64,000 nt of DNA, from positions 2,170,001-2,234,000 of the forward strand of contig CP074402.1 of NCBI GenBank assembly GCA_018388625.1, in the 5' to 3' direction. Source of the stretch: Nocardiopsis eucommiae. GTDB lineage: Bacteria; Actinomycetota; Actinomycetes; Streptosporangiales; Streptosporangiaceae. Under the pieces are notes generated by a model. The model was not told the DNA's origin, did no database searches, and was given only the letters and a program-made list of their open reading frames with translations. The position numbers and the translations under genes are program-made. Positions 1 through 64,000 of the stretch are shown piece by piece (positions within the stretch are counted from its first letter, which is position 1; the number at the start of each line of letters is the position of its first letter).

Positions 1-255
1 CTCGCGTGGCCCGCCTTCACGCTCTTCACGGCCGTGTTCGCCCTGCTCGGATGGGGCGTGCTCGCCCTGGCCGAGCGCTTCCTGGGCCGACGCGGCCTCC
101 TCGTGTGGACGGTCGTCGCGGTCCTCGTCACCGTGGCGATGTTCCTGCCGCCGCTCACCGTGGGGGCGACCGTCGCGACCGTCGTCGTCCTGCAGCTCTC
201 GCACCTGGTGGTCGCCGCCGTCATCCCGGTGTACTGGCGGACCTCGCGGACCTGA
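1..255 (+). CDS. Membrane protein, C-terminal part (DUF6069-like)
   Basis: The reading frame is open from the first base of the window and ends at a TGA at 253-255, so the gene starts outside. The visible 84 residues contain three hydrophobic stretches (about residues 1-25, 35-60 and 60-80) with short basic loops, so this is an integral membrane protein. The pattern of short helices resembles the small DUF6069 membrane proteins of actinomycetes, but this is an impression from sequence style only. No enzymatic motif is visible. A hairpin 25 bp downstream closes the transcript. Confidence 0.6.
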   Translation, partial: LAWPAFTLFTAVFALLGWGVLALAERFLGRRGLLVWTVVAVLVTVAMFLPPLTVGATVATVVVLQLSHLVVAAVIPVYWRTSRT

Positions 256-280
256 CGCTCGCGTCGACACGACCACGCCT

Positions 281-313
281 CCTCTGATGAGGTCAGCCCC
301 GCCTCATCAGGGG
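281..313 (+). terminator. Hairpin after the membrane protein gene
   Basis: An 11-bp stem (one mismatch) of CCTCTGATGAG and CTCATCAGGGG encloses an 11-nt loop. It lies 25 bp after the stop codon at 255, as expected for a rho-independent terminator without U-tract, common in actinomycetes. Confidence 0.5.
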
Positions 314-314
314 A

Positions 315-1020
315 GGCGGGGCCTGTCCGACGAGCGACCCGAGATCGCATCTCCCGCACTGGGTGACGGACGTGCCCGCCGCGGTGCGCCGGTACACGGA
401 AGCGGGGTTCCCCGCGTACGCCAACGAGCCCTTCGACGGGTCCGCAACGGCGCCTGGCGGCAGGACGAGCGCTACGTCGAGATCCTCACCGTCTTCGACG
501 AGGCCGCCTACGACACCGGGGTCTTCAGCCGCGCCCTGAGGGTGTTGCGCCCCGTCATCGAGGACGTCGCTGCCCGTGGACGCGGGGCCGTGACCTTCGC
601 GGTCAACGTCACCGACGTCGCCTCGGCCGAACGCCTCCAGGGACACCGCGTGGAGGAGGTGGTGGCCGCCCCGAGGGCCACGACGTGAGCTTCCGCGAGG
701 TCTTCCTTCCCGACGCCCCCTTCTGGGCGCCCTTCCTCATCACCTATGACCCGCCCCGCGAGCAGATCTTCACCGAGTACGTCCGGGGTCGCCTCACCCC
801 GGGGCCCCACGACCTCCGGGCGATCGTCATCCAGACCGCCGACCCCGAGTTCTCAGCCCGCTGGTTGGGCACCCCTCTGGGTCTCCCGACCCAGGGCACC
901 GAGGTCCCGCTCCTCGGCGGCCACCTCCGCTTCGAGGAGGGTCCCGAGGACCGCATCGTCGCCGTCGTCACCACGGGCCCCGAAGCCCAGATCGAGGGCC
1001 TGCAGTTCCGCAGTACCTGA
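315..1020 (+). CDS. VOC/glyoxalase-like protein, frame broken twice
   Basis: Three consecutive frames together encode one glyoxalase-like (vicinal oxygen chelate) protein. It begins with HLPHWVTDVPAAVRRY around 348 and continues as NGAWRQDERYVEILTVFD in a second frame. From about 673 it runs as EGHDVSFREVFLPDAPFWAPF in a third. Each change is explained by one missing base, a G in the run 438-440 and a C in 669-672. The order of elements (substrate loop, ERYVEIL strand, APF strand) fits the Glyoxalase_3-type fold, usually of unknown substrate. The start codon is unresolved: no ATG, GTG or TTG is present in the first frame, so the 5' end may be truncated or carry another lost base. It could also be a genuine pseudogene. 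Confidence 0.55.
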
Positions 1021-1034
1021 AGCGCCCGTCTTCC

Positions 1035-1064
1035 GGAGGCTCCAGAACCCCTCGGGGAGCCTCC
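1035..1064 (+). terminator. Hairpin after the VOC gene
   Basis: A perfect 9-bp stem (GGAGGCTCC with GGAGCCTCC) with a 12-nt loop starts 14 bp after the stop codon of the VOC gene. Confidence 0.6.
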
Positions 1065-1429
1065 GTATGGGATGTGAGCGCCGCCGACAGTGCCGCTCAC
1101 ACCGAGTCTGTTCGGTGGTCGGGCCCCGGGTTGCGTGACCCTATTGACTCCTACGTTCCGTTGGTAAGCCCTGACCAGGCGTGACGGAAGCGAGGTCGCG
1201 GCGTGTGCAGTCTCCGCGAAAATCGCGGTGTGAAGCGTTCTCGGGTTTGGTTTACCGGTTTCGTGGCCGGATGCGGCCAGATCTGATTGCCGCATGTCAA
1301 AGCTGGTTCCCGGTTCCACATTCTCGTGGTGGGGGCTCCGAACGATTGTGGATCGATGTAAGCGCTGGTTAAAGTCCTGCCTTGATTCCAGGTGCGAGGG
1401 TTGTCCCCGGGTTCTCACATCCCCTTGAC
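1065..1429. other. Intergenic region upstream of the RHS gene
   Basis: I see no convincing gene here. The stretch is less GC-rich than its surroundings and must hold the promoter of the RHS gene. A TTGACT hexamer lies at about 1145, but no well-placed -10 element follows it. Confidence 0.4.
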
Positions 1430-4400
1430 ATGAACGGCCATCCCATGCGTCGCCCCTGGACCCGTGCGACGGCGGTCTCGACCGCCACGGCTCTGCTCCT
1501 CACCCTGACCATCGCGCCTCCTGTGGCGGCGCAGCCGCGATCACCGGACCCCGCCAGTTCCGAGGAGCAACAGGAGTTGGCTTCGACAGCGCCAAACTCA
1601 GAGCCCCTCCGTCGGTGGCGGGCGCCTGATCAGTGACCTACTGCACGACTCACGTGGACTCGCGGTGCAGACTCGTGCCGCCTATCCCAACGAGGAGGCA
1701 CCCAGTGGAGATCTCTTCGGTGTCAACAACACCGACGAGATCCCGCGTTACACGCTCGCCGTCTACGACGGAGCGGAAAGGTCCCTCGAGCAGATCCACA
1801 TGTCACGAGGGCAAGAGCAATACCGGACGTCGACCGAGTATGTGGGCGAACAGAAGCGGATGACTCCTCCAGAGGGGGAACGGGCACCACCACGGTCACC
1901 GATCAGCGGGGAACACGGTGGAGTTGCGTCATCACCACGGGCGCCAGCCCACTGGGGACTACGACGCGATCCACTACACATACACCCCCAGTCAAGAGCT
2001 GGAGACTGTTACCGACAGTGCGGGTAACGAATGGCGCTACACCTACGACATCAACGGACGTCGCACGTCCAGTAGTGATCCGGACACAGGTACCACCACG
2101 TACACCTTCGACTCGTTGGACCGCCTGATCTCCAGCACGGACGCCCGTGATCAGACGCTGGTAACCACGTACGACGCGCTCGGACGTCAGGTGGCACTTC
2201 ACGAAGAGTCCGCGGAGGGGCCGCTGCGGATCGAGTGGGTATACGACACCCTGGTCAAGGGACACATCACCTCGACCATTCGCCACGACGGCGATCTCGC
2301 GTACAGCAACAGTGTGCTTTCCTACGATGACCTCTACCGTGCTATGGCGACTTCCGTCACCATTCCGGAAGGGGAGCGTGGACTGAGTGGAACCTACCGG
2401 TTCATCACCAGATACAACGCTGACGGAAGTATCCGCAACCACGTGTCCCCGGCTGCGGGCGGCCTGTTCCAGGAGAACATCAACTACACCTATGACGACC
2501 TTGGAAACGTCACTCACGTCACTGGCGACGGTTCCTACGTAACGGCTGCTGAGTACTCCAAAGTCGGCAACCTGGTGATGCGAACACTAGCGAGAACCAA
2601 TAACAGCGCTACTCGCTATTGGCAGGCCTGGGACTACAGCGAGGCGACCAACCGCCTGAACGAGAGCCGGGTCGTTCCGCGGTTCGGCGAGGGATCGCTG
2701 CAGCACCTCCACTACTCCTATGACGACGCCGGAAACATTCTGTCGCTGAGGGACGAGCCCAGTGACAGCAAGCGCCCAGCGGATGTGCAGTGCTACACCT
2801 ACGATCACATGCGTCAACTCACCGAGGCATGGACTCCCGACGCCACCGGTCCGCAGGCCTGCGAAGCGAATCCCGCTGTGGGTGATCTTGGTGGGCCAGG
2901 TCCCTACTGGCACTCCTATGCCTACGACACCATTGGCAACCGTGTCACGGAGACCCGGCGCGGGGAGTCGGCGGCACGACCGAGCGCACCTACACGCACC
3001 CCGGCGCGGGGCAGGGCCAGTCACACACGCTCACGCAGGTCCACGAGAGCGGACCTGCGGGCGATCGGCTGGAGCACTACGAATATGACGGATCCGGCAA
3101 CATGGTCTCTCGCACCACCCCAGTCCACGAACAGGGCTTGGAGTGGGACGCCGAAGGGCTCCTGGTTCGCGTCGAAGACGCGGCGGCAGGGGTGACCACG
3201 TTCACTTACGACGCCAGTGGCGATCGGCTGATTCGTCGCGACGCCAGTGTGTCAACCCTCTATCTGCCTGGTATGGAGATCCACTTCGAGCGTTCATCTC
3301 TCGTCACTCAGGCCCTGCGGTTCTACGAACACAATGGAGATCCCATTGCTGTTCGAGATATCGACAACAATGTTTCCTGGACCTTTTCTGACCACCACGG
3401 CACCGGGCAACTGGCGGTGGAATCGGTGGGTGGACAGGTGACCCAGCGACGGTTCACGGCATTCGGCGCTGATCGTGGCACCGGAGGCGAATGGCCCAGC
3501 GAGCGCGGGTTCGTCGGCGGTGTCATCGACGACTCCACCGGCTTGACGCAGATCGGGGCCAGGGCGTACGACGCAGCACTGGGTCGCTTCATCTCGCCGG
3601 ATCCGATCGTTGACCTGACCGATCCGCAGCAAATGCACGGATACACTTACGCCAATAGTAATCCGGTGAGCTTCACTGACCCGGACGGGCTCTTCCTTCG
3701 AAAGACCTGGAACAAGGTGCGTCGTGCGGCAAGTCGAGTAAAGAACCGAGTACGGACATCCGTGCGCACGAGATGGAACAACTCGCGCGCACGGGTCATT
3801 CGGCAGACTATTCGGCGAACGACCATAGGGATTCAACGCCGTACGTTCAACCGGGTCGAGCGAGCGACGCGGAGGGTGCCCTTCAGACGGCAGGCGTGGA
3901 ACACGATGTATGGGCTCACTGCTTCCGCTCAGAGAATCAATTCGAGCATGTGGGTTGCCGACGGGATATCCAGGACGATTGGACTTCCAACTCATAAGGA
4001 GACGTTCGAGAGGTTCGGAGGAGACAAGAACTCTAGATCCTTCCGGAGTGTCGAACTCGCCTTTGACGTGGGTATCGAAGTGGCAACCGGACCCATTCCT
4101 GCGGGCAGCGCGATGCGGGCCCTGCGCAACGGTGACAAACTCAAGGATGTCTTCTCCCGGTTCCGCAGGGGCGGGAACTGCAATAGCTTCGCTGCGGGAA
4201 CCCCGGTAGTGATGGCTGATGGAACCACCAAGCCGATCGAGGAGGTTCAGGTCGGTGACCAGGTGTTGGCCACCGATCCTGAGACTGGCGTAGAGGGTAC
4301 TCGTGAGGTACTGGCCACGATCGTGGGGTCGGGTACCAAGACTCTCGTCGAGATCACCGTGGACACCGCTGTTCAACTGGAGGTCACCGACGCCGGACAC

Positions 4401-5003
4401 GGTGTGATCGATGAGGCGCTCGGTCGTCCCGGGCCGATGGTCCTGGGTGATGTCATCATCGCCACTGATGGGCACCCTTTCTGGTCCCCGGAGCTGGACG
4501 CCTGGATTGACGCGATCGACCTGGTCCCCGGCATGTGGTTGGTTTCCTCCGAGGGCACCCTTGTCCAGGTCACCGGGATCGAGGCGTGGACACAGCCTGC
4601 CACGGTCCACAACCTGACCATCCAAGGTATCCACACGTACTATGTGGTATCGGGTGATTCCTCGGTACTCGTTCATAATGCAACACCAGGTCAGAAATGT
4701 GATTTGACGTTGGGAGCGGGGCCGAACGCCCGAGAAGGCGTCGCTTTGGAGAAGGGTAACATTGAAGCGGATGGCGTTCGAGACCTGATTAATGAATCCG
4801 GAAATGCGTACGGTTGTCACACATGCACCGCTAGAATACCCGGTACGAGGAAGGGAGACTGGATTCCTGACCACCAGCCGCCGTCTAGTCTTGTGACTCC
4901 CGGGTCTCCTCAGACGGCCTACCCTCACTGTCAAGCCTGCGCCCGGCGTCAGGGTGGAGTGGTTTCGCAACTTTCGCAAGGAAAGAGTAAGAAGGAATGG
5001 TAG
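1430..5003 (+). CDS. Secreted RHS/YD-repeat protein with Hint domain and C-terminal nuclease-like toxin
   Basis: Polymorphic toxin of about 1,192 residues once five single-base losses are restored (about 1600, about 1625, 1874-1878, 1908-1911 and the G-run 2962-2965). It opens with a signal peptide (MRRPWTRATAV, hydrophobic core, cleavage near APPVAAQ). YD repeats follow (YTYDINGRRTSS, YTFDSLDRLISS, YDALGRQV, YEYDGSGNMVS and others), then the RHS core signature (ARAYDAALGRFISPDPI, GYTYANSNPVSFTDPDG). Next is a Hint (hedgehog/intein) module from Cys at 4179-4181 (CNSFAAGTPV) to VHN/A at 4674-4682, expected to cut the chain after Asn. The last 107 residues form the toxin: CxxC, then GDWIPDHQPP, then a second CxxC, an HNH/treble-clef-like nuclease layout (family name uncertain). 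The final codons overlap the immunity gene. The region is less GC-rich than its neighbours, suggesting transfer. Confidence 0.75.
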
Positions 5004-5401
5004 ACAATAGCCCCGTGGTCGCGTTCTTCGCGAAAATCGAGCACGGATGTCTGATATTGCGAGATTCGGTCAGCGACGATGATATCAGTGACTGGGACCC
5101 GGAGTTGAGTGGTTGGCATCAGGAGGGCAGTTCGATTATCTTTGGCGTCCAGGCAAGTGTTGACGGCCCTGTTGAATGCGAGGTATGGAAGTCGGCTCCG
5201 GCCGTGGCTCTTCCAGTAAAAATCTTGGAGGCGTCTCTCTCGTGTTCGTCTGGATGGTTGGTGGTGCACGACCCGAGCGAACACGTCCGTATGCAATTTG
5301 GGGGAATTCGAGAATTGGAAAACTGTTCTGTGATGGTGGATGATGCGCAATTTCCGGCGCGGGTCCAGATTTTGCTGAGCGATGATCTGGTTTCTGATTG
5401 A
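4997..5401 (+). CDS. Candidate immunity protein for the RHS toxin
   Basis: This 134-residue protein begins at an ATG lying 4 bp before the toxin stop codon, with a GAAGGA ribosome site inside the toxin gene, so the two are translationally coupled. It has no signal peptide or membrane segment and is acidic. I do not recognise the family. Position, size and overlap are those of immunity genes in polymorphic toxin loci, so the function is inferred from context only. Base composition is as low in GC as the toxin tip, consistent with the pair being exchanged as a unit. Confidence 0.6.
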   Translation: MVDNSPVVAFFAKIEHGCLILRDSVSDDDISDWDPELSGWHQEGSSIIFGVQASVDGPVECEVWKSAPAVALPVKILEASLSCSSGWLVVHDPSEHVRMQFGGIRELENCSVMVDDAQFPARVQILLSDDLVSD

Positions 5402-5898
5402 TGGATTTTGAAATCCGGACGTCGAATGCAAAATTCCGGGGATTCTCACTTCCTCTTGCGGATGGGTTTTCTGGAATGTGGTTCGGAGATGATGCAGGCT
5501 GAGGGATGCTTTGGTTCGAGTCATGGTCGGGGGCGTTGATGTGGTGCGACGCCCTCACCAGCTGCTGGTGGCCCGAACCTGATGCCTGAGTTTCCGTCCG
5601 CGAACCTGTGTGGGAAGTAGGCGAGACCGTAGCCCGAGAATGTGTGGGCTCCGGTTGGCCATGAAGTTCGTGACGCGCGTGGGATGGCCAGGGATGTCTG
5701 GAGGTAGCGGAGCTTTCGACGGTTCCCGTTTGAGAAGCGGCGGAGTGGACTGAACCCCTGCGTATGGGACGAGGTCTTCTCTGTGGGGCGATCTTCATCC
5801 CTGAAAGCGCTCGTCCATGGGGGTGACTTGAAGATCGAATCCAGGGAGGGTGTACCGATCGGTGTGTCGTCTCGGCAGAGTCGGCTGCGGCACACCGT
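5402..5898. other. Intergenic region, no supported gene
   Basis: About 500 bp of reduced GC content between the immunity gene and the MerR promoter. Open frames exist on the minus strand, but their translations are rich in Pro, Arg and Ser without motifs. Such a stretch after an RHS module may be a residue of displaced toxin tips, but I find no recognisable domain. Confidence 0.4.
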
Positions 5899-5929
5899 TT
5901 GACCTTCCGGTAACCGCAAGCCTGAGACT
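5899..5929 (+). promoter_or_regulatory. MerR-type promoter with 19-bp spacer
   Basis: TTGACC (5899-5904) and GAGACT (5924-5929) are separated by 19 bp. The spacer carries the dyad CTTCCGGT-A-ACCGCAAG with a single mismatch. Over-long spacers holding a dyad are the hallmark of promoters twisted open by MerR activators. The ATG of the regulator follows 6 bp after the -10, so the mRNA is probably leaderless. Confidence 0.75.
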
Positions 5930-5935
5930 GGGCTC

Positions 5936-6790
5936 ATGAGCCTTTCGATCAAGGATTTCAGCGAGATGAGCGAGCTCTCTCCCCAGACGCTGCGCTTCTA
6001 CCACTCCGAGGGGCTGCTGGTCCCGGCCGTGGTCGACGAGGACACCGGGTACCGGTACTACGACTTCGAGCAGGTCCAGGACGCCCTGCTGGTCAGTGCC
6101 CTGCGCGGCACCGGCATGAGCGTGCGGGACGTGCGGCGGGCGTTGGACGCGCCCGACACGGCTGCGGCGTTGCTCGACGAACACACCGAGGCGTTGGACC
6201 GCCAACGCGAGGCCGAGGACGAGGCGATCACGACCGCCCGCAGCCTGCTCACCTCCTGGCCCGAGGTGCGGCGGCGCGAGGTACCGGAGAAGACGGTGCT
6301 CTCCGCCGAGGTCAAGGCGGTTCCCGTGGACAAGCGGCGGGGGCAACCGGACCAGTACGACTGGGACGCCGTGACCGTGGCGGTGCGGGCCGCGGTGGCG
6401 GACCTCGGGGCCCTGGCCGTGCTGCACGGCGCCAAGGTCGAGGGCGTCCCCTGGTTCACGTGGGCCGGTGAGACCCACGACCAACGGGAGGCGGCGTTCT
6501 CCACGGAGGGGCCGCACTGGCTGGCCAAGGTCCCGGTCTCGGCGGACGCGGCCCAGTTGGCGGCCCTCGCGGAACACGTCGACGTCCAGACGTTCGAGGC
6601 CCGAGAGGAACTGGCGATCCACCTGCCGGGCAGACTCACCATGTCCAAGCACGCCACGGCCCAGCTCCGGCTGGTGACCCAGGTGCCGGAGGGCCTCTTC
6701 CCCGACGCCTCCACGCAACGCCACATCCTGCACGACGACGGGATCGAGACCGCCGTGCGCCTGAGCCCGCTCCGAGGGGCCCGCACCTGA
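5936..6790 (+). CDS. MerR family transcriptional regulator with effector-binding domain
   Basis: The 284-residue protein starts with a MerR winged helix (SIKDFSEMSELSPQTLRFYHSEGLL, then GYRYYDFEQVQDALLVSALR, residues 3-65). A helical linker up to about residue 115 would form the dimer coiled coil. The C-terminal 165 residues look like a GyrI-like/SRPBCC-type effector pocket found in multidrug-sensing MerR proteins. The start is fixed by the promoter immediately upstream. Autoregulation is very likely from the operator. No target gene is adjacent on the same strand, so the regulon is unknown. Confidence 0.85.
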   Translation: MSLSIKDFSEMSELSPQTLRFYHSEGLLVPAVVDEDTGYRYYDFEQVQDALLVSALRGTGMSVRDVRRALDAPDTAAALLDEHTEALDRQREAEDEAITTARSLLTSWPEVRRREVPEKTVLSAEVKAVPVDKRRGQPDQYDWDAVTVAVRAAVADLGALAVLHGAKVEGVPWFTWAGETHDQREAAFSTEGPHWLAKVPVSADAAQLAALAEHVDVQTFEAREELAIHLPGRLTMSKHATAQLRLVTQVPEGLFPDASTQRHILHDDGIETAVRLSPLRGART

Positions 6791-6800
6791 GAAACGACGA

Positions 6801-6828
6801 CGCCCCGGCCGGGACTCCGGCCGGGGCG
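6801..6828. terminator. Shared terminator between MerR gene and pgl
   Basis: A perfect 12-bp stem CGCCCCGGCCGG with a GACT loop lies between the convergent stop codons at 6790 and 6842 and can serve both transcripts. Confidence 0.75.
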
Positions 6829-6841
6829 TTCGTACGCACCG

Positions 6842-7593
6842 CTACAGCTGAGAGGCGGCGGCCTCGTCCACCCAGAACACGGTCCTCTCACTGCCGCGCG
6901 CACCGGCCACCGGGGCCTCGTCCACGCTGCCACCGGCCACACCCAGGCGGACCGCGTCGGCCTTGGCCGCTCCGGAGGCCAGCACCCACACCTGGCGGGC
7001 GCTCCGGATCGAGGGCAGGGTCAGGCTGATCCTGGTCGGCGGCGGCTTGGGGAGTCGTGCACCGCCACCGCGGCGGCCCCCTCCTCGCGGACCCCCGGCA
7101 GGCCCGGGAACAGCGAGGCCACGTGGTTGTCCGGGCCCAGGCCCAGCAGACACACGTCGAACTCCGGCACGGGGCCGCGACCGCGAGCCGCCACGGAGAG
7201 GGCGGCCGAGTAGTTGGTGGCCGCCCTCTCCGCCTCACCGTGGTCGGTGCCGTCCGACGACGGCATCGGGTGCACCTGGTGCGACGGGATGTCGATGTCG
7301 TTGATCAGCGCGTCGCAGGCCTGCGTCTCGTTGCGCTCGGGGTCGCCCTCGGGCAGGAACCGCTCGTCACCCCACCAGAGGTGTACGTGTCCCCAGCTCA
7401 TCCCGCTGGCCAGCGCCTCGTCCCGCAGGACCCCCAGCGTCTGGATGCCCACGCCGCCGCCGGTGAGGACGAGGTGGAACTCGCGTCCCTCGGCCTCGGC
7501 GCTCACGATCAGCTTCACCAGCCGCGACGCCGCGCTCTCCGCCAGTTGAAGGGCGTCGGTGGTGCGAACGATCTCCGGTTCGGTCATCCTCAT
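6842..7593 (-). CDS. pgl: 6-phosphogluconolactonase, frame broken once
   Basis: Second enzyme of the oxidative pentose phosphate pathway, hydrolysing 6-phosphogluconolactone in the cytosol. The protein reads MRMTEPEIVRTTDALQLAE, then LVLTGGGVGIQTLGVL, HLWWGDERFLP and LLGLGPDNHVASLFPG, the signatures of the DevB/SOL family. One base is missing in the G-run 7049-7052. After correction the tail reads HDSPKPPPTRISLTLPSI and ends ERTVFWVDEAAASQL, giving 250 residues, normal for the family. The start codon overlaps the opcA stop by 4 bp (ATGA). Last gene of the tkt-tal-zwf-opcA-pgl cluster. Confidence 0.9.
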
Positions 7594-8509
7594 GCTCCGC
7601 TTCCAGCGAGCAGCGGACCCAGGTGACGGGCCGCGCTCGCGTACGTCTCGTCGGCGTCCAGGCGGCGCAGCTCCTCGGCCAGCGCCTGGGAGGCGCCCCG
7701 CCGGGCCAGCGCCACCGTCTGGTCCGGCTGCCCCGTCCGGGACAGTGTGGCCACCCGGCCGTCCACCCGGGAGACGGTGATGTCGCCCTGGTCGGTGGTC
7801 AGCCGGACCTCGGTCAAACCGGGGCCGTGCGAGGTGCCGCGTTCCACCTCCACCTCCAGCCGTTCGGACAGCCACGCGGCCAGCAACTCGGCGCTCGGGT
7901 AGTGCGGCTCCGCCGTCACCTTGGCCGAGGTCACCCAGCCGCACGGCTGGTCCATGGCGCTGGCCAGCAGCGATCGCCACGGGGTCAGCCGCGTCCAGGT
8001 CAGGTCCGTGTCACCCGGACGGTAGTGGGCTACCCGCTCCAGGAGGTCGGCTACCGGATCCTCGGCGCGCAGTGCGTCGGTGATCCGCCGTTGCGCCAGC
8101 TTCCCGACCGGGTCGGCGGCGGGGTCGGCGGGACCCTGCCCGGGCCACCACACGACCACGGGCGCGTCCGGGACCAGCAGGGGGTCAGCACCGAGTCGGG
8201 GTGCTCGCCCAGTGGACCGTACAGGCGCAACAGCACCGCCTCACCGGGGCCGGAGGTGCCCGGACGGCGGATCTCCGCGTCGATGGCCGGCTCGGCCCCC
8301 GGGTCGCGGCGGATCAGCGCCACCACCCGCGAGGGGTGCTCGCGTCCGGCCTCGGTCGCCGCGCGGACGGCGTCGTAGTGGTCGGCCTCGTCGGTGACGA
8401 TGACCAGGGTGAGCACCATGTTCATGGCGCCCCCGCCCACGCTGAGCCGCTCGGCCATGAGCGCCTCGGTGATCTGCGAGGTCGTGGTGCGCGGCAGATA
8501 GAGCGTCAT
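7590..8509 (-). CDS. opcA: Glucose-6-phosphate dehydrogenase assembly protein OpcA, frame broken once
   Basis: OpcA is needed for activity or allosteric control of the adjacent Zwf in actinobacteria and cyanobacteria. The frame begins MTLYLPRTTTSQITEALMAE and contains GGAMNMVLTLVIVT, HPSRVVALIRRDPGAEPAIDA and, in a second frame, APVVVWWPGQGPADPAADP. One missing base in the G-run 8180-8184 joins both parts into 306 residues, the usual length. It sits 16 bp after zwf and overlaps pgl by 4 bp, so zwf, opcA and pgl are one translational unit. Confidence 0.9.
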
Positions 8510-8525
8510 CTGTTCCTCCCGGCGT

Positions 8526-10091
8526 TCACGGGCGACGCCACTGGCGTCCGTCCCTGGCGAGCAGTTCCTCGGCGGACTCCGGACCCCAGGTGCCCGAACC
8601 GTACTGTTCGGGCTGGCCCGACGCGGCCCAGTACTCCTCGACCGGGTCGAGGATCCGCCACGACAGCTCCACCTCCTCCTGGCGCGGGAACAGCGGCGGG
8701 TCGCCGATGAGCACGTCCAGGATGAGCCGCTCGTAGGCCTCGGGGCTGGCCTCGGTGAAGGACTGCCCGTACGTGAAGTCCATGCTCACGTCGCGGACCT
8801 CCATGGAGGCGCCCGGCACCTTGGACCCGAACCTCAGGGTGACCCCCTCGTCGGGTTGGATGCGCAGGACCAGCGCGTTCTGCCCGAGCTCGCTCACGTC
8901 GCCGCGCGCGAACAGCTGCTGCGGGGCGGCCTGGAACACCAGTGCCACCTCGGTCACGCGTCGGCCGAGCCGCTTGCCGGTGCGCAGGTAGAACGGCACA
9001 CCCGACCAGCGCCGGGTGCCCACGTCCAGACGGAGCGCCGCGTAGGTCTCGGTCACCGAGTCGGACGGGATCCCGTCCTCCTCCAGGTAGCCCCGGACCG
9101 CCGCGCCGCCCTGCCACCCGGCCGCGTACTGTCCGCGCGCCGTGCCCCTGCCCAGGTCGTCGGGGAGGGTCACCGCCGAGAGGACCTTCTCCTTCTCCGC
9201 GCGGATCGCGTCCGCGCTGTAGGAGACCGGTTCCTCCATCGCGACGAGGGCCAGCAGCTGGAGCAGGTGGTTCTGCATGACGTCGCGGGCCGCGCCGATG
9301 CCGTCGTAGTAGCCCGCGCGCCCGCCCACACCGATGTCCTCGGCCATGGTGATCTGCACGTGGTCCACGTAGCTGCGGTTCCACAGCGGCTCGAACAGCG
9401 TGTTGGCGAACCGCAGCGCCAGGATGTTCTGGACCGTCTCCTTGCCCAGGTAGTGGTCGATGCGGAACACCGCCGACGGCGGGAACACGTCGTCCACCAC
9501 CGCGTTGAGCTCCTTGGCGCTCTCCAGGTCGTGGCCGAACGGCTTCTCGATCACCACCCGGCGCCACGGCGTGATGCCCCCGGTGCCCTGACCCTTCTCG
9601 GGAGTGGCCAGACCGCTGCGCTTGAGCTGGGTGACCACGGTCGGGAACAGCTTGGGCGGCAGCGAGAGGTAGAACGCGTAGTTGCCGCCGGTGCCGCGTT
9701 GCGTGTCCAGCTCACGGACGGTCCGAGCCAGCTCGTCGAAGGCCTCGTCGTCGTCCAGGTTCCCCTGGACGAACCGCACACCCTCGCTGAGCTGGCGCCA
9801 CACGTCCTCGTGGAACGGTGTCCGCGCGTACTTGCGCACCGCCTCGTAGGCCTCCGCCGCGAAGTCCTGGTCCTCCCAGTCGCGGCGGGCGAAGCCGACC
9901 AGCCCGAAGCCCGGCGGCAGCATCCCCCGGTTGGCCAGGTCGTAGATGGCGGGCAGGAGCTTCTTGCGGGCCAGGTCCCCCGTGACGCCGAAGAGCACCA
10001 GCACACTGGGCCCGGCAATACGGGGAAGCCTTCGGTCCAGGGCGTTGCGGAGCGGGTTGGGTACCGCCCCCGGCATCACCGGTTCTTTCAC
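8526..10091 (-). CDS. zwf: Glucose-6-phosphate 1-dehydrogenase
   Basis: Oxidises glucose 6-phosphate with NADP to 6-phosphogluconolactone, the entry step of the oxidative pentose phosphate pathway. The 521-residue frame is intact. The nucleotide-binding motif GVTGDLA is at residues 35-41, IEKPFG at 181-186 and the substrate/catalytic motif RIDHYLGK at 210-217. Length is typical for the actinobacterial enzyme. A second Met at residue 6 is an alternative start. It follows tal after a strong hairpin, so part of its transcription may come from its own promoter. Confidence 0.95.
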
Positions 10092-10135
10092 GGACTCCGT
10101 CTCTTCCTGTCGGGAACGGCCTGGTGGCTGGTGGC

Positions 10136-10166
10136 ACCCGCGTCCGCGCGGCGCGCGGACGCGGGT
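10136..10166 (-). terminator. Intercistronic hairpin between tal and zwf
   Basis: A perfect 14-bp GC-rich stem with a 3-nt loop lies 22 bp after the tal stop codon. It may terminate part of the tkt-tal transcripts or stabilise the upstream message. Confidence 0.65.
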
Positions 10167-10188
10167 CGGTGACCGGGAGGGGTCCGGG

Positions 10189-11298
10189 TCAGGAGAGCTC
10201 GTCGAGCTTCAGGGTGAGCTGGCCGAGCAGGCTCTCCCAGGAGTCGACGAACTTGACCACGCCGTCCTCCTCGAGGTGACGCGTCACGTCGTCCAGGTCC
10301 ACGCCGACCTCGGCCAGCGCCGAGAGGTCGGCCTGGGCGGCCTCGTAGGTGCCCCGGACGGTGTCCCCGGTGACCTCGCCGTGGTCGGCGGTGGCGTCCA
10401 GGGTGGCCTGCGGCATCGTGTTGACGGTGCCGGGCGCGACCAGTTCGGTGACGTAACGGGTGTCCGCGTACGCGGGGTCCTTCACCCCGGTTGACGCCCA
10501 CAGCGGGCGCTGCGGGGTGGCGCCCTCGGCGGCCAGGGCCTTCCAGCGCTCGGAGGAGAAGACCTCCTCGTGGTCGCGGTAGGCCAGGCGCGCGTTGGCG
10601 ATCGCGGCGCGGCCGAGCAGCTCCTCGGCGCGCGGGGTGCCGACCGCCCTGAGGCGCTTGTCCACCTCGGCGTCCACGCGGCTGACGAAGAACGACGCCA
10701 CGGACTGGATCCGGGACAGGTCGTGGCCGTTCTCGCGGGCCAGCTCCAGGCCCTCCAGGAACGCCTCCATGACCGCGCGGTAGCGCTCCAGGGAGAAGAT
10801 CAGGGTCACGTTGACGCTGATGCCCTGCCCGAGCACCTTGGTGATCGCGGGCAGGCCCTCGACGGTCGCCGGGATCTTGATCATGACGTTGGGCCGGTCG
10901 ACCAGCCACCACAGCGACTTGGCCTCGGCCACGGTGCGCTCGGTCTCGCGCGCGAGTCGCGGGTCCACCTCCAGGGAGACCCGGCCGTCCACGCGGTTGG
11001 TGGAGTCGTACACCAGGCGCAGGGTGTCCGCAGCCCAGCGGATGTCATAGGCGGTCAGCAGCCGGACCGCCTCGTCCACCGAGACCCCGCGCACACCCAT
11101 CTCGTGCACCTGGATGTCGTAGGCGTCGCCCTCGGCCAGTGCCTTGTCGAAGATGGACGGGTTGGAGGTGACGCCGGTGACGTGGCGGGTCGACAGCAGT
11201 TCGGCCAGGTTGCCGGTGCGCAGCCGGTCACGGCTGATGTCGTCCAGCCATACGGACTGACCGGCGTCGGCCAGGTCCTTGAGAGCGGTGGTGCTCAT
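10189..11298 (-). CDS. tal: Transaldolase
   Basis: Transfers a dihydroxyacetone unit in the non-oxidative pentose phosphate pathway. The 369-residue protein starting [13 protein letters not shown] carries the TSNPSIF motif (residues 44-50) and the Schiff-base lysine in VMIKIPAT (Lys141). The late motifs [12 protein letters not shown] and VNTMP are also present. Length and motifs fit the long actinobacterial/cyanobacterial transaldolase subfamily. I prefer this ATG over an upstream GTG at 11325, which would swallow the AGGAAGG ribosome site. Confidence 0.95.
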
Positions 11299-11332
11299 GT
11301 GGGTCTCACGCCTTCCTGAATTCACACGGAGT

Positions 11333-11364
11333 GCGGGCCGCCGGGGGTCGTCCCGGCGGCCCGC
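11333..11364 (-). terminator. Hairpin between tkt and tal
   Basis: A perfect 13-bp stem GCGGGCCGCCGGG/CCCGGCGGCCCGC with a 6-nt loop lies directly after the tkt stop codon. Confidence 0.65.
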
Positions 11365-11368
11365 GTCG

Positions 11369-13462
<2,094 letters not shown>

Positions 13463-14226
13463 GGACTTGTCTGCTCCTTCTCGGCACCCGTGCACCCGGT
13501 TCCGGGGCGGGCGTGGGTTGTGTGTGCGGGCTGTACGGCCGGGCACCCCGTCGGCGGTCCGCCGGGTCGGGCGGGTCGCGGGGGAGGGCGGGATCGGCTT
13601 CGACGGCTGGCGCGGCATGGCCCCATGGCGCGGGGCTCGGGTCGCTGAGCCGGTGCGACAGCGTCTGGGTCACGGTGTCCGGAGCTCGGTCCCCGTGGTG
13701 ACGGGGGCGAGAACAGGGCCCACCGCGAGCCTATCGTCCGTGGCCGGAGATGTCGTTTCCCGACACTTCTGACTACCGGCGGGTAGGGGCCGTGTGCGCC
13801 ACTTCGGCCCCGGTCGTCGGGACCCCCGGGGCACCTCGCCCGGCGGCCCGCGACTTTCGGGACTCGGGCGCCGGTGTGCCCTGTGCCCCGAGGGCGCGCG
13901 GCGGACCGCGACGCGTGGCACGGTGGAAGCGTGAAGGGGCCTGTGCGACCCTTCTGTACACCCGAGCGGGAGTCCGGCGCCCGGGTCGGTCGGCCGTCAG
14001 GGGCCTGAGGCCACCCGTACGGAGGGGCTGGTCACCGATCCGGACAGGTAAGTACTACACTTTGTCGTTGACGGGGTTTTCGCTGATCCTGCCGCTTTGT
14101 CGGTCCGATCGACCCCGCGTGGCGAGCAGTGTCGAATCCCAAGAGTTGTCGAGGTATCCGCGTGTCTGAAACCGTGCCGGCCCCCCAGGGGACACGAGTG
14201 CCTCCGGACGTGAGGGCGCCGATCTG
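13463..14226. other. Divergent intergenic region between tkt and ctaB
   Basis: 764 bp without a convincing gene. An open frame at 13750-14169 on the plus strand encodes only Arg/Pro/Ser-rich sequence and is rejected. The region must contain both promoters. The sequence becomes less GC-rich near 14040-14130, where the heme-gene operator described separately is located. Confidence 0.5.
14053..14069. promoter_or_regulatory. Dyad operator upstream of ctaB (shared with ctaA)
   Basis: TACTACA-CTT-TGTCGTT, an imperfect inverted repeat, lies 157 bp before the ctaB start. The plus-strand core GTACTACACTTTGTCGT agrees in 15 of 17 positions with the complement of the site at 18631-18647 before ctaA. 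TACTACA/TGTAGTA half sites resemble operators of BlaI/MecI/CopY-type winged-helix repressors. The binding protein is not identified. Confidence 0.6.
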
Positions 14227-15204
14227 ATGGCCCTCACCAACCGCGCACCCCACACCGGTGAGTCCGACACCCAGGCGTCCGCCGCCCCCGAGGCCCCCCG
14301 CAAGGCCTCCTTCGGCGACCACGCGCGTGCCTACGTCGCTCTCTCCAAGCCCCGTGTCATCGAGCTCCTGCTCATCACCACCATCCCGGTGATGTTCGTC
14401 GCCGCCGGGGGCGTGCCCCCGCTGTGGACCGCCGTCGCCACGCTGGTGTTCGGCACGATGTCCGCCGCGAGCGCGAACGCGATGAACTGCTACATCGACC
14501 GTGACATCGACCGTGAGATGCGTCGCACCCGACAGCGTCCCGGCGCGATGGACCTCGTCACCCCGCGAGGAGCCCTCACCTACGGGCTGATCCTGGCGAT
14601 CGGCTCCACGGTCGGCTTCCTCGTGCTCGTGAACGTGCTCTCGGCCGTGCTGTCGGTCTTCGCGATCGCCTTCTACATCTTCGTCTACACGATGCTGCTC
14701 AAGCGGCGCACCGCGCAGAACGTCGTGTGGGGCGGCATCGCCGGCTGCATGCCGGTGCTGATCGGCTGGGCCGCCGTCACCAACAGCCTCGACTGGGCCC
14801 CGTTCGTGCTCTTCCTGGTGGTGTTCTTCTGGACGCCGCCGCACACCTGGACACTGGCCATGCGCTACCGCGAGGACTACGCGGCAGCCCAGGTCCCGAT
14901 GCTGCCCGTGGTCGCCAGCGACCGCCGGGTGCTGCTGGAGTCGGTGCTCTACACCTGGGCGACCGTGATCGTCTCCCTGATCTTCTGGCCGGTGGCCGGG
15001 ACCACCTGGTTCTACGGCGTGGTCGCGCTCGTGCTGGGCGCCCTGCTGGTCGTCCAGGCCCACCGCCTGCTCAGCCGCTCCAAGGCGGGGGTCACCGGAG
15101 CCCAGCTGAAGACGATGAACTTCTTCCACCTCACCAACGCCTACCTGGCGCTGCTGTTCGTGGCGGTCACCGTCGACCCGCTCATCGCGCGCTTCCTCTC
15201 CTAG
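14227..15204 (+). CDS. ctaB: Heme O synthase (protoheme IX farnesyltransferase)
   Basis: UbiA-family membrane enzyme that adds a farnesyl group to heme B, supplying heme O to CtaA for cytochrome aa3 oxidase. The 325-residue protein has the prenyl diphosphate site N87xxxD91xxxD95 (NCYIDRDID) and about eight or nine hydrophobic helices. [14 protein letters not shown] begins helix 1 and [19 protein letters not shown] is the conserved central loop. The frame is intact and the length normal. Convergent with the small membrane protein gene; the shared operator upstream links it to ctaA. Confidence 0.95.
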
Positions 15205-15243
15205 ACGTCCTGGCCCGCGGGGCGTGTCCGCGAGCCCTCCACG

Positions 15244-15274
15244 AGCGGCGCTCCTCCACACGGGGAGCGCCGCT
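15244..15274 (+). terminator. ctaB terminator
   Basis: A perfect 11-bp stem AGCGGCGCTCC/GGAGCGCCGCT with a 9-nt loop lies 40 bp after the ctaB stop. Confidence 0.65.
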
Positions 15275-15706
15275 TCGTAGGGGTCCACACCGCCCTGACG
15301 CGGGCAGCGCCACCACCTCCCCGGGACGGCGGCCACTCCTTCCCCCACGCCCCGGACACGCGGCCGAGCGCCGGCCCCGTCGCGGCCCCGGCTGCTCTGG
15401 CGATGGCCGACACCCGTGCCCGCACCGCCGTGGAGAGCCGCCTGCCCCACGCCCTCCACTCGCACAACAACCCCACCATCCAGATCACCGACACCCGTGC
15501 GGACCTCCCGCCCCAGTCGACGCCGGAGCCCCGCCCGTCCGGGGTTCCCGACGCCTCCAGTCTCCCCAGACGGAGCCGGGTGCGGCGGTTGTCCACAGGG
15601 TCGATTTCCGGGCGGCGGCCTCACGGTCCCGGCGGTCGCACTCCCGGTCCCGGAAGCCGTCGCTTCCACGGCCCGGGGACCCTCCGGTGGCGGACCCGCG
15701 ATCGGG
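15275..15706. other. Intergenic region, no supported gene
   Basis: About 430 bp between convergent genes. Open frames on both strands give low-complexity Arg/Pro-rich translations without motifs. I see nothing functional beyond the terminator at its start. Confidence 0.4.
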
Positions 15707-16123
15707 TCAGCTCGGGTCGGGGCGGCGCCACACCAGGACCGCCGACCACACGACGGTGGACACCAGCAGGAGGGCCAGTGGTACGTGGGCCTGGAGCGGA
15801 CCGTAGGTGCCCAGAGCCGCCTGGGGAAAGCCCAGCAGGAACGCCAGCAGGCTCACCAGCGCCACCAGCCGGTCGTGCGCGGGACCGGAGCGGGATCCGG
15901 CACCGGGGAGGCGCCAGACCAGGACGGCGGCCAGCAGCTGCACACCGGCGGTCACGTGCACCGCGAAGGCCCCTCCCCAGTGCAGCGGCAGGGCGGCCAT
16001 GTTGAACGTGATCAACTGCCCCGCCGTGAGGAACTCCCACAGGAGCGCGGCCAGGCTGGCGCCCACCGCGACGCGCAGGAGCAGGATCCAGCGTGAGCTT
16101 CCGGTCTCGGTCTTCGAGTCCAT
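15707..16123 (-). CDS. Small four-helix membrane protein
   Basis: A 138-residue protein starting MDSKTETGSSRWILLLRVAVG with four hydrophobic helices. Histidines lie in helix 2 (LHWGGAFAVHVTAG) and at the edge of helix 4 (LQAHVPLALLLV), near FPQAALGTYG. The placement of histidines resembles a half-unit of heme-binding helices as in CtaA/COX15, and both neighbouring loci make heme O and heme A. I do not recognise the family, and heme binding is only a suggestion. An in-frame ATG at 16135 would add four residues. Confidence 0.6.
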   Translation of the reverse strand: MDSKTETGSSRWILLLRVAVGASLAALLWEFLTAGQLITFNMAALPLHWGGAFAVHVTAGVQLLAAVLVWRLPGAGSRSGPAHDRLVALVSLLAFLLGFPQAALGTYGPLQAHVPLALLLVSTVVWSAVLVWRRPDPS

Positions 16124-16269
16124 ACCGTGCCTCATCTCCGTGTCGGACGAACGGTCCGATCCTCTCGTACCCGGCCGCTCCCGGGTACGGGACCGGAGGC
16201 GGGCCGCGTGCCGGGCCGGCACGACTCCGACCCCGCCTCCCACCCGCTGACCCGCTACGATCTGTGCTC

Positions 16270-17270
16270 ATGCCCCGACTCGACAGCAGGGCGATCCTGC
16301 AAGGACGCCGCTCCCGGTACTCGATGACCCTCATCCTGGGCACCACCGTCAGCGTGGTGTGCATGATCGGTATGCTCGCGTACCTGTGGACGCTGGCGGT
16401 GGCCGGGGAGCGGCGGCGGGGATCGACGGCGCCACCGGGTTCCTCGTCAGCCTGGTCGCCGCGATCATTCCGGTGACCATTCTCGTGCCGCTCATCCTCA
16501 TGCTGGACCGGCTCGAACCCGAGCCCGGCTGGGTGCTGTTCTTCGCGTTCGCGTGGGGCGCCGGGGTGGCGGTCGTGGCGTCGTTCCTGCTCAACAGCTG
16601 GGGGCTGACCTACCTCACCAAGCCGGTGTTCGGTGAGGGCGTGGCCGACTTCCTCAGCACGTCACTGGTGGCCCCCGTGGTGGAGGAGAGCGCCAAGGGC
16701 ATGGTCCTGCTCATCTTGCTGTGGCGGCGCCGCAACGAGATCGACACCTTCACCGACGGCGTGGTCTACGCCGGGATGGTGGCGACGGGGTTCGCCTTCA
16801 CCGAGAACATCCTGTACTTCCTCAGCGCGTTCTTCGACAACACCCTCGTCGCGACCTTCGCCATCCGGGGCCTCATCGCGCCGTTCGGGCACCCCGTCTA
16901 CACCGCGATGATCGGTCTGGGCGTGGCCTACGCGGCCATGCGCACCGGCCGGTTCCGCTTCCTCGCCCCGATCGGGGGATGGGTCACGGCGGTGCTGCTG
17001 CACGGCATGTGGAACGGTTCGACCTACTTCGGCTGGACCGGCCTGGGCGTGGCCTACCTGGTGCTCTTCGTGTTCCTGCTCGGGATCCTCGGGATCGCCG
17101 CCCACGACCGGCGCGGCCAGGTGGCGGCGATCGACCGCTACCTGCCGCCCTACATCTCCACGGGCCTGGTCACCCCGGCGGACATCACCATGCTCAGCTC
17201 GATGACCGGCAGACGCCGGGCCCGTGAATGGGCGGCGCGCAACGCGGGGCCCGGGGCCGCGCGGCGATGA
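16270..17270 (+). CDS. PrsW family intramembrane metalloprotease, frame broken once
   Basis: Members of the PrsW (M82) family cut membrane proteins such as anti-sigma factors. The N-terminus MPRLDSRAILQGRRSRYSMT and first helix are in one frame. After a missing base in the G-run 16405-16408 the protein continues GIDGATGFLVSLVAAIIPVT. The family motifs are present: APVVEESAKG (EExxK), TGFAFTENILYF, GHPVYTAMIG and LHGMWNG with candidate metal ligands. Corrected length is 333 residues with about eight helices, normal for actinobacterial PrsW. The stop overlaps the next start (ATGA). The substrate is unknown. Confidence 0.85.
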
Positions 17271-17575
17271 AGGACTACCAGCTTGCCGCCACCGAGCTCG
17301 CGCTCCTGCACCAGAAGCTCGACGCCGGGCTGCCCCGTGACGACTGGAAGGTCAACCGGGACTCGTTCCTCGCGCTGATGCACGTGGCCCGCGACACCTT
17401 CCTCGGGCGCGTCCCCCAGCCGGTGACCCCCGGCTGGGCGGAGAACCCCACCGACTCAGGCTTCCTGCGCCGGGCCGACTTCGCCCACGTCATCGCCCAG
17501 GCGCGGGCCGAGCAGCCGACTACCCCGCAGACGCAGCGGAACTACGTTCCCCGGCACGGTCAGCCGCCGCGGTGA
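17267..17575 (+). CDS. Conserved hypothetical protein coupled to PrsW
   Basis: A 102-residue soluble protein starting MKDYQLAATELALLHQKLDAG, with a 4-bp overlap with the PrsW gene, so the two are translated together. It is mainly helical in the first 70 residues and ends in a polar tail. I do not recognise a domain. Its last 56 bp run antisense through the 3' end of ctaA. Coupling suggests a partner or regulator of the protease; that is inference. Confidence 0.65.
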   Translation: MKDYQLAATELALLHQKLDAGLPRDDWKVNRDSFLALMHVARDTFLGRVPQPVTPGWAENPTDSGFLRRADFAHVIAQARAEQPTTPQTQRNYVPRHGQPPR

Positions 17576-18566
17576 CCTCCTCGCCCGGCGGGACCAGGCG
17601 CGTGGTGGCGAAGTACAGGCGGGAGACGGCCACCCAGGTGAGCGCGGAGCCCAGCACGTGCAGCACCACCAGGCCCTCGGGCAGTTCGAGGGCGTACTGG
17701 GTGTAGCCCAGGACCCCCTGGAGGAGCACGATCACCAGCAGGGCGACGCTGCTCGTCCGGGCGATGCGGGAGGCTCCGCTGCGGAAGGCGATGACGGTGG
17801 CCAGGACGCTGCCCGCGAGGACCAGCCAGCCCAGCACCGAGTGGACGCGGGTGACGGCGGAGAGGTCCAGGTTCCAGCGCGGAGCCGCGGCGTCGCCGCC
17901 GTGCGGCCCGGTGCCGGTGACCACGGTTCCGGCGATCAGCAGGAGGAACCCGACCACGACCAGGCCGATGCTCACCGTGTGCAGCATGGGCCCCACGGCC
18001 AGCTGGGGCCGCCCCTCGGGCTCCTGGCAGCGCACGTACAGCGCCACCGTGACGAAGACCATCACCATGGACAGCAGGAAGTGGGTGGCCACCGAGGCCG
18101 GGTGCAGGTCGGTCCAGACGGTGATGCCGCCGACCACGCCCTGCCCCAGGACACCGAACGGGATGATCGCGGCCAGTCGGACCAGGTCGCGGCGGCGCGG
18201 GGCCATGCGCAGCACCGCCACGAGGGTGATCACGGCGACGGCCAGCACCACGAAGGTGAGGGTCCGGTTGCCGAACTCGATGGCGGCGTTGAGGGCGGCG
18301 TGACCGGTGTCGATGGGCACGAAGCTGTCAGGTGTGCACTTGGGCCACTCGGAACATCCCAGGCCCGAGGAGGTGACCCGCACGGTCGCTCCGGTGACGG
18401 CGATCCCGGCGTTGACGGCGATGTTGCCCAGAGCCCAGGCGCGGAGCGACTTCTGGGTGGGGTTCCAGATGGTCCTGGCGAGCAGGACCAGCGCGAGGAC
18501 GCCGACGGCGGCCACGGCGATCTGCCAGCCCCAGAGCGGGACTCCGAGGAGGACGATGTCCTCCAT
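17520..18566 (-). CDS. ctaA: Heme A synthase (COX15/CtaA)
   Basis: Membrane monooxygenase converting heme O to heme A for cytochrome oxidase. The 348-residue protein starting MEDIVLLGVPLWGWQIAV has eight helices. It carries the conserved loop GLGCSEWPKC with the Cys pair, DTGHAALNAAIEFGNR and the helix histidines in HPASVATHFLLSM, VHSVLGWLVL and VVLHVLGSALTW. I prefer the ATG at 18566. A longer frame to 18650 would place coding sequence over the operator. The 3' end overlaps the convergent hypothetical gene by 56 bp. Confidence 0.9.
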   Translation of the reverse strand: MEDIVLLGVPLWGWQIAVAAVGVLALVLLARTIWNPTQKSLRAWALGNIAVNAGIAVTGATVRVTSSGLGCSEWPKCTPDSFVPIDTGHAALNAAIEFGNRTLTFVVLAVAVITLVAVLRMAPRRRDLVRLAAIIPFGVLGQGVVGGITVWTDLHPASVATHFLLSMVMVFVTVALYVRCQEPEGRPQLAVGPMLHTVSIGLVVVGFLLLIAGTVVTGTGPHGGDAAAPRWNLDLSAVTRVHSVLGWLVLAGSVLATVIAFRSGASRIARTSSVALLVIVLLQGVLGYTQYALELPEGLVVLHVLGSALTWVAVSRLYFATTRLVPPGEEVTAAADRAGERSSAASAG

Positions 18567-18630
18567 CTCGTCCGCCGCGAGCGGGGGATCGTGTTGAGGG
18601 CCGTCGTCGCGGAGGCCGGGGATGCAAACA

Positions 18631-18647
18631 TACGACAGACTGTAGTA
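18631..18647. promoter_or_regulatory. Dyad operator upstream of ctaA (shared with ctaB)
   Basis: TACGACA-GAC-TGTAGTA is a 17-bp dyad with one mismatched pair, centred about 73 bp before the ctaA start. It is nearly the same element as 14053-14069 before ctaB, suggesting a common repressor for heme O and heme A synthesis. Confidence 0.65.
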
Positions 18648-18778
18648 CATCCTCCGAGGGAGGGTGAGGCGCCCTCCGTCCCTGCGGTGGCCTGCGAAAA
18701 CCCGGTGATTCCGACGCCCTCCACGCGGTGCGCGTCGGCCCGTGCGTCCACGTGGGCTCGGTCACTCAGCGGGCGCGC

Positions 18779-19716
18779 TCAGGCGGGAAGCCCCGCCTCG
18801 GGCAACCGTTCGGGGCACAGGGCTCGGGAGACCTCCTCGACGGCGGTGACCGCCGCCGCGACTCGGGGGTTCTCACGGGAGCCGTGGCGCAGGGCGAGCA
18901 GCACGCGGCGCCGGGGGACCTGGCCCCGGGTGAGCGGGACCTGGACCACCCCGGGGTGGGGGACGGTCATGGCGAGCCTGGGCACGGCGGCGACGCCCAG
19001 CCCGGCGGCGACCAGCGCGGCGGTCGCGGTGAGTTCGCGCGCGAAGTGCGCCACGCGCGGGGCGTAGCCGACCGCCCGGGTCGCGGTCAGCAACTCCCGG
19101 TAGGCGTCCTGGTGCGGATGTCCGGAGACCCACTCCTCCTCCGCCGCGTCCTCCAGCCCGATCTCCGTACCGTGGGCGAAACGGTGCCCCTCCGGGACGA
19201 GCAGGTCGATGGGGTCGTCGAGGACTCCGGAGACCTCCACGTGGCTGGCCGCGACACGGCTGGTGGCCTCGTCGGCCACCAGGAGACCGAGGTCGACCCC
19301 GCCCGACTCCACGGCGTGGAGCAGTTCGCCGGACTCGATCTCGTGGACGACCGGTTCCAGCATCCGGTGCCGGCCCCTCAGCCGGAGCGCGACCGGAGCG
19401 AGGATCGACGGGATCGACGTGGGGAACCCCCGAGGCTCAGGGGGCCGCACAACTGGCGGGCCGCGGCCGTGGTGTCGCTCAGTGCCGCCTCCCACTGCGC
19501 GTGGAGCCTGCGGGCGTGGGTGACCAGGCGCTGCCCGGCGGGGGTGAGCCGCACGCGACGGCCGTGGCGTTCGAGCAGGTCCACGTCGAGTTCGGCGGCC
19601 AGGTCCTTGAGCTGCCTGGAGACTCCGGAGGGGCTGCGGAACAGCGCCTCGGCGGCGGCGGTGACGGTGCCGTGCTCGGAGACGGCGACCAATAGACGCA
19701 ACCGGGGATCAATCAT
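18779..19716 (-). CDS. LysR family transcriptional regulator, frame broken once
   Basis: The N-terminal winged helix MIDPRLRLLVAVSEHGTVTAAAEALFRSPSGVSRQLKDLAAEL (residues 1-60) is typical LysR. The remaining part is a substrate-binding domain with GLLVADEAT and ALVAAGLGVAAVPRLAM. One missing base in the C-run 19427-19431 separates the halves, which read PLSLGG then FPTSIPSILAPVAL. Corrected length is 312 residues, as usual. It is divergent from an MFS exporter gene about 110 bp away, the classic arrangement for a LysR protein controlling the transporter. A perfect dyad covers its own start codon. Confidence 0.85.
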
Positions 19717-19730
19717 GCACTCATAGTGCA
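19716..19730. promoter_or_regulatory. LysR-type operator between lysR and MFS genes
   Basis: Perfect 15-bp palindrome TGCACT-CAT-AGTGCA touching the first base of the LysR start codon and lying 94 bp before the divergent MFS start. LysR proteins bind such interrupted dyads and usually repress their own gene from this position. Confidence 0.6.
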
Positions 19731-19823
19731 CGGTTTCGGTGAGAAACTGAACCTGGACGCCACCCAACAGCCGAACTAGAACGGGAGTACGTCCCTTTCC
19801 TCCAGCAATCGGTGGTTTCCTTC

Positions 19824-21256
19824 ATGGCCGCAACGACCGCTCCCACGCGTCGCCGCACTTCCCACGCGATCCTCGCGCTGTTCGGCACGGTGATGCTCGT
19901 CGGGGGCACGGACCTGTCCAAGGTGACCGTCGCCCTGCCCGAGCTCACCGGGGCACTGTCCCTCGGCACGACCCAGACCCTGTGGACCGGCGACGTCCAC
20001 CCCTCGCTGCCGGGGTCGCGCTCATCCCCGGCGCGGTGGCGGCCGACCGGTTCGGGCGCAGACGCGTCTACCTGATCGGCCTGGTCGTCGCGGTGGTCGG
20101 GGCCGCCGCGGCCGGTCTGGCCGCCAGCGGGGCCCTGCTGATCGCCGCCCGCGTCGGGCAGGGGGTCGGCTCCGCTCTGCTCATCGCCGGGACGGTCGCT
20201 ATCATCCGCGTGATCTTCCCCGACGTCGGGTCACGCGCGCTGGCCTACGGCGTCTGGGCCGCCGGATTCAGCACGGGCTCGGCCCTGGGGCCGCTGCTGG
20301 GAGGCGCGCTCGTGGAGTACGGGGACTGGCGGTGGGTGTTCTGGGTCAACGTTCCCGTCCTGCTGGCCTGCCTGGTCGCGGCCGTGCTCGTGCTGCCGGA
20401 GTCCACCAACCCGGACCCGCCGAGTCTGGACGCGGTGAGCGCCGTGCTGTCGGCCTCGGCGGTCGGCCTCCTCGTCGCCGGTCTGAAGGACCTCACACAA
20501 CCGGACACGGCGCCCTGGCTGGCCCCGGCCGTGATCGTCGCGGGCGCTCTCGCGGCGCTGGGGTTCGTGGTCAGGCAGCTGCGCATGCCGCGCCCGTTCC
20601 TGGACGTGCGTCTGTTGGGCGACGGCACGCTGGCGAACGCGGCACTCGTGCTCGCGGTGACGGTGGGCGTGCTCAACGGCACGCTCTACCTGCTGACACT
20701 GCGCTTCCAGGTCGTCGACGGGCGCACGGCCATCGCGGCGGGGGTCGCCCTGCTCCCTCTGGCGGTGGCGACGGCGGTCGGCGCGTTGCTGGGTCCCCTG
20801 CTGGGGAGGTGGTTCGCCCAGCACCTCGTGGTCGTCGCGGGCCTGTTCGCGGCGGCGTCCGGCTTCCTGACGGTGGCCACCGCACCGGAGGCCGGTGCCC
20901 TGGTGGGGATGGCTTCACTCGGGCTCGGGGCGGGGGTCATCATGGCGATCGGAGCGAACGTCGTCATGAGCGCGGCGCCGGAGGAGCGTACCGCCGACGC
21001 CGGTGCTATCCAGGAGAGCGCCTTCGCCCTGGGGGCCGGGGTCGGCATCGCGGTGCTCGGCGTCACGGCCGTCCGCTTCGCGGCCGCGTCCGGTGCGGGC
21101 ACCGCTCCGGAGGCGGTCCACGGAGTCGGCACGGACGGTGCCCTGGGGGTCGCCGCCGTCCTCTACGTGTTCTTCGGGCTCGCCGCGGGCATCCACCTGA
21201 TCGCCTCGTCCCGGGGGCGACGCGGCGGGCGGGAGCCCCTCGCGAACCCTGTGTAG
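19824..21256 (+). CDS. MFS drug:proton antiporter (DHA2-like), frame broken once
   Basis: The N-terminus MAATTAPTRRRTSHAILALFG and helix 1 lie in one frame. After a missing C in 20000-20003 the chain continues LAAGVALIPGAVAADRFGRRRVYLIG, which holds the MFS loop 2-3 motif. Motif C-like ARVGQGVGSALLIAG and GFSTGSALGPLLGGALVEYGDWRWVFWVN follow, typical of 14-helix DHA2 exporters of the EmrB/QacA type. Corrected length is 477 residues. Divergent from the LysR gene, which probably controls it. Substrate unknown. Confidence 0.85.
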
Positions 21257-21277
21257 ATCGGCGGACCACGCACGGAC

Positions 21278-21307
21278 GGGGGCCCCGGAGCGTGCTCCGG
21301 GACCCCC
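21278..21307. terminator. Terminator between MFS and small secreted protein genes
   Basis: A 14-bp stem with one mismatch (GGGGGCCCCGGAGC with GCTCCGGGACCCCC) and a 2-nt centre lies between convergent genes. Confidence 0.65.
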
Positions 21308-21340
21308 GCCGTGGGATCGTGGGTCAGGCCTGGTGATCCA

Positions 21341-21535
21341 CTACTTGTTGTGGCTGTTCTGGGCGATGCACTGGTTCAGCAGGTCCAGGTTGAGGTTCAG
21401 CAGACCGAGCTGCTGCTGCTCCTGGACACACTGGTGGTAGACCGAGGAAGACTCCGCGGAAGCGGCCCCGGCGCCCAGCCCGAGGAGGCTGGCGGAGAAG
21501 AACGCGGTCAGGGCGAGCTTGGCGGCGATACGCAT
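21341..21535 (-). CDS. Small secreted protein with amphipathic repeat
   Basis: A 64-residue precursor with a clear Sec signal peptide (MRIAAKLALTAFFSASLLGLG, cleavage after ASA). The mature peptide of about 39 residues has two cysteines flanking QQQLGLLNLNLDLLNQ, a short Leu/Asn alternation. Such N/L/Q-rich alternation recalls chaplin- or rodlin-like surface proteins of sporulating actinomycetes, but it is too short and different for a firm assignment. An AAGGGGA ribosome site lies 7 bp before the ATG. It is monocistronic with its own terminator. Confidence 0.75.
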   Translation of the reverse strand: MRIAAKLALTAFFSASLLGLGAGAASAESSSVYHQCVQEQQQLGLLNLNLDLLNQCIAQNSHNK

Positions 21536-21694
21536 GGGTGTCCCCTTTTGAGTGCGAGTGCTCAGGAATGGGTCGGCCGTCCCAGAGGCAAGAATTGCCG
21601 GTCGCGGCCGGACGGAAACTCCTGACGGACGAGGTTTGCCGGATCCGTGGCAGTGATCTTCCGTCCCATGGACGCGGGCGCACGGCCTTGGCCT

Positions 21695-22633
21695 CTAGTT
21701 GTCCCCACTCGCATCCGTGTTGGTCTGGTCACGTTCCGTCCGCTCCCGGGCCTCGCGGTTGGCGGAGGTCCGGGTCGCACCCGCACTCGCGGTGATCACG
21801 CACCCCACCGCCAGCCACTGCCACACGCTCAGCAGTTCACCCAGCAGCACCAGTCCCACCAGGGCGGCGGCCGCGGGCTGGAGGCTCATCAGCACCCCGA
21901 AGACCCTCGGCGGCATGCGGCGCAGCGCGTTCAGCTCCAGCGTGTAGGGCACCACGGAGGAGAGCACGCCGACGGCCAGACCGATCAGCAGCAGGCGCCA
22001 GTCCAGCAGGGCCGCGCCGCCCTCGACGATCCCGGCCGGGGCCAGCACCACCACGCCCACGACGCTGGCGATCGCCAGCCCCGAGGCGCCGCTGAACCGC
22101 TGTCCCGTGGCCGCGCTCAGCAGGATGTAGCCCGCCCACGCGGCGGCGGCCAGCACCGCGAACAGCACGCCCACCGGGTCGAGCTCACGGAACTCGACGC
22201 CCAGCGCGGCCACGCCCAGTCCGGCCAGACCCGCCCACAGCAGGTCCACGCGGCGGCGTGAGCCCAGGATGGCGATGGCCAGCGGGCCCAGGTACTCGAT
22301 GGTGACCGCGATACCCAGCGGGATGCGCGCGAAGGCCTGGTAGATGAAGTAGTTCATCGAGGCCAGGGCGACGCCGTAGCCGATCACCACCATCCAGTCG
22401 GCACGGCTGCGCGCCCGCAGCGCGGGCCGGACCAGCAGGCACAGGAGTACCGCCGAGGTGAGCAGCCTCAGCCACACGACGGCGGCCGGAGGAAGGACCT
22501 CGAACAGGTTCTTGGCCACGCCCGCGCCGGTCTGCACCGAGACGATGCTGACCATGACCAGCCAGACCGGGGGCAGGGACCCCAGGACGGCGCCGGGGGA
22601 GAGGAGGCTCGTGGAGCCGCTCCGGGAACTCAT
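21695..22633 (-). CDS. EamA/RhtA-type exporter
   Basis: A 312-residue protein with ten hydrophobic helices arranged as two EamA repeats. It contains TIEYLGPLAIAILGSRRRVD at the end of the first repeat and YTLELNALRRMPPRVFGVLMSLQPAAAALVGLVLLGE in the second. These features fit RhtA-like threonine/homoserine or general metabolite exporters. The frame is intact. The small upstream membrane protein gene ends 7 bp before, so they are co-transcribed. Substrate unproven. Confidence 0.85.
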   Translation of the reverse strand: MSSRSGSTSLLSPGAVLGSLPPVWLVMVSIVSVQTGAGVAKNLFEVLPPAAVVWLRLLTSAVLLCLLVRPALRARSRADWMVVIGYGVALASMNYFIYQAFARIPLGIAVTIEYLGPLAIAILGSRRRVDLLWAGLAGLGVAALGVEFRELDPVGVLFAVLAAAAWAGYILLSAATGQRFSGASGLAIASVVGVVVLAPAGIVEGGAALLDWRLLLIGLAVGVLSSVVPYTLELNALRRMPPRVFGVLMSLQPAAAALVGLVLLGELLSVWQWLAVGCVITASAGATRTSANREARERTERDQTNTDASGDN

Positions 22634-22639
22634 GGTGAG

Positions 22640-23017
22640 TCATCCTACGTTTTGTGGCGCCCTCTCCGCCCCGTGGGTCCCCTCGTTCCCCGAGGCCACG
22701 GGGGAAACCGCACCGGCCCGGGGCTGGGACACCAGCGCCAGCAGGAGCAGCGACCAGGCCAGGACCACCGTGGCCGGTTGCAGCAGCGTCATCACCAGTC
22801 CGATCACCGTGAGGTCGCCCCGCCCGGTGAGGATCTGGACCCCGATCCACAGGAACGGAAGCGCGGCCGCCACCAGGTTCACCGCGAGCCCCGCCCAGAC
22901 GAGCCAGGCCCGGGCGGGCCGTCGCCACACGAGAAGCGCCCCGCCCGCCAGGAGAAGGAACAGGGGCGGTCCCAGGTGGCGGACCACGATGAACCAGGGG
23001 ACTCCGATGGCTTCCAT
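22640..23017 (-). CDS. Small membrane protein co-transcribed with the exporter
   Basis: A 125-residue protein beginning MEAIGVPWFIVVRHLGPPLFLLL with four hydrophobic helices and a polar C-terminal tail. No family is recognised. It lies directly upstream of the EamA exporter gene on the same strand with a 6-bp gap, so a shared transcript is expected. Confidence 0.65.
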   Translation of the reverse strand: MEAIGVPWFIVVRHLGPPLFLLLAGGALLVWRRPARAWLVWAGLAVNLVAAALPFLWIGVQILTGRGDLTVIGLVMTLLQPATVVLAWSLLLLALVSQPRAGAVSPVASGNEGTHGAERAPQNVG

Positions 23018-23183
23018 GGTCGGTCACCCTATCGAGGGCCCGACGGCCGCCGTCGTGCCGTACCGGGAGGAACGGGACGGGAGTGCTCAGGCGGCCCGAA
23101 CGTGCGCCGAGGTGGACCCGTGGTGTGAAATGGTCCGAGCCCGAGACCACGGGCGGCCCCGTTCCCGCAGGAGAGTCCCCGCC

Positions 23184-23891
23184 ATGTCCTCCCGACGCAG
23201 TGCCCAGCGACCCGCCAGCCAGGAGTCGTACGTACCCCGGTGGCCGATCCTCGCCGGTGCCCTGGCGCTGGTCCTGGCGGTCGGGCTCGGCGGCTACGTC
23301 GCCGGGATGTTCGTCGCCGAGGGCGACGAGCCCGAGGAGATGTCGGTGACCTCGGGCATCCTCGTCGAGCCCCCGGGCGGTCCCGACGACGAGGACGAGC
23401 CCGAGGAGGAAGAGGAGGAAGAGGAGGAAGAGGAGGAGGTCGCCCACCCGGCGGGCCTCGACCCCGAACTGGTCTACGTCCTCCAGAGCGTGCATGGTGA
23501 CCGCGTCATGGACGTGGCGGGCGGCTCCGCCGAGAACGGCGCCCCGGTCCACCTGTGGGACCGCCACGACCAGCCCCACCAGCAGTGGCGGTTCACACAC
23601 GTGGAGGACGACTACTACGAGATCGTCGGCGTGGGCAGCGGAAAGCTGCTGGAGATCCCCTCCGACGAGGCGGCCCAGCCCGGATCGGCCCTGCTCACAC
23701 GCACCGGCGAGCACAACCAGCAGTGGCGTGTGGTCGAGAGCGGCGAGGGAGAGATCCGCCTGCTCAACCGCGCCTCCGGCCTGGCCTTGGAGGGGCAGGG
23801 CGGCGCTCCCGACAACGGCACCCTGGTCGCCCAGGCCGAGGACGGCGGCCACGCCCACCAGAAGTGGCGCCTCCTCCCGATCGAGGGATGA
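23184..23891 (+). CDS. Membrane-anchored ricin-type beta-trefoil lectin
   Basis: A 235-residue protein with a basic N-terminus, one hydrophobic helix (about residues 22-44, WPILAGALALVLAVGLGGYV) and no cleavage site. A spacer with an uninterrupted tract of 12 glutamates follows, then a C-terminal ricin B-type domain (residues 95-235). The three trefoil repeats show the QXW signature: HQQWRF, NQQWRV and HQKWRL. The topology places the lectin outside the membrane on an acidic stalk, suitable for carbohydrate binding at the cell surface. Start chosen for the AGGAGAG ribosome site. No enzyme domain is attached, unusual for such lectins. Confidence 0.85.
   Translation: MSSRRSAQRPASQESYVPRWPILAGALALVLAVGLGGYVAGMFVAEGDEPEEMSVTSGILVEPPGGPDDEDEPEEEEEEEEEEEEVAHPAGLDPELVYVLQSVHGDRVMDVAGGSAENGAPVHLWDRHDQPHQQWRFTHVEDDYYEIVGVGSGKLLEIPSDEAAQPGSALLTRTGEHNQQWRVVESGEGEIRLLNRASGLALEGQGGAPDNGTLVAQAEDGGHAHQKWRLLPIEG
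23403..23438 (+). repeat. Four 9-bp repeats encoding the glutamate tract
   Basis: GAGGAGGAA occurs three times followed by GAGGAGGAG, encoding 12 Glu. Such in-frame tandem repeats can change stalk length by slippage without breaking the frame. Confidence 0.85.
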
Positions 23892-24059
23892 CGGGAGGGC
23901 GACCGCCGCGATGACGACCGGCCCCCGCTTGCTACCCTCGTGAGCATGTTCTCCCCTCGTGCGTAGACCGACGCCCCGACCACGGCCGAGCCCGTGGCCC
24001 CCGGCGTCCACGCACCTCGCGGCGCCCCGCGCGCCGCCCGTCCCTGACGGAGAACATCC

Positions 24060-25366
24060 ATGACCCCGCCCCACCGGGCGCCGACCCACCGTGCCGTCCT
24101 GCGCGTCACGGGGGTCCCCCGTTTCCTCGTCCCCGCCCTTCTGGGCCGCCTGTCGTACGGGATGGTCTCGCTGGCCCTCGTCCTGTCCGTCTTCCGCACC
24201 ACCGGGTCCTACACCGACGTCGGTCTGGTCGTGGGCCTGTTCGGCCTCACCGCCACCGTCCTCTCGCCGTCACGGGCCGCGCTCGTCGACCGATACGGTC
24301 CGCTCCGGGCCCTGACCCCCATGGCGGGCCTCCACGGGCTGGCCCTGGTGGGGCTCGCGGCGGCCTCCTGGCACCCGGGCGGGCACCTCGGGCTCCTGGC
24401 CGCTCTCACCTCGGTCGCGGGGGCCAGCGCGCCCCCGCTCGGACCGGTCACCCGCACCGTCTGGAGCCGACTGGTACGGGACCGGGACCTGCTCCAGCGG
24501 GCCTACAGCCTCGACACCGTCGCCGAGGAGCTGATCTTCCTCACCGGTCCACTGATCCTGGGCGCACTGATGCGGGTCGGCCCTCCCGCGGCCGGACTCA
24601 CGCTCGGGGCGCTCCTTGTCGTGGTCGGGACGGTGGGCCTGGTGACCTCACCGGCCGCGCGTCGCCCGCGTGCCGTCGGTCGCGCACCCGCCGCACGGCC
24701 CGTGGCGGAGGTACGGACCGCACCCGGGCGGTCCGAGCCGGAGCCCCCGCGTCTCACCGCACGCGGGGGCTTCCTCTCCGCCGTCGCGACCTCCGCGGCC
24801 ACCGGGCTGACCCTGGGCTCGGTCGGCCTGCTCAACGTCGCGTTCGCGGAGCGGACCGGCGCTGTCGAGGCCGTGGTCCTGGTGGAGGCCGCCCAGGCGG
24901 CGGGCAGCGCGCTCGGGGGTCTGGCCTACGGGGCCCTCACCTGGCGTACCGGACCACGGGTCAGGCTGGCCCTGCTCGGGCTGGCCTTGGGGGCGGCGTC
25001 GCGGCGGCCGCGCTGGTCCCGGGGGTCTCCGCGCTGGCGGCGCTGCTGTTCGTGGTCGGCGCGTGTACGGCGCCGATCATCACGACGGCCTATCTGCTCG
25101 CGGACGCGTCGGTGCCGGACGGGTACCGGACCCGTGCCGGGAACTGGGTGAACACCGCGCACAACGCGGGTGCGTCGGTGGGTGCGGCGGCCGTGGGCCC
25201 GTTCCTCACCACGGTCCCCGCGGAGGCGGGCTATTCGCTGGCCGGGGCGGTGCTGGTCGTCGTGTCCGGGGCCGTGCTCGCAGCGGGGGCCACCGGGCGG
25301 GCTCGGTTCAGTGAGCCAGCAGAAGTGACCGGGCCGTCCGCCACGTCCGCTCGTCGGCGGCGGTGA
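24060..25366 (+). CDS. MFS transporter, frame broken once
   Basis: The protein starts MTPPHRAPTHRAVLRVTGVPRFLVPALLGRLSYGMVSLAL. It shows MFS-like features such as ALVDRYGPLRALTPMAG and the half-way linker rich in Arg/Pro. A lost G in the run 24989-24993 shifts the frame. The corrected reading continues ALVPGVSALAALLFVVGACTAPIITTAYLLADASVP, giving 435 residues with about 12 helices. Substrate unknown. The last 59 bp overlap the convergent inositol monophosphatase gene. Confidence 0.8.
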
Positions 25367-26108
25367 GCAGGAGCCGTCCGGCCTCGTCGGGGCGGTACGG
25401 GGCGCCTCCCGGCCGCAGGCTCACCCCGCCCGCCTCCGAGAGCAGCAGCCCCCGGGCGTGTGGTCCCAGGGCAGGGGATCGGCGAACAGCATGAAGTCCA
25501 GCTCACCCGCGAGGAGTCGCGGATAGTCCACCCCGCGCAGCCGGAGCCGCCGTCCAACCGGGCGAAGTCAGGGGCGGCGGTCTCCACGCGCTCGCGTTCC
25601 TCCGGGGACAGGAAGCGGCGCTGGGCCATGCCCCGCAGGTCGGCCGGGGCGGCGGGGAGGGCGCGCGGCGCAGCCGCGTCCCGTCGAGCCAGGCACCCGA
25701 ACCGAGCTCGGCCGCGTGGACGGCGTCCTCGGTCGGCCGCAGGATCCAGGAGGCCACCGCCCGGCCGTCGCGGACCAGCGCCACCATCACGGCGAACCGG
25801 TCGTCACCCTGGGCGAAGTTGCGGGTGCCGTCCACCGGGTCGACCACCCAGGCGGAGGGCTCCTTGCTCAGGGCTCCGACCAGTTCCGGGTCGGCGGAGG
25901 TGGCCTCCTCACCCACGACCGGCGCGTCGACCAGCTCGCGGAGCCTGCGACCGATCAGGACCTCGGCCTCGCGGTCGGCCACGGTGACGAGCTCGCCGGG
26001 CGACTTCTCCGACACCTCGTCCTCGGACAACGCCCCGAAGCGGGGCAGGATCGTGGAGGCGGCGGTCTCGCGGAGGATCGCGGTCACCGCGTCGATGTCG
26101 ATGGTCAT
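25308..26108 (-). CDS. Inositol monophosphatase family phosphatase, frame broken three times
   Basis: Mg-dependent sugar-phosphate phosphatase (IMPase/HisN/SuhB family). The N-terminal part MTIDIDAVTAILRETAA contains PVVGEEATSAD and the metal-site motif VVDPVDGTRNFAQG. The second half lies in other frames: LRGMAQRRFLSPEERERV, ARLDGGSGCAG, then DYPRLLAGELDFMLFADPLPWDHTPG and the second family motif region LLLSEAGGVSL. Lost bases lie near 25650 and in the C-runs 25531-25534 and 25449-25453. Corrected length is 267 residues, typical. Which phosphate ester it acts on cannot be told. Confidence 0.8.
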
Positions 26109-26165
26109 GACCGACACCCTAGGGCGCGGACCCTCCGTGACGGAGACCGGACCGGAATGCCGTCG

Positions 26166-27002
26166 CTACTCCCAGCGGAAGAGGCGGGAGGCCAGGAAAC
26201 CGGTGACCAGCGTCCACGCGGCCAGTACGGCGAAGGCGCCGAGGCCGGGCAGGGACCCGTCGGTGAGCACGGCGCGCAGACCGGCGCCGAGCGCGGTGAT
26301 CGGCAGGACCGACACGGCCTGCTCCATCGGGCCGGGGAAGCTGCTCGTGGGGAACAGGACCCCGCCCAGACCCAGCATGAGCACGTACACGAGGTTGGCC
26401 CCGGCCAGGGTGGCCTCCGCGCGCAGCGTGCCCGCCATCAGCAGGGCGAGTGAGCTGAAGGCGGCCGTGGCCAGCAGTACCAGGGCGAGCACGGAGAGCA
26501 CGCCCACGGGCTCCAGCGACGGCGCCCAGCCCAGGAACAGCGCCACCACGCACAGCACGGTGATCTGGATGGCCTGCACGCCGAGCACGGCGATGGTCTT
26601 GGCGGCCAGCAGCCCGAACCGCGACAGCGGGGTGGCGCCGAGGCGTTTGAGGACCCCGTAGCGGCGCTCGAATCCGGTCCCGATGGCCAGACCGGTGAAG
26701 GAGGTGGACATGATCGCCAGCGCCAGCACTCCGGGGGTCAGCGCGTCCACGCGCGCCCCCTCGCCGACGTCGAGGACGTCGACCAGGCTGAACCCCACCA
26801 ACAGCAGGACGGGGATGACCATGGTCAGCAGGAACTGCTCGCCGTGGCGCAGCATGACCCGCAGTTCCATCCCGGCCTGGGCGGCGATCATCCGCCACAT
26901 CGGGGCGGCGCCGGGAGACGGGGCGAACAGGCGCGCGTCGAGGGCGGGAGTCGGGGCGTCGGTGACGGCGGACGCGGCCGTCCCTGAGGTGTGCTCGGTC
27001 AT
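26166..27002 (-). CDS. ABC-2 type exporter permease
   Basis: A 278-residue membrane protein starting MTEHTSGTAASAV with six helices and the ABC-2 pattern (FTGLAIGTGFERRYGVLKRLGATPLSRFGLLAAK; LFPTSSFPGPMEQAVSVLPITALGAGLRAVL). Its ATG shares one base with the stop of the ATPase gene (TGATG), so the two are coupled. The pair stands divergent to the suf operon, as in other actinobacteria, but a substrate is not known. Confidence 0.85.
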   Translation of the reverse strand: MTEHTSGTAASAVTDAPTPALDARLFAPSPGAAPMWRMIAAQAGMELRVMLRHGEQFLLTMVIPVLLLVGFSLVDVLDVGEGARVDALTPGVLALAIMSTSFTGLAIGTGFERRYGVLKRLGATPLSRFGLLAAKTIAVLGVQAIQITVLCVVALFLGWAPSLEPVGVLSVLALVLLATAAFSSLALLMAGTLRAEATLAGANLVYVLMLGLGGVLFPTSSFPGPMEQAVSVLPITALGAGLRAVLTDGSLPGLGAFAVLAAWTLVTGFLASRLFRWE

Positions 27003-27939
27003 CAGTCGCGCAGTTCCCGGCCTGTGGTTTCGAGGAAGACGTCTTCGAGGGTACGCCGACGAACGCGCAGGTCCTCCGCGAGGACGCCGGACGAGGCGCA
27101 CCAGGCGGTGACCGCGGCCAGGAACTCCGAGCCGAGGTCGTCGGGGTCGTCGGTGGCCACGGAGTACTCGTGCCGACCGCCGGTGTCGGTGGCGCTCACA
27201 CGGCCACCGGGGGCAGGGCCGCCTCCAGCGCCCCGGCGTCCACCGGAGCGGAGGTGGAGAAGCGCACCTCGCGCCGTCCCTGGGTGAGTTCGGCGGGGGT
27301 GCCCTCGGTGACCACCGCGCCCCGGTCGATGATGACGACGTGGTCGGCCAGCCGCTCGGCCTCCTCCATGTAGTGCGTGGTCAGGATCACCGCCACTCCG
27401 GCCTCGCGGAGCGCGGCGACCAGGTCCCAGGTGGCCATACGCGCCTGGGGGTCGAGCCCGGCGGTGGGTTCGTCCAGGAAGACCAGCTCCGGGCGGCCGA
27501 CCACGGCGCAGGCCAGGGAGAGGCGCTGCTGTTGGCCTCCGGACAGGCGGCGGAAGGGCGTGCCGGACACGGAGGTCAGGCCCAGGCGCTCCAGGAGGAG
27601 ATCGGGGTCGACCGGCGTGGCGTGGAAGGAGGCCATCAGCCGCAGCCACTCGGCGGCGCGGGCTCCGGTGGGCACCCCGCCGGACTGGGGCATCACGCCC
27701 ACGCGGGGCTTGAGCTCCGTCGCGTCGGCGACCGGGTCGAGCCCCAGGACCCGTACCTTCCCGCCGTCCGCGTGGCGGAAGCCCTCACAGATCTCGATGG
27801 TGCTGGTCTTGCCCGCGCCGTTGGGGCCGAGCAGGGCGGTCACCGCGCCGCGGCGCGCGGTGAACGTGAGGCCGGTGACGGCCGTGGTGGCGCCGTAGCG
27901 CTTGACCAGGTCGACGACCTCGACGGCGGGTGTGTCCAT
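27002..27939 (-). CDS. ABC exporter ATP-binding protein, frame broken once
   Basis: The N-terminal domain carries Walker A LLGPNGAGKTS, Q-loop MPQSGG, signature RLSGGQQQR, Walker B LVFLDEPTAGLD and the H-loop LTTHYMEEAERL. Loss of one base at 27209-27213 stops the frame early. The corrected C-terminus GGRVSATDTGGRHEYSV to LEDVFLETTGRELRD is the usual DrrA-type extension, giving 312 residues. Start ATG at 27939 (MDTPAVEVVDLVKRYG). Works with the permease immediately downstream. Confidence 0.9.
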
Positions 27940-28292
27940 GGGGCCTGAGTTTACGTGCGTCGGGCCTCCGCGCTTCACCACCCCGCCTTTCGGGGAGACG
28001 ACCGGGATCGGGAACGGACCGAACGTCCCACTTCGGACAACCGGAACACGGGGTGCGTGTGGTGCTGATGGTGGAAGAATGGCGCATGGTTGCTGGTTGT
28101 GACCTGGGTGGCCGTGGTGTCGGCCGCGTGGGGGTGGCGCGCCGGACCGGGGCTCCCGCCAGGTTTCTCCCGGCGTTCCGACCACGACAATGGTCGGATG
28201 GTGATACCGCGGTCTCGCCGAGTGGGAAAGCGGTTCGACTGCGGGGTGGCCGAAAAAGGTGTCCGTGTGTGACCTTCGCGTGAAGTCCCAGA
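27940..28292. other. Divergent intergenic region between ABC and suf genes
   Basis: No gene is supported. The first 300 bp are unremarkable and presumably hold the ABC promoter. The regulatory sites of the suf operon lie in the following 90 bp and are listed separately. Confidence 0.5.
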
Positions 28293-28311
28293 TTAGGCAA
28301 GCCTGACCTTC
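28293..28311. promoter_or_regulatory. Iron-box-like site upstream of sufR
   Basis: The sequence beginning TTAGGCAAGCCTGACCTT matches the DtxR/IdeR iron-box consensus at about 13 of 19 positions, weaker than the site at 35959. It lies 102 bp before sufR, where an iron-dependent repressor could act. Confidence 0.4.
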
Positions 28312-28352
28312 GTGATCAAGCGCATCGAGCCGGGTTTGCCTAGGTGGACTTA

Positions 28353-28378
28353 TTTAAGCCACACTGATGTTGTCTAAA
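28353..28378. promoter_or_regulatory. Candidate SufR operator
   Basis: Imperfect dyad TTTAAGCCACA-CTGA-TGTTGTCTAAA (half sites agree at 8 of 11 positions), centred 47 bp before the sufR start. Position and A/T-rich ends in a GC-rich genome support a SufR autoregulatory site. Confidence 0.55.
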
Positions 28379-28412
28379 CCGAGAGCCGAGTGACGAGCGG
28401 GAGGGGAACACT

Positions 28413-29189
28413 GTGTCGGACCTGTCCGGTACACCCGGTGCGCCCCGACCCCTGAGCGGACCCGACCACGGGACCCGCGCCCGCGTCGCCCGGCTCATCC
28501 TGGAGAAGGGTCCGATCACCGCCTCCTCGCTGGGGGAACGGCTCGGACTCACCCCGGCGGCCATCCGCCGCCACCTCGACAACCTGACCGTCGAGGGCAT
28601 GGTCGAGGCCCGTGACGCGCGGCCCACGCACGGCCGTCGTCGCCGGGGCCGCCCCGCCCGGGTCTTCGCCATCACCGAAGCCGGGCGTGACGCCTTCGTC
28701 CACGCCTACGACGATCTCGCCTCCAACGCCCTGCGCTTCCTGGCGCGGACCTCCGGTCCCGAGGCGGTCGGCGAGTTCGCCCGGAGTCAGGTCGCTGACC
28801 TGGAGCAGCGCTACAAGCCCCTGCTGGACGCCGTTCCCCAGGAACAAAGGGTCCGGTTGCTGGCCGAGGCGCTCTCCAACGACGGCTACGCCGCCACCGC
28901 GGGCCAGGCGCCCGCGCCGGGTGGCGGCGACCAACTGTGCCAGCACCACTGCCCCGTCGCGCACGTGGCCGCCGAGTTCCCGCAGCTCTGTGAGGCCGAG
29001 ATCGAGGCCTTCGCGCGGCTACTGGGCACCCCGGTGCGCAGGTTGGCCACCATCGCCCACGGCGACGGTGTGTGCACCACGCACGTCACCCCACGGGGAG
29101 ACGGGGCGAGCGGGGAGGACGGCACCCCCGCGTCCAAGAAGGCCATCCGCCAGCGGGCGGGCGGCTCAGTTCACCAGAGGGACGTCTGA
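28413..29189 (+). CDS. sufR: Iron-sulfur cluster-sensing repressor SufR
   Basis: 258-residue DeoR/ArsR-like winged-helix regulator heading the suf operon. HTH at residues 20-65 ([33 protein letters not shown]). Cysteines at 176, 180, 193 and 221 form the cluster-binding set (CQHHC, QLC, GVC) characteristic of SufR. With the cluster bound it represses suf; loss of the cluster relieves repression. GTG start with GGGAGGGGA upstream; only 19 bp separate it from sufB. Confidence 0.9.
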
Positions 29190-29208
29190 GTCCAGGAGGA
29201 GTCCGCGC

Positions 29209-30621
29209 ATGACTTCTGTCGCGCACCCCGAGCTCGAAGGGCTCGGAACATATGAGTACGGCTGGGCCGACTCCGACGTGGCCGGAGCCTCGGCCCGTCG
29301 TGGCCTGAACGAAGAGGTCGTCCGGGACATCTCGGACAAGAAGAGCGAGCCGGAGTGGATGACCAAGCTCCGCCTCAAGTCGCTGAAGCTCTTCGGCAAG
29401 AAGCCCATGCCCGACTGGGGCGCGGACCTGTCCAAGATCGACTTCGACAACATCAAGTACTTCGTGCGGTCCACGGAGAAGCAGGCCACCTCCTGGGAGG
29501 ACCTGCCCGAGGACATCAAGAACACGTACGACAGGCTGGGCATCCCCGAGGCCGAGAAGCAGCGCCTCGTCGCCGGTGTCGCCGCCCAGTACGAGTCCGA
29601 GGTCGTCTACCACCAGATCCGCGAGGACCTGGAGGAGCAGGGTGTCATCTTCCTGGACACCGACACCGCCCTCAAGGAGCACCCGGAGATCTTCGAGGAG
29701 TACTTCGGCTCCGTCATCCCGGCCGGTGACAACAAGTTCGCCGCGCTGAACACCGCTGTGTGGAGCGGCGGGTCGTTCATCTACGTGCCCAAGAACGTGC
29801 ACGTGGAGATCCCGCTCCAGGCCTACTTCCGGATCAACACCGAGAACATGGGCCAGTTCGAGCGGACGCTGATCATCGTCGACGAGGGCGCCTACGTCCA
29901 CTACGTCGAGGGCTGCACCGCGCCGATCTACAAGTCGGACTCGCTGCACTCCGCGGTCGTCGAGATCATCGTCAAGAAGAACGCCCGCTGCCGTTACACG
30001 ACCATCCAGAACTGGTCGAACAACGTCTTCAACCTGGTCACCAAGCGCGCCATCGCCGAAGAGGGCGCGACCATGGAGTGGGTCGACGGCAACATCGGCT
30101 CCCAGGTCACCATGAAGTACCCGGCCGTCTACCTGATGGGCGAGCACGCCAAGGGTGAGACCCTCTCGATCGCCTTCGCGGGTGAGGGCCAGCACCAGGA
30201 CACCGGCGCCAAGATGGTGCACTGCGCGCCCAACACCTCCTCCAAGGTCGTCTCCAAGTCGGTGGCGCGCGGCGGCGGCCGCTCCTCCTACCGCGGCCTG
30301 ATCCAGGTCCAGGAGGGCGCCCACCTCGCCAAGTCCTCGGTGGAGTGCGACGCGCTGCTGATCGACACCATCAGCCGTTCCGACACCTACCCCTACAACG
30401 ACCTGCGCGAGGACGACACCGAGCTCGCGCACGAGGCCACCGTCTCCAAGGTCAGCGAGGACCAGCTCTTCTACCTGATGAGCCGGGGGATGGGCGAGGA
30501 AGAGGCCATGGCCATGGTCGTCCGAGGATTCGTGGAGCCCATCGCACGGGAGCTCCCGATGGAGTACGCACTGGAGCTCAACCGTCTGATCGAGCTCCAG
30601 ATGGAAGGATCGGTGGGATAA
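29209..30621 (+). CDS. sufB: Fe-S cluster assembly scaffold SufB
   Basis: 470-residue scaffold protein of the SufBCD complex. Family motifs include [55 protein letters not shown], and [23 protein letters not shown] with the conserved Cys. It ends [22 protein letters not shown] as usual. The start has AGGAGG 9 bp upstream. The frame is intact, like the whole suf operon. Confidence 0.97.
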
Positions 30622-30622
30622 G

Positions 30623-31783
30623 TTGACGACCGCGAACACAGAGCCCAAGGCGCACAGCCACGGGCTGGGGCAGATTCCTGTCTCGAAGCTCGACACGCAC
30701 GGCTCCAAGGACGTGGAGGCCTTCCCCGTCCCGAACGGGCGTGAGGAGGAGTGGCGGTTCACCCCGCTGCGCCGCCTCAAGGGGCTGCACGACTGGAAGG
30801 GCTCCGCCGACGGCGCGGACGAGGTCTCCGTGGACGCCCCCGAGGGCGTCACCGTCGAGACGGTCGGCCGTGACGACGAGCGTCTGGGCAAGGCGGGTCT
30901 GCCCGTCAACCGCGTGATCGCGCAGGCCTACACCTCGTTCGAGAAGGCCACCGTCGTCACCGTTCCGCAGTCGCTGGCCGCCGACAAGGCGATCACCATC
31001 GACCGCAAGGGGCTGGGCGGCACCGCGTTCGAGCAGCTGCTCATCGACGTCAAGCCGCTGGCCGAGGTCACCGTGATCATCACGAACACCGGTAGCGGTG
31101 TCCGTGCGGGGAGCCTCGACGTCCACGTCGGCGAGGGCGCCAAGCTCACGCTGGTCACTCTCCAGGAGTGGGACGACGACGCCGTCGAGGTCAGCCAGCA
31201 CAACGCGCGTGTCGGCAAGGACGCCAGCTTCCGGTCGATCGTCATCACCCTCGGCGGGAACCTCGTGCGTCTGTCGCCGCGCGTGTCCTACGACGACCGC
31301 GGCGGCAACGCCGAGCTCTACGGGCTCTACTTCGCCGGCGACGGTCAGCACCACGAGCACCGCTCGCTGATCGACCACAACGTCTCCAACACCCGCTCCC
31401 GGGTGGACTACAAGGGCGCGCTGAGCGGCAAGGACGCCCACGCGGTCTGGATCGGTGACGTGATCATCGGCGAGGGGACCACCGGTACGGACTCCTACGA
31501 GAACAACCGGAACCTCCAGCTCACCGACGACACCCGTGTCGACTCCGTGCCGAACCTGGAGATCTTCACCGGTGAGGTCGCGGGCGCCGGGCACGCCAGC
31601 GCCAGCGGGCGGCTCGACGACATCCACCTCTTCTACCTGCGTTCGCGCGGTATCCCGGAGGAGGAGGCCCGCCGCCTCATCATCCGCGGCTACTTCCTGG
31701 ACATCGTCAACCGCATCGACGACCAGGACCTGCGCGACCACGTCATGGAGAAGGTCGAGCGAAAGCTTGCCGCACATGAGTGA
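30623..31783 (+). CDS. sufD: Fe-S cluster assembly protein SufD
   Basis: Paralogue of SufB that completes the SufBC2D scaffold and helps iron acquisition. 386 residues, intact, with HEHRSLIDHNVSNTRSRVDYKGAL, HAVWIGDVIIG and a C-terminus matching SufB (YLRSRGIPEEEARRLIIRGYF). It uses a TTG start only one base after the sufB stop, which implies translational coupling. It overlaps the following ferredoxin gene by 8 bp. Confidence 0.95.
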   Translation: MTTANTEPKAHSHGLGQIPVSKLDTHGSKDVEAFPVPNGREEEWRFTPLRRLKGLHDWKGSADGADEVSVDAPEGVTVETVGRDDERLGKAGLPVNRVIAQAYTSFEKATVVTVPQSLAADKAITIDRKGLGGTAFEQLLIDVKPLAEVTVIITNTGSGVRAGSLDVHVGEGAKLTLVTLQEWDDDAVEVSQHNARVGKDASFRSIVITLGGNLVRLSPRVSYDDRGGNAELYGLYFAGDGQHHEHRSLIDHNVSNTRSRVDYKGALSGKDAHAVWIGDVIIGEGTTGTDSYENNRNLQLTDDTRVDSVPNLEIFTGEVAGAGHASASGRLDDIHLFYLRSRGIPEEEARRLIIRGYFLDIVNRIDDQDLRDHVMEKVERKLAAHE

Positions 31784-32111
31784 GCAGGGCGGTTGGGTCA
31801 AGGTCGCGGAACTCGACGAGATCCCCGAGGAAGGTGTCCTGGGGATCGAGACCGACGACGAGACCCCCATCGCGCTGGTGCGCACCGAGGGTGAGGTCTA
31901 CGCGCTGCGGGACGTGTGCTCGCACGCGGAGGTCCGCCTCTCGGAGGGCGAGGTCGAGGACGGCACCCTCGAGTGCTGGCTCCACGGCTCCTGCTTCGAC
32001 CTGCGCTCGGGGGCGCCGGTCAACCCGCCCGCCACCCAGCCGGTCCCCACCTACGACGTGAAGATCGACGGCGACGACGTGCTCGTGTCGCTGGATGACA
32101 AGAATTCCTGA
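31776..32111 (+). CDS. Rieske-type ferredoxin of the suf operon
   Basis: 111-residue non-heme Rieske [2Fe-2S] protein. Ligand boxes are CSH (in DVCSHAEVRL) and CWLH (in LECWLHGSCF), the canonical CxH...CxxH set. It resembles small biphenyl-dioxygenase-type ferredoxins and is a regular member of actinobacterial suf operons. It probably supplies electrons for cluster assembly; that role is inferred from context. Confidence 0.9.
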   Translation: MSEQGGWVKVAELDEIPEEGVLGIETDDETPIALVRTEGEVYALRDVCSHAEVRLSEGEVEDGTLECWLHGSCFDLRSGAPVNPPATQPVPTYDVKIDGDDVLVSLDDKNS

Positions 32112-32119
32112 GGCCTGAA

Positions 32120-34182
<2,063 letters not shown>

Positions 34183-34202
34183 TACGAGGATTCTGCCTGA
34201 CC

Positions 34203-34676
34203 ATGCAGTTGGACGCGATGTACCAGGAAATCATCCTGGACCACTACCGGAACCCGCACCACAAGGGGCTGCGCGATCCGTACGACGCCGAGGCGCATCA
34301 CATCAACCCCACGTGTGGGGACGAGGTGACGCTCCGGGTGACGCTGACCCCTGCCTCCGGTTCCGAGCTGGACGAGAAGGCCGTCGTCAGTGACGTCTCC
34401 TACGAGGGGATGGGCTGCTCGATCAGCCAGGCCAGCACCTCGGTGCTGACCGACCTGCTCATCGGCCGGACCGTCGCCGAGGGGATGCGGACCCTGGACG
34501 CGTTCACCGAGCTGATGCAGTCCAAGGGCAAGGGTGAGCCGGACGAGGACGTGCTGGAGGACGCCGTCGCGTTCGTCGGCGTGTCCAAGTACCCGGCTCG
34601 GATCAAGTGCGCCCTGCTGGGGTGGATGGCCTGGAAGGACGCGGTGTCGCAGTCCTTGGAGAAGGAAGGCGCCTGA
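34203..34676 (+). CDS. sufU: Zn-dependent sulfurtransferase SufU
   Basis: 157-residue IscU-like protein of the SufU branch that relays sulfur from SufS. Zinc/sulfur ligands Cys38-x-Asp40 (TCGDE), Cys72 (GMGCSIS) and Cys136 (RIKCALLGW) are conserved, and the insertion between them (TVAEGMRTLDAFTELMQSKG) is typical for SufU rather than IscU. Its stop codon directly abuts the sufT start. Confidence 0.95.
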   Translation: MQLDAMYQEIILDHYRNPHHKGLRDPYDAEAHHINPTCGDEVTLRVTLTPASGSELDEKAVVSDVSYEGMGCSISQASTSVLTDLLIGRTVAEGMRTLDAFTELMQSKGKGEPDEDVLEDAVAFVGVSKYPARIKCALLGWMAWKDAVSQSLEKEGA

Positions 34677-35054
34677 ATGAGTGACAACGAGACCACGAAC
34701 ACCGAGACCGCCGAGAAGCCCGAGGCCGCTCCCCGCTCCCCGGAGCAGGAGGCGCTGGCCGAGGAGATCGGTGAGGCGCTCAAGGACGTGATCGACCCCG
34801 AGCTCGGCGTGAACATCGTCGACCTGGGGCTGGTCTACGGGGTGAACCACGACGACGAGTCGATCACCCTGGACATGACCCTGACCAGTGCGGCCTGCCC
34901 GCTCACCGACGTGATCGAGGACCAGGCCAACAGCGCCCTGGACGAGTTCGAGCGCGAAGTGAAGATCAACTGGGTCTGGATGCCGCCGTGGGGTCCGGAC
35001 AAGATCACCGACGACGGGCGTGACCAGCTGCGCATGCTGGGCTTCAACGTCTGA
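34677..35054 (+). CDS. sufT: SufT (MIP18/DUF59 family) Fe-S maturation factor
   Basis: 125-residue protein with a charged 25-residue N-terminal tail and a DUF59 domain. Motifs are VIDPELGVNIVDLGLVYGV, TLTSAACPLTDVI with the conserved Cys and VWMPPWGPDKIT. DUF59 proteins help deliver Fe-S clusters to targets. Last gene of the suf operon, followed by a strong terminator. Confidence 0.95.
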   Translation: MSDNETTNTETAEKPEAAPRSPEQEALAEEIGEALKDVIDPELGVNIVDLGLVYGVNHDDESITLDMTLTSAACPLTDVIEDQANSALDEFEREVKINWVWMPPWGPDKITDDGRDQLRMLGFNV

Positions 35055-35073
35055 TCCGACTCCGTCGGAGCGC

Positions 35074-35101
35074 GGGCCGGGACCCTTCGGGGTTCCGGCC
35101 C
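35074..35101 (+). terminator. suf operon terminator
   Basis: Stem of 12 bp (one G-T pair), GGGCCGGGACCC with GGGTTCCGGCCC, closed by a short TTCG-type loop, 19 bp after sufT. Confidence 0.75.
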
Positions 35102-35190
35102 TTCGCGTGTCCGGACCGCCCCCGGGCTGCGCGCGGTGCCCCGGGCGTTCTCTGAGGGGCCGACGGTGCCGGGCGCGTTCGCCGCGCGGG

Positions 35191-35948
35191 TCAGCACTGG
35201 TGCCGGTCGAGCCCGGCCATCTCCTGGACCTCGTGGGCGACGTCGTGCGGGGTGCACGCGGGTCTTCTGAAGGGGATACGGACGTCGTGGTCGCCGTCCG
35301 GGCCCTCCAACCGCAGCCGCAGGCCGTGCCGGTCCACGCCGAGCGGCCGGGGACGCCCCGGAGGGAGCTGGACGCCGCAGCGGCTGACCAGGGCCCAGAG
35401 CACGTCGGGGTGGTCGTCCTCCAGGTGGCGCAGCCAGGGCCCCTCCCAGCGGCCGAAGGGGTCCGCCGCCGCGTCGGTGAACTCCTCGGGGTTCAGCAGG
35501 TGGCAGCCCTCGTGGTCGGAGTGGATGATCAGGTGGGGGTCATCACGATCAGGGTGCGCCCGTGGCCCAGGTCGAGCAGGCGCTCGTCGGGGTCGTCGGC
35601 CAGGGCGGCGAGCGCGCGGTCGCGAGCCTCACGTGGGGAGGGGACACGCAGCTCGCCGCTGATCCACAGCAGGGAGCGGGTCGGGTCGCGCAGGTCCACC
35701 GGGGCCGTGTCGGTGAACTCGACGGTGGCCTCCAGGGTGCCCTCACCGATCTCGGCCAGCACGCGGTGCTGGTCGGGGACGAGCAAAGTGACCTCGCCCT
35801 GGAAGGTGGTGTGGCAGACGGCTCCGGTCAGGTGCAGGGAGACGTCGTTGCTGGTGACCGTGGCCGGGTTGGGCCTGGACAGGACGGAGCGCGCCCGTTC
35901 GGCGGGGGAGGGCGTGAGGGAGTTCGGGTACGGCAGCAGGAGGACCAC
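35191..35948 (-). CDS. DUF2470 domain protein under an iron box, frame broken once
   Basis: The first part, VVLLLPYPNSLTPSPAERARSVLSR, through EARDRALAALADDPDERLLDLGHGRTLIV, lies in one frame. A lost base at the G-run 35535-35539 shifts to HLIIHSDHEGCHLLNPEEF, then LRHLEDDHPDVLWALVSRCG and RIPFRRPACTPHDVAHEVQEMAG, which is the DUF2470 part (about residues 165-250). DUF2470 occurs at the C-terminus of HugZ-type heme-utilisation proteins. Corrected length is 252 residues. GTG start just behind a near-perfect iron box, so it should be repressed by iron. A role in heme-iron use or heme binding is an inference. Confidence 0.75.
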
Positions 35949-35958
35949 CTCAAATCAA

Positions 35959-35977
35959 TTAGGTAAGGCTAACCTAC
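35959..35977. promoter_or_regulatory. DtxR/IdeR iron box
   Basis: TTAGGTAAGGCTAACCTAC matches the consensus TTAGGTTAGGCTAACCTAA at 17 of 19 positions. It ends 10 bp before the start codon of the minus-strand DUF2470 gene and therefore covers its promoter. Confidence 0.85.
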
Positions 35978-36036
35978 ATCCTTCCGGTCTGAGGGGGAAC
36001 CCCGCCCCCGGGAACGACGTCCCCGCGCACGAAGAA

Positions 36037-36071
36037 GGGGGCCGCCCCGGAACGTGTCCGGTGCGGCCCCC
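36037..36071 (-). terminator. Terminator of the large unknown gene
   Basis: 14-bp stem with one mismatch, GGGGGCCGCCCCGG with CCGGTGCGGCCCCC, 7-nt loop, 36 bp beyond the stop codon at 36107. Confidence 0.65.
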
Positions 36072-36106
36072 TCCGAGCGGTCGTCCGCTGGTGCCTGGTC
36101 AGGTGC

Positions 36107-38434
36107 CTAGTGCGTGGCGAACATGGCCGAGCGCAGCTCGCCCGCGATGTCCTCGTCGCCGCGCAGCGACAGCGCCTCCAGCAGCGCCTGGGGTTCGGCC
36201 AGCGACTCGTCGCCGTGGTCGGTGATCCGGCGCGACAGGATCCTGAGCGCCTCCTCCGTGGCGGCCGGGGCCGTGTAGCCGATCAGGTGCAGCGCGCGTG
36301 CGGCCGGAGGATGCCCGCTGAGGTCCCCGGCGGGCAGCTTGCGCGCGTCCAGCCGGTCGCCCGAGACCGTGATGAACATGCGGTCGCCCGGCTGGGCGGC
36401 CTGGCGGCGCAGGAGTGGGCGCAGGGAGTCGAAGGCGGGCTGGTCGCGCCAGACCAGCACCAGCAGGTCCGCGCCGGGAGCCGTGAGGCACAGCAGACGG
36501 CCGGGCTGCAACCCCAGGTGGGTCGCGTAGCCGGTGGGCACCGCCACGGGAGCGCCGTTGAGGTGGTCCGCGGTGATGTCGATGCGGTGCCACCAACGGC
36601 CGTCCGGGGCGCGGAAGCAGCGGGCCGAGGCGGCAGGGTCGCTGGCCCCGGGGCGGACCGGACCGTGGTGCGTCGTACGGCTCACCGGAGGCATCGGCGG
36701 GGACGACGGAAGGGGCGGTGAGACGGGCGCGAACCCGTTCTGCTCGGGGTCGGATCGGTGCTGGTGGAGCGGTTCGGCGCCGTGGGCGACGGGGTCGGCC
36801 GGGCCGGGCTGGCCGTCGGGGCGGCGCCGGATCGGCAGGCCGTTCTCGGTGGTGGCGCCGGACTCCTCGGTGGCGTGACCGTCGTGCGGAGCCTCCATGG
36901 GGACGGAGGTGTCCACGTACACGCTTCCGTCGCGCAGGCTCACCCCGGGGGTGCTCAGCAGCCAGGCGCGCAGTTCCTGCGGGCGGATACCGATCCGGCC
37001 CAGCCGGATGCCCGCCTCGGTCAGGTTGGGGCCGTCGCCCAGCAGCTCGCGGGTCTGCCAGCGCAGCTTGCTGGGGTCGTCCGCGATGAGCCAGCCGTTG
37101 TGCATGCGCCGGTCGGTGAAGAGCGTGATGATCACGCGCCACAGCGGCGTGTGCAGCGTGGGCACGTCCACCGGGTGGTCCGGGTGCGCGTTGATGAGCC
37201 GGTCGATGGTGGTCGCGGAACCGAGCTGCTCGGAGAGTTCGCGCAGGTGCTTGGTGATCGCCGCTCCCTCGGGCGAACCCAACCAGCGCAGGAGGCGTTC
37301 CTCCACCTTGCGCTGCGCCCCGCGTATCTCGGTCACGTCCACCGAGATCTGCTCCGAGAGGACCCGGATGCTGATCGGGTCGGTGGCGAAGAGCCGTTCG
37401 GCGGCCACCGTCCGCTCCAGCTCGGGCCAGGAACGGAACATCTCCTCGACCTGGTCCACCAGCGGGTGCTGGCCCAGGACGGGCGCCGGGGGCTCCTCCA
37501 CGCGTTCGGGGGCGGGCGCCTTGGTCCGGCTGAAGCTGGGGCGGCGCAGCGTCCGACCGGGGCCCAGGAGCGAGCTGCGGAACTGCGAGCGCAGGTCCCC
37601 GACGCCGCTGGTCGCGGTCTCCACCGCCGCACTGCTGACCGTCTCGGCGCTCAGGGCCGAGCCCGGGATCATCGCCGCGGAGCTGACCATGCCGCCGACC
37701 GCAGCCGCGGGGCCTCCGCCACGGGGACGGACCCCGGCTCCGCGGGCTGTTCCACGGTGGGCTGGTCCTGGTCCCGCTGGGCACGCAGGGCGCGCAGGGT
37801 CCGGATCGCTCGGGTGGCGGGGGTCTGCGGTGGATACGCGGAGTCCCCGGAACCACCGTTCCGGTCGGGCGCGCCACCGGAACCGGTGGCGCTCTCCAGG
37901 TAGTCCAGCGCGCTGCGCACGTGATCGGGGGCGGAGTCGGGGAGCCAGTGCGCGATGGTCCGCACGGCCTCCGTCATCAGCGCGGGGAGGGGGTGGGCCC
38001 GCCGGGGAGTTCGCAGCAGGGCTGGAGGGCTCGCCAGGCGACGGTGCTCACGATGTCCAGGACACCACAGCCCGGCAGGCGCCAGTCGTGCATCTCCTGG
38101 GGGTGGACGCGATGAGGCGGTCCCAGTCACCAGCGGTGTTGACCACGGCGCCCCTGACCGGTTCGGCCAGGTCGGAGCAGTCCACCGGCTGGGTGCGCAG
38201 GCTCGGCAGGAACTCCGAGAGGGCGATGTGCCCCCAGTGTTCGACCGCGAGGCGCGCCAGACCGTTCGCCAGCCAGGGCGGGCCGGCGATGTCCAGGACA
38301 CGGGTGACGGGGAGCGAGTGCCACCAGCCGTCGATGAGACGGTCGTGCTGGAGCAGGGGCGCCACGTCCGGCGATCTCGACCACCGCAGGGCGGGCGCGA
38401 GGTCGACGAGGCAGATCGGAGAGACGGCGTTCAT
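36107..38434 (-). CDS. Large cytoplasmic protein of unknown function, frame broken three times
   Basis: Reads MNAVSPICLVDLAPALRWSR, DGWWHSLPVTRVLDIAGPPWLA, HDWRLPGCGVLDIVSTVAWRAL, then MTEAVRTIAHWLPDSAPDHVRSALDYLE and a long C-terminal part. Single bases are missing at 38099-38103, 37984-37993 and 37709-37712. Corrected length is 776 residues. The central region has two helical modules. The first is FATDPISIRVLSEQISVDVTEIRGAQRKVEERLLRWL. The second is WQTRELLGDGPNLTEAGIRLGRIGIRPQELRAWLLSTPG. These look like sigma-region-4-type helix-turn-helix units. The C-terminal domain begins CFRAPDGRWWHRIDIT and ends ALSLRGDEDIAGELRSAMFATH. No signal peptide or membrane segment. I do not recognise the family; nucleic acid binding is only suggested. 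Confidence 0.6.
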
Positions 38435-39073
38435 CCGCTGGGGACCTCGACCTCCTGGTGTCTGCACGTGAATTGGGGAGGAACCGCACGGGCCTTCGGT
38501 TCGATGCACCACAGTACGCGCCCTTGACCCGGGAGAGGACGGATCTTGAACCGACTCGGTCGTCCGCGTGGGGGCACGGCGGGCCGAGGGACAGGGGTGC
38601 CGTGAGCACTTCTCCGAGATCGTACGTGCCCCGGGCCCACATGGGTAGTCCCGGGCGGACGGGGTGTGCCGATACCCGGAGGTGACCTCCGCGTGTGATC
38701 ACCGTGACCAAGGAGATTCCCCCTCAGAGGCCACTTCGAGTTGTGATCTACCTCATAAGGGACTTCTGGCTCTTCTCGGGTCCTCCGGGCGTTGTTCCCT
38801 CGGTGCCCCAGCAGCACGCGCGAGCCCGGCACGCTGACGTCGGTCGCGGGTATGCTGGACGGGCACTGTCCTCTCCCGAGCGCCCCTCGGCCGGGTGTCC
38901 GCGACGCGGCTCACCTCGGGGCCGACGGTGCTCGGACACTCGGGCCAGCGGCAGACCGCGACCCGCCAAGACTTCCGTCCCACGCACCCCGGCGCATGGC
39001 AGGCGCGGGACGGTCGATCCGGATGATTGGTTGACGTGACAGACCTTGAGATGAATCCCCCGCTGCTGCGCCC
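38435..39073. other. Divergent intergenic region, no supported gene
   Basis: About 640 bp between the large unknown gene (minus) and the SGNH hydrolase gene (plus). Overlapping open frames give Arg/Pro-rich translations. An A/T-richer patch at 38690-38770 may contain a promoter, but I cannot place -35/-10 elements with confidence. Confidence 0.4.
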
Positions 39074-39991
39074 GTGGACAGACCGGAGCTCATCCGGTCC
39101 TACGTGGCGATCGGTGACAGCATCACAGAGGGGATGCTGGACGACAGCGGTCCCGGCGGTGAGTACCGGGGGTTCGCGGACCGCCTCGCGGAACACCTGG
39201 GCACGCTCTCCCCGGACTTCCGCTACGCCAACCTCGGCGTCCGAGGACGTCGGATGAAACACATCTTCGGTGAACAGCTCGAACAGACCCTCGCGTGGAA
39301 GCCCGACCTGGTCACCGTGCTGGCGGGCGGCAACGACGTCCTCCGCCCCGGCGGGGACCTCGACGCGCTGGCCGAGAAGTTCGAGTGGGGCGTGCGCCAG
39401 CTGCGGGACGCGGGCATCCGCGTGGTGATCCTGGCGGGCCACGACACCGGATGGATCCCGGTCCTGCGCCTGTACCGGGGCCGGATCGCGGTGTTCAGCA
39501 TGCACATGCGGGCCGTGGCCGAGCGCACCGGCACCGAGATCGTGGACCTGTGGGCCCTCAACGCCCTCAACGATCCCCGGGCCTGGAGCGACGACCGGCT
39601 GCACCCCAACGGCGCCGGACACCAGATCGTCGCGGCCCGCGTCGCCGACCTGCTCGGGCACCCCATGGGTCCGCCCGAGTCCTGGACCGACCCGTGGGCC
39701 ACCCCGCCCCAGCAGCTGCCCCGCATCCTGCGTCGCAGGGAGGGCCGCCGCTGGGCCCGCCAGTACCTCGTGCCGTGGCTGCGCCGCCGCGCGATGGGCC
39801 GCTCCTCCGGTGACGGCCTCCTGCCGCGCCGGCCCGAGCTGGACTACCTGCACGACGAGCAGACCCGCGAACAGCTGCGGGAGGAACTGCGCAGGTCCGG
39901 AGCGGACACGCACTACAACGACTACTCGGCGGACGACACGCCCCCGACCAGCAGCCCTTCGGGCACCAAGGGCCCCGAGCCCCTGCGCTGA
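39074..39991 (+). CDS. SGNH/GDSL hydrolase
   Basis: 305-residue esterase-like enzyme without signal peptide. Block I is AIGDSITEG (Ser16 nucleophile), block II contributes NLGVRG, block III is AGGNDV (Asn87), and block V is DDRLHPNGAGH with the catalytic Asp and His. The catalytic domain ends near residue 215. The remaining 90 residues are basic (ILRRREGRRWARQYLVPWLRRR) and then acidic, a tail found in actinobacterial members. GTG start. Substrate unknown. Confidence 0.85.
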   Translation: MDRPELIRSYVAIGDSITEGMLDDSGPGGEYRGFADRLAEHLGTLSPDFRYANLGVRGRRMKHIFGEQLEQTLAWKPDLVTVLAGGNDVLRPGGDLDALAEKFEWGVRQLRDAGIRVVILAGHDTGWIPVLRLYRGRIAVFSMHMRAVAERTGTEIVDLWALNALNDPRAWSDDRLHPNGAGHQIVAARVADLLGHPMGPPESWTDPWATPPQQLPRILRRREGRRWARQYLVPWLRRRAMGRSSGDGLLPRRPELDYLHDEQTREQLREELRRSGADTHYNDYSADDTPPTSSPSGTKGPEPLR

Positions 39992-40013
39992 CCGCGCCGG
40001 GCCCGCCAGCCCT

Positions 40014-40058
40014 CACTGTGGCCGCGTTCCCGCTTCTTCGGGGAGCGCGGCCACAGTG
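40014..40058. terminator. Terminator between SGNH and EAL-type genes
   Basis: A perfect 13-bp stem CACTGTGGCCGCG/CGCGGCCACAGTG with an inner 19-nt region that can extend the stem lies between convergent stop codons. Confidence 0.7.
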
Positions 40059-40085
40059 CTGTCCGGGGTCGTGGTGCCGTCCGGG

Positions 40086-41257
40086 TCACTGCCGGGACAG
40101 CGACTGGATGAGGTCGCTCACGTGCACGACCCCCACGCACTGGCCGTAGGGGTTGGTCACGATCAGGTCGTCGTAGACCCGCTCACGGTCCTGCCCCGCC
40201 ACCCGCAGCGCCGAGATCGCGGACATCCACGCGGGCACCGTCCGGGGCGACTCCGCCAGCCGCAGCGCGGGGCGCTTGGCGTGCAGGGCGTGCCCGTACC
40301 TCCCGGTGACCGACAGCAGGAACCGGGTCCGGTCGATGACCCCCGTCGGCCGCTCCCGGTGGTCGATGAGCACCACGCTGTTGAGCGCGGTGTCCCCGGT
40401 GAACGCCTCCAGGACGTGCTCACCGGTGGACTCCGAGTCGAAGTCCAGCGGCGGCACCATGAACTCGGTGACCCGGGGGCCCGCGTCGGTGTCGTCCAGG
40501 GAGGTGGCCGCCGGTTCCGGCACCGGCGTCACCTTCTCGCCGGGCCGCCAGGCGGGGTCCGCGAAGTACGCGCCACAGCCCAACCGCACCCCGCACGCGC
40601 GCAGGCGCACGATCTCCTCGCTCCGGGCCACGCCGTCGGCCATCGCGTACACGCCGCTGCTGCGCCCGATCCGGGCCAGCCCGTCCACGATCCCCCGTTG
40701 CGCTGGTCTCCGTCGATCCCCGAGACCAGGACGGGGTCCAACCGGACCAGGAACGGGGTGGCCTCCACGACCAGGTCGGGCCGGGCCATCGCGGTCCCGA
40801 ACCCACAGCGGAAACCCAACGAGCGCAACCCGGAGACCGCTGTCAGGACGGAGGCCCGAGGCAGCTCCACGAGGTCGGGCGTGAGCATCAGGGTCACGTC
40901 GCGCGGCCGACGTCCGGCCCGGCGCAGCGCGCTCTCGACCAACCGGGGCAGGTCGGTGCCGTCGACGAGGGCGGCCGAGGGCAGGGGCAGGACCAACGGC
41001 GACAGGCTCTCCACGCCGGCACCGGCGCGCACCAGGGAGGCCAGCCACTCGGCCACCAGAGCGGAACCACCGCCCCGTCCGTCGGGGCGGCCCAGCCCGC
41101 GCGGAACGGCGGCGACGACCTCCACGGCCACCACGGCGCCGGAGTCCAGGTCCACGACAGGACGGAAGGCCGGGCCGCGACGGCGGCGTCCGGGCTGGTC
41201 ATCGGCGGTGGGAGCCGGGCGGGTGTGGGAGCGAGGCAGGGTGGACACGTCTGCCAT
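40086..41257 (-). CDS. Degenerate EAL-domain protein with CBS-like C-terminus, frame broken once
   Basis: The N-terminal half resembles the EAL (c-di-GMP phosphodiesterase) fold: FRPVVDLDSGAVVAVEVVAAV stands where an active enzyme has the E-x-L-x-R signature. Later come LMLTPDLVELP, LRSLGFRCGFGTAMA and YAMADGVARSEEIVRLRACGVRLGCGAYFADP. The catalytic Glu-Ala-Leu and other metal ligands are replaced, so it is probably a sensor rather than an enzyme. The C-terminal 150 residues (TEFMVPPLDFDSES to GQCVGVVHVSDLIQSLSRQ) look CBS-like. One base is missing in the C-run 40692-40696; corrected length 390 residues. No signal peptide. Confidence 0.7.
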
Positions 41258-41367
41258 GGTCGCGCGTGGGACACGCCCGTATGAAGACCCGGGCGGCGGA
41301 GTTCGCCCGTTCTTGGGACACGGGCCGCCGGGCGTTCACGAACGGTCGACGGGGGTCACGGACACGA

Positions 41368-41399
41368 CAGTGGGCGTCACCCTACGGTGACGCCCACTG
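41368..41399 (-). terminator. Terminator of the fabDHPF operon
   Basis: Perfect 14-bp stem CAGTGGGCGTCACC/GGTGACGCCCACTG with CTAC loop, 31 bp after the fabF stop codon. Confidence 0.85.
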
Positions 41400-41430
41400 G
41401 AGGATCCGACGCCGCGTGCGGCCCGGAGGA

Positions 41431-42666
41431 TCAGGCGCGGCGGAAGGCCACGGCGATGTTGTGGCCGCCGAACCCGAAGGACTCGTTGATGGCGGCGACG
41501 TCCCCGCTCGGCATCTCCCGGGGCTTGTCGCGGACGATGTCCACGGCCGCCTCCGGGTCGAGCTCGGAGATGTTGATGGTCGGCGGGATCTGGCCCTCGT
41601 GCAGCGCGAGGATCGTCGCGATCGACTCCACCGCCCCGGCGCCGCCCAGGAGGTGGCCCGTCATGGACTTGGTGGAGGTCACCGCGACCCGGTCGGCGGC
41701 GGACTCGCCCAGGGCCGAGCGGATCGCGCGGGTCTCACCGACGTCCCCGGCCGGGGTCGACGTGGCGTGCGCGTTGACGTGCACGATGTCGCTCGGTCGG
41801 AGGTCGGCGTCGGCCAGCGCCTGGGTGATGGCACGGGCCTGGCCCGCGCCCTCCGGGTCCGGCATGACGATGTCGTGGGCGTCGTCGGTGTAGCCGACAC
41901 CGGCGGCGTGGGCGTACACGTGCGCGCCGCGCCTGGCGGCGTGCTCGGCCGACTCCAGGACGAGGATGCCCGCGCCCTCGCCCATGACGAAGCCGTCGCG
42001 GTTCCTGTCCCAGGGGCGGGACGCGGTCTGCGGGTCGTCGTTGCGCGTGGACAGCGCGCGCATGGAGGCGAAGGAGGCGATGTTCAGGGGTGGATCGCGG
42101 CCTCGGTACCGCCCGCGATCACCACGTCGGCCCGGCCCGCGCGGATCATGTCCACACCGTTGGCGATCGCCTCGGCGCTGGAGGCGCAGGCGCTGACCGG
42201 GGCGTGGGCGCCCGCGCGCGCGGTGAACTCCAGGGCCACGGCGGCGGCCGGGCTGTTGGGCATGAGCATGGGCACGGTGAACGGGGAGACCCGCTTCCAG
42301 CCCTTCTCACGGAAGGTGTCGTACTGCTCCAGGATGGTGAGGATGCCACCGATGCCGCTGGAGACCACCACGCCGAGACGGAGGGGGTCGACGTCGGGGG
42401 CGCCCGCGTGGTCCCAGGCCTCCTGCGCCGCGATCAGGGCGAACTGCTGGGTCCGGTCGAGGCGGCGCAGCCGGGGCGCGGCAGCTTCTCCGAGGGTTCC
42501 TGCGCGATCTGCCCGGCGAAGTGCACCGGAAGCTTCTCGTGCCAGTCCTCCGGCAGCATGCTGATTCCGGAGCGGCCGTCGAGGAGCGCGGACCATGTGG
42601 TCGCGACGTCACCCCCGAGGGGGTGGTGGCGCCGAGGCCGGTGACGACGACATCGGTCTTGGACAT
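41431..42666 (-). CDS. fabF: Beta-ketoacyl-ACP synthase II, frame broken three times
   Basis: Condensing enzyme elongating acyl-ACP with malonyl-ACP. It starts MSKTDVVVTGLGATTP, with TWSALLDGRSGISML in the next frame. The nucleophile Cys is in VSACASSAEAIANG, and the two His in NAHATSTPAGD and KSMTGHLLGGAG; the end is GFGGHNIAVAFRRA. Single bases are missing in the G-runs 42619-42623, 42473-42476 and 42087-42090. Corrected length is 412 residues, exactly family-normal. As the last gene of an essential operon, real triple frameshifting is implausible. Confidence 0.93.
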
Positions 42667-42799
42667 GATCCGATCGCCCTTCTCGTGGGTCGATCCCGGC
42701 TCGGTGCCGGGAGGCGTGGCGAATGAGTGGGTCTGGGGTGTCCTTGGTGGGGACGGGTCGGGCCGCCGGACCGGGGTGCGGACCGGCGGCCCGGACGCG

Positions 42800-43042
42800 C
42801 TACTTCTGGATGAAGTTGATGACGTCCTGGACCGTCTTGAGGTCCTTGAGCTGGTCGTCGGGGATCTCCACGCCGAACTTGTCCTGCGCGGCGACGGCGA
42901 TCTCGACCATGGACAGCGAGTCGATGTCCAGGTCGTCCACGAACGACTTCTCGGGGGTGACCTCGGCGGGCTCCGTACCGACGATCTCCTCGACGATGTC
43001 GCCGAGGCCCTTGAGGATGTCCTGCTCGCTGTGGTCGGCCAT
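42800..43042 (-). CDS. acpP: Acyl carrier protein
   Basis: 80-residue acidic four-helix carrier protein starting MADHSEQDILKGLGDIVEE. The phosphopantetheine attachment Ser42 lies in DLDIDSLSMVEI. It carries growing acyl chains in type II fatty acid synthesis. Between fabH and fabF, intact frame. A longer frame upstream is not used: the ATG at 43042 has a purine-rich ribosome site (AAGGAG) in front. Confidence 0.96.
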   Translation of the reverse strand: MADHSEQDILKGLGDIVEEIVGTEPAEVTPEKSFVDDLDIDSLSMVEIAVAAQDKFGVEIPDDQLKDLKTVQDVINFIQK

Positions 43043-43133
43043 GTCGTGTTTCTCCTTGCTTGACGAACGTGGTGTCGGTGACGTTCCCGAACGGGGCGGG
43101 CGGGCCCGCGTCCGCTGGGATCGGATCATCGGA

Positions 43134-44089
43134 TCAGGGGATGCGGATCACCTGTGCGGCGTAGACCAGGCCCGCACCGAATCCCAGGGTGAGCACGGTG
43201 CTCCCCGACGGCAGCTCCCCGCGTTCGACCATGCGCGACAGCGCGAGAGGGATCGAGGCGGAGGAGGTGTTGCCAGCGGTGACGATATCGCGGGCCACGA
43301 GTGCCTGGGGTGCCCCCAGCTTGCGCGCGATGGACTCGACGATCCGCAGGTTGGCCTGGTGGGGCACGAAGGCGGTGAGCTCGGACGGCTCCACACCGGC
43401 GCGCTCCAGCGCCTCCAGGGCCACCTTGTACAACTCGGTGGTGGTCCACCGGAAGACGGCCTGACCCTCCTGGTGGAGGTACTTGCCCTCACGCAGGTGG
43501 ATCGTGTCGGCGCGCTCGCCCGAGGAACCCCAGACGACCGGACCGACGGCGTGCTCCTCGGAGGCCGAGACCACGGCGGCCCCGGCACCGTCGGCGAAGA
43601 TCACACAGGTGGACCGGTCCTCCCAGTCCACCCAGTCGCTGAGCTTCTCCGAGCCGATCACCAGGACGTTGCGCGAGCTTCCGGCCCGGACCGAGTCCGA
43701 GGCCAGCCCGAGCGCGTAGACGAAGCCCGCGCAGGCCGCGTTGACGTCGAAGGCACCCGGAGCGGAGATGCCGAGCCGCGCGGCGACGGTCGCCGCGGTG
43801 TTGGGGATCTGGTCCTGCACGGTGCAGGTGGCCACGATCACCAGGTCGATGTCCTCGGGGAGAGCCCGCCCGCCGCGAGGGCCTTGCCTCCGGCGGCGAC
43901 GGCCATGCTCGCCACGGAGTCCTCGGGTCCGGCGACGCGACGCTCCCTGATGCCCACACGGCTCTGGATCCACTCGTCGTTGGTGTCGACGCGGGCCTCC
44001 AGATCGGCGTTGGTCACGACCCGCGACGGCTGGTACCCGCCGAAGGAACGGATCGCGGCACCGCCGGGCGCACTGGGGACGTTGAACAT
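43134..44089 (-). CDS. fabH: Beta-ketoacyl-ACP synthase III, frame broken once
   Basis: Starts fatty acid synthesis by condensing acyl-CoA primer with malonyl-ACP. N-terminus MFNVPSAPGGAAIRSFGGYQPSRVVTN with DEWIQSRVGIRERRVA. After a missing base in the G-run 43857-43860 it continues DIDLVIVATCTVQDQIPNTA. Catalytic Cys in DVNAACAGFVY, His in VPHQANLRI, Asn in TAGNTSSASIP. Corrected length 318 residues. It follows fabD directly (2-bp gap). Confidence 0.94.
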
Positions 44090-44091
44090 GC

Positions 44092-45074
44092 TCAGCCTTC
44101 CTGCTGGCTGCTCGCGGGGGAGGGGGTCCCCGCGTGCTCCTTGATGAGAGCGCTGGCGCGTTCGAGGTCGTCGGGGGTCTTCACCGCGAGGATCTCGATG
44201 CCACGCAGCGCGCGCTTGGCGAGGCCACTGAGCGTGCCCGCCGGGGTCAGCTCGATGGACGCGGTCACCCCGAGGTCGGAGAGGGTGTCGGTGCAGGCGT
44301 CCCAGCGGACCGGCGAGGAGATCTGCGAGACCAGGCGGTCCAGGTACTCGGCGCCGCTCTCGACCACGGCTCCGTCGGCGTTCGACAGAAGACGGACGCT
44401 GGGGTCGGCGGTGGCCAGGCTCCGGGCGGCGTCCCGCACCCGCTCCACGGCCGGGGCCATGTGCTCGGTGTGGAAGGCGCCCGCCACGGACAGGGGCCGC
44501 AGCCGGGCCCGCTCGGGCGGGTTCTCGGCGAACGCCGCCAGCTGGGCGGTGGTTCCGGCGGCCACGATCTGACCGGAGCCGTTGTCGTTGGCCGGGGTCA
44601 GCCCGGCGGCCTCGATGGCGGCCAGGACGGCCTCGCGCTCACCGCCCAGGATCGCGGTCATCCCGGTCTCGGTGCGGGCGGCGGCGTCGGCCATCCCACG
44701 GCCGCGCTCGGCCACCAGGGCCAGCGCGTCCTTGGGGAGAGCACACCGGCCAGCGCGGCGGCGGTGAACTCACCGACGCTGTGCCCGGCCGTGGCGTCCA
44801 CGAGGGAGGGCGAGGCGGGCAGCGGGGCGCCGGGGGCGGTCAGCGGGCCGAGCAGCGCGGTGGCCGCGGCCAGGCCGGCGCTCACCAGGAGCGGTTGGGC
44901 GACGGCGGTGTCGCGGATCTCGTCCGCGTCCGCCGTGGTGCCGTAGCGCACGAGGTCGAGACCGGTCACCTCGGACCACGAGGAGAACGTCTCGGCCATG
45001 CCGGGGAGTTCGAGCCACGGGGAGAGGAAACCGGGAACCTGGGCGCCTTGGCCTGGAGCAACGATTACAAGCAC
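44092..45074 (-). CDS. fabD: Malonyl-CoA:ACP transacylase, frame broken once
   Basis: Loads malonyl groups from malonyl-CoA onto ACP. Starts at GTG 45074 (VLVIVAPGQGAQVPGFL). Nucleophile Ser in ATAGHSVGEFTAAA, His in GAFHTEHMAPA. The N- and C-terminal parts are joined by one missing base in the G-run 44734-44737 (VLSPKDALALVAERGRGM). Corrected length is 327 residues. First gene of fabD-fabH-acpP-fabF. The first codons and upstream region are markedly A/T-richer than the rest, where a FasR-type dyad is found. Confidence 0.93.
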
Positions 45075-45141
45075 GACATCAACCTTGCCCTGTAGGAGAT
45101 CACCAGCTGGATGGTGGGAGACACGAAGTTCACCGAAGTCC

Positions 45142-45162
45142 TTTTGTAGGTAATCCACAAAA
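45142..45162. promoter_or_regulatory. Candidate FasR operator before fabD
   Basis: TTTTGT-N9-ACAAAA dyad (45142-45147 and 45157-45162), centred about 78 bp before the fabD start and between fabD and the divergent fasR gene. In Streptomyces, FasR binds upstream of fabD to activate the operon. The same dyad with equal spacing recurs at 57141-57161. Confidence 0.7.
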
Positions 45163-45328
45163 AGCCACCGGTGATGTCCCCACAAACCCGAAACGGGTGG
45201 AGGAGATCACTTTCCGACGGTACGCGGGCCCCCTCACGCCTCGCCCCCGGACCGCCCGGTGCGGGGCGTGACGGCCGACACGGAGGCGAACTCCGGATCG
45301 GGTGCGGAGAGGATGCGAACCTAGACGA

Positions 45329-46567
45329 GTGAACACCGAACCCCGACCGACCGAGGACGGCGCGAGCGCGCCGACCGGGAACGGCGCCCCTCAGGACCAG
45401 ATCCGCGCCGAGACCGTCCGACGCCTGGAACGCTCCATGGGGGCGCTGGGCACCGCGGCGGTCAGCCGTATGGAGGAGCGACTCGGCTGGTTCCGCCGGA
45501 TGTCGGCCCAGGACCGGTCGTGGATCGGCCTCGTGGCGCAGTCCGGAGTGGCGGCCTTCGTGGACTGGTTCCGTGACCCGGAACGCGGTCGTCCCGCGAT
45601 CACGGTGGAGGTCTTCGGCACCGCCCCGCGCGAACTGACCCGGTCGGTCTCCCTCCAGCAGACCGTCGACATGATCCGGGTGGTCATCGAGGTGGTCGAG
45701 AACCAGGTCGACGACCTCGCCGCCCCGGGCGGCGAACAGCAGCTGCGCGAGGCGATGCTCCGCTACACGCGCGAGGTGGCCTTCAGCTCCGCCAAGGTCT
45801 ACGCCCGCGCGGCCGAGGCCCGTGGCGCCTGGGACGCCCGGCTGGAGGCGCTGATCGTCGACGCGCTCCTGCACGGGGACCAGGTGGAGGGGCTCCAGAC
45901 CTGGGGGTCGGCGCTGGGCTGGTCGCACACGCCGGTGATCGCGGTGGCCGGGGACATCGGTGACGAGGACGGCGGCAAGGTCATGGACGACCTGCGCTCG
46001 GCCGCCCGCCGCCTGGGCTACGACGTGCTGGCGGGCATGCAGGGGCGTCGCGTGGTCGTGGTGGTCGGGGTGGGGGACCGCCATCCGGTCGACGACCTCC
46101 CGATCGAGCCGGTGGAGCCCCTGGCGGGGCTGTTCGGAGACGGACCCGTGGTGGTGGGCCCGGCCGTGGCGGACCTGCACGCGGCGGGATCGTCGGTGCG
46201 GTCCGCGGTGAACGGTCTGCGGGCCGCCGTCGCGTGGCCCGACGCGCCCCGGCCGGTGCTCGCCGACGACCTGCTGCCGGAGCGGGCCCTGGAGGGTGAC
46301 ACGGAGGCCCGCCACCAGCTGGTGACGGAGGTGTACCTGCCGCTCCAGGGCGCCGGTTCCCCGCTGCTGGACACGTTGTCGGTGTACCTCGAGCACGCCT
46401 CGTCACTGGAGGCCACGGCGCGCATGCTCTTCGTGCACCCGAACACGGTGCGCTACCGGCTGAGCCGGATCTCCGAGCTCACCGGGCACATCCCCTCGGA
46501 CGGGCGCGGCTCCTTCGTGCTCCGGGTGGCGGTGGCTCTGGGCCGATTGTCCGAAACCCGGGACTGA
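45329..46567 (+). CDS. fasR: FasR-type fatty acid synthesis regulator (PucR family)
   Basis: 412-residue protein with a conserved N-terminal domain (RRLERSMGALGTAAVSRMEERLGWFRRMSAQDRSWIGLVAQSG), a central regulatory region and a C-terminal PucR/CdaR-type HTH: YLEHASSLEATARMLFVHPNTVRYRLSRISELTG (about residues 353-386). Sequence and location divergent from fabD match FasR, the activator of fabDHPF known from Streptomyces coelicolor. GTG start at 45329. The intact frame contrasts with the broken fab genes next to it. Confidence 0.9.
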   Translation: MNTEPRPTEDGASAPTGNGAPQDQIRAETVRRLERSMGALGTAAVSRMEERLGWFRRMSAQDRSWIGLVAQSGVAAFVDWFRDPERGRPAITVEVFGTAPRELTRSVSLQQTVDMIRVVIEVVENQVDDLAAPGGEQQLREAMLRYTREVAFSSAKVYARAAEARGAWDARLEALIVDALLHGDQVEGLQTWGSALGWSHTPVIAVAGDIGDEDGGKVMDDLRSAARRLGYDVLAGMQGRRVVVVVGVGDRHPVDDLPIEPVEPLAGLFGDGPVVVGPAVADLHAAGSSVRSAVNGLRAAVAWPDAPRPVLADDLLPERALEGDTEARHQLVTEVYLPLQGAGSPLLDTLSVYLEHASSLEATARMLFVHPNTVRYRLSRISELTGHIPSDGRGSFVLRVAVALGRLSETRD

Positions 46568-46575
46568 TCCTCCCG

Positions 46576-46593
46576 GTGGCCGGTGTCGGCCAC
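46576..46593 (+). terminator. Short hairpin after fasR
   Basis: Stem GTGGCCG/CGGCCAC with GTGT loop, 9 bp after the fasR stop. Confidence 0.45.
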
Positions 46594-46829
46594 GCTCGGG
46601 GGCGTGACCTCCGCCACGTCGTAATCTGATCGTTGCCTCCCTTTTCGGCTGGTTTATGGAAGTTTCACCAGCGTCGGGTATGTGTGTAACTGACCGTGTG
46701 CGCCCGGGGACTACGCGAAAAGAGATAGCTTTGATACGGGCAGGTTGCAGGTGGAGCCAGAGACGACGAAAACCCTCGGGCGTCGCTCCCCGCACCGCTC
46801 CGTCACGACGTTCTTGGGGGTCCAACGCT

Positions 46830-47803
46830 GTGGTCGAGCGACCGAGGAAGAGGTTCCGGATACTACGCCCGGTGATCGATTTCGTACTCCAACCCACGCA
46901 GGAGGGTGAGCTGCGCAGGCGCGTCCTGTTCTGGCTCCCCGCGCCGGTCCCGGTCCTGGGCCTGGTGTACCTGCTGGTGGGCGGCGCGATGTCCGCCGCC
47001 GGATGGACCATCCTGCTGGCCGCGAGCGTGGGTGTGGGAACGCTGCTGCTCGCCGTGATCGTGCAGCCCACCCCGCTTCCCGAGGGGCTGGCGCCGCCGG
47101 TCTCGGCCCGCCGCTCCCTGCACCGCTTCCGGCAGTTCACCCAGCTGCGGGTGGCGCTGGCGCTGGTGCCGGTGGTCATCGGCGCCGCGGCCGCGATCGC
47201 GGGTGGCGGCATGTACCCGCTGTTCGCCGCGCTGGCCCTGGCCTGGCCGCAGCTGCTGCTCGCCATGCCCACCTTCTTCACCATCACCAGGGCTCGCAGG
47301 GCCATGGAGGCCTGGGGTACCACCGCCTACCTCTGGCACGCCCTCTCCCGGCCCGCCAGGGTCACCTGGCCGGTGGTCACCCCGCTGGTCCGCTCCTACC
47401 GTGCGTGGCGCACCGACCGCGCCCGCCGTCTGGAGCGCCAGAAGCAGGAGGACCAGCAGCAGGACCAGGCGTGGAAGGAGGCCGTCGACGAGGAGAAGCG
47501 CAACCCCACCGAGCCGCAGGCGCCCGTCGAGGAACCGCCCGCGACCGAGGGGCCACAGCTCCAGCGCACCCGCAAGCTGCACGCGCTCCCCGAGGAACTC
47601 GACGACCAGGACAACGAGCCCACCACGCTCCTGCCCAAGCCCGAGTTGGGCGAGACCGAGGACGCCCCGCGGCCACCAGGTCGCGCGGCACCGTCAACAG
47701 GGCGGCCCGGGAGCTCCTGGAACAGGGCGGGGCGCTCGGCCTGAGCGTACGCAACCGGCGCCGGGGACACGCGAGTCGGCGTCCGCCCTCGCACAAGCCC
47801 TAG
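46830..47803 (+). CDS. Membrane protein with charged C-terminal tail, frame broken once
   Basis: Starts at GTG (VVERPRKRFRILRPVIDFVLQPTQEGELRRRVLFWL). Four hydrophobic helices between residues 35 and 160, then a strongly charged cytoplasmic tail (LERQKQEDQQQDQAWKEAVDEEKRN). One base is missing in the C-run 47665-47668. The corrected end reads TRSRGTVNRAARELLEQGGALGLSVRNRRRG and gives 324 residues. I do not recognise the family. Confidence 0.6.
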
Positions 47804-47840
47804 GGCCCGGCCGCCCTCCGGCACGAGACTCCGCGACGCA

Positions 47841-47872
47841 CTCCGGCGGCGCCCCCACGGGTGCCGCCGGAG
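47841..47872. terminator. Terminator between membrane protein and phosphatase genes
   Basis: 14-bp stem with one mismatch (CTCCGGCGGCGCCC with GGGTGCCGCCGGAG) and 4-nt loop between convergent genes. Confidence 0.65.
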
Positions 47873-47884
47873 CCGTGTCACGGG

Positions 47885-49551
47885 TCAGATGACGGCCCGG
47901 CGGCGGACCTCGGGCAGGGCGTCGTCCCCGCCCTGCGGGCAGTGGTACCAGCGCGCCTCGGCCTCGCGGCCGTCGAAGACCACCTCACCGATCGTGTTGC
48001 CGAAGTAGGGGCGCTCCGAGAGCCCCCAGGAGAGCGGGGCGCGACGCACCCCCGCCAGCCGCGTCAGGACGCTCCCGGCCAGCCGCAGGGGCCAGCTCGC
48101 GGACACCGTGGCCGCGCGGCGCAGGTTCGGGGAGAGCTGGTTGCACAGCGCGGAGGAGACCAGCTGGGCGACCCGGGAGGTCGTGTGCCCCGCACGGGCC
48201 CGCGCGCGGGCCAGGTAGGAGAAGTGCACGTCTCCGCTGAGCAGCAGGACCGTGGCGGGAGCCGGACCCCTGCCGCCACGGGCGACGTCGAGCACGGCGT
48301 CCGCCAGGCGGTGGAAGGAGTACTGGAAGGCGCCCCAGTGCTCCAGGTCCAGGGCCTGGCGCAGCCGCTCGGCGGGGGTCCTGGCCGCCGCACCCCAGGC
48401 GCCCGCGCACACCGCCTCGTTCCACGCCTCCAGGTGGTGCACGGAGGGCGGCAGCAGGACCGGGACGGTGGAGGCGACCACGAGGTGGTCGGGGCCGCCG
48501 GTCAGGTGCTCGTCCAGCCAGTCGTGACCGTCGGATCCCAGGATGGACCGTGAGCCGCCGGGGAGGTCGTTCTCGTCCAGGTCTCGACCGCAGCGGGTGT
48601 CGGCCACGAGGACCCGTACGCCGCCCACGTCGTGGTGGTGGCTCCACCGGTAGGAGGAGGGCTCGTCGTGCGCGCGCCACGCGAACGCGTCCAGCGCGTC
48701 CCCGGCGTCGGTGCCGCGCTCGCGGTGGTCGCGCACGGCCGCCCACAGCGGGTCCTTGGCGCGCGCGTCGGGGAGAGGTTCCCCACGTGCTGGTACACCC
48801 AGTAGGCGCCGAGTCCGCTGGTCACCCGGGTGCGCCACCACGGGTACCCGTCCATCGCGCCGCGCCAGGCCGCCGAGGTGTTCCAGTCGTCGCGGATGTC
48901 GTGGTCGTCGAAGACCATCAGTGTGGGCACGGTCGACAGCAGCCACCGCACCTGGGGGTCGGACCAGGCCTGTCGGTAGAGCTCGGCGTACTCGTCGAAA
49001 CGGACGACCTCGCCCTCCGGTGCGCCGTCCGGGTCCTCCGCGCCGCGCCTCTCCCGGAGGAAGGCCCGCATGGGCTCCTGGACCTCGTCGGCGTAGACCT
49101 GGTCGCCGATGAGCAGCAGGACCAGGTTGTCCTCGGTCGGGTCCTCACGGGCCAGGCGGCGGGCGGTGGCACGGAGCATGTCGGGGCCGTAGCGGACCAG
49201 GCCCTCGGGAGTGTCACCGGTGGGGGTGTGGCAGGAGCCGTACAGCAGCCGGGTCGGCGCGTCCGGGGACAGGGTGCGCAGGACGCTGGGCGGCAGCGGG
49301 CTGTCGGGTTCGGGCCACACCCGGTCCTCACCGAGGAAGACCTCGTAGGGGAGGACGGAACCCGGCGTCAGGCCCTCGATTTCGCACACGGCGTAGTGGT
49401 GGCCGTGGACCGTGAAGGTGCGGCTGGCCGAGACCGGCCCGCCGTCCACGCGAACCCGGACGTCACAGGGGGCGTCCGTCTCCACCCACACCGTCGCCGT
49501 GGCGGGGCCCACGTGGCGAAGCACGGGCCCCAAAAGTAACGAGACAGTCAC
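47885..49551 (-). CDS. PhoD-like metallophosphatase, frame broken once
   Basis: The first 120 residues form a fibronectin-like domain (LLGPVLRHVGPATATVWVETDAPC, SRTFTVHGHHYAVCEIEGL). The phosphatase domain has YGSCHTP, LLLIGDQVYADE, PTLMVFDDHDIRDDWN, VLLLSGDVHFSYLA and the PhoD-like order of Asp/His/Asn metal ligands. One missing base in the G-run 48770-48773 is corrected to LSPDARAKDPLWAAV. Corrected length is 555 residues. No signal peptide is visible, so it is probably cytoplasmic, unlike secreted PhoD enzymes. Confidence 0.85.
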
Positions 49552-49679
49552 CCTTATCCCTTCTTTCGTCCAGTTTCACACACGTCGAGGAGGAGTATGG
49601 CCCCTTCGCGGGGGTTCGGTCACCTGCGGATCCACGCGTGATGGTTGCACCGGGGGCCAGGCTGCGCGAAGGTGTCGCT

Positions 49680-50090
49680 ATGCGGACACTGATCCTTGAG
49701 CTGCACACCGGCGGATCGGAGAGCGTCACCGACATCACCGAGCAGTGCCGAGAGTTCGTCGCCCGGAGCGGCGGCGACGGCCTGCTCAACGTCTTCGTCC
49801 CGCACGCGACGGCGGGCGTGGCCATCATCGAGCTGGGCGCGGGGTCCGACGACGACCTCCTGGCCTCCCTCGACGACCTGCTGCCAGCCGACGACCGGTG
49901 GCGGCACCGGCACGGGTCCCGAGGACACGGACGCTCACACGTCATGCCGGCGTTCGTCGCACCGCAGACCACACTGCCAGTACTATCCGGCAGACTCGAA
50001 CTGGGCACGTGGCAGTCCGTCGCGATCGTGGACCTGAACGTGGACAACCCGGATCGGCAGGTCCGGTTGTCCTTCCTGGAGTCCGGATGA
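49680..50090 (+). CDS. YjbQ family (UPF0047) protein
   Basis: 136-residue protein of the YjbQ fold, starting MRTLILELHTGGSESVTDITEQCREFV. The conserved features are VFVPHATAGVAIIE, HRHGSRGHGRSHVMPAFVAPQTTLPV and the end LGTWQSVAIVDLNVDNPDRQVRLSFL. Some relatives have thiamine-phosphate synthase-like activity; the physiological role is unclear. Start chosen for the GAAGG ribosome site; two further in-frame start codons lie upstream. Confidence 0.85.
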   Translation: MRTLILELHTGGSESVTDITEQCREFVARSGGDGLLNVFVPHATAGVAIIELGAGSDDDLLASLDDLLPADDRWRHRHGSRGHGRSHVMPAFVAPQTTLPVLSGRLELGTWQSVAIVDLNVDNPDRQVRLSFLESG

Positions 50091-50271
50091 GCTGATTCGA
50101 CGCGAGCCGGGTTCGGACGCGCGTTGACGGGATATGCCACTAGCGTGTGAACTAGGCCATCAGCGATGGTTACGGACCCACGTGACGGGCGACAAAAAAT
50201 GCCCGGCATCGTTGTGACAACTGCTTCGTGCAGGCAAGATTGAGAAAAACCATCTGTGGAGGAGAACTTTC

Positions 50272-50697
50272 GTGAGCGCGACCGCGGGCCAGGCACAAAG
50301 CGAACGCGGCTTGGCTGACCGACTCGGATTCAAGCCGGGTCAGGTGGTGCAGGAATTCGGGTTCGACGACGACGTCGATGAGGGACTGCGCGCTTCCATC
50401 GCCGAACTCACGGGCGAGGCACTGGTCGACGAGGACTTCGACGGCGACGTCGACGCGGCACTGCTGTGGTGGCGGTCCGACGAGGAAGGCGACCTCACCG
50501 ACGCTCTGATGGACACGGTGACGACCATCGCCGACGGAGGGACCATCCTGGTCCTGACCCCGAAGGCCGGTCGTGAGCTGCACGTGTCACCCAACGACGT
50601 GGCCGAGGCCGCCACCACTTCGGGCCTGTCGCAGACCAGCGCGGTCAGCATCGGCGCCGACTGGTCGGGCACCCGCCTGGTCGTTCCCAAGCGGTGA
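50272..50697 (+). CDS. DUF3052 family protein
   Basis: 141-residue protein conserved in actinobacteria. It has RLGFKPGQVVQEFGFDDDVDEGLR, ALLWWRSDEEGDLTDALMDTVTTIADGG and the end TSAVSIGADWSGTRLVVPKR. The domain resembles small alpha/beta proteins of unknown function. GTG start with GGAGGAGAA upstream. The 180-bp upstream region is A/T-richer and should hold the promoter. Confidence 0.85.
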   Translation: MSATAGQAQSERGLADRLGFKPGQVVQEFGFDDDVDEGLRASIAELTGEALVDEDFDGDVDAALLWWRSDEEGDLTDALMDTVTTIADGGTILVLTPKAGRELHVSPNDVAEAATTSGLSQTSAVSIGADWSGTRLVVPKR

Positions 50698-50769
50698 CGG
50701 ACACCACCCGCACCGGGTGAGTCGTCCGGCGTCGCGCGCCTCGGAAAGCACGGGCGCGCGGCGCTGAGG

Positions 50770-50793
50770 GGTGCCCGTCGACCGACGGGCACC
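50770..50793 (+). terminator. Terminator after the DUF3052 gene
   Basis: Perfect inverted repeat GGTGCCCGTCG/CGACGGGCACC around a 2-nt centre, 73 bp after the stop codon. Confidence 0.55.
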
Positions 50794-50825
50794 GGTACCG
50801 GCCCGCGCGGTCGGCCGACACGAAC

Positions 50826-51299
50826 GTGAGCATGACCGACACCGTCTCCGTGGGCGCCCGCGCGCCCGAGTTCAGCCTCCGGGACCAGTACGGCCAGGAC
50901 ACCGTCCTGAGCGCCCTCCGAGGCGGCCCCGTGCTCGTCGTGTTCTACCCGTTGGCCTTCTCGGGGGTGTGCTCGGGAGAGCTCGCGGACCTGCGCGACC
51001 ACCACGACGAGCTCCGGGACCTCGGGGTCACGGTGCTGGCGGTGTCGGTGGACTCCACCTTCGCCCTGCGCACCTGGTCCGACCGGGAGGGGTTCCCCTT
51101 CGCGCTGCTCTCGGACTTCTGGCCGCACGGCGGGGTCGCCCGGGAGTACGGGGTCCTCGACGAGGGACGCGGAGTGGCCCGGCGGGGCACCTTCCTCATC
51201 GACGCCGAGGGCGTGGTCCGCTGGACCGCGCACACGGCCGTCGACCGACCCCGGGACGTCGAGGAGTACGTGGCCCAGGCCCGCCACCTGGCGGGATGA
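50826..51299 (+). CDS. AhpE-type one-cysteine peroxiredoxin
   Basis: 157-residue thioredoxin-fold peroxidase that reduces hydroperoxides. The peroxidatic Cys49 lies in YPLAFSGVCSGEL, where Ser replaces the usual Thr of the PxxxT/SxxC motif. No clear resolving Cys is present, as in AhpE. The start may be GTG 50826 or ATG 50832. Convergent genes are absent; tRNA-Val follows 52 bp downstream. Confidence 0.85.
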   Translation: MSMTDTVSVGARAPEFSLRDQYGQDTVLSALRGGPVLVVFYPLAFSGVCSGELADLRDHHDELRDLGVTVLAVSVDSTFALRTWSDREGFPFALLSDFWPHGGVAREYGVLDEGRGVARRGTFLIDAEGVVRWTAHTAVDRPRDVEEYVAQARHLAG

Positions 51300-51351
51300 G
51301 CCAGGCGCGAGAACCACCGCGAAGCGGTATGATCTCTCGCGACGCACACAC

Positions 51352-51425
51352 GGGCGCGTAGCTCAGTTGGTTAGAGCAATTGCCTTACAAGCAATAGGCC
51401 AGGGGTTCGAGTCCCTTCGCGCCCA
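51352..51425 (+). tRNA. tRNA-Val (anticodon UAC)
   Basis: 74-nt cloverleaf: acceptor GGGCGCG/CGCGCCC with discriminator A, D-arm GCTC-AGTTGGTTA-GAGC, anticodon stem ATTGC/GCAAT with loop CTTACAA (anticodon TAC at 51386-51388), T-arm AGGGG-TTCGAGT-CCCTT. No CCA is encoded. Confidence 0.95.
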
Positions 51426-51434
51426 CTCCACCCA

Positions 51435-51481
51435 GGAACGACCCCGCTCGGGGAGGTCCTCCGTCCGCGCCGGGTCGTTCC
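51435..51481 (+). terminator. Hairpin after tRNA-Val
   Basis: Perfect 10-bp stem GGAACGACCC/GGGTCGTTCC with a 27-nt interior that can fold further, 9 bp after the tRNA. Confidence 0.5.
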
Positions 51482-51707
51482 GTCGTCTCCTCTGGGGACG
51501 GCCCCCGGAGTCCCGACGCGGGGCCACGCCGTCCCGCCGCCGGACGGTCGGAGGCACGACGGGTTCCGCCCGGACCGCGGCCCGGGGCGACCGGCGAACG
51601 CCGCGAGTTCCACCTCGACGACCGCGCGGGAGCGCCCCGAGAGCCCTGAGAGGCCGCGCACCATCCTCAGACAGCCCGTCACGGACCGTTGACGGGGGCC
51701 CGGGCCG

Positions 51708-52539
51708 TCAGCCCGGGATGACCACGACCGGGCACCTGGCTCGCACGGTGAGCCTCTGACCGACGGACCCGCGCAGGAGCCCGGCGGTCAGCCCCAGACT
51801 CCGGGTCCCCACGACGATCAGGTCGGCCTCGGCCGAGCGCTCCACGAGGAGGTCGACCGGGTCCCCGCGCCGCTCCTCCTCACGGACGCGCACGTCCCGG
51901 CCCGACCCCTTCGCCTCCTCGACCGCGGCCGTCCCTGAGCGCTCGTTCGGGGAGGAGTCTCCGATCGCTCGGAAGAGCAGGAGCTCCGCGCCGCGTATCC
52001 GGGCCTCTTCCAGGGCGTAGGACACCACCGCGCCGGTGGAGGGGCCACCGTCGACCCCCGCGACGACGCGGCCCCGTCCCTGTGAGGCGGCCCCGGAGAC
52101 GACGGCGACGGGGCCGGGGAGCGGCCGATCAGTCTCCGGCTGACGGATCCCGCGATGGTCCCGGACAGGAATCCCAGTCGGCGCGTGCCGACCACCAACG
52201 GTCCCCCTCCGCGGCGGCGAGCAGCGCGTCGACGGGATCCCCGGCGACGACCCGCATCTCGATGCGGTCCTCCGGTACGGCCCCCACGGCGCGGGAGAAG
52301 GCCGCCTCCGCCCTGCGCCGGAGCCGCTGGTTGGTCTGGAACTCCTCGCGGGAGATCTGCCTCCGGGAGTCCGAGACCGGACCCCTGCGGGCCGGGCCGG
52401 AGGCCCCCACGGTCACGATCCGGAGTGAGGCCTCCCAGAGGCGCGCGTAGGCGCTCGCCCACTCGACGGCGTCGAGACTGGCACGGGAGCCGTCACCGCC
52501 CACGGTCACGGTCGATCGGGCGTTCACGTTTCCTCGCAT
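51708..52539 (-). CDS. Tandem universal stress protein, frame broken twice
   Basis: Two USP domains. The first starts MRGNVNARSTVTVGGDGSRASLDAVEWASAYARLW and ends with the ATP-binding signature GPLVVGTRRLGFLSGTIAGSVSRRLIG. The second starts VVAGVDGGPSTGAVVSYALEEARIRGAELLLF and ends LIVVGTRSLGLTAGLLRGSVGQRL. Both G2xG9xGS/T-type motifs suggest ATP binding. Missing bases lie in the runs 52203-52207 and 52110-52113. Corrected length is 277 residues, normal for tandem USP proteins of actinomycetes, usually induced by hypoxia or stress. Confidence 0.85.
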
Positions 52540-52594
52540 CAGAACTCGGCCTCCGCGTGCCGTGCGTCGCTCGGCCGACGCGGTCGGTTCACCG

Positions 52595-54010
52595 TCAGCA
52601 CGCGCTCTCCTGTTTCTCGGCGGTGACGCCGCCGAGGTCGTCGGTGATGGACAGGTCACTCCCGGAGGAGGAGCCGCCGAAGCCCTCCCAGTCCGATCCG
52701 GCGACGAGTTCGAGGGTCTGTTCCAGGCCCTCGGCCTCCTCGGTCTGGGCGTTGGTGAGGCTGTCCGCGAGCAGCTTGGCCGCGGCCTCGTCCCCCGGAC
52801 CGTGGTAGACGGTGGTCGCGTCGGGGGCGCGTTGGTCGGGGTTGCCCGTGCCGGTGACCACGAAGCCCTCCTGGACCAGGACGGCCTGGATCTCCAGGGC
52901 GAGGCCGTCGATTCCGGTGTTGTTGGCGATCTCGACCGAGACGTCACCGGGCTCCACGGAACTCTCACCGGGCCCTCCGTCATCCTCGTCGTCGCCGTCG
53001 CCGCCGAGGTCCTCGCCGTTGTTGATCGCCTCGAACAGGGCCGGGGCCGCGTCACTCATGATGATGCGGTTCTCGTCGGCCGGGTGGGCGCCGTTGGGAA
53101 CCGTGACGAACTGGACCCGGTCCAGGTCGACCTCACGCATCGAGATCGCGATGTCGGCCATGGTGTCCACCGTCAGCTCCTCGTCGGTGGTGATCGAGTC
53201 CGTGACGGCGCCCAGGAACCGGGTGATGGTGACGGGGCTGGTCATCACGTCACTGCTCAGCACCTCGCGGAGCATGGCGCCCATGAACTCCTGCTGGCGG
53301 TCGATCCGGGACAGGTCGCTGCCGTCCCCCTGGGCATAGCGCGAGCGGACGAAGCCGAGCGAGTCCTCACCGTCCAGGGTCTGGAGCCCGGCGTCGAGCA
53401 CTAGGTGCGCCTTGGGGTCGTCCACCGGCTCGGGGATGCACATCTCGACGCCGCCGATGGCGTCCACCATGTCCTTGAAACCGACGAAGTCCATCATCAG
53501 GAAGTGGTCCAGGTGCACACCCGTGACCTGCTCGACGACCTGCCACTGGCAGCCCACCCCGCCGAAGGTCATCACCGAGCTGATCATGCCCTCCTGCGGA
53601 CTCATGCCCTCGTAGCCCTCCGTCGCCTCGCAGCCGGGCAGGTCGACCATGAGGTCGCGGGGCAGGTTCACCAGGGTCGCCGCGCCGTTGTCCACGTTGA
53701 TGCTCGCGATGAGCATCGTGTCCGGCCTCGCACCCTCTGCGGCCCCGTAGTCGGCGTTCTCCCCCGAGCGCACGTCCGAGCCGATGACGAGGATGTTCAT
53801 GACGCCCTCGACGCTCGTGGGCCGGTCCCACTCGTCGGTGTCCACCTGGGCGGTCGTGATGTTGCCGACCAGTCCCTGGTACCAGCCGTAACTCAGCAGA
53901 CTCGCGATGATGACCAGCGCGGTCGCGACGCACGCGACCCACTTCCCCGTGGAAAGCCGCTGGGATGACGGACCCGACAAATCCCCGTCTCCTCTCTCGT
54001 CTCGACGCAA
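52595..54010 (-). CDS. LytR-CpsA-Psr (LCP) family cell-wall ligase
   Basis: 471-residue membrane-anchored protein. One N-terminal helix (KWVACVATALVIIASLLSYGWY), then the LCP domain with ILVIGSDVRSGEN, RPDTMLIASINVDNGAATLVNLPRDLMVDLPG and SRIDRQQEFMGAML, then a C-terminal LytR_C domain (VSVEIANNTGIDGLALEIQAVL). LCP enzymes attach teichoic acid, arabinogalactan or capsule polymers to peptidoglycan. A CCTGA tandem repeat lies just upstream, suggesting control by the neighbouring two-component system. Confidence 0.9.
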   Translation of the reverse strand: MRRDERGDGDLSGPSSQRLSTGKWVACVATALVIIASLLSYGWYQGLVGNITTAQVDTDEWDRPTSVEGVMNILVIGSDVRSGENADYGAAEGARPDTMLIASINVDNGAATLVNLPRDLMVDLPGCEATEGYEGMSPQEGMISSVMTFGGVGCQWQVVEQVTGVHLDHFLMMDFVGFKDMVDAIGGVEMCIPEPVDDPKAHLVLDAGLQTLDGEDSLGFVRSRYAQGDGSDLSRIDRQQEFMGAMLREVLSSDVMTSPVTITRFLGAVTDSITTDEELTVDTMADIAISMREVDLDRVQFVTVPNGAHPADENRIIMSDAAPALFEAINNGEDLGGDGDDEDDGGPGESSVEPGDVSVEIANNTGIDGLALEIQAVLVQEGFVVTGTGNPDQRAPDATTVYHGPGDEAAAKLLADSLTNAQTEEAEGLEQTLELVAGSDWEGFGGSSSGSDLSITDDLGGVTAEKQESAC

Positions 54011-54043
54011 CCGGGACAGCGTGTCAGTGGTTTCTGAGCGCTT

Positions 54044-54073
54044 CCTGAGGTCAACCTGAAGACGCCCCTCAGG
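54044..54073. promoter_or_regulatory. CCTGA tandem repeat upstream of the LCP gene
   Basis: CCTGA at 54044 and 54055 (11-bp period) and an inverted copy TCAGG at 54069. The second half reads CCTGAAGACG as in the site at 54864. Direct repeats with one-turn spacing are typical for OmpR/PhoB-family regulators. Confidence 0.55.
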
Positions 54074-54106
54074 TTGGTCGGGACCGTGTCGGTACGGGCT
54101 TCGGGG

Positions 54107-54804
54107 TCAGTCGTGGGGGCGAACGTCCTCGATCCCGGCGGAGACGTCGAGGATCACCTCGTAGTCCTGTCCGTCCGCCCCCGGACCAGGACGGACCACC
54201 CCGGCCCGCCCTCCTCGTCGCGCTCGACGGCGGTGGCGCGGGACCCCTCTCCGACCGCCCCCTCGGCAGCGGCGGAGACCTCCTCCCGGTCGGCCTCCCG
54301 ACGGGCTTCGGGGTCCTCCCACGGCGCGGGCCCGCCGTCGGCGTCCCGGAACTGCACTCCGTTGACGGTGAACACGCCCACCCCGTCGCGGGCCGCGTCC
54401 TCCTCGGAGCCGTAGCGCACCCCCAGCGTGACCTCGGTACCCTCCAGGGCGCGCAGCTCCTCCAGGATCGTGCCCGCCGTGCCGTCGCCGTCGAAGTCCT
54501 CCAGCACGGGATCGGTGAGCAACCACGCGCGAGGACCGAAGTCCACCCCCACCCCGGCGACGTACCAGTCCTCGGCGGCACCGCCGGAGCGCAGTTCACC
54601 GATCAGCTGCTCGAAGCCGTCGACCGGCCGTGACGTGCCCTCCCCGACCGGCGAGCGCAGCGTGGGGGCGCCGGTGAAACCGTCGAGCCGGATCGTCTCC
54701 ACCGCCAGGTCCGGGTCCTTGAGCACGACGTACCCGCCCGCGCCCAGGATCGACAGGGCCACCGCCGCGCACGAGACCAGGATCGTCGTGCGGTGTCGCG
54801 TCAT
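54107..54804 (-). CDS. Membrane-anchored PepSY-like protein, frame broken once
   Basis: N-terminus MTRHRTTILVSCAAVALSILGAGGYVVL is a signal anchor or lipoprotein-like signal with Cys. The body contains WLLTDPVLEDFDGDGTAGTILEELRALEGTEVTLGVRYG. The C-terminus, reached after a missing base in the C-run 54178-54182, reads ADGQDYEVILDVSAGIEDVRPHD, the PepSY-type ending. Corrected length is 232 residues. Extracytoplasmic PepSY proteins often accompany two-component systems as inhibitors or sensors; here it is divergent from one and shares its repeat element. Confidence 0.65.
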
Positions 54805-54863
54805 CGGTCCCTCCAACGGCGGGTGTCGAGAGCATCCATTGTCCACCAGCCCGATGATGGGAA

Positions 54864-54893
54864 CCTGAAAGCAGCCTGAAGACGGCTTTCAGG
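54864..54893. promoter_or_regulatory. CCTGA tandem repeat between PepSY gene and response regulator
   Basis: CCTGA at 54864 and 54875 (11-bp period) followed by AGACG, and inverted TCAGG at 54889. A 9-bp perfect inverted repeat CCTGAAAGC/GCTTTCAGG overlaps it. The site sits between the divergent start codons, 60 bp before the PepSY gene and 71 bp before the response regulator. Confidence 0.65.
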
Positions 54894-54964
54894 TTTCCTT
54901 CATCAAGGGCTCAGCTTCCAACGGCATGCTGGGCTGGTCCAGGGAAACGGGAGGGTTGCGCGCG

Positions 54965-55630
54965 GTGGCGATTCTGGTGGTGGAGGACGAGGAGGGCATC
55001 GTCTCCTTCGTCCGGCGCGCTCTGGAGAACGCCGGGCACACGGTGGTGACCGCCGCGGACGGTATCGACGGGCTGGTCATGGCGCTGTCGACCGACGTCG
55101 AGCTGGTCATCCTCGATCTGGGACTACCGGGCCTGGCGGGCGAGGAGGTCCTGCGCCGCCTCCGCCTGCGCCGTCCCTCGGTGCCGGTGATCGTGCTTAC
55201 CGCCAAGGACGCGGTCGGCGATCGGATCGCCAACCTCGACGCCGGGGCCGACGACTACGTGGTCAAGCCGTTCAGCGTCAACGAACTGCTGGCCCGGGTC
55301 CGCGCCAGGCTGCGCACCAGCGGTTCGGACCGGGCCGACGGCGTGACCGCCCGGGGCGTGACCCTGGACCTGGGGAGGCACACGGCCTTCGTGGACGGAG
55401 CCGTCGTCCCCCTGTCCGCGCGGGAGTTCGCCCTCCTGTCGGTCCTGCTCCACCACCCCAACCAGGTCTTCTCCCAGGCCCAGCTGCTCGACCTGGTCTG
55501 GGGCTACGACTTCGACGGCGCCTCCAACGTGGTCGAGGTCTACGTCAGCCAACTGCGCCGCAAACTCGGAGCGGACCGCATCGAGACCGTGCGGGGCGTC
55601 GGCTACCGGTTGAGCGGCGGCGAGGGGTGA
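54965..55630 (+). CDS. OmpR family response regulator
   Basis: 221-residue regulator. Receiver domain with acidic pocket VVEDEEG, phosphorylated Asp51 in LVILDLGLPG, Thr in VIVLTAKDA and Lys in YVVKPFS; then an OmpR-type winged helix (LDLGRHTAFVDGAVVPLSAREFALL to IETVRGVGYRLSGGEG). I prefer the GTG at 54965 over an ATG 39 bp upstream because it starts directly before the first beta-strand. The gene overlaps the kinase gene by 4 bp (GTGA). Confidence 0.9.
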   Translation: MAILVVEDEEGIVSFVRRALENAGHTVVTAADGIDGLVMALSTDVELVILDLGLPGLAGEEVLRRLRLRRPSVPVIVLTAKDAVGDRIANLDAGADDYVVKPFSVNELLARVRARLRTSGSDRADGVTARGVTLDLGRHTAFVDGAVVPLSAREFALLSVLLHHPNQVFSQAQLLDLVWGYDFDGASNVVEVYVSQLRRKLGADRIETVRGVGYRLSGGEG

Positions 55631-57000
55631 GCCTCACCCGGCGCCTGGTCCTCCGGGCCCTCATGGTGATGGTGCTGGTGGTCGGCGGTGTCACCGCCCT
55701 GACCCATGAACTGGTCCTCGTCTCGGGCCGTAACGACGTGGACGACCTGCTGCGGGAGGAGTCCGCGCTGCTGAGCGACACGTTGGGCGACCAACTGCCC
55801 GCCGCGGCGGGTCTGGACGGCATGGTGTCGGGGCCCGAGGCCGAGCGAGCGGCGCAGCGTGCGCTGTCGATTCGCCCCAGCGGCCCCCGGCACGTGTCGC
55901 TGGTGCACGTCGACGGGGTCCGTCTGCAGAGCACCGGCGGCCCCGCCGAGGTCGCCGGGCTGATGCGCGGTGACGACGCGCCCGTCTCCGCGCCCGGGGT
56001 CGCGCGCACCGTGGACACCGACGTCGGTCGGGTCCGGGTCCTGGACACCCCCGTCACCGACGCGGCCGACGAGAAGATCGCCGTCATCACCGTCGCCGCG
56101 CCGTTGGACACCGTCCAGGACACGGCCGCCACGGTCCTGCTGTTCACCGCCCTGGCGGGAGGCATCGGCATCGGTGGGGGAGGGGCCGCGCTGTGGCTGG
56201 TGGTGCGGCGCACCCTGGCACCGGTGCGGAAGGTGTCGGCGGCGGCACAGCGGATCTCACCGACCGACCTGGCCACCCGCGTTCCCGTCCCGGACACCGG
56301 GGACGAGATCGCGGAGCTGGCCACCGAGATCAACCGCATGCTCACCCGCATCGAGCAGGCGGAGACGGGACGGCGCCGCTACCTGGCGGCGATCTCCCAC
56401 GAGGTCCGCACGCCCCTCGCCGTCGCGGAGGGACACCTGGAGCTCCTGGGCGGCCCGGAGGCGGAGATCGTGCACGCCGAACTGGAGCGGTTGCGGCGCG
56501 TGCTGGAGGACCTCATGGCCGTGGCGCGCGGCGGTGACGGGATCGACGCCGACCGGGGTCCCGTGTTCCTGCCGGACCTGTTCGACGCCGTCCGGGCCAG
56601 GGTGGGGTCCCTCTCCTTCGCGCGGTCCGTGGTCTTCCATGAGGCCGCCCCGCAGGTCGTGCTCGGAGACGAGGCCCGGTTGGAGCAGTGCCTGATGAAC
56701 CTGGTCTCCAACGCGATCGACCACAACCCGCCGCACGTCGTCGTGGACGTGGCCACCAGGGTCGAGGGGGACACGGTGGCCCTGACCGTCACGGACGACG
56801 GGGACGGGATCGACCCGGACGTGCTCCCCCTGGTGTTCGAGCCGTTCGTGACGACCCGTCCCAACGAGGCGGGAGGGCTCGTCGGCCTGGGACTGTCGAT
56901 CGTGCGGTCCCTGGTGACGGCACAGGGCGGTGACGTGGACGTCCGGAGCGGTCCCGAGGGGACCACGGTCCGGATCCTCCTGCCCGTCGCCAGGGCCTGA
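55627..57000 (+). CDS. Sensor histidine kinase
   Basis: 457-residue membrane kinase with helices at about residues 8-30 and 168-194 flanking an extracytoplasmic sensor of 135 residues. HAMP domain follows (RRTLAPVRKVSAAAQRIS). Phosphorylated His258 lies in YLAAISHEVRTPLAVAEG, the N-box in CLMNLVSNAIDHNPPH, and G-boxes in DDGDGIDPD and GGLVGLGLSIV. GTG start inside the regulator stop codon. The signal is unknown; the neighbours (LCP ligase, PepSY) point to the cell envelope. Confidence 0.92.
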   Translation: MSLTRRLVLRALMVMVLVVGGVTALTHELVLVSGRNDVDDLLREESALLSDTLGDQLPAAAGLDGMVSGPEAERAAQRALSIRPSGPRHVSLVHVDGVRLQSTGGPAEVAGLMRGDDAPVSAPGVARTVDTDVGRVRVLDTPVTDAADEKIAVITVAAPLDTVQDTAATVLLFTALAGGIGIGGGGAALWLVVRRTLAPVRKVSAAAQRISPTDLATRVPVPDTGDEIAELATEINRMLTRIEQAETGRRRYLAAISHEVRTPLAVAEGHLELLGGPEAEIVHAELERLRRVLEDLMAVARGGDGIDADRGPVFLPDLFDAVRARVGSLSFARSVVFHEAAPQVVLGDEARLEQCLMNLVSNAIDHNPPHVVVDVATRVEGDTVALTVTDDGDGIDPDVLPLVFEPFVTTRPNEAGGLVGLGLSIVRSLVTAQGGDVDVRSGPEGTTVRILLPVARA

Positions 57001-57140
57001 CCGGGCCTCCCGGTGGGGTGGGGCACCGCTCCTGGGAGATTCGGTCACCTCCCTCGCGCACCCTCCGACAGCACGCCAGATCCGTGCGGTTGTGGCAAAC
57101 CTCGCGTCTGGCGACCCCCAGCGGCCCCTGGGGAGACGGT

Positions 57141-57161
57141 TTTTGTGGAGATCCCACAAAG
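57141..57161. promoter_or_regulatory. Candidate FasR operator before the acyl-CoA carboxylase gene
   Basis: TTTTGT-N9-ACAAAG, with extended dyad TTTGTGG...CCACAAA, 143 bp before the carboxylase start. Half sites and 9-bp spacing equal the dyad before fabD, and both are followed by GCCAC. Confidence 0.65.
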
Positions 57162-57293
57162 CCACGGCCACGGCATGAGCAATTCGGGACATTGGTGTAC
57201 TCCAGCTGATCCACCAAGCTAGAAGCAGGTGCAGGCGGCGCTCCGAGATCCGGACGTCGCCTTCTGCGTTGCAGTACTTGGGAGGGGCATTCG

Positions 57294-62775
<5,482 letters not shown>

Positions 62776-62783
62776 AAGGTACC

Positions 62784-62820
62784 GGAGCGGCCAGCCCCCT
62801 CTCCGGGGGCTGGCCGCTCC
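62784..62820 (+). terminator. Terminator of the carboxylase gene
   Basis: Perfect 16-bp stem GGAGCGGCCAGCCCCC/GGGGGCTGGCCGCTCC with a 5-nt loop, 9 bp after the stop codon. Confidence 0.9.
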
Positions 62821-62886
62821 CGCGTTCGTCGGCCGGTCCGATGAACAAGAGGAGATGGCGGACCGCACCGTCGCAGGTCAGTAACC

Positions 62887-63020
62887 GTGAGCCCCGCGCA
62901 CGCGGGGATGGACCGTCCATCAGCCACCGGGCCCTGATCCTGTCCGGTGAGCCCCGCGCACGCGGGGATGGACCGGGGATCGCGACGATCCGGGCGCGGA
63001 TCAACGCGTGAGCCCCGCGC
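62887..63020. CRISPR. Minimal CRISPR array (type I-E-like repeat), two repeats plus a half repeat
   Basis: Two identical 29-bp repeats at 62887-62915 and 62947-62975 with the palindrome CCCCGCG-CA-CGCGGGG, the form of actinobacterial type I-E repeats. Spacers are 31 bp (62916-62946) and 32 bp (62976-63007). A third copy at 63008 keeps only the first 13 bases (GTGAGCCCCGCGC) and then passes into other sequence. No cas gene is in the window. The odd 31-bp spacer may again reflect one lost base. Confidence 0.85.
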
Positions 63021-63303
63021 GCCCGTGGTGAGTGCCGACTTCAGGTAGCCGGGCCGCCCCTGCGACGTCACGATGACGCAGCGTCAGCCGGGCAGTTCGG
63101 TCGCGAGTCGGCGGGTGGCCTCGATGCCGTCCGGGCCGGGCAGCTGCAGGTCGAGCAGGGCCGAGTCCGGACGGACCCGCAGGGTCGTGGCCAGGGGCCG
63201 AAGCGGCCTGGCCGATCACCTCGAGGTCCTTTTCCAGGACAGGCGGCCCTACGACGGCGTCCCGGATGAGGTGTTCGTTGTCAGCTTCGAGCAGCCGGAT
63301 CAC
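63008..63303 (-). pseudogene. Response regulator remnant (NarL type), truncated
   Basis: Read from GTG 63303: VIRLLEADNEHLIRDAVV, then LEKDLEVIGQAAS, and in another frame RPDSALLDLQLPGPDGIEATRRLATELPG, a stop (TGA), and RCVIVTSQGRPGYLKSALTTGARG. This is a NarL/LuxR-type receiver domain with its phosphorylated Asp (LLDLQLPG). It has an in-frame stop where Cys or Ser is usual, a frame change and no HTH domain. It breaks off inside GARG, exactly where the half CRISPR repeat begins. Its start overlaps the kinase remnant stop (GTGA). Confidence 0.8.
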
Positions 63304-63690
63304 GTGGAGCCTCCGCGCAGCGGGACCGTGGCCTCCAAACGGAACCAGGCGCCTTCGTGGCGGGCTGTGACCCGGCCCCCGAACGCGCCCATCCGTTCGG
63401 ACATCGTGTTCAGCCCGGTTCCCTCGGTGGTCCGCGTGGGGATCCGACCCCGGCGGACCGGTCCACCACGGCACTGCCTAGGTCCGTGTGCACGGCCGTG
63501 GCGAGGAGGAAGGTGGCCGTGTTCAGCAGCGCGTCGAGGACGACGGCGACTTCCAGGCCTCCGGGCCGCCAGGTGATGACGGCCAGGCTGACCGCGAGCG
63601 TGAAGTACCAGAGCGACCGCGCCGCCATCGAGACCGCGGCAGGACGGGAGGCCTCCTCGCCGGGCACGCCGAGGTGGGGTTCGAGCACCT
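63300..63690 (-). pseudogene. Sensor kinase remnant
   Basis: The upstream end encodes membrane helices (MAARSLWYFTLAVSLAVITWRPGGLEVAVVLDALLNTATFLLATAV), like the N-terminal sensor of NarL-type kinases. Next to them, in another frame, is only the last part of the ATPase domain (GLNTMSERMGAFGGRVTARHEG, FRLEATVPLRGGST). The phosphorylated His region and most of the catalytic domain are missing, so an internal deletion has fused the ends. It forms a dead operon with the regulator remnant. Confidence 0.75.
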
Positions 63691-63802
63691 CCTGCTGGGT
63701 GCCGTGCCCTCGTCAGCGGCGGTCCCGAAGCCCGTTCCCTGATGGACGCCGGGCTGGGTCTGACGAAGGCGCGCGCCGCCGTCAGCGCCCTGGGGCCGCC
63801 GC

Positions 63803-64000
63803 CTAGGGTCCGCCCAGGAGGGTGGACACCCGCTCGGCCTCGGCGGTCAGGAGGGACCCCAGTTCCTCCACGCGGGCCTGGTCCAAGCGGTAGGCGGGGC
63901 CCACCACGCTGAGCACGGCGACGATTCCCGTGGCCGCGTGTACCGGGGCGGCGATGGCCATGACCTCGGGTTCCACGGTGGAGGTGGCGGCGGTGAACCC
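63803..64000 (-). CDS. IclR family regulator, C-terminal part
   Basis: The frame is open to the window edge and ends at TAG 63805-63803. It encodes 65 residues, beginning in TVEPEVMAIAAPVHAATGIVAVLSVVGPAYRL, the end of the IclR effector-binding domain (cf. GVCAIAAPV-type motif), and ending ELGSLLTAEAERVSTLLGGP. The DNA-binding part lies outside the window. Confidence 0.8.
   Translation of the reverse strand, partial: GFTAATSTVEPEVMAIAAPVHAATGIVAVLSVVGPAYRLDQARVEELGSLLTAEAERVSTLLGGP

Follow-up and report, generated by a model that had tools for sequence, protein, structure and literature searches.

Predicted FasR-type operators before fabD and before a multidomain acetyl-CoA carboxylase in Nocardiopsis eucommiae

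Results

Gene content of the locus

The window, that is, the whole 64,000-nucleotide stretch of Nocardiopsis eucommiae DNA that was analysed, carries a fabD operon, a divergently oriented regulator gene adjoining fabD, and a multidomain acetyl-CoA carboxylase, with a similar dyad in front of fabD and of the carboxylase. The relevant features are as follows.

40086..41257, minus strand: EAL-CBS type gene after fabF (weak Pfam matches below cut-off, 40086-41048 and 40529-41257)
41431..42666, minus strand: fabF, ORFs in different frames (Pfam ketoacyl-synt, Ketoacyl-synt_C)
42800..43129, minus strand: acyl carrier protein ORF between fabH and fabF, identified by reading its sequence
43134..43973, minus strand: fabH (Pfam ACP_syn_III, ACP_syn_III_C)
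44092..45074, minus strand: fabD, malonyl-CoA:ACP transacylase (Acyl_transf_1 on first ORF; start motif VLVIVAPGQGAQVPGFLSPW)
45142..45162, minus strand: predicted FasR-type operator of fabD, TTTTGT-N9-ACAAAA, centre 45152
45302..46567, plus strand: fasR, PucR-type regulator (GGDEF_2 and HTH_30; Pfam PF17853, PF13556 above cut-off)
54926-55630, plus strand: response regulator (Pfam)
55627-57000, plus strand: sensor kinase (Pfam), adjoining the carboxylase
57141..57161, plus strand: predicted FasR-type operator of the multidomain carboxylase, TTTTGT-N9-ACAAAG
57294..60083, plus strand: multidomain acetyl-CoA carboxylase, part 1, biotin carboxylase and biotin carrier (Pfam)
59201..61447, plus strand: multidomain carboxylase, second frame, ACC_central (PF08326, E 2.7e-17)
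60856..62775, plus strand: multidomain carboxylase, third frame, carboxyltransferase (PF01039, E 3.1e-32)

Several of these genes are broken in the assembly. An apparent frameshift divides fabD between ORFs 44092-44715 and 44658-45185, the Acyl_transf_1 match on the first of which (E 9.3e-5) lies under the curated Pfam cut-off, and fabF is spread over ORFs 42307-42666 (identified by reading), 42084-42596 and 41431-42063 (both by Pfam). The carboxylase occupies three overlapping ORFs, the first two overlapping because the frame changes, with the Pfam domain order BC, BCCP, ACC_central, CT of the SACE_4237 type; in most relatives the orthologue is a single frame of about 1,820-1,970 aa. Since fabD and fabF are also split, assembly errors are likely behind the frame breaks in the carboxylase. 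This enzyme probably makes the malonyl-CoA building block for fatty-acid assembly; available parts of the literature describe the multidomain carboxylase of Saccharopolyspora erythraea as essential and as producing malonyl-CoA (PMC6491548). Four other carboxyltransferase loci are present in this genome, and malonyl-CoA may therefore have sources besides the multidomain enzyme; a three-subunit enzyme using acetyl-CoA is described in Thermobifida fusca (PMC9198275).

The regulator is related to mycobacterial MabR (Rv2242). Sequence searches with phmmer against MabR structure chains matched 9f80 (4e-50) and 9fb1 (3e-25), together covering the N- and C-terminal domain structures, and both proteins share the HTH core FVHPNTVRYRL. 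FasR was found in 119 of 120 family genomes.

Sequence and rarity of the two dyads

The sequence-only reading that preceded this work had placed the dyads at 45142-45162 and 57141-57161, and re-reading the window gave the same positions, about 12 kb apart, and the same sequences. The start codon of fabD is read at 45074 on the minus strand; the centre of the fabD dyad lies 78 bp 5′ of that codon and 93 bp 5′ of the codons for APGQG. The carboxylase dyad, whose core TTTGTGG-N5-CCACAAA is perfectly symmetrical, is centred 143 bp 5′ of the GTG at 57294. The fabD dyad is identical to the published MabR operator TTTTGT-N9-ACAAAA (given in the available part of PMC5541348), from which the carboxylase dyad differs by one letter.

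With up to two mismatches, TTTTGT-N9-ACAAA occurs in the whole window at the two dyads only (four matches counting both strands, against 0.32 expected; four were reached in 1 of 100 shuffles). The search was extended to the assembly of 6,104,387 bases (6.10 Mb; 84% complete), where TTTGT-N9-ACAAA occurs at five places and its reversed control at none, and where TTTGTGG-N5-CCACAAA with up to two mismatches finds the two dyads alone. Allowing three mismatches yields 26 places versus 77 in the control, which marks the looser matches as background. TTGTRG-N5-CYACAA likewise finds exactly the two dyads, its reversed control four places, so the loose form is not rare per se. A matrix trained on the fabD sites of relatives alone scores the carboxylase site at 28.9; away from both sites, its highest score anywhere in the window is 11.6. 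The refuting case named earlier, a motif equally frequent elsewhere, was not borne out for the strict form in this genome. The claim that a following GCCAC is shared by both sites did not survive: the pentamer lies 3′ of the carboxylase site but 5′ of the fabD site, and the flanks of relatives' sites do not repeat it. Its occurrence at both sites is chance, and it was dropped as part of the signal. Conserved blocks were seen 3′ of both sites across relatives.

Conservation in relatives

Conservation of the site before orthologous carboxylases, proposed earlier as a test, was found at a nearly fixed distance. Of 89 readable sequences upstream of fabD, 84 have the dyad 92-93 bp 5′ of APGQG, with no more than three mismatches across 14 specified positions. 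The fabD-only matrix, applied upstream of carboxylases, places a site 100-160 bp before the gene in 55 of 58 readable family orthologues, the exceptions being G011, G084 and G080. At this distance the site is the best matrix match in 52 of 57, and the second-ranked in three genus mates; in 54 of 57 it scores higher than 99% of the shuffled sequences, the site of G004 being present but under that level. Distances at both genes are nearly fixed relative to start codons, as opposed to mapped transcription starts. Motif discovery without a prior recovered the dyad in 55 of 57 carboxylase upstream sequences, whereas on the fabD set it settled on an adjacent promoter/leader block instead of the dyad.

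Among named loci, 31 of 65 have a site 100-165 bp before the carboxylase, S. hirsuta and S. rosea (Saccharopolyspora) among those carrying it. In 67 named loci totalling 733,041 bases, 35 matches score at least 14, and 33 of these fall just 5′ of the carboxylase. Scores below 14 were obtained for 32 of the 65 scored loci, including Nocardia, Gordonia, Tsukamurella, Kribbella and Saccharothrix, as well as one Micromonospora (L199).

Exact motifs were also tallied across 120 genomes. Of 62 places with TTTGT-N9-ACAAA, 15 lie at fasR and 5 at the carboxylase, leaving 42 elsewhere; of 55 places with TTGTRG-N5-CYACAA, sorted by gene positions entered by hand, the corresponding numbers are 12, 11 and 32. 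Ten of these last 32 surroundings were viewed for further regulon members (L259, L260, L294-L301), and a fatty-acid type gene, a ketosynthase, lies near one only (G103).

Predicted regulation by FasR

Taken together, rarity, conservation and the identity of the fabD site with the published MabR operator support the extended FasR regulon proposed in the sequence-only reading: both dyads are very probably operators of the PucR-type activator FasR, an orthologue of MabR, with the carboxylase as its putative second target. FasR would bind as a dimer to both sites, in each case 5′ of the promoter, and activate both the fabD-fabH-acp-fabF operon and the multidomain carboxylase, possibly while sensing long-chain acyl-CoA; malonyl-CoA supply and the chain-building enzymes would then go up and down jointly.

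Distribution of the site, accD6 and FAS I

In many relatives an accD6-type carboxyltransferase gene lies 3′ of fabF within the fabD operon. In relative G023 a carboxyltransferase gene sits between fabF and the EAL-CBS type gene, as read in locus L329 with its ketoacyl synthase at 4621-5859, Carboxyl_trans at 3038-4624 and EAL at 1623-2789. No accD6-type gene stands behind fabF in the window, where the EAL-CBS type gene follows directly. What is new here is this absence, set against the operons of relatives, and that the site is commonest where accD6 is gone: among 43 named genomes, 20 of the 21 that lack accD6 have the carboxylase site, versus 6 of the 22 that carry accD6 (Fisher 5e-6). The sequence-only reading had missed this relationship, as it had the degenerate left half-sites described below. 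Of six independent contrasts on starred branches, one to three agree with the raw association, none disagrees and the rest are tied, so that they agree with it but are too few. Strict complementarity between accD6 and the multidomain carboxylase is ruled out by a hand count, 29 of 59 orthologue-positive family genomes having both; G080 and Tsukamurella have neither accD6 nor the site.

The accD6 association is confounded with FAS I. None of the 11 FAS I genomes tested showed the site 5′ of the multidomain carboxylase, versus 26 of the 32 others, and it is possible, though we consider it somewhat doubtful, that its distribution follows FAS I and not accD6, bulk fatty acids then coming from FAS I and FAS II serving mycolates, with no need for a tie between FasR and the carboxylase. 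However, all 11 FAS I genomes form a single branch of the FasR tree, and among the 32 genomes lacking FAS I the site still occurs in 20 of 20 without accD6 versus 6 of 12 with it; FAS I is therefore not sufficient as the sole cause of site absence. This alternative bears on distribution only and is compatible with regulation by FasR.

Possible other readers of the carboxylase site

The carboxylase site could instead be the similar dyad of another regulator, either a PucR-type paralogue or a reader of CCCACAA plus TTTTGG, with FasR acting at fabD only. About half of the carboxylase orthologues have a degenerate left half-site; in a second carboxylase lineage it mostly reads TTTGGNCG in place of TTTGTRG. 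Across 50 genomes, the fabD and carboxylase sites of one genome were no more alike than those of different genomes (p 0.43 for half-sites, p 0.25 for the spacer). Moreover, in relative G064 a similar dyad lies where another PucR-type gene meets a permease gene, and PucR relatives may share such sites. Nevertheless, a matrix built from fabD sites alone detects the carboxylase site, the clade of the window's carboxylase has mostly the full FasR-type dyad, and FasR is near-universal, all of which makes a separate regulator unlikely.

Control by the two-component system at 54926-57000, which lies directly upstream of the carboxylase in the window, is highly improbable. In 29 relatives having the site, a search of the 1.5 kb 5′ of the carboxylase did not find the kinase (a stretch that reaches the kinase position only, the response regulator lying beyond). 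Neither protein was found when 67 named loci, 33 of them with the site, were searched over their first 3,700 bases, and the same type of dyad stands at fabD; the pair is therefore disfavoured as the carboxylase regulator. Finally, a chance pair of A/T islands, conceivable insofar as the half sites are short and the loose pattern no rarer than its reversed control, is already refuted by the conserved position across many genera, the strict motif also being rare.

Discussion

The best reading is that FasR retains control of malonyl-CoA supply when the carboxylase gene changes. In many relatives the coupling would run through the accD6-type gene inside the fabD operon; where accD6 is gone, as in the window, the separate carboxylase operator would take it over. 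A fuller evolutionary account, for and against which we hold the case about evenly balanced, is that FasR has always held an acetyl-CoA carboxylase, ancestrally accD6 in the fabD operon, and that the eukaryote-like multidomain carboxylase gained a FasR operator and made accD6 dispensable. Losses of accD6 would have been repeated, with carriers of both genes as the intermediate, and the carboxylase gene seems to have passed from genus to genus together with its operator and to have joined the resident FasR.

Such an arrangement would offer a testable answer to how malonyl-CoA, which also feeds polyketide antibiotics, is tuned in actinobacteria without a carboxyltransferase of the Streptomyces or Mycobacterium type. 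It would bring the committed step under a regulator known from a single operon, and may be a case of a regulatory link surviving gene replacement, operon membership being swapped for a separate operator.

The comparisons that follow draw on the available portions of the cited papers. The closest system is FasR of Streptomyces coelicolor, likewise a PucR-type activator and MabR orthologue, which activates the same fasII operon (fabDHPF) through highly similar repeats (PMC5541348, PMC7324645). Its site lies near -67 from the transcription start; that of the window is 78 bp before the fabD codon. In the window fasR is divergent from fabD, unlike the S. coelicolor arrangement, and no carboxylase target is named in those portions, whereas the window has a second predicted operator before the multidomain carboxylase. 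In mycobacteria, the orthologous MabR acts on the fasII operon through an operator identical to the fabD site of the window (PMC5541348, PMC11617747). That operon includes accD6 and thus places a carboxylase part and chain building on one promoter, but the coupling is by operon membership and the operon serves mycolate elongation, in contrast to the separate operator predicted here.

More distant systems resemble the window in logic. FasR-fasO of Corynebacterium glutamicum also joins acetyl-CoA carboxylase and fatty acid synthase genes under one regulator with shared operators (PMC6460773, PMC7316851, PMC10933834), but that FasR is a TetR-type repressor unrelated to the PucR-type protein of the window, with a different operator, FAS I, and separate accBC and accD1, and the window locus does not belong to this system. 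In AccR-accS of Shewanella, a multidomain acetyl-CoA carboxylase likewise has a transcriptional regulator dedicated to it (PMC11602165), although AccR is a local LysR-type regulator of gammaproteobacteria that responds to acetyl-CoA. FasR does not occur in the main text of the paper on SACE_4237 of Saccharopolyspora erythraea (PMC6491548), and the architecture of that enzyme, central region included, is as in the window.

Two dyads of one type before fabD and the carboxylase

The dyads that the sequence-only reading placed at 45142-45162, before fabD, and at 57141-57161, before the multidomain acetyl-CoA carboxylase, are present exactly as it wrote them, and no other place in the window matches TTTTGT-N9-ACAAA with up to two mismatches. 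Their centres lie 78 bp upstream of the fabD start codon and 143 bp before the carboxylase GTG at 57294, in the following setting:

45074, minus strand: GTG start of fabD, which reads VLVIVAPGQGAQVPGFLSPW
Downstream of fabD, minus strand: fabH, then an acyl carrier protein ORF, then fabF
45302-46567, plus strand: fasR, divergent from fabD

Frames were taken as in the assembly, without repair of splits; fabD, fabF (41431-45185) and the carboxylase (57294-62775) are each broken over two or three. The biotin carboxylase, biotin carrier, ACC_central and carboxyltransferase domains of the carboxylase are spread over three frames in the window, and most relatives carry the orthologue as a single frame of about 1,820-1,970 aa. 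Since fabD and fabF are split too, the broken frames are likely sequencing errors rather than pseudogenes. An EAL-CBS type gene (40086-41257) comes after the fabD operon here and in one relative, G023; c-di-GMP turnover may conceivably be connected with the fatty acid genes.

In the genome-wide search that the same reading had proposed (6,104,387 bases, 84% complete), strict TTTGTGG-N5-CCACAAA proved confined to both dyads at up to two mismatches; at up to three, 26 places were found versus 77 in the control. TTTGT-N9-ACAAA occurs at five places versus none for the reversed control, with different inner letters at the remaining three, and TTGTRG-N5-CYACAA matches exactly the two dyads, but its reversed control gives four matches. 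A second recurrent dyad, TTTGTCR-N5-TGACAAA, has the outer letters of the FasR-type dyad and different inner letters (L003 1501-1519, G000:C1:3171074; similar places in G046, G113, G048 and G089), and probably belongs to another regulator.

The regulator and the fabD site

A PucR HTH domain and a GGDEF-like domain are recognised in the protein beside fabD. Its sequence matches each of the two Mycobacterium tuberculosis MabR domains whose structures are solved, and the two proteins share the HTH core FVHPNTVRYRL. In the available part of PMC5541348, the MabR recognition sequence is TTTTGT(N)9ACAAAA, with which the fabD site of the window is identical; Streptomyces coelicolor FasR, at 42% identity to MabR, is described there as recognising repeats very like these and as an activator of fasII that acts from about -67. 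FasR is present in 119 of 120 family genomes, a few times as a fragment only. Among 93 fasR stretches taken, the fabD start is readable in 89, and in 84 of these the dyad stands 92-93 bp before the APGQG codons with at most three mismatches over 14 specified positions, a count with a small circularity in that the consensus itself was used to pick between the two registers. The register is kept whether fasR is divergent from fabD or ahead of it, and a better match elsewhere within the searched 450 bp occurs in three of the 89 (L132, L133, L154).

Conservation of the carboxylase site

Carboxylase matches at E 1e-150 in 65 of 120 family genomes gave 67 upstream stretches: 58 orthologues, one masked orthologue (G111) and eight paralogues (46-61% identity). 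With a matrix trained on 85 unique fabD sites alone, the top match falls 100-160 bp before the start in 52/57 orthologues, and the score beats 99% of dinucleotide shuffles in 54/57. In each of three genus mates (G046, G088, G113; loci L044, L036, L082) a pair of sites stands before the carboxylase, at roughly -136 to -139 and -233 to -279, and the site that ranks second falls inside this interval. The predicted conservation before orthologous carboxylases is thus borne out in 55/58 family orthologues, among them G004 below the 99% shuffle level; by the fabD-only matrix G011, G084 and G080 lack a site at this distance. Prior-free motif discovery recovered the dyad in 55/57 carboxylase upstreams; on fabD upstreams it picked a neighbouring block.

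The site extends to loci from named genomes (the best 80 of the list, 67 of them scanned and 65 scorable): 33 of the 65 score at least 14, 31 of them at 100-165 bp before the carboxylase, with exceptions in Prauserella (221 bp) and Jiangella (83 bp). Outside the carboxylase upstream, the scanned loci (733,041 bases) contain just two further matches at that score. Genera with the site include Streptomonospora, Nocardiopsis, Nonomuraea, Actinomadura, Saccharopolyspora, Amycolatopsis, Yinghuangia, Tessaracoccus and Propioniciclava; none was found in the scored loci of Nocardia, Gordonia, Tsukamurella, Rhodococcus, Mycobacterium, Kribbella and Saccharothrix, among others, and Micromonospora has loci of both kinds (a site in three, none in L199). 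No site precedes any of the eight family paralogues. The reversed control of TTGTRG-N5-CYACAA and a possible role of regulator paralogues weigh slightly against FasR operating both sites.

Similar dyads occur elsewhere. TTTGTGCCTGACAGACAAA (L004 1501-1519, G000:C1:4613263-4613281), about 86 bp before a NadA ORF (Pfam, E 4e-111) and near-identical in genus mates G046 and G088, is possibly an NAD-synthesis operator. In G103 a ketosynthase gene (Pfam ketoacyl-synt) may also belong to the regulon, as a FasR-type site (L300 about 1551, G103:C1:6279342) precedes it by about 140 bp. A FasR-like dyad in G064 (L260 about 2776, G064:C80:262775) lies between another PucR-type gene and a purine/cytosine permease gene; PucR relatives may have this kind of dyad in common.

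Candidate binding protein and carboxylase lineages

The two-component pair upstream of the carboxylase (response regulator 54926-55630, sensor kinase 55627-57000) was considered as a local binder. In 29 relatives no match to its kinase turned up in the 1.5 kb ahead of the carboxylase; as these stretches stop short of the response regulator's place, both proteins were sought in a wider stretch, and neither matched within the initial 3,700 bases of the 67 named loci. Control by this adjacent pair is therefore unlikely, as judged from these neighbours.

The carboxylase tree (30 genes) has two supported clades. Most sites in the clade of the window's carboxylase are full dyads; those of the other clade mostly have TTTGGNCG as the left half, and no covariation of fabD and carboxylase sites within genomes was detected in 50 genomes. 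Degenerate left half and undetected covariation are the main weakness of FasR control for this second clade. The window's carboxylase clusters with those of other genera, to which it is up to 84% identical, rather than with those of its genus mates (76-77%), unlike its FasR, which is closest to theirs (57294-60083 compared with carboxylase loci L020-L048); this grouping is suggestive of two carboxylase lineages that were transferred or differentially lost.

Relation to accD6 and FAS I

The mycobacterial fas-II operon includes accD6, according to the accessible part of PMC11617747. In a PF01039 search of 32 genomes, a carboxyltransferase gene lay at a distance of 4-6 kb from fasR in at least 13 of the 25 family genomes that lack the multidomain enzyme and at least 6 of the seven Mycobacteriales. 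G023 has a carboxyltransferase gene between the ketosynthase and the EAL-CBS gene; in the window the EAL-CBS gene directly follows fabF. Counted by hand at ≥65% identity to an accD6-type query, and irrespective of place in the fabD operon, an accD6-type gene is present in 60/61 family genomes without an orthologous multidomain carboxylase, a few times as fragments only; the sole exception, G029, is 84% complete. The 59 genomes with the multidomain enzyme divide into 29 with accD6 and 30 without, the window's genome among the latter. The gene lies 11-14 kb from fasR in G082 and G002, and on a different contig in some drafts (G003, G019, G020, G041, G105).

The carboxylase site occurs in 20/21 named genomes without accD6 and in 6/22 with accD6 near fasR (43 in all; Fisher 5e-6), and in 0/11 FAS I genomes; the FAS I-free subset (n=32) gives 20/20 and 6/12 (p 0.001). 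Site scores in family genomes, G080 and G111 left out, have medians of 21.75 without accD6 (n=28) versus 17.2 with it (n=29; p 0.003). Among six phylogenetically independent pairs, one to three agree and none disagrees, too few for significance. Nocardioides shows the contrast within a single genus: the accD6-less N. caeni carries a weak site (15.2), and a site is missing in N. immobilis and N. luteus, which carry accD6.

Proposed mechanism and known systems

From operators upstream, FasR would activate both the fabD and the carboxylase promoter, presumably up to the point at which long-chain acyl-CoA reports a sufficient supply, by analogy with the acyl-CoA signalling proposed for MabR and the TetR-type FasR of mycobacteria (available part of PMC5541348). 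The accessible text of PMC6491548 describes the Saccharopolyspora erythraea multidomain carboxylase as essential and making malonyl-CoA, and the usual essential carboxyltransferase as absent from a large group of actinobacteria; the window's genome has four carboxyltransferase loci besides the multidomain enzyme, with which that enzyme may divide the labour.

In the open-access literature on FasR, MabR, accD6 and S. erythraea, so far as its text was available, no description was found of a FasR/MabR link to the multidomain carboxylase. FasR at fabD and MabR at fasII are already known. In the accessible accounts of Corynebacterium, a TetR-type FasR also couples ACC and FAS genes, but through a regulator and a motif unrelated to those of the PucR-type FasR described here.
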